Below are positions 1 to 24,425 of a DNA stretch of 24,425 nt, one piece after another (within the stretch, counting starts at the first letter, position 1; each line of letters starts with the position of its first letter). The notes beneath the pieces were generated by a model, which did no database searches, was not told where the DNA came from, and saw only the letters and a list, made by a program, of their open reading frames with translations. Position numbers and translations under genes: made by a program. The stretch spans positions 1 to 24,425 of IMG/VR virus record IMGVR_UViG_3300010299_000062. One strand, written 5' to 3'. This DNA comes from a virus.

Positions 1-2
1 GA

Positions 3-98
3 ATGATAGTTCTCATGAAAACCGAGTACACGATTGATGACCTGAGTTATGAGAAACTCAAATACTCAAGGACGGCAACAATCGACTCATCTCACTAA
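3..98 (+). CDS. Possible 3' end of an upstream gene, or a 31-residue ORF
   Basis: The frame beginning at base 3 is open to a TAA at 96-98 and encodes up to 31 residues, with ATG codons at 3 and 15. The short product is polar and charged (it contains EYTIDDLSYEKLKYSR). No Shine-Dalgarno is visible before base 15, and the window starts at base 1, so this could equally be the tail of a longer gene entering from the left. The stop lies immediately before a good promoter (99-127), which fits the end of a preceding transcription unit. I recognise no family. The alternative is that it is non-coding. Confidence 0.35.
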   Translation: MIVLMKTEYTIDDLSYEKLKYSRTATIDSSH

Positions 99-127
99 TT
101 GACGAATCACTATATAAGTGGTATGAT
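99..127 (+). promoter_or_regulatory. Host-type sigma70 promoter with extended -10
   Basis: TTGACG (99-104) is a 5/6 match to the -35 box. A 17-base spacer follows, then TATGAT (122-127), a 5/6 match to the -10 box. TGG at 119-121 gives the TGn extended -10. Predicted transcription start is about 133-135, leaving a leader of only about 16-18 bases before the ATG at 151. This is the type of promoter read by unmodified host RNA polymerase (early phage transcription), unlike the TATAAATA-type elements before the baseplate genes. Confidence 0.72.
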
Positions 128-150
128 ACTGAAGTAAAAATCATTCGATT

Positions 151-909
151 ATGGCAAAAGGATTCACTGTAAAAGCAAACCCACCAAAACCATCAGTAAA
201 AGAAGAAGAGTGGGATTATGCATTAGCAAAAGAAATGATTAAAGGAAAGACAGTAGTATTCTGTCTACCAGGTAGGAGCGTTTCATATACTTATTTGAAG
301 CACTTTGTTCAATTATGTTTTGATTTGGTACAAGCAGGTGCAAGTATTCAGATTAGTCAAGACTATAGTTCCATGGTGAACTTTGCACGTTGTAAGTGTC
401 TCGGAGCAAATGTTTTAAGGGGACCCAATCAAATTCCCTGGGACGGACGTTTGCAGTATGACTATCAGTTATGGATTGACAGTGACATTGTATTTACTTC
501 AGAGAAGTTTTGGCAATTAGTATTAATGGATAAGGATATTGCCGCTGGTTGGTATGCAACAGAGGATGGATCAACAACATCCGTTGCACACTGGTTAGAG
601 GAAGACGATTTCCGTGGTAATGGTGGTGTGATGAATCACGAAACGGTTGAGAGTATTTCAAAGCGTCGTAAACCATTCACAGTTGATTACACAGGATTCG
701 GATGGCTCTTAATCAAAAACGGGGTGTTTGAGCATTCTGAGATGAAGTATCCATGGTTTGCACCAAAGATGCAAGTCTTTGAGAGTGGCGAAGTACAAGA
801 CATGTGTGGCGAAGATGTCTCATTCTGTCTTGATGCCAAGGAAGCAGGTTTTGAGATTTGGTGTGATCCTCGCGTTCGTGTCGGACATGAAAAAACTCGC
901 GTTCTCTGA
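151..909 (+). CDS. GT-A-fold glycosyltransferase
   Basis: This 252-residue protein looks like a nucleotide-sugar-dependent glycosyltransferase. Residues 33-40 (KTVVFCLP) form a first beta strand. WIDSDIVF at 108-115 carries the Asp-x-Asp (110/112) that binds the metal-nucleotide sugar in GT-A enzymes. GED at 220-222 begins a segment (FCLDAKEAGFEIWCDP) typical of the catalytic ED and acceptor side, and His246 near the C-terminus could be a metal ligand. There is no signal peptide or membrane segment, so it should act in the infected cell's cytoplasm. Related enzymes are common in T4-like cyanophages; their acceptors (phage structural protein, DNA base or host glycan) are mostly unknown. It is the first gene after the sigma70 promoter and has only a weak ribosome site. 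A 5-base gap separates it from the next gene. The exact acceptor and sugar cannot be told from sequence. Confidence 0.8.
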   Translation: MAKGFTVKANPPKPSVKEEEWDYALAKEMIKGKTVVFCLPGRSVSYTYLKHFVQLCFDLVQAGASIQISQDYSSMVNFARCKCLGANVLRGPNQIPWDGRLQYDYQLWIDSDIVFTSEKFWQLVLMDKDIAAGWYATEDGSTTSVAHWLEEDDFRGNGGVMNHETVESISKRRKPFTVDYTGFGWLLIKNGVFEHSEMKYPWFAPKMQVFESGEVQDMCGEDVSFCLDAKEAGFEIWCDPRVRVGHEKTRVL

Positions 910-914
910 GACTT

Positions 915-1163
915 ATGGAAATATATCCAGATACAGATCGATATAAAATCCTTGTAAAGGGTAAAACCAAATATAATGACTTGACAACGGATGAATTTTT
1001 CGATAAAATTCAAGACATGGCAGACAACTTCTATGCCAATAAGGGTCCTGGTCCCGATCAAGTATCCTTTCAGTACAACTCTCAAGGTTCTTATGGGGAA
1101 TCAATTTCGATAGGATCTACATATCCTCAAAGACCCACAAACACAATTACTATAAGCATATAG
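915..1163 (+). CDS. Conserved cyanophage-type small hypothetical protein
   Basis: The product has 82 residues. Its N-terminal half (YKILVKGKTKYNDLTTDEFFDKIQD in two parts: residues 10-18 and 19-34) resembles a small protein family I recall from T4-like cyanophages, with the pattern YKVLVKG-TK-LTEEEYFD. It is acidic to neutral, with no signal peptide or membrane span. The C-terminal 35 residues are rich in Ser, Gln, Thr and Ile and look less ordered. The start at 915 follows the glycosyltransferase stop by 5 bases with only a GAG upstream, so translation is probably coupled. The 3' end overlaps the strong AGGAG of the next gene. No function can be assigned. Confidence 0.7.
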   Translation: MEIYPDTDRYKILVKGKTKYNDLTTDEFFDKIQDMADNFYANKGPGPDQVSFQYNSQGSYGESISIGSTYPQRPTNTITISI

Positions 1164-1173
1164 GAGATTTATC

Positions 1174-1308
1174 ATGGCAATGCGAAAAGGTGGCGGATAC
1201 GTCGAAGGAAAGCCCAAGAAGTCTCGTCAGGGAAGAGGCCAGCATACTAAGTACGCTGCGTCTTCTCGTAACAAAGCACGTAAAAAGTATCGTGGACAAG
1301 GTAAGTAA
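1174..1308 (+). CDS. Very basic 44-residue protein, conserved in cyanophages
   Basis: A strong AGGAG (1162-1166), seven bases before the ATG and overlapping the previous stop codon, defines the start. The 44-residue product has 15 Lys/Arg, one His and a single acidic residue (Glu11), for a net charge of about +14. It starts MAMRKGGGYVEGKPKKSRQG and ends KKYRGQGK, with many Gly and no hydrophobic core, so it is probably disordered in isolation. I recall near-identical short proteins in T4-like cyanophage genomes, always unannotated. Charge and composition suggest binding to nucleic acid or another polyanion, which is an inference only. It is the last gene before the terminator at 1431. Confidence 0.78.
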   Translation: MAMRKGGGYVEGKPKKSRQGRGQHTKYAASSRNKARKKYRGQGK

Positions 1309-1325
1309 TTAACTTTTAGACAGTA

Positions 1326-1425
1326 TTCAACTCCCAACATTCAATTAATGTTCAAGAGGTAATACGCAAGTTAATATACAATCAATATTCAAACGGTAAT
1401 GTTTAATTAACATTCAATTCCTAAT
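1326..1425 (+). repeat. Short AT-rich intergenic repeats around TTCAA
   Basis: Five TTCAA cores occur at 1326, 1340, 1351, 1388 and 1413. The two clearest longer copies are 22 bases each (1342-1363 and 1379-1400), sharing the pattern CAATyAATrTTCAArmGGTAAT. A third, diverged copy lies at 1404-1425. They fill the spacer between the last cassette gene (stop 1308) and the terminator, with no ORF of note. They may be a degenerate remnant, protein-binding sites, or chance enrichment in AT-rich sequence. Confidence 0.45.
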
Positions 1426-1430
1426 ATTTG

Positions 1431-1457
1431 AAAGGAGGTAGCAATACCTCCTTTTTT
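1431..1457 (+). terminator. Rho-independent terminator
   Basis: AAAGGAGGTA (1431-1440) pairs perfectly over 10 base pairs with TACCTCCTTT (1445-1454) around a GCAA tetraloop (1441-1444). A run of six T (1452-1457) follows. This is a textbook intrinsic terminator. It closes the glycosyltransferase cassette and insulates it from the late baseplate operon downstream. Confidence 0.92.
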
Positions 1458-1464
1458 AATGGAA

Positions 1465-1472
1465 AATAAATA
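1465..1472 (+). promoter_or_regulatory. Candidate T4-type late promoter before the 52-residue gene
   Basis: AATAAATA matches the NATAAATA late-promoter form of T4-like phages. It lies just after the terminator and about 57 bases before the start at 1529, in non-coding DNA where a promoter is needed. AT-rich DNA produces this octamer by chance, so position is the main support. Confidence 0.5.
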
Positions 1473-1503
1473 TCGAATAGGGATAGGAACCCCTCAAAAA
1501 GTT

Positions 1504-1524
1504 CTGTTTTAAATAAAACAGGAG
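1504..1524 (+). promoter_or_regulatory. Hairpin touching the ribosome binding site of the 52-residue gene
   Basis: CTGTTTT (1504-1510) pairs with AAAACAG (1515-1521) around AAAT. The last two bases of the stem are the first two of the AGGAG Shine-Dalgarno (1520-1524) that lies four bases before ATG 1529. Folding would partly hide the site. The stem is AU-rich and weak, so any regulatory role is speculative; the Shine-Dalgarno itself is clear and fixes the start. Confidence 0.45.
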
Positions 1525-1528
1525 CACT

Positions 1529-1687
1529 ATGGGCAATTTAAAAGTCGATAGAAACAAGGACTACATGTACCAAATGTGGGGAACTACGAGTTTAATTACT
1601 GATTATTGGTCTATGCCTACCCAATCAAATGATCCGGAAGACTTTACAATGGAAGAACTTGAAAAAATGAAAAATACTGATAAATAA
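1529..1687 (+). CDS. 52-residue hypothetical protein upstream of gp25
   Basis: ATG 1529 is preceded by AGGAG at good spacing, and the frame ends at TAA 1685-1687. The product starts MGNLKVDRNKDYMYQMWG, is rich in Met, Trp and Tyr in its first half (WGTTSLITDYWSMP, residues 17-30), and ends in an acidic to charged helix-like tail (EELEKMKNTDK). There is no signal peptide or membrane span. It lies after the terminator and next to the baseplate operon, so it is probably late-expressed and structural or assembly-related, but I recognise no family. Its final codons carry the late promoter for gp25. Confidence 0.68.
   Translation: MGNLKVDRNKDYMYQMWGTTSLITDYWSMPTQSNDPEDFTMEELEKMKNTDK
1679..1686 (+). 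promoter_or_regulatory. T4-type late promoter for gp25-gp6
   Basis: GATAAATA overlaps the end of the 52-residue gene, with the TAA stop at 1685-1687, and lies 28 bases before the gp25 start. The downstream bases continue in nearly the same way as the element before gp8 (ATAAATAAT, one base, then GAAAAAA). This shared context makes a chance match less likely. Expected reader: the phage late sigma/gp33-clamp system in T4-like phages. Confidence 0.65.
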
Positions 1688-1706
1688 TTGAAAAAAGTCA
1701 TTTACA

Positions 1707-2108
1707 ATGGCGATTAAAAGAATATCAAGATCATTCAAAGACATTAGTTTATCATTTGATAGACATCCAATCACTGGGGATATCCTTACTCTCACAAATG
1801 AAAGAGCAATTACGCGATCAATTCGCAATATTGTCGAAACTATCCCCAGTGAGCGATTTTTTAACACTGACTTTGGATCAGATGTGAGATCTTCTTTATT
1901 CAATAATATGGACTACGGAATTATTGGTATTATTCAAGATCAAATTTTACAAGCGATTCGAAATTATGAACCAAGAGTTGAAAATGTTGATGTAAATATA
2001 AATCCCCTATTCGATGACAATTCTCTTGATGTCACTGTTATTTTTGATATCATTGGACAAGATTTTCCAACACAACAATTCACATTCGTTCTAGAAGCAA
2101 CGAGATAA
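1707..2108 (+). CDS. 25: Baseplate wedge / sheath initiator protein gp25
   Basis: The 133-residue product matches the GPW/gp25 family, and T4 gp25 is 132 residues. gp25 sits in the inner baseplate with gp6 and gp53 and starts polymerisation of the contractile sheath. The family pattern is visible: PITGDILTLTNERAITRSI (21-39), IPSERFFNTDFGSD (46-59) and EPR at 88-90, the motif conserved between phage gp25 and TssE of type VI secretion. A C-terminal beta segment (LDVTVIFDI) follows, as expected for the handshake with the sheath. There is no Shine-Dalgarno; the ATG follows TTTACA. gp6 begins one base after the stop. Confidence 0.94.
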   Translation: MAIKRISRSFKDISLSFDRHPITGDILTLTNERAITRSIRNIVETIPSERFFNTDFGSDVRSSLFNNMDYGIIGIIQDQILQAIRNYEPRVENVDVNINPLFDDNSLDVTVIFDIIGQDFPTQQFTFVLEATR

Positions 2109-2109
2109 A

Positions 2110-4041
2110 ATGCCATTTACAAATTATACAAACTTAGATTTTGATCAAATAAAGACAGAAATTAAGAATTACCTCAGGGCAAATTCAAATTTCACAGATT
2201 TTGACTTTGAGGGGTCAAATTTATCAATTTTAATTGATATTTTGGCATATAACACCTATATTTCATCATTTAACTCCAATTTGGCAGTTAATGAGGTGTT
2301 TTTAGACTCTGCAACAGTCAGAGAAAATGTAGTATCTCTTGCAAAAAATATTGGATATCTCCCCAGATCCAAAGCAGCAGCAAAAGCAACGGTTTCATTT
2401 GATATTTCTGTTAACAATTCAGTATCATCAGTCAAATTACAACCAGAATTGGTCTGTGTAGGAAGAGTAGATGACTCATCTTACATATTTTCCATCTCTG
2501 AAGAGATTGAAAGGTCTGCAGTTAATGGAGTAGCATCGTTTTCTAACATAGAAATATATCAAGGAAGGTATTTAAGGCAACAATTTACCGTAGATGCTTC
2601 ACTAGATCAACGTTTTATCATCCCAAATGCGAATGTTGATACAAGTACAATACGTGTTTATGTCAAAAATATTGGTCAAAGTGATCCAGGTGAGCAATAT
2701 TCCCTTGTAAATAACCTTTTAAACATAAATTCACTATCGAAAATATACTTGATTCAAGAAGTTAAGGATGAAAAGTATGAAATTATCTTTGGTGACGGAA
2801 TTTTTGGCAAAAAATTGGAAAATAATTCAGTTGTTACGATAGATTATGTCGTAACTGATGGCAGAGATGGTAATGGAGCATCTAATTTTGATTTTGTTGG
2901 CAGTTTGAAAGATGGAAATGGAAATAATATTACCCCAATAACAACACCATCTGTAACAACCGTTCTATCTGCCCGTAATGGGGCAGAAATAGAGTCAGTT
3001 GACTCTATTAGATACTATGCACCTAGAATTTATTCCTCGCAGTACAGAGCAGTTACAGCAAGAGACTATGAAGCATTAATTAAAACAGAAATTTATCCAA
3101 ATGCGGAAATTGTAAATGTAATTGGTGGTGAAGAATTAGATCCTCCAGAGTTTGGGACCGTAAAAATTGCAATAAAACCAAAAAATGGACTTTATATTTC
3201 TGATTTTGATAAGCAACAAATTTTATCAAAACTATCTCAGTATACAATTTTAGGAATAAATCAAAAAATTACTGATATTAAGGTTCTTTACGTTGAGTTA
3301 GACTCATCAATTTACTATGATTCCTCAAAATCTTCTACTCCAGAGGACATAAGAACAAAAGTTATGTCAACATTGACCAATTTTAGTAATTCGATTAATT
3401 CTTCAAAACTAGGTGGAAGATTTAGATATAGTAAAGCTGTAAAATTAATTGATGACAGTGATAAAAATATCACCTCAAATATTACAAAAATTTTGATAAG
3501 ACGTAATATTAATGCATTGATAAATCAATTTGCAGAATATGAACTCTGTTATGGAAATCAATTTTATGTAAATCCAGATGGAAAAAATATAAAATCTACA
3601 GGATTTAAAATCTCCTCAGGATTATTTCCAAATGCAATTGATGCTACAAAATTTGTATATCTTACTGATATCCCAAATGAAGATAAAAAGACTGGAAATT
3701 TAGCAATTATTCAACCATCAACTGATCCAACCAAAAATGCATTAACAATTGTGAAATCTGCGGGCGTAGTTGATTATGTTACGGGAGAAATTAGATTGAA
3801 TTTGGTAAATATAACATCCACAGAACTTCCAAATAATGTTATTGAAATTCAGGCTGTACCAAATTCCAATGACATTATAGCATTAAAAGATTTGTATGTG
3901 TCCTTAGACATTCAAAAAAGTAAAATAAATATGTTAAAGGATGTTATTACGTCTGGTGAAAATACATCTGGAATTTTATTTACAGATAGTTATTACAGAT
4001 CAAGTTACTCTAATGGTAATCTAACAAGGAAAGTAATATGA
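2110..4041 (+). CDS. 6: Baseplate wedge subunit gp6 (baseplate J-like)
   Basis: The product has 643 residues; T4 gp6 has 660. gp6 dimers form the inner ring that ties the six wedges together and bind gp25, gp53 and gp7. The N-terminal region is typical: FTNYTNLDFDQIKTEIKNYL (3-22), then a segment around residues 44-80 (ILAYNTYISSFNSNLAVNEV, DSATVRENVVSLAKNIGYLP) that is a hallmark of gp6/baseplate J proteins. The central VTARDYEALIKTEIYPNAEI (about 316-335) is the other J-family signature. There is no signal peptide. The start is one base after the gp25 stop, and its own stop overlaps the next start by four bases (ATGA), so the three cistrons are likely translationally coupled. Confidence 0.95.
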   Translation: MPFTNYTNLDFDQIKTEIKNYLRANSNFTDFDFEGSNLSILIDILAYNTYISSFNSNLAVNEVFLDSATVRENVVSLAKNIGYLPRSKAAAKATVSFDISVNNSVSSVKLQPELVCVGRVDDSSYIFSISEEIERSAVNGVASFSNIEIYQGRYLRQQFTVDASLDQRFIIPNANVDTSTIRVYVKNIGQSDPGEQYSLVNNLLNINSLSKIYLIQEVKDEKYEIIFGDGIFGKKLENNSVVTIDYVVTDGRDGNGASNFDFVGSLKDGNGNNITPITTPSVTTVLSARNGAEIESVDSIRYYAPRIYSSQYRAVTARDYEALIKTEIYPNAEIVNVIGGEELDPPEFGTVKIAIKPKNGLYISDFDKQQILSKLSQYTILGINQKITDIKVLYVELDSSIYYDSSKSSTPEDIRTKVMSTLTNFSNSINSSKLGGRFRYSKAVKLIDDSDKNITSNITKILIRRNINALINQFAEYELCYGNQFYVNPDGKNIKSTGFKISSGLFPNAIDATKFVYLTDIPNEDKKTGNLAIIQPSTDPTKNALTIVKSAGVVDYVTGEIRLNLVNITSTELPNNVIEIQAVPNSNDIIALKDLYVSLDIQKSKINMLKDVITSGENTSGILFTDSYYRSSYSNGNLTRKVI

Positions 4042-4727
4042 TACAGAAGGGTTTTGAGAGCAAAATTCAAATTCAGGACATTATTGAAAATCAAATACCT
4101 GAATTTGTCACTTCAGATAATCCAAAATTTACTGAATTTTTAAGGCAATATTACGTAAGTCTTGAAAATCAGGGATCTACTTATGATATCATAGATAATT
4201 TAAGTGATTATGTAAAATTAGATAATTTTAGACCCGAAATTGTAAGTGGATCTATTATTTTAAATAGCGATATTTCCTCCACTGATACCGATATTACCGT
4301 AAGTAATACAAAAGGATTTCCTGAGAAGTATGGTCTGATTAAAATAGGCGATGAAATTATTACATATAAATCTAAAAACTCAACTCAGTTTTTGGATTGT
4401 GTAAGAGGATTTAGTGGTGTTGATAAGTATGGAAAGACATTATCATTTTTAGATACTAATGCTAATTCTCATACTAGTGGTTCAAGTGTCGAAAACTTAA
4501 GTGTATTATTTTTAAAAGAATTTTACAATAAAATAAAGTTCACTTTACTTCCAGAGTTAGAATCAACATCTTTACATAAGGATGTTAATCTAAATTTATT
4601 TTTAGCTAACTCTAGTAGTTTTTATAGATCCAAAGGTAGTAATGAATCTATAATAATGCTTTTTAAAGCATTATATAATATTGAACCAATAGTTGTTGAC
4701 TTAGAAAAGTATCTAGTAAAATCATCT
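4038..4727 (+). other. gp7-like N-terminal domain of the giant protein
   Basis: Residues 1-230 contain the helical opening (FESKIQIQDIIENQIPEFV, 6-24), FTEFLRQYYVSLENQG (31-46) and YRSKGSNESIIMLFKALYN (196-214). The last block resembles a conserved stretch of phage wedge proteins that attach to gp6. A small beta module with IKIGDEIITY (99-108) and an RG..H pattern is inserted between them. This is the part most likely to hold the protein in the wedge. Confidence 0.6.
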
Positions 4728-7700
4728 TCTGCAAACTATCTAAGAAGAAATGAGGTAATTTTCCAAACGGTATTTAATTCTTCTAATCTAGATCCTTTAA
4801 AATTAATTGGACAACAGATTTTTAAAAATGATAATTTAAGTTCATCAGCTCCAGTATCCGAAATTGAAATTTTAACCAGAGAAGGAAGGTCATATTTCAA
4901 ATTTTTATTCTTTATTGGCAATGACGAAAACACTTCAAGTCCTGTCGATAATTTTAACGTAACTCCATCATCAAAACTTGTAACCTCAATACAGGCATCT
5001 AATAATCAAACAACAATCACTTTAGACTCTACTGTTTCATTTAAAGACAGTGGCAGTGTTTTTTATGTGGATAGCAATGGTAATAAAATAGTAATTTTTT
5101 ATAGAGAAAAGACTCTTAATCAACTATTAGGTTGCTACACTAGTGGATATGAGTATATAAATGTAAATATACCAAAATCTTCAATCGTTTACGATAACGA
5201 CTTATATTTTGGATATGAAAATGGAGATACTGAGAAGAAAGTAGAATTAATATTAGTATCAAATTCAACATCTGTAAATGTAAATTATACTGATAAAAAA
5301 TATTCTTTTGCAAAAGATGAGATTGGGTATGTAACATCTTTTGGAAATCCTTTAGACACAAATGAATTAAATAATTTATCTAAGATTGAGAGAATTTCAA
5401 AGTCTTTATATTATAATACATCAATTAGGTATCAAGTTTCATCTTTTAGTGGAAGAACCTTGATTTTAAAATCAAGGATTGATGATCCCTCTGTTCTTAG
5501 AGTAGGTGATGCTGTAGAATTTTTAGAACGAAATACTGAAATTAATGCTAGAGAAATAAATCAGAATATTTCATCAACAATTGAAGAATTGACTTCTGCA
5601 GTTATTTTAAGAATATTGGGTCTATCGGATGGAACTTATCAAGTAGAAATAGATCAATCTACTTCCAAATTAAGTAGCAATAAAACTTATGATATTCGTA
5701 GATTGGTAAAAACCACATTAAGTAATAATATTCCTTTTGAATATGAAAATTTAACAACAGATATTATAAACACATACACTGATGATGACAATTCTCTTTA
5801 TATTGCATCAAATTCATTACCATCATATTTGATAGATAACAACATATTTGAATATCAAATAGAATCGATAAGTGATTATCTTGAAAATAAATTTAAATGG
5901 TCTTCAATTTTACTATCTACCTCAACTGTAAATGGTCGTGTTGTTTATCCATCTTTAATTAGTGGTGATATCATATACTATGATTACACAGGGTCTCCAA
6001 TAGATGGATTAAGAAGAGGAATTTATTATATTGAAATAGATGCAAATTCTAAAAATAAATTTAAACTTTACAACTCAAGAACTTCAATAGGTAGTTCTAA
6101 TTATGTTTTAATTAATAGTGATACAATTCCAACTGGAACACATACTATTACATTATATGCACAAAAATCTGATTCCAAAAAACTATCATCTAAAAAATTA
6201 TTTAAAAAAGTATTTAATGATAGCACCGAAATAAATGGAAATTATGAAATTGGTACCAAACCTGTAGGAATTTTGGCTAACGGAGTTGAGATTATTAGTC
6301 CAAACTCTTCAGATGGAATTTATTATGGACCTATTGAATCTGTTACGGTTATCAGTTCCGGAAAAAATTATGATATTTTAAATCCTCCACAATTAAGATT
6401 CGAATCTGGCAATGCCAAGATAGAACCTGTTCTACATGGAAATATATCAGAAGTTGTAGTTGATCAGCAATTATTTGATATTAAAGAACCAGTTAATTTA
6501 ACCGTGTCTGGTGGAAATTCAAAAAATGTAGTTTTAAAGCCAATTGTATTGTTAGATAGTAGGTCTGTCACTTTTAATGCTAGAGGTGTAGACCAAGGTG
6601 GAGGTTTAGATCCTTCTGCGGATACAATAACTTTCATAGATGATCATAATTTTTATAATGGTCAAAAAGTGTATTATGATATTAATGATATCAATAATGC
6701 ACCAATTGGAATTGGATTTTTTGATACTGAAGGACCATCATACACTAGTCTATCAAACAACTCTTCATTTTTTGTTGATGTAGTAAACTCTCGGACAGTA
6801 AGATTATATCCATCAAAATTTGATTATAGTGCAGGAATTAATACAGTCGGATTAGGTACTGAAGGAAATACCGGTATCCATAAATTTAGAACAGAACCAC
6901 AAAAGAAACTGAAAAAAGTTGTAGTAGAAAATCAGGGAAGTGGTTTCACCTACAGGAAATTGCCAGTATCACAATCCGCAATTTCAACCACTCATAATCT
7001 TGTAACTTTTAAAAACCACGGATTTGAAAGTGGTGAATTAGTATCTTACACCTATGAAACAAGTCCTATAGAAGGACTATCAAATCAAAATCAATATTAT
7101 ATACTTAAATATAATAACGATTCATTCCGCTTGTGTAATGCTGGAATTGGTGGAACTATTAAAACAAATTATGATCAAGAAAATTATGTTAAATTTAATT
7201 CTACTGGTTCTGGATATCAGTATTTTAAGTATCCAGATATTGAAATAAATGTAACATACCAAAGTATAGTCGATAATTCTCAAAACACAATTGTTGCTAC
7301 TCCAAAAATTTATGGTGGTATAATAGACACATATGTCTACGAAAAAGGTTCTGATTATGGATCAACAATTTTAAATGTTGAGAAAAAACCAAAAGTCAAT
7401 GTTTTATCTGGAAAAGATGGATTGATAAAAGTTATAACTGAAAGTGGAAAAATAATAAGAGCATTAGTTTTATACTCAGGATCCGATTATTATTCAGTCC
7501 CCGATCTAGAAATAACTGATCCAACTGGTAGTGGAGCAATTTTAAGGGCGGAAATATTAAATGGAAAACTTTTTGGAGTACAAATTATTGACCAAGGAAT
7601 AAATTATAGTAAAGACCTAACCGAAGTTACTATAAAAAATAGGGGAAATGGTGCAATTTTTTCTGCAAATATTAGAAAATTGTCTGTAGATAATTCTTTC

Positions 7701-10700
7701 AAGTATGGAAAACAATATCAATCTAACAGAGAACCATCATATGATATTATAGAAACTTCTGAAGGGAAACTAACATATTCAATTATTGGATATAGACAAG
7801 AATTATCAAACTTTTTTAATATAACACCTTCAAGTCATTCTCCAATTATTGGTGTTGCATATGATGGAAATCCAATATATGGACCTTATGGATTTTCGGA
7901 TCCAAATAATTTTCAGTCAAGTTTTAAATTAATGGAGAGTGGGTATTCTTTAGATCCAAATAGTGTGACGAATAGACCATCTCTATCTCTTTTCCAATCT
8001 GGTTACTTTACGGAAGATTATAAATTCACTAATACTGGAGATCTTGATGAATTTAACGGTCGTTTCTGCAAAACACCAGAATTTCCTAACGGAACCTACG
8101 CTTACTTTGCAACTACAAAAACTACTGGTTCAGAGATTATAGCTAAATATCCTTATTTTATTAAAAACTATAGAAATAGACCAGTAACAGAAAATATTGA
8201 TGGATCATTAAATCAATCTTCAAGTGTTATTGGTTTAAAGAGAAATACTACACCATACATGGAATCTAATACAGATTCTAAATACGATTTCTTTGTTACA
8301 CCAAAATCTACAGTTACAAACACTATACAGGTGGATAGTGTAACAAGAGGATCTGTAGATAATATTAAAATTCAAAATGGCGGGTCTAATTTTAAAGTTG
8401 GGGATAATCTTAATTTTAAATCTACCGATTCTGGATATGGTTTAGATGTAAAAGTTACTAAAGTTTTAGGAAAAAATATTACAGACCTATCAACTGAATA
8501 TAAATTCTACCAATCAAAATTATATAAGATAGGAGATTATGAATATGAGATAAAGATATTGCCATCTCATGAAATTTTAAACAACTCAAAGGTTAGTATA
8601 TCTGGACTTAATACATCTTTTCAGTTTTTAAAAAACTTGCATGTTGCCAATGTAAAAGAATTTTCTACTAACTTGACAGAATCTTTGTCCTTAGGATCAA
8701 ATTCTGTAGGTGTTGTAACTGACATTGTAGTTGACAACTTACCTTCACAAATATCTATTGGTGGATCTATTAGAGTAGATAATGGATCTGTTGAAAATTA
8801 TTATGAAGTTTTAAATTTTTATGAAAAGTATAGTACAATTAGATGTTTAAAGACAATTGGTAGCGACCAAAACATAGAATCTGGTTCTAAAGTAACTATA
8901 TTACCAACAAGGTTTACAATTAATACAAAAACTAAATCTGAAAGTACACCATCAAAAGAAAATAATTTAATATATTTCAATCCATCTGAAGTTGTTGCAA
9001 TTTCTACTCTCAGTGGAGCAACCGTCCCATTATCATTTAAAATAGGTTCTTCTAGTGTAAATGTAGAAATTCCATCAAAATCAATTTATATCCCCAATCA
9101 TAATTTAAACAATGGGCAAAAGGTAACTTTCAATAGATCTGACACTAATGTGGGAGCATTTATTGTAAGAGATTCGGAATATAGAGCTTTTTCCATTTTT
9201 GAGTCTGGACAAACTCAAAGAAATTTGTGGATTATTAAAAAGTCTGATGATGTGATCGGAATTGCAACAAGATCGGTAGATGTATATGGAACAGATGGTC
9301 TTGCTTTTTATGATGAGACAATTACAGTATATAGTGATACATATAAAGATTATTATATTGATCCTGGTTATTCCGAAACTACATGTCAGATAGATCAAAT
9401 AATATCTACAGTGTCTGTATCAACTTCACATTTATTATCAAATGATGATGAAGTTGAATTAAATGCAAAATCCAATACTACTGTAGGATTTGGGCAAACT
9501 GATTTCATAAAATTAAGATATTTAAGTAGTATTGATGATATTTCAGTCAAAGATTATGTTTTTTCCCCTACTGATGTAGATTTGACGGAAAATAAAATTA
9601 ATATCGTAAATCACCAACTGAACAGTGGTGATGCAGTTTATTATATTTCAACATCAGTTATTGGAGGAATAACGACTGGAATCTACTATGTAAATAGGGA
9701 AGATCCCCATAATATAAAATTATCTGAAACATATAAAAATTCCACCTCAAATACACCAATTACTTTAGATCTTACATCATTACCATTTTACGGAACTGAA
9801 CCACAAAACTTATATTTAATAAGTCCTAAAATAGACGTTCCTAGAAATTCAGATCTAAAATTTGATGTTAGCGATAGTTCTCTAGATGGATATAATTTAG
9901 ATTTTTATGAAGACCAAAACTTTAGTAAAAAATATATATCTTCTGGATCAGATTTGAACTTTGCAGTTTCGGTTGGTGTAGGCACAGTGACCTTAAAGTA
10001 TAGTGATAATACACCAAGTGAACTATATTATGCTATAAGTGATTCGGAAAAAGTAATAAAATCTAAAGTCAGTTACTCACATCCAAATAAAATAAATTAT
10101 GTTGATAGTGTTTATAATAATAAATTTACTATATTTAATTCTTTAGATACGAAGTTTTCATTTTATTTGGATCAGGTACCAGAAGCACTAAATTACACAC
10201 AAAGTAATACCGATACATTAGAATACTATACATCGTCTCCTACAGCAACAGGATCTATCATCTCTACTAATATAATAAATGGTGGATATCTGTACACTAA
10301 TACTCCAAATTATAGTGGTAGTAATAGTTTAAATGGGAGTTCGGAAATTATTATTGCAGAATCTAATTCTATTGGAAAATTAAATTCAACTCTATTTAAA
10401 AATACTGGGTTTGAATATTCTTCTGATACAACATTATCTCCAAAAATAGAATTTTCAAAGCAGATTGATATTATTGATAGTCAATATGTTACTAACGTTG
10501 AAGTGGTATCTGGTGGGTATGGTTTTTATTATGAACCAAATCTGGTAATTGTAGAATCTAATAGTGGAAAATTAGTTAATAATGGTTCAGTATCTGCTAC
10601 ACTAAGTGATGGATCACAGGGCACAAAATCAATTGTTTCAGTAGAAATAAACACGCCAATAACTGGATTAGCAAATACACCAGTAGAAATTCGTAGTATT

Positions 10701-13700
10701 AACAATACAAACTCGATAAGAATTGACAAAGTAACATCTTCCACTTCTGGCATTTTAACTTGCACTTTAAGTACTCCAACTATTGGATATCCTAGTAATA
10801 ATCAACCATTTGCAAATGGATCTGAAGTTTTTGTGGAGAATATACAAAATGTTGAAAACACTGGAATAGGTTTTAATTCTGCAAATCATGGATATTCATT
10901 CTTTAAAGTAATAAGTTATTCGAATACAATTCCAGCTACGATAGAATTGGAAATACCAAAATTGTTTGGTAATCCTGGAGTTGCTCTGACAACACAACTT
11001 AATACATATGCTTCTGTATCTTCAAAAGAAAATTATCCAATTTTCAAAGTAACGCAGGATTATGCAGACTTTTTAGAAGGAGAAACTATTTTAGTTTTAG
11101 ATAATAATGAAGTTATTGAAACAGATTTGATTATAGTAAAAGCACAACAAAATAAGTTAAAATATTTTGGATCATATAGATTAAAAGTTGGACAAACACT
11201 TAGAGGTTCTTATAGTGGATTTGAATGTAAAATTCAATCACTTTCAGAAGTCGATTGTAGTTTGGAAGTTTCACATCAGAAAAAAGTAGATGTTGGTTGG
11301 TTGGATGACACTGGAATGACTAGTGTAGATACTCAATATTTACCTGATAACGATTATTATCAAAATTTATCATATACAATTAAAAGTGAAAAATCGTGGT
11401 TAGATGTATCATCTACGGTGAATTCAATTGTTCACCCATCAGGAACTAAAAATTTTGCAGATATGCAATTAAGTTCTAATGCAACGTCTAGAGTATCTAT
11501 TGGTACAGTTGGAGATGCTAAACTAGAATCTGTCACATCACTATTTTCTTCTGGCAATACGCAAGAAGTAAGAAATTTTGAAATGGTTGTTGATGGTAAT
11601 GTTATAAATGACTCGTTCACAAATGAAATTAAATTTAATTCACTCAAATTAACATCATTTAACTTAGTTGAATCAAATAGAGCTTTGGAGTTTGATGACA
11701 TATCATACTTATTCGCATCTAAAGATGATCTTGAATCGTTTGAAACTCTTAGATTATTAAAATCTAACAATAAACCATATATAAAATATTTAATACAAGG
11801 AAAAAATCTAGTGGCTCCCAATATTATTGGCGATCCAATAGATGAGATTCAACTTACAGAAATTATTGTATTATCTGATGTTAAAAGTATCACAAATGCC
11901 GAAAAATATTCTTTAAGTAATACTGGAATTGCAACAGGTACAATTTCAAAATATTTTGATGTTTATGCGGATATGGATAATTCTTCTGATATTAAGTTAT
12001 ATTTTAATCCCGCAGATACATTCAACAGCGACTATGAAATTAAAGTTATTTCTACCACTTTTGATGAATCTTTAGTGACAGAAGGAACTAAAGAGTATGA
12101 TCATGTTCAAACAAAATCTAAAGTAGATATTATTTCTAATAATAGTTCTACAAATTTACTTTCCTTAAGTACATTAACAAAATCTTCTTTTATTTCGGAA
12201 ATTGCAATACAAAATATTGATCCCAATAATGACATAACCGAATACGTTGAAATTTACTGTGCTACAGATGGTACGAATCAAGTTTATGCAGATTATGTAC
12301 TCGATACTAGAAAAAATGATGGGTCTATACAATCTTTGGTTAATATAACACCCTCGATTGATACATCTAATAATGTTTTAAGATTAACTTGTTCAAATAA
12401 TCAAAATAATACTGTAAAAATTATCTCCAATACTATTGTATTTGATTCTTCTCCAACAGTAGGTCTTGGATCTACTTCCCAGTTTAAATTGAATAATCAA
12501 AGTGATACCACATGTAGAACAGCGCTAATAGAATCTAGGTATGATGAAATTGTTGGTTTAACTACAATAAGATCATATGATGTGAACTTATTTACATCAT
12601 TTAAATCTATAATTCAAGTTGTCTCTGGAAATGTAGTATCACTTCATCATGTTTTAGGTGTTCATGATGAAAATAATTCCTACATAACTGAAGCTCCTTT
12701 AATCAGTACCAAAGGAACTGGAGGTATTAATAATGTAGTAGGTATATTCACATCTAACATAGAAGATAATAATTTTAATTTAGCATTTATACCATATTCT
12801 GAGACTGATACAATAAAAATAAGTCAATATAATAAAGTTTTCTATAAGGTATATGATACCAATGTGAATCCCGAACCTTTAATTAATAATCCATTAAGAG
12901 AATCTTTCACGAAAAATTTATATTTTGGCAAAAATAGTCCTTATACAAATAGAACATCTTTCCCTGCAAACTACAAAGGGACACCAATTTTTGCAAAGAA
13001 ATTTGATCCTCAAGTTTCTTCAATTTTAGACCCATCTACAGGAATATTTACTATTCCAAACCATTTCTTTAGTGATAGAGAGAGATTAGTTTATGAATCC
13101 GGTTCAACTTTTGTTGGATTAGGTGCTAGTGATATGCACATTAACCCATCTACAGATATTTCTGGAATAACTACAGATATACTACCAAAAGATGTATTTG
13201 CTATAAAAATTAGTGATAGTCAGTTTAAACTTGCTACAAATGAGTCTGATGCAGAAAATTCTATTGGAGTTACATTTACTTACACTGGAACTGGTAATGC
13301 CCACAAATTGACGATGGCAAAATTAGATTCCAAATCTCTTGTTTCTGTAGATAACTTGGTTCAGTATCCACTCACTTCAACTAACATAAGTCACGCTACT
13401 GCTACTAATGTAGGTGTTGCCGACACTTATATCAGTCTAACAGGAATATCATCAATTTTTCCAACAGATACTATCAAAATAAATGATGAATATATTCGTA
13501 TTATTGATGTTGGTCGTGCTGAACAAATTGATGGTCCAATAACATACATATCAGGAAATTATGAACTAGTTGAAGTTGAAAGAGGTGCTGTTGGATCTAC
13601 TGCATCTAGTCATTTGCAAGGAGATACTGTTGATGTATATAAAGGTTCATTTAGAATTAGTGGTGAAAATATAGATTTCACCGCGCCTCCAAAAGGAGCA

Positions 13701-16646
13701 CCTGGTGGAATTGATGAATTAAATGAGAGCAATCTTCCAAGAATTAGATCTAAATTTAATGCTAGAGCATTTTTAAGAAAAAATTATGAAAGTAATTCTA
13801 TTTTTGACGATTTTTCTGGTAATTTCGATGGTATTACTAGATCGTTTGAATTGACTAGATTGGGAGTATCAACAATAGGTTTTAATACTAATTCTACTAA
13901 TCCACTTGCTGTTTCTTCTTCTGATCCAGAAACTGTTGGTGCGGGAAATGGTATGTTGTTTATAAATGGATTGTTCCAAAAACCACAGACATTAAATGCA
14001 GATACTTACAATTTCTTTATAACTCAAGATGCTGCTGCTGGTGTAAGTACGGTCACATTTACTGGAAATGATCTATTGAATCCTACAACAAATGAATACG
14101 ATGTAAATACTAATCAAATTCCTAGAGGTGGTTTGATTGTTTCATTAGGATCTACTGCAGGATTGGGGTATGCACCACTGTATGGAGCATCAGTATACCT
14201 TAGAACAGATGTTAATGGAGGTATTGGTGAGGTTATAGGTATTGGAACAACAGGAACAGCATTCCAAGGTATTACAACAGCAGACTATAATAATACTACT
14301 GGTTTGTTGCAAATAACTACATCTACACAAAATATCGGAATTTTGACTGCCTTTGATACTCGTTTTGTTAAATTGGTGGGATTGTCATTTACATGCTCCG
14401 GATATGAAAATGATGGAAGTAGTTTAGATTATCCAACTCACGATAATCCTCTCTCCATTGTCGGAATTTTTACAGATTCCTTTATAGTTGATGTTGGTGT
14501 TTCTACAATTACACATCACTACGTTGGTAATGGAACTGTGTTCCCTTATTATGATAGATTGACCTTTGGATCTGGTTATAATGAATACAAGTATCCAGAT
14601 CAAGGAAGACAACCTATTTCGTATGAATTAGACTATGATTCTCATAGTGGTTCAGATGCAGAATTTAATATTACGGTAGTTGAAGGTGGAGAATTGGATA
14701 TTCAAGTTACATCTCCTGGAGATGGATATGTAAATCCACGTTTAAAAATAGAATCACCAGATTATGAGAATTTGGAAGTTGTTGGTATTAGTAGACTTGG
14801 CATTGGTGCTACCACTGAAACTGGTGTTGGTATGTTAATCAATGTTGAAATTGGTTCAAATACAGACCAAAATGCTCAACCCGTTGGTTTAGGATCAACA
14901 TTCTTTAACGTTAGTAATTTTAAGATTACACGTTCTGGGTACAAGTTTAAAGTTGGTGACGTATTTACTCCTGTTGGTTTAGTAACAGCTAAAGGATACA
15001 GTGAACCAATAGATCAATTTAAATTAGTTGTTTTACAAACATTCAATGATAACTGTTCAGTATTTCAATTAGGGGAATTTGATTACTTAGATTCTATAAA
15101 ATCATATCAAAATGGCAGTAGAACAGTGTTCCCATTATCATACGATTCTAGAAGAATTAGTTTTGAGACCGATTCAACAAAACAAGAGTCTGCTTTAATT
15201 AATATGGATTCATTGCTAGTAATCTTCATTAATGGTGTAATCCAAGTTCCTGGAGAATCTTATGTATTTGATGGAGGTGCTTCTATAACATTTAGTGATC
15301 CTCCACTAGAAAGTGATATAATAGAGATGTTCTTCTACGTTGGCACCAGAGGAATTGATTCATCTCTTAATATTGTAGATGAAACAATTAAAATAGGTGA
15401 TGAATTAAAGATTCAAAATCTTCCCTCAAATACAAACACTCTAGATCAACGAAGAAGGACAGTTCATGATCTTGCATCTTCTGCAGTAACAAGAACTAAC
15501 CCATACACTCGTGAGGGTATTAGTGATTCTATTTACAGACCTGTTACGTGGATAAAACAAACTCAGGACATTGTTATTGATCAAATAACTTATACTAAAG
15601 TAAGAGATTCTTTAGAATCTCAAGTATATCCAACTGCAAGAATAATATATGATTTAAATTCTACAGATAATTATGTTTTTGTTGATAATGCAGATTTATT
15701 TGACTATGAAAATAATAGTTCTAAAAACAATTTAATTATTTTACCAAATCAAGAAGCAGTTGGTGGTGCTGCAACTGCCATAGTTGATTCTAATGGATCA
15801 ATTAGTAGCATAGATGTCACTAACCCAGGTCAAGGATACAATTCCCAACCTTTGGTTAAAATAGCAAATCCAATTATTGGAATTGGAACTAATAGATCTT
15901 GGTATAATGTTGGAATTGGAACCACCGCAGATGTTGGAATTGGAACTACAGCAACAGCTTCAGCATCTTTACTACCCAATTCAAAACTTGATACTATAAG
16001 TGTTACAAATCCTGGATCTGGATACACAACATCAAATCCACCTCAAGTTATTGTAGAAGAACCAGATATAGTATTCGAAGAAGTTTTATTTGTAGATACT
16101 GTTCAAGGATTTAGTGGAATTATTGTTGGTATAGGTACAACAGTAGGAGATACTGACCTTGGCATTGAGTTTGAAATTAGATCTACAAGTCGTCCTGCAG
16201 ATGATGGATATGCCGATTTACTTCCTGGGTATCCAATTTACATATTCAACACTTCTTGTGGTGAAGGACTAACATCAATTGATCATGATGATACTGAAAT
16301 AGTTGGAATTTCTACTCAATTTGTAGACAATATTTACATTATTAAACAGATAACAACTACAGATAGTAATACTGGAATTATAACTTGCAATATTGCAAGC
16401 GATACAAATCATGTTGGAATAGCAAGTACGGGAACATATATTAATCCAGTAGGTCATTTTTCATGGGGTAAATTGAGTGGATTTAATAGAAGTAACAATC
16501 CAATTTCTATAGGTGTTACTGGTAATGTTGTCTCAGGATTATCCACATATCCAGAGATAAGAAGAACAGGATTTAAATCTTCTAAATTGAGAGATGCTGA
16601 TGCCAAAGGATTGCGTAATAGTGGTTCTCTAGACAAGACCATATAA
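4038..16646 (+). CDS. Giant 4202-residue mosaic baseplate protein in the gp7 position
   Basis: This is one open frame of 12.6 kb. In T4 the gene after 6 is 7 (1032 residues, peripheral wedge protein). The first ~230 residues fit a gp7-like role: IPEFVTSDNPKFTEFLRQYY (20-39) and YRSKGSNESIIMLFKALYN (196-214) resemble the KG-x-E-S-x-x-LFRxLF block of such proteins. The rest is beta-rich and modular. A glycine-aromatic module (V..GxGY..P.v.i) occurs near 768, 960, 1095, 1139, 1178, 1441, 2076, 2151, 3554, 3628, 3923 and 3984. An NH-x-x-x-x-G-x-x-V-x-Y module lies near 641, 869, 993, 1687, 1858 and 3007. A GDE/RG/H module lies near 94-150 and 3141-3195. FINGV-Q modules lie near 3305 and 3729, and a YHYH-like domain at 1266-1380. 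No signal peptide, membrane span or long coiled coil was seen. The ATG overlaps the gp6 stop. It is probably a fusion of a wedge core with surface or host-glycan-facing modules. Identity with gp7 is by position and N-terminus only. Confidence 0.82.
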   Translation: MIQKGFESKIQIQDIIENQIPEFVTSDNPKFTEFLRQYYVSLENQGSTYDIIDNLSDYVKLDNFRPEIVSGSIILNSDISSTDTDITVSNTKGFPEKYGLIKIGDEIITYKSKNSTQFLDCVRGFSGVDKYGKTLSFLDTNANSHTSGSSVENLSVLFLKEFYNKIKFTLLPELESTSLHKDVNLNLFLANSSSFYRSKGSNESIIMLFKALYNIEPIVVDLEKYLVKSSSANYLRRNEVIFQTVFNSSNLDPLKLIGQQIFKNDNLSSSAPVSEIEILTREGRSYFKFLFFIGNDENTSSPVDNFNVTPSSKLVTSIQASNNQTTITLDSTVSFKDSGSVFYVDSNGNKIVIFYREKTLNQLLGCYTSGYEYINVNIPKSSIVYDNDLYFGYENGDTEKKVELILVSNSTSVNVNYTDKKYSFAKDEIGYVTSFGNPLDTNELNNLSKIERISKSLYYNTSIRYQVSSFSGRTLILKSRIDDPSVLRVGDAVEFLERNTEINAREINQNISSTIEELTSAVILRILGLSDGTYQVEIDQSTSKLSSNKTYDIRRLVKTTLSNNIPFEYENLTTDIINTYTDDDNSLYIASNSLPSYLIDNNIFEYQIESISDYLENKFKWSSILLSTSTVNGRVVYPSLISGDIIYYDYTGSPIDGLRRGIYYIEIDANSKNKFKLYNSRTSIGSSNYVLINSDTIPTGTHTITLYAQKSDSKKLSSKKLFKKVFNDSTEINGNYEIGTKPVGILANGVEIISPNSSDGIYYGPIESVTVISSGKNYDILNPPQLRFESGNAKIEPVLHGNISEVVVDQQLFDIKEPVNLTVSGGNSKNVVLKPIVLLDSRSVTFNARGVDQGGGLDPSADTITFIDDHNFYNGQKVYYDINDINNAPIGIGFFDTEGPSYTSLSNNSSFFVDVVNSRTVRLYPSKFDYSAGINTVGLGTEGNTGIHKFRTEPQKKLKKVVVENQGSGFTYRKLPVSQSAISTTHNLVTFKNHGFESGELVSYTYETSPIEGLSNQNQYYILKYNNDSFRLCNAGIGGTIKTNYDQENYVKFNSTGSGYQYFKYPDIEINVTYQSIVDNSQNTIVATPKIYGGIIDTYVYEKGSDYGSTILNVEKKPKVNVLSGKDGLIKVITESGKIIRALVLYSGSDYYSVPDLEITDPTGSGAILRAEILNGKLFGVQIIDQGINYSKDLTEVTIKNRGNGAIFSANIRKLSVDNSFKYGKQYQSNREPSYDIIETSEGKLTYSIIGYRQELSNFFNITPSSHSPIIGVAYDGNPIYGPYGFSDPNNFQSSFKLMESGYSLDPNSVTNRPSLSLFQSGYFTEDYKFTNTGDLDEFNGRFCKTPEFPNGTYAYFATTKTTGSEIIAKYPYFIKNYRNRPVTENIDGSLNQSSSVIGLKRNTTPYMESNTDSKYDFFVTPKSTVTNTIQVDSVTRGSVDNIKIQNGGSNFKVGDNLNFKSTDSGYGLDVKVTKVLGKNITDLSTEYKFYQSKLYKIGDYEYEIKILPSHEILNNSKVSISGLNTSFQFLKNLHVANVKEFSTNLTESLSLGSNSVGVVTDIVVDNLPSQISIGGSIRVDNGSVENYYEVLNFYEKYSTIRCLKTIGSDQNIESGSKVTILPTRFTINTKTKSESTPSKENNLIYFNPSEVVAISTLSGATVPLSFKIGSSSVNVEIPSKSIYIPNHNLNNGQKVTFNRSDTNVGAFIVRDSEYRAFSIFESGQTQRNLWIIKKSDDVIGIATRSVDVYGTDGLAFYDETITVYSDTYKDYYIDPGYSETTCQIDQIISTVSVSTSHLLSNDDEVELNAKSNTTVGFGQTDFIKLRYLSSIDDISVKDYVFSPTDVDLTENKINIVNHQLNSGDAVYYISTSVIGGITTGIYYVNREDPHNIKLSETYKNSTSNTPITLDLTSLPFYGTEPQNLYLISPKIDVPRNSDLKFDVSDSSLDGYNLDFYEDQNFSKKYISSGSDLNFAVSVGVGTVTLKYSDNTPSELYYAISDSEKVIKSKVSYSHPNKINYVDSVYNNKFTIFNSLDTKFSFYLDQVPEALNYTQSNTDTLEYYTSSPTATGSIISTNIINGGYLYTNTPNYSGSNSLNGSSEIIIAESNSIGKLNSTLFKNTGFEYSSDTTLSPKIEFSKQIDIIDSQYVTNVEVVSGGYGFYYEPNLVIVESNSGKLVNNGSVSATLSDGSQGTKSIVSVEINTPITGLANTPVEIRSINNTNSIRIDKVTSSTSGILTCTLSTPTIGYPSNNQPFANGSEVFVENIQNVENTGIGFNSANHGYSFFKVISYSNTIPATIELEIPKLFGNPGVALTTQLNTYASVSSKENYPIFKVTQDYADFLEGETILVLDNNEVIETDLIIVKAQQNKLKYFGSYRLKVGQTLRGSYSGFECKIQSLSEVDCSLEVSHQKKVDVGWLDDTGMTSVDTQYLPDNDYYQNLSYTIKSEKSWLDVSSTVNSIVHPSGTKNFADMQLSSNATSRVSIGTVGDAKLESVTSLFSSGNTQEVRNFEMVVDGNVINDSFTNEIKFNSLKLTSFNLVESNRALEFDDISYLFASKDDLESFETLRLLKSNNKPYIKYLIQGKNLVAPNIIGDPIDEIQLTEIIVLSDVKSITNAEKYSLSNTGIATGTISKYFDVYADMDNSSDIKLYFNPADTFNSDYEIKVISTTFDESLVTEGTKEYDHVQTKSKVDIISNNSSTNLLSLSTLTKSSFISEIAIQNIDPNNDITEYVEIYCATDGTNQVYADYVLDTRKNDGSIQSLVNITPSIDTSNNVLRLTCSNNQNNTVKIISNTIVFDSSPTVGLGSTSQFKLNNQSDTTCRTALIESRYDEIVGLTTIRSYDVNLFTSFKSIIQVVSGNVVSLHHVLGVHDENNSYITEAPLISTKGTGGINNVVGIFTSNIEDNNFNLAFIPYSETDTIKISQYNKVFYKVYDTNVNPEPLINNPLRESFTKNLYFGKNSPYTNRTSFPANYKGTPIFAKKFDPQVSSILDPSTGIFTIPNHFFSDRERLVYESGSTFVGLGASDMHINPSTDISGITTDILPKDVFAIKISDSQFKLATNESDAENSIGVTFTYTGTGNAHKLTMAKLDSKSLVSVDNLVQYPLTSTNISHATATNVGVADTYISLTGISSIFPTDTIKINDEYIRIIDVGRAEQIDGPITYISGNYELVEVERGAVGSTASSHLQGDTVDVYKGSFRISGENIDFTAPPKGAPGGIDELNESNLPRIRSKFNARAFLRKNYESNSIFDDFSGNFDGITRSFELTRLGVSTIGFNTNSTNPLAVSSSDPETVGAGNGMLFINGLFQKPQTLNADTYNFFITQDAAAGVSTVTFTGNDLLNPTTNEYDVNTNQIPRGGLIVSLGSTAGLGYAPLYGASVYLRTDVNGGIGEVIGIGTTGTAFQGITTADYNNTTGLLQITTSTQNIGILTAFDTRFVKLVGLSFTCSGYENDGSSLDYPTHDNPLSIVGIFTDSFIVDVGVSTITHHYVGNGTVFPYYDRLTFGSGYNEYKYPDQGRQPISYELDYDSHSGSDAEFNITVVEGGELDIQVTSPGDGYVNPRLKIESPDYENLEVVGISRLGIGATTETGVGMLINVEIGSNTDQNAQPVGLGSTFFNVSNFKITRSGYKFKVGDVFTPVGLVTAKGYSEPIDQFKLVVLQTFNDNCSVFQLGEFDYLDSIKSYQNGSRTVFPLSYDSRRISFETDSTKQESALINMDSLLVIFINGVIQVPGESYVFDGGASITFSDPPLESDIIEMFFYVGTRGIDSSLNIVDETIKIGDELKIQNLPSNTNTLDQRRRTVHDLASSAVTRTNPYTREGISDSIYRPVTWIKQTQDIVIDQITYTKVRDSLESQVYPTARIIYDLNSTDNYVFVDNADLFDYENNSSKNNLIILPNQEAVGGAATAIVDSNGSISSIDVTNPGQGYNSQPLVKIANPIIGIGTNRSWYNVGIGTTADVGIGTTATASASLLPNSKLDTISVTNPGSGYTTSNPPQVIVEEPDIVFEEVLFVDTVQGFSGIIVGIGTTVGDTDLGIEFEIRSTSRPADDGYADLLPGYPIYIFNTSCGEGLTSIDHDDTEIVGISTQFVDNIYIIKQITTTDSNTGIITCNIASDTNHVGIASTGTYINPVGHFSWGKLSGFNRSNNPISIGVTGNVVSGLSTYPEIRRTGFKSSKLRDADAKGLRNSGSLDKTI
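7320..7640 (+). repeat. Three consecutive glycine-aromatic modules
   Basis: Within residues ~1095-1201 of the giant protein, three copies follow one another at about 40-residue spacing: IDTYVYEKGSDYGS, IIRALVLYSGSDYYSVPDLEI and LFGVQIIDQGINYSKD. Each has a beta strand, a G-S/I-x-Y turn and a second strand, with a glycine-alanine link (GSGAIL, GNGAIF) between copies. Regular spacing suggests a stacked beta structure. The copies are diverged at DNA level. Confidence 0.65.
7833..8177 (+). other. YHYH-like domain inside the giant protein
   Basis: Residues 1266-1380 read SPIIGVAYDGNPIYGPYGF, then SGYFTEDYKFTNTGDLDEFN, GRFCKTPEFPNGTYAYFATT and YPYFIKNYRNRP. The order DG-PIYGPYG, LDE-NGR, G-T-Y-x-Y-x-AT, PY matches the YHYH family (Pfam PF14240 from memory), which is also inserted in other cyanophage tail proteins. 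In cellular members the eponymous motif is YHYH; here it is YAYF, so both histidines are lost. The role in phages is unknown. Confidence 0.72.
15804..16064 (+). repeat. Paired glycine-aromatic modules flanking VGIGTT repeats
   Basis: Residues ~3923-4009 of the giant protein hold ISSIDVTNPGQGYNSQPLVK and LDTISVTNPGSGYTTSNPP, two close copies 61 residues apart. Between them are three GIGT units at bases 15876, 15909 and 15933. The last two units are a 24-base tandem (GTTGGAATTGGAAC core), which is the clearest DNA-level repeat in the gene. Such glycine-rich blocks are frequent in cyanophage tail proteins, and tandem repeats are sites where unit number can change. Confidence 0.7.
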
Positions 16647-16649
16647 ATA
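16642..16649 (+). promoter_or_regulatory. T4-type late promoter for gp8
   Basis: TATAAATA is a perfect match to the T4 late-promoter octamer. It overlaps the stop codon of the giant gene and lies 27 bases before the gp8 ATG, the same geometry as the element before gp25 (28 bases). The following bases (ATAAATAAT, one base, GAAAAAA) are shared with it. It would let gp8 and the next gene be transcribed independently of the 12.6-kb gene upstream. Confidence 0.75.
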
Positions 16650-16668
16650 ATAGAAAAAATGGTTTAAA

Positions 16669-18255
16669 ATGCCTGCTTTTGTAACGGAACAATTTAGAAT
16701 TTTAAATACTACCAATTTTGTAAATTCTATTGATAATGGTACTGATAATTATTACATATTTGTAGGTCTACCAAATCCTACTACTGCTGGATTTGGTAGG
16801 TCATCAACATGGGATATTGGAGACCCAAATGTGACAAATCCAGTAATTCCAGATCCTACGGACAATATTGATTACTTGCCTCATTATGCAAATACAATGC
16901 TTTATGGTAGAAAAGTTACTCCATCTAACGTAAGACGTTGTATTAGAAGAATACCTTGGACTAAGGGTATCAAATATGATATGTATAGGCACGACTATAG
17001 TTCAACAAATCTTTCTCCAAATAGTAATAGACCAAGATTATATGATTCGGATTATTATGTAATTAACAGTCAATATCAAGTATATATTTGTATATCCAAT
17101 GGATCTACTGGTACAGATCCTACAGGAAATGAGTCTTTAGATGAACCAACATTTACTGATTTGGAACCATCAAAAGCAGGAACACAAGGAGATGGTTATA
17201 TTTGGAAATATCTTTTTAGTGTATTGCCTTCCGATATTGTTAAATTTGATTCAACAGAATTCATTCCACTTCCAAATGACTGGGATGATACTTCTACAAA
17301 TGCTCAAGTTCAAGCTATAAGAAATAATGCCGACTCTAGGATTAATAAAAATCAAATTAAAAAGGTATTCATAGAAAGATCTGGACCCAGTGGTGCATAT
17401 TTGTCTGGGGAAGTTGACATTATAGGTGATGGTAGCGGAGGAAGAGTATATATTACTGTGAATGAGTCTGGACAAATAGAAGATGCTACCGTAACTAGTG
17501 GAGGAAGTGGATATACTTATGCAATCGTTGATTTGGAACCACTTAGAACTACCGATACTTTTTCATCAGATCCGGCAAAATTAATACCAATTATTCCACC
17601 ATCATTTGGGCATGGTTATGATCTGTATAGAGAACTAGGTGCAGAAAAAGTATTCATGTATGTAAGAATGGATGATTCTACAAAGGATTTCCCAACAGAT
17701 ACAAAATTTGCACAGATAGGAGTACTAAAAAATCCCCTAAAAAATGTATCAAATTCTAATTTTACTGACGATAGTTTTAATGCCACATATTCGTTGAAAG
17801 TAACTTTACCCCAAGGAAGTGTATCACCAGTAATTGGAACAAAAATTAGACAAAAAGTACCAAATGGTGAAGCAGAAGCATATATTGCTTCTTATGATTC
17901 TGTAACTGGAGTACTAAAATATTTTCAAGATAGATCATTACAATATTCTTTATCAACCAATGATCAATCTGATTATGCTGGAATTTCATCATCCGGAAAA
18001 CTTTTCCAATTTGAAGGATCAAATCCGATAAATGGAGATGCTAATGATTTCGTTGCTTATATTGACACATCTTTCGATGGATCGGAATTACAATTAACTG
18101 ATAGAGTTGTTAATTTAGGTTCTTCATTCATATCTGGCGTTTCTCAACCCGAAATAAATAAAACATCTGGAGATATTATTTTTATTGACAATAGAGCTTT
18201 GGTAACAAGGAACTCTAGACAAAAAGAAGATATTAAAATCGTTCTAGAATTTTAA
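16669..18255 (+). CDS. 8: Baseplate wedge subunit gp8
   Basis: The product has 528 residues; T4 gp8 has 334. gp8 dimers join gp7, gp10 and gp6 in the wedge. The opening (MPAFVTEQFRILNTTNFVNS) and the segments YHDYSS-like YRHDYSSTNL (106-115), FYVIN-like DYYVINSQYQVYICIS (128-143) and GDGYIWKYLFSVLP (174-187) are characteristic of cyanophage and T4-type gp8. An additional beta module around 255-300 (GDGSGGRVYITVN then DATVTSGGSGYTYAIVDLEP) repeats the glycine-aromatic unit seen in the giant neighbour and helps explain the larger size. The C-terminus (IIFIDNRALVTR ... EDIKIVLEF) is the usual gp8 end. There is no Shine-Dalgarno; the ATG follows TTTAAA. The next gene starts three bases after the stop. 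Confidence 0.9.
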   Translation: MPAFVTEQFRILNTTNFVNSIDNGTDNYYIFVGLPNPTTAGFGRSSTWDIGDPNVTNPVIPDPTDNIDYLPHYANTMLYGRKVTPSNVRRCIRRIPWTKGIKYDMYRHDYSSTNLSPNSNRPRLYDSDYYVINSQYQVYICISNGSTGTDPTGNESLDEPTFTDLEPSKAGTQGDGYIWKYLFSVLPSDIVKFDSTEFIPLPNDWDDTSTNAQVQAIRNNADSRINKNQIKKVFIERSGPSGAYLSGEVDIIGDGSGGRVYITVNESGQIEDATVTSGGSGYTYAIVDLEPLRTTDTFSSDPAKLIPIIPPSFGHGYDLYRELGAEKVFMYVRMDDSTKDFPTDTKFAQIGVLKNPLKNVSNSNFTDDSFNATYSLKVTLPQGSVSPVIGTKIRQKVPNGEAEAYIASYDSVTGVLKYFQDRSLQYSLSTNDQSDYAGISSSGKLFQFEGSNPINGDANDFVAYIDTSFDGSELQLTDRVVNLGSSFISGVSQPEINKTSGDIIFIDNRALVTRNSRQKEDIKIVLEF

Positions 18256-18258
18256 AAA

Positions 18259-21200
18259 ATGGCACAAAAAACAAATTTTAACATAAGCCCCTATTTTGAT
18301 GATTATGATAGTGGAAAGAATTTTCATAAGGTACTTTTCACACCAGGAAAATCAATACAGACTAGGGAATTAAATACAATTCAATCTATATTACAAAATC
18401 AAATTGAGTCTTTTGGAAGTCATGTTTTCAAAGAAGGAACACCAGTTGCGGGCGGAGAAATATCTTATGATCCTTCCTATAATGCAATAAAACTTAATAA
18501 TGTTTCTTTTGGAGTAGATATTAGTTTATATATTGAAAAATATGAAGGAAAACAGATTAAAGGTCAAGTATCAGGAATAACTGCAAAGGTTCAAAAAGTT
18601 GTTCTTACAAATACTAGTGGTGTAGATTATATTACTTTATATGTTAAGTATCTTGAATCTGGAGAAGAATTTAATGGTGGAGTTTTTATAGATGGTGAAT
18701 CTTTACTATCAACAGAAGCAATAACATATGGAATAAACAATACAGTAATTGCATCTGGGTCACCATTTGCATCATTGATTGCAGAAGAATCTACAGATAT
18801 TGGAACTGCAGTTTCTATAACTGAAGGTATCTATTACATCAGAGGAAACTTTGTACGTGTAGATAAAGACACACTGATACTTGATTACTATACAACAAAT
18901 TCTTCATACAGAGTTGGTCTAAGTGTTAATGAGGAAATTATATCTGCAAAGCAAGATAATACTCTCTTCGATAATGCAAAAGGATTTACTAATTTTGCTG
19001 CCCCAGGGGCAGATAGATTTAAAATTTCAACTAAATTATCTAAAAAATCTTTAAATGATTTTAATGATACTAATTTTGTAGAACTATTGAGAGTTCAAAA
19101 TGGTATATTAAAGCAAATTCAAACTAATACTGAATATAACAAGGTAAGAGACTACATTGCAAAAAGAACATTTGATGAATCTGGAAATTACACCGTAAAT
19201 CCATTTTCATTATCTTTGAATAACTCTCTGAATAATCTGAAAGGTAATAATGGAAAATATTTCTTTGGTGAACTTACAGCAAAAGGTAATACACCATCCG
19301 ATGATTTGATGTGTGTAACCTTAGGTCCTGGAAAAGCTTATGTAAATGGTTATGATATTAATAAACCAACAACCACAGTATTGGATGTTCAGAAACCAAG
19401 AGAAACTGAAAAAGTAACAGGATCTCAAGTTCCATTTACATTAGGAAATGTTTTAAGACTCAATAACGTTTACGGTGGCGTTACAAATAAAAATGTAGTG
19501 TCTTTTTATAATGGGAGAAGAAGTGGTAGCAGTCCCACAGGTGGAAAAGTTGGTGAGGCAAGAGCATATTTGTGCAAATTAACGGATGCTTCATATACAG
19601 GAGCATCCTCAAATTGGGACCTATATCTTTATGATCCAACTTTTTTCACAGAATTAACTATAAATGAATCTGTCAATAGTGCAGAAGTAACTGCAGGAAC
19701 GAGAATAGAAGGTTCTTCTAGTGGAGCAGTAGGATATTCAGTTGCTTCAGGAATTGGAACTGTAGTCACAGTTAGAATGCAGTCTGGAAAATTTTTACAA
19801 AATGAATCTATATCAGTTGGTATTTCCACTATTTCTAGAAGTATAACTGATGTGTTGTCTTTTAATCAGAATGACATTAAATCAGTTTTTGATGAGACTG
19901 TAACACCAGTATTTGCGGCAGACACATACTTAGATAAATCACTTGCAAATGGATTTAGTTCCGATGATACTATTTACATTGATACAAACTTTAATCTAAA
20001 GGCTAATAAACCTTTGACTGGAATAACAACCTCAACAGTTGTGAGGTTTTTAGAACCAAATCAAACTACAGAAAAATTTGCTCGTGTAGATAGTATTAAT
20101 GCTGATGGATTAAGTGGTAGATTGGAAGCAGTATCAGCAGTATCGGGTGTGACCCTAACTAGCGCTCCAGGATCTAATATTCAAGTACCCTTCATTGTTG
20201 GAACAAGTAAAATCAGAAGACCAAATTCTGCATATTTGTTCTCTATTTTATCAAATAATAATGTATCTAGTGTAGAACTTAGTAATTCTAGGTTATCCTT
20301 TTCCGCGCAAGCAATTATATCACAATCTGTAACACAAAATGGAACTTTGGAATTGGGAGTTGCTGCATTTGATATCTATTCAGATACAACAAATGTGTCT
20401 TTTGACACATCCAAGGACATCGAAAAATTCTCCATTCACTATAGTAATGGAACTATAGAAGCATTAAAAGATGATCAAATTGAATATTCGAATAATAACA
20501 AAACAATAAAATTTAACAATATATGTAAGGGTGGAAGTAAGACAGTATATTTGGTAAACGCATCATTTGTTAAAACTGGAATACAAAGTAAAACAAAAGT
20601 ACATAAAAAAAGTGAGCAATTAGATATATCTTTATCTAGCAATCAACAATCAGGATCTAGTGAGGGTTCATCTTTAAATGATGGATTAACATTCAATCGT
20701 TATTATGGTTTGAGAGTTCAAGATAAAGAAATTTGTCTAAGATATCCAGATGTATCAAGAATTTTAGCAGTATATGAATCTATAGATAGTAATGCACCGA
20801 CTCTAGATAGTATCACATTTTCACCATTATATTCGGTATCAACTACAGTATTAGTTGGAGAAGATGTATATGGTCTCGATTCTCAAAGTATTGCAAGGGT
20901 TGTAGAGGTAAATTCAAATACAGTCAAAATTGTATATTATGGTAATAAGCAATTTAATAATGGGGAGCAAGTTACATTCACTCAAACAAATCTAACTGCA
21001 CCTATACAGTCATTTAGTGCAGGATTATATAAAGATATAACTAAATCTTTTATTTTGGATAATGGTCAAAGAGATCAATATTATGATTTTTCAAGACTGA
21101 AGCGAATAAAGGGTCAAGCAGAACCAACCAAAAAATTAAAAGTTATATTCGATTATTATGATGTTTCTGGGTCCAATGTTGGTGAACTTTATAGTGTCTT

Positions 21201-24200
21201 AAGTTATCCAAATGATTCATATCAAAAAGATATTCCTAGAATAGGTTCTCTATCTGTTAGAGCCACTGACACTTTGGACTTTAGACCAAGAGTTTCGTAT
21301 TTTAGCGGCAATTCATCATCTCCGTTTGATTTTTCATCAAGAACATCAAGTTTTGGAAGTTCTCCAGATGTAATATTTACGCCAGATGAATCATCAATAA
21401 TAAATTATAATCATTATCTTGGAAGAGTTGATAAAGTTTACTTGGATCCTAATGGAGAATTTTCAATCGAAAAAGGAATATCCTCCAAAGAACCAAAAGG
21501 ACCAAAGATAAAAGAAGATAATTTACATATTGCCAATGTTTCAATGCCACCATATCTTTATGATATTGGTGATATAAGAATTGATATGATTGACAATAGA
21601 AGATATACGATGAGAGATATTGGAAAGATAGAAGATCGTGTAGAAACATTGGAACGTGTTACATCTCTTTCTTTACTTGAAAGTAGCGCAAAATCACTGC
21701 AAATTCAAGATGGAGATGGTCTAGAAAGATTTAAAACAGGATTTTTTGCCGATTCATTTAAAAATAGTTCTTTATTAGATACTCTTTCATCACTATCAAC
21801 CATTGAAAACGATGAATTAATTCCATTACAGTCAAATAGATCTATTGAGAATACTCCGATAACTAAAAATTCAATATCAGAAGTCAATTATGATACTACA
21901 GTTGATTATGAATTATTAGACAATAATGTTAAAAAAACGGGTAACGTAGTAACTTTAAATTACGATGAAGTTGATTGGATAGAGCAAAAATTAGCCACTA
22001 GAGTTGAAAATGTAAATCCATTCCATGTGATTCAATATGTTGGAGACATTAGATTATTCCCCTTCAGAGACATTTGGATTAGAACAGAGCAATTAGAAAA
22101 CAAAGTATTAACACAACAATTAACACTAGCATTAGAAACTCAAAGTCAAACTGAAAGATTGATTTTGAATAATCAGGATGTAACTACTGGTACAGGTTCT
22201 GCAGGATTAGGTGAAGGTGGAATTAGAGATACTTGGACTTCTTTAACTTTAACAGATGGAACTGAATCTGAACCAACGACTTCGGTTTCATCTGACACAT
22301 CATTATCAAGTACGAATGAAGTTTCATTTGTTGAGCAAATTCGTGATGAATACATGAGAAGTAGAAATACAGAATTTTCTTCTTCAAACTTAAAAGCATT
22401 TACTGAGTATTATGCTTCTCTAGATGGAGATAGTGGTATAAAAATTATACCAAAATTAATAGAAATTTCAAAAAATACGACGTTGACAGAACCTGGATCT
22501 ACAAATTCATTCCAAGTCGGGGAAATTATCTCTGTCGAGTCTAATGGAAAAATTATAATGAATTGCAGACTTGCAAATGCAAATCATAAGGGAGGACAAT
22601 ATAATAATCCAAACCTAACATATACTGTCAATCCATATAACAGAAGTGAGCAAGCACAAGAACTTTATAGTTCTCAAAGTCCTTATTTAAATATTGACAC
22701 TCATTCATTAGCAGAAAAATCTGCAGAGGCAGACGTAAGTGACAAAACCACATTTGTTGGTTATATTGAAAAAGGTGCAAAGATTTTTGGAAATACATCA
22801 AATGCTGTTGCTTATGTTAAAAATATAAGATTAATCACTGATAATTTTGGCGATCTTATTGGATGTTTCTTTGTAGATAATCCAAATAATTCTGGCCAAA
22901 TTAAGAGATTTGCAACTGGAGAAAAAACTTTTAAGTTAAGTAACACTGCAAATGCTAGCAACTCTTTAGTCAATGGTAGTACAGACTATTCATCGGCAGA
23001 AACTACATATGTATCTGAAGGTTCTGTTAACAAACTTCAAAATATTGAAAGAATAGTAGAATCTGGTGCTTCATTGACAACAACAAATAATGTTAGAATT
23101 AAACAATTAAATGCGATAAGAAATGAGAACATTTCTACTACTGAAATTCCAACACCAATAATTAACAATATTACACAAATAATTCAAAGACAAAGACATG
23201 CAGATCCATTAGCACAAACATTTTTAGTTGGTACTGCAAGAGGTCTTAATAGTGGATGGACCGATGATATGAATGGTGCATTCCTAACTGCTGTTGATCT
23301 TTTCTTTAAAAAAGTTGACAGTGGATCTGCGGCACTTACCGTCCAAATAAGAACATGTGAATTTGGAATTCCAACTTTAACAATGATTGGCGATCCTGTA
23401 ACTTTAAGACCATCTCAAATTAAGGTTTCTAATGATGCTTCTGTAGCAACAAAAGTTACTTTCCCATATCCAATATATTTGCCACCAAATCTTGAGTATG
23501 CAATAGTTTTAATGTCCCCAGAAAGTCAAGAATATGAAGTTTGGACTGCTAAAATGAGTGAAAAGACTATTGGTACAACGTCTTTACCTGATATCGAAAG
23601 TGTGAGGTATACTAGACAATTTGCTATCGGTAGTTTGTTTAAATCGCAAAATGGATCTACATGGACACCAGATCAAAATCAGGATTTAAAATTTAAATTA
23701 TACAAAGCATCATTTACATCTACGGAAGGTAAATTATATCTAGGAAATAATAAAACAAAACGTAGACAGTTGGGACCAAATCCTATAACAACATTACCCA
23801 AAAAACTCAAGGTAGTGTTAAGTGCTGCTATAACAGATTCTGGAGATATTGCAAAGTTAGTTTCTGGAAGAAAAGTTACAGATAATGCTAGCGTCTCTTT
23901 TGGCGCTCATGGATTTATATCTGCCACTGGCGGTCCAGTAAACACGGTAGGACTTCAAACTCCAGGAAGTAATTACAAACCAGACACTTATGCTAAGATA
24001 CCAACAACTGCAATTACTGGAAATGGATCTGGACTAGAATTAGGTTTTATTGTTAGTTCTAATGGTCAAATACCTTCCAGTATAACTATAAATGTTTCTG
24101 GAAACGGATATGCTGTTGGTGATGTAGTTGAAGTTGATACTAGTTCAATGGGATTCTCTGGATCTGGTGCAAGAATTACCATTACTAGTACAAACAATCA

Positions 24201-24425
24201 AATTGATACACTGTATCTAGATAACGTTATTGGATCTCTTAGTCAAAACAATCTTCCCAAGTATTATGAGGGAAGTACTCCCACTGCACTGTCTAATTCT
24301 TCTATTACTATATCTTCGATTAGTCAACTTGGTGATTATAATAATGGAAATTATTTCCGAGTCAATCATTTCTCACATGGAATGTATGCTACCAATAATT
24401 TTGTTCAAATCAGCAATGTTTCTCC
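18259..24425 (+). CDS. DUF4815-type virion structural protein, 3' end outside window
   Basis: The frame is open from ATG 18259 to the window edge, giving at least 2055 residues with no stop. The N-terminal part matches the DUF4815 phage family: NFNISPYFDDYDSGKNFHKV (6-25), LFTPGKSIQTRELNTIQ (26-42), KRTFDESGNYTV (303-314), YVNGYDINKP (about 362), LDNGQRDQYYDFSRL (933-947) and DTLDFRPRV (about 1003). Residues ~1115-1150 (MRDIGKIEDRVETLERV and on) look like a short coiled coil, as in trimeric fibres. Later blocks include DPLAQTF (1649-1655) and two glycine-aromatic modules near 1895 and 1939. The last codons begin another small module (NHFSHGMYATNNFVQI). It sits where T4 has genes 9-10, so a peripheral baseplate or fibre-attachment role is likely. 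No Shine-Dalgarno is present, and it probably shares the gp8 transcript. Confidence 0.87.
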   Translation, partial: MAQKTNFNISPYFDDYDSGKNFHKVLFTPGKSIQTRELNTIQSILQNQIESFGSHVFKEGTPVAGGEISYDPSYNAIKLNNVSFGVDISLYIEKYEGKQIKGQVSGITAKVQKVVLTNTSGVDYITLYVKYLESGEEFNGGVFIDGESLLSTEAITYGINNTVIASGSPFASLIAEESTDIGTAVSITEGIYYIRGNFVRVDKDTLILDYYTTNSSYRVGLSVNEEIISAKQDNTLFDNAKGFTNFAAPGADRFKISTKLSKKSLNDFNDTNFVELLRVQNGILKQIQTNTEYNKVRDYIAKRTFDESGNYTVNPFSLSLNNSLNNLKGNNGKYFFGELTAKGNTPSDDLMCVTLGPGKAYVNGYDINKPTTTVLDVQKPRETEKVTGSQVPFTLGNVLRLNNVYGGVTNKNVVSFYNGRRSGSSPTGGKVGEARAYLCKLTDASYTGASSNWDLYLYDPTFFTELTINESVNSAEVTAGTRIEGSSSGAVGYSVASGIGTVVTVRMQSGKFLQNESISVGISTISRSITDVLSFNQNDIKSVFDETVTPVFAADTYLDKSLANGFSSDDTIYIDTNFNLKANKPLTGITTSTVVRFLEPNQTTEKFARVDSINADGLSGRLEAVSAVSGVTLTSAPGSNIQVPFIVGTSKIRRPNSAYLFSILSNNNVSSVELSNSRLSFSAQAIISQSVTQNGTLELGVAAFDIYSDTTNVSFDTSKDIEKFSIHYSNGTIEALKDDQIEYSNNNKTIKFNNICKGGSKTVYLVNASFVKTGIQSKTKVHKKSEQLDISLSSNQQSGSSEGSSLNDGLTFNRYYGLRVQDKEICLRYPDVSRILAVYESIDSNAPTLDSITFSPLYSVSTTVLVGEDVYGLDSQSIARVVEVNSNTVKIVYYGNKQFNNGEQVTFTQTNLTAPIQSFSAGLYKDITKSFILDNGQRDQYYDFSRLKRIKGQAEPTKKLKVIFDYYDVSGSNVGELYSVLSYPNDSYQKDIPRIGSLSVRATDTLDFRPRVSYFSGNSSSPFDFSSRTSSFGSSPDVIFTPDESSIINYNHYLGRVDKVYLDPNGEFSIEKGISSKEPKGPKIKEDNLHIANVSMPPYLYDIGDIRIDMIDNRRYTMRDIGKIEDRVETLERVTSLSLLESSAKSLQIQDGDGLERFKTGFFADSFKNSSLLDTLSSLSTIENDELIPLQSNRSIENTPITKNSISEVNYDTTVDYELLDNNVKKTGNVVTLNYDEVDWIEQKLATRVENVNPFHVIQYVGDIRLFPFRDIWIRTEQLENKVLTQQLTLALETQSQTERLILNNQDVTTGTGSAGLGEGGIRDTWTSLTLTDGTESEPTTSVSSDTSLSSTNEVSFVEQIRDEYMRSRNTEFSSSNLKAFTEYYASLDGDSGIKIIPKLIEISKNTTLTEPGSTNSFQVGEIISVESNGKIIMNCRLANANHKGGQYNNPNLTYTVNPYNRSEQAQELYSSQSPYLNIDTHSLAEKSAEADVSDKTTFVGYIEKGAKIFGNTSNAVAYVKNIRLITDNFGDLIGCFFVDNPNNSGQIKRFATGEKTFKLSNTANASNSLVNGSTDYSSAETTYVSEGSVNKLQNIERIVESGASLTTTNNVRIKQLNAIRNENISTTEIPTPIINNITQIIQRQRHADPLAQTFLVGTARGLNSGWTDDMNGAFLTAVDLFFKKVDSGSAALTVQIRTCEFGIPTLTMIGDPVTLRPSQIKVSNDASVATKVTFPYPIYLPPNLEYAIVLMSPESQEYEVWTAKMSEKTIGTTSLPDIESVRYTRQFAIGSLFKSQNGSTWTPDQNQDLKFKLYKASFTSTEGKLYLGNNKTKRRQLGPNPITTLPKKLKVVLSAAITDSGDIAKLVSGRKVTDNASVSFGAHGFISATGGPVNTVGLQTPGSNYKPDTYAKIPTTAITGNGSGLELGFIVSSNGQIPSSITINVSGNGYAVGDVVEVDTSSMGFSGSGARITITSTNNQIDTLYLDNVIGSLSQNNLPKYYEGSTPTALSNSSITISSISQLGDYNNGNYFRVNHFSHGMYATNNFVQISNVS

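Follow-up and report, generated by a model that had tools for sequence, protein, structure and literature searches.

The window, a 24,425-nucleotide stretch of viral DNA (IMG/VR record IMGVR_UViG_3300010299_000062), encodes neighbouring baseplate proteins in which a short glycine-aromatic segment recurs, and this raises the questions of whether the copies are homologous, how they were inherited and what they do. The genes concerned are the following.

1707-2108: gp25
2110-4041: gp6
4038..16646, + strand: giant baseplate wedge protein gp7, 4202 aa, bearing most units (phrog_2885, E=0)
16669..18255, + strand: baseplate wedge protein gp8 with an inserted module pair (Pfam Phage-Gp8, 3e-11)
18259..24425, + strand: VrlC/DUF4815 protein, with an open 3' end at the window edge (PF16075, E 7.6e-67)

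The giant protein was identified as gp7 by the order gp6-gp7-gp8, which matches that of T4, and by the P-HM2 counterpart annotated as gp7. The AF2 model of gp8 matched T4 gp8 with Z 17.1, and its module lies between stretches aligned to T4 gp8 211 and 264.

The V-x5-G-x-G-Y stretch described in an earlier note on this DNA was found to be real, but it makes up only the first third of a unit of about 39 residues (consensus SNGSITSVTITNGGSGYTSGPTVTI...GtGAtAtA), whose third strand is GxGAxAxAxV. Units are usually paired, at a unit-to-unit spacing of 38-42 residues, and the commonest type in cyanophage copies is GSGYTSxPTVTI (P-type), the other being the GD-type (e.g., GSNFKVGD). Two, 4 or 6 units were counted in 86 ORFs, 1, 3, 5 or 7 in 31 and at least 8 in 8, counts that are biased towards pairs because the ORFs were fetched with a two-unit query. 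The regular expression V.V..GxGY matched the giant gp7 12 times (shuffled sequences: mean 2.3, maximum 8). A chance motif was ruled out by shuffles and decoys.

The three window proteins share a homologous unit of about 39 residues, inserted in otherwise unrelated structural proteins. Failure of a profile to find the gp8 and DUF4815 copies had been named as what would refute this claim; with leave-out profiles, both gp8 and VrlC were recovered beyond shuffled and reversed decoys. An HMM built from 13 giant gp7 units only gave 17.6 bits for gp8 (i-E 6e-6), with decoys, in a set of six times the search-set size, peaking at 12.7 and then 8.4 bits. The P-type profile scored the VrlC copy weakly (4.9 bits); a profile made from 33 GD-type units, all taken from proteins other than VrlC, scored VrlC 1940-1980 at 21.8 bits (decoy maximum 6.8). 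Among the cyanophage loci, the gp6-like, gp13-like and other control ORFs gave no unit match at 11 bits, and only 2 unit matches fell in unclassified ORFs.

In the giant gp7, for which about 12 units had been proposed, about 10 are confident and a further 3-5 are weaker. The units are given below with their residue numbers.

6321..6437, + strand: unit 762-800 (GKNY), HMM 15.0 bits, orthologue at S-SRM01 731
6438..6572, + strand: putative degenerate partner unit 801-845 without GxGY (GNISEVVVD...NLTVSGG...VVLKP), from sequence inspection
6897..7016, + strand: weak unit 954-993 (GSGF), 5.1 bits
7167..7286, + strand: unit 1044-1083 (GSGY), 13.8 bits, G and Y invariant in 46 homologues
7308..7439, + strand: unit 1091-1134 (GSDY), no change of G or Y among 46 homologues, 11.9 bits for the S-SRM01 orthologue
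7440..7556, + strand: unit 1135-1173 (GSDY), opening a clear pair, 12.2 bits
7557..7676, + strand: unit 1174-1213 (GINY), closing the pair begun at 1135, 11.1 bits
8343..8477, + strand: GD-type unit 1436-1480 (GSNFKVGD), 19.8 bits, weak Pfam Gp18_dom_I overlap (E 0.87)
10245..10361, + strand: weak unit 2070-2108 (GYLY), 8.8 bits
10476..10607, + strand: unit 2147-2190 (GYGF), 18.0 bits
14529..14645, + strand: weak unit 3498-3536 (GSGYNEYKYPD), seed member only, missed by the iterated profile
14679..14807, + strand: unit 3548-3590 (GDGY), 11.1 bits, orthologue at S-SRM01 3353
14898..15017, + strand: weak GD-type unit 3621-3660 (GYKFKVGD), seed member only, GD-type motif repeated in homologues
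15789..15911, + strand: unit 3918-3958 (GQGY), 28.1 bits, top score of the window
15975..16097, + strand: unit 3980-4020 (GSGY), 19.3 bits

At most gp7 motif positions the signature G and Y varied little or not at all among the 46 homologues (about 45% overall identity), and at the weak unit 954-993 the G (0.93) and F (0.85) were conserved. Strands were predicted at 815-824 and 832-840 of the degenerate unit. The pair profile A1, which includes the gp7 1135-1213 pair, aligned with the gp7 homologue alignment A3 at prob 98.8 (hhalign, E 4.9e-17). A single copy had been reported for gp8, which in fact holds two units, like the two clear units of its orthologues; the two copies reported for the DUF4815 protein were both found.

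17350..17466, + strand: gp8 unit 1, 228-266, variant GPSGAY, missing from the earlier note, aligned to the S-SRM01 gp8 224 unit (20.3 bits)
17467..17538, + strand: gp8 unit 2, 267-290 (GSGYTY), 21.8 bits
23923..24060, + strand: VrlC unit 1, 1889-1934 (GSNYKPD), nearest unit the S-SRM01 VrlC positional orthologue
24061..24198, + strand: VrlC unit 2, 1935-1980 (GD-type GNGYAVGD), 21.8 bits with a profile without VrlC sequence

In gp8 unit 2, G278, G279 and Y282 were invariant in 42 homologues. Three strands per unit were modeled by AF2 both in the gp8 pair (pLDDT about 93, also for unit 1) and in the gp7 segment (mean pLDDT 88), where the strands of the 1135-1213 pair were placed at 1138-1146, 1156-1160, 1168-1174, 1177-1185, 1196-1200 and 1204-1215. 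A three-stranded unit is well supported, and so is a pair that is predicted to fold as one small beta-barrel; how the strands join in a single barrel was judged by DSSP and the overlay rather than by coordinates.

Intragenomic copying between these genes, which had been proposed to explain the shared module, was unsupported as a recent process by nearest-neighbour tests. The nearest relative of every window unit was in another genome, and for 9 of the 11 window units with a positional orthologue in S-SRM01 this orthologue was the nearest. Among 171 two-unit domains the nearest relative lay in the same ORF in 26 cases, as tandem duplications, and never in a different ORF on that contig (0/171). 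The inserts are old and were passed on vertically, and copying between genes may have occurred anciently.

The module extends well beyond the three adjacent baseplate proteins in which it was first noticed, being present in many other virion proteins, and marine and other phages alike carry it. In isolate phages it was also found in the neck protein gp14, the hub lysozyme gp5 and tail fibres, and in other phages or prophages in gp6, the tail sheath and the tail-tube protein, with unmistakable pairs within the sheaths of Stenotrophomonas phage IME-SM1, a Bartonella genome and L314. A few copies were found in bacterial export-, pilus- or protease-type proteins, a narrow sample because a single sheath pair served as query. 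No Pfam or NCBIfam model named the module at threshold, the model of T4 gp18 domain I misses it, and a literature search, largely of open-access papers, found none on this repeat; as a component of phage particles the module has drawn little notice. The PHROG families of gp7, gp8, gp14 and others match one another via this domain, by which automatic annotation may be misled.

The module is apparently a distant homologue of domain I of the T4 tail sheath protein gp18, as judged from profile matches and a predicted-structure overlay. With the GD-type profile A6, which contains no T4 members, gp18 domain I ranked first in 8 of the 10 complete T4-like genomes searched (E from 7.6e-7 to 0.008), and the top six matches among PDB sequences were all gp18 (E 0.01-0.03); the hhalign match of A5 and A6 (prob 93.7, E 1.9e-7) was counted towards this recovery. 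When the halves of T4 domain I were aligned separately, the first half scored 28.3 against A6, with a close null of 22.3 for an unrelated gp8 window, and the second about 5, with no unit match. The clear match came from the GD-type profile, the P-type pair profile A1 aligning in register only at prob 11.6 (E 0.0026). In hhalign of T4 domain I with the whole-protein alignments of gp8 (A2) and gp7 (A3), the module was not the region selected. No window protein reached the gathering score of PF22639 (Gp18_dom_I, 27 bits), VrlC 1942-1987 scoring 14 bits (E 0.051) and gp7 1442-1476 10 bits (E 0.87), and no A1 member matched this model. In the AF2 model, gp8 231-314 overlaid T4 gp18 99-188 with Z 6.0, below Z 8 (rmsd 3.0 A, 73 residues), with further overlays on 3foa (Z 5.6) and 9ev2 (Z 4.7). 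A Z of 6.0 could by itself reflect a common arrangement. Foldseek of the gp7 segment against the PDB gave nothing at E 0.001, and in a second structural look the matches were taken up by the segment's other domains, so that the fold assignment rests on the gp8 model.

Domain I of T4 gp18, with structures in PDB entries 3fo8 and 3foa, is a protruding six-stranded barrel with a helix. Its binding partners in T4 are the baseplate and the long tail fibres in their retracted state, and its mutations G106S, S175F and A178V inhibit fibre retraction (PMC3004832). G106 is the signature Gly of GSNY (initiator Met uncounted), and S175 and A178 fall within the SSSSGLAA stretch; these mutations could act via misfolding, since folding may be what conserves the signature G and Y. 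The T4 domain and the cyanophage module share a GxxYxVGD start and insertion in a virion protein; the module is predicted to be a two-part barrel like the T4 domain, and by analogy it would be similarly exposed. However, T4 has one copy in one protein whereas cyanophages have tens in gp5, gp7, gp8, gp14, VrlC and fibres, the second T4 half has a helix and no visible unit signature, and the cyanophage copies are mostly of the GSGYTSxPTVTI type, beyond the curated Pfam model.

Our preferred reading, to which we assign a probability of roughly 0.65, is that the paired homologous units form a barrel like gp18 domain I that works as an outward docking knob. As in T4, the knob would face outward, grafted into surface loops and taking no part in the assembly of its host protein, and its GxGY and GxGA loops would form a weak docking surface to which fibres, adjacent parts of the baseplate or sheath, or the cell envelope could attach. 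Several knobs would surround the baseplate with the giant gp7 as their scaffold. We infer an insertable docking or adhesion domain, and the shared binding role suggested earlier for the three proteins is plausible by analogy; glycan contact may be part of it, and protein docking is favoured because the partners of T4 gp18 domain I are the baseplate and the retracted long fibres.

Alternatively, the module could be a carbohydrate or cell-surface adhesion domain whose many copies in tail proteins raise avidity for the host envelope, as in the weak accessory adhesion role proposed for phage Ig-like domains. The copies in tail fibres, including the Carin 1 chain (PDB 8ck1), and those in the bacterial proteins would fit, as would the adhesion or virion stability proposed for extra sheath domains (PMC9230969), but the units match no known carbohydrate-binding family, T4 domain I binds phage proteins and the neck gp14 copies are expected far from the cell surface, and we consider this reading unlikely. 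Equally improbable, or slightly more so, is an inert spacer or stabiliser, an insertion-tolerant barrel that would add thickness to the particle or cement it and be retained through drift or growth in size. Phages differ widely in copy number (17 in S-SRM01, 31 in S-H38, 35 in P-HM2, gp18 only in T4) and the insert is absent from many sites in relatives, as a spacer would allow, while the near-invariance of the signature G and Y in most gp7 motifs and in gp8 unit 2 argues against it, though folding alone would also explain this. Convergence on glycine-aromatic beta-turns in unrelated beta-rich proteins, conceivable for short units rich in G and Y, is highly improbable given profiles that cross-recover far beyond decoys, a common third strand and constant spacing, retained positional orthologues and the unmatched control ORFs.

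With the docking-knob reading, an unnamed repeat of giant cyanophage proteins is tied to a solved T4 domain with mapped retraction mutations, and its function thereby becomes testable; a general docking domain would help to explain how large phages hold and deploy their fibres. More tentatively, and with slightly less than even confidence, we suggest that a second large family of virion decoration domains with promiscuous insertion exists beside the Ig-like ones, built from a duplicated three-strand unit and inserted independently in sheath, tube, gp5, gp6, gp7, gp8, gp14, VrlC and fibres, with T4 domain I as a worn relative and with cyanophage fibre docking moved from the sheath to baseplate and neck. 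Like phage Ig-like domains, the module is inserted in many virion proteins, patchy among orthologues and present in tandem copies, but it differs in its paired three-strand units and its motif. No Ig or Big family model of Pfam matched a window protein, the pair alignment or another host protein, and the structural comparisons list no Ig-like beta-sandwich, a listing that does not settle the fold class. In the Carin 1 phage chain, residues 444-505 gave a match spanning one and a half units at E 2.5e-4, in a fibre or tailspike, whereas the window hosts include baseplate wedge proteins. The 8ck1 sequence is also filed under Dpo31/Dpo36.

The window, an IMG/VR virus record of 24,425 bases, carries a T4-like cyanophage baseplate wedge block comprising gp25, gp6, a giant gp7 (4202 aa), gp8 and VrlC/DUF4815, the last of which extends past the window end. 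The gene order is the same as in P-HM2 and in S-SRM01, the closest isolate judged by gp8 (57% identity), and the order gp6-gp7-gp8 is that of T4.

The tight motif of the glycine-aromatic repeat unit occurred 12 times in gp7 vs a mean of 2.3 in shuffled sequence. The proposal of the earlier note that gp8 and VrlC hold copies of the gp7 unit was borne out using two profiles. The gp8 copy was recovered at 17.6 bits by a seed profile built from 13 gp7 units only; further matches of this profile were to gp14, to a Stenotrophomonas sheath and to gp7 proteins from other phages. In a decoy set of six-fold size, made by reversal and shuffling, the maxima were 12.7 and then 8.4 bits. The window VrlC copy was recovered at 21.8 bits by a profile of a second unit subtype, GxGYxVGDxL (GD-type), made from non-VrlC proteins (decoy maximum 6.8). 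With this profile somewhat more than half of the 54 VrlC sequences tested scored above decoys, all in the same region around residues 1900-2000, and the remainder did not. Iteration of the unit profile, with no VrlC sequence included, gave the consensus SNGSITSVTITNGGSGYTSGPTVTI, after which come a glycine-rich turn and a third strand reading GtGAtAtAvV; tandem units were mostly spaced 38-42 residues apart. The two subtypes aligned to each other in hhalign with prob 96.8 and E 2.2e-10 and are homologous.

A pair of units as a paired barrel is well supported. AF2 models were built of gp8 (42 sequences; mean pLDDT 81.5, about 93 in region 228-290) and of gp7 740-1216 (46 sequences; pLDDT 87.8), the latter with three strands in each unit. 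Conservation in the gp7 segment was 0.93-1.00 for the signature G and 0.70-1.00 for the signature Y/F, and four of six units were invariant or nearly so at both positions. Most ORFs held 2, 4 or 6 units, a count biased by the two-unit query used for retrieval and supportive only.

The module is demonstrably real, its copies are homologous and it has spread over virion proteins, so that of the claim of a module in three adjacent baseplate proteins the sharing stood and the restriction to those three did not. A profile of 43 units matched isolate genomes of S-SRM01 (17), S-H38 (31), P-HM2 (35), Sinorhizobium phage phiN3 (2) and IME-SM1 (4), and had no match in T4; the proteins carrying the isolate copies were gp7, gp8, gp14 (neck), gp5 (hub lysozyme), tail fibres and those of further structural ORFs. 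The pair also turned up in viral contigs and in bacterial genomes, inside gp8, gp6, tail sheath and major tail or lambda-like tail-tube proteins; a few cellular proteins, e.g., a SecD and a subtilase, likewise contained it. The module behaves as an insertable domain, since orthologues without it exist: T4 gp8, the phiN3 sheath (where residues equivalent to T4 92 and T4 190 adjoin) and window gp6, which aligns to the gp6 of another contig (L313) only as far as residue 484, outside the L313 module at about 530-600.

Bacterial proteins with units (L277:1467-3245, L265:1026-3287, L280:1578-3836, L262:1779-2630) matched SecD, a TadE/G-like protein, a subtilase and DUF2589, and on another contig a single uninterrupted reading frame, 2100 aa or longer (L330:1-6300), held 45 units. 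Profiles of PHROG families 438, 460, 701, 708, 2885, 4406 and 19630 cross-matched one another's proteins via the module, and a 'head closure Hc2' hit is therefore also obtained with gp8, gp6 or sheath proteins.

The intragenomic copying that had been suggested was not supported as a recent process: of 171 pairs, none had as its nearest relative a pair from a different ORF on the same contig, 26 had one from within their own ORF, and the nearest relatives of most window units were positional orthologues in S-SRM01. Copies spread between proteins long ago and multiply within proteins by tandem duplication.

Kinship of the module to T4 gp18 domain I is well supported. The predicted gp8 pair superposed on T4 gp18 99-188 (Z 6.0, rmsd 3.0 A, 73 residues), on 3foa (Z 5.6) and on a Klebsiella phage sheath (Z 4.7), the only rows spanning the module, the first two ranking directly behind rows matching gp8 as a whole. 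With A6, a GD-type profile with no T4 member, gp18 domain I was the top match in eight of ten complete T4-like genomes (E 7.6e-7 to 0.008), and the six top-ranked PDB sequences were without exception T4-like gp18, matched over the same stretch (E 0.01-0.03). Profile-profile comparison gave prob 93.7 and E 1.9e-7. Unmistakable pairs within other tail sheaths (IME-SM1, whose sheath core is 44.6% identical to T4, a Bartonella genome and contig L314) bridge the two. The sequence match is confined to the first half of domain I in T4, with the null close below (22.3 vs 28.3), and Pfam's domain I model (PF22639) stayed below its own cut-off on window proteins. The module is probably a distant homologue of domain I and not a PF22639 member.

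T4 domain I, a six-stranded barrel plus helix inserted in domain II, protrudes, has no role in gp18-gp18 contact and binds the baseplate and the retracted long tail fibres, and the gp18 mutations G106S, S175F and A178V inhibit fibre retraction (PMC3004832). Their numbers fit the sequence only with the initiator Met uncounted; G106 is then the signature glycine of GSNY, and S175 and A178 fall within SSSSGLAA, which would by position match the GxGA turn of unit 2. On these grounds we propose, by analogy, that the cyanophage module may be an outward docking knob, deployed on wedge, hub and neck. An adhesion domain and an inert stabiliser remain rivals to this docking role.

A second repeated gp7 motif, HxF..GxxVxY (e.g., HNFYNGQKVYY, HGFESGELVSY), was present in 5 copies vs a shuffled mean of 0.007:

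Window 6645, 7017, 9099, 9429 and 9612 (aa 870, 994, 1688, 1798 and 1859): HxF..GxxVxY motif in gp7

Domains around the first two copies matched the Uba1 FCCH barrel (Z about 8.8) and phi92 endosialidase (Z 7.1). A YHYH domain (PF14240, E 1.6e-25) lies in gp7 at window 7821-8123 (aa 1262-1362) and is also present in the S-H38 giant protein. In the S-SRM01 record (L081) the terminase large subunit and tail sheath labels appear swapped (L081:38218-39939, L081:40002-41563): the ORF labelled sheath matches T4 gp17 (1e-117) and the next ORF T4 gp18 (1e-11).
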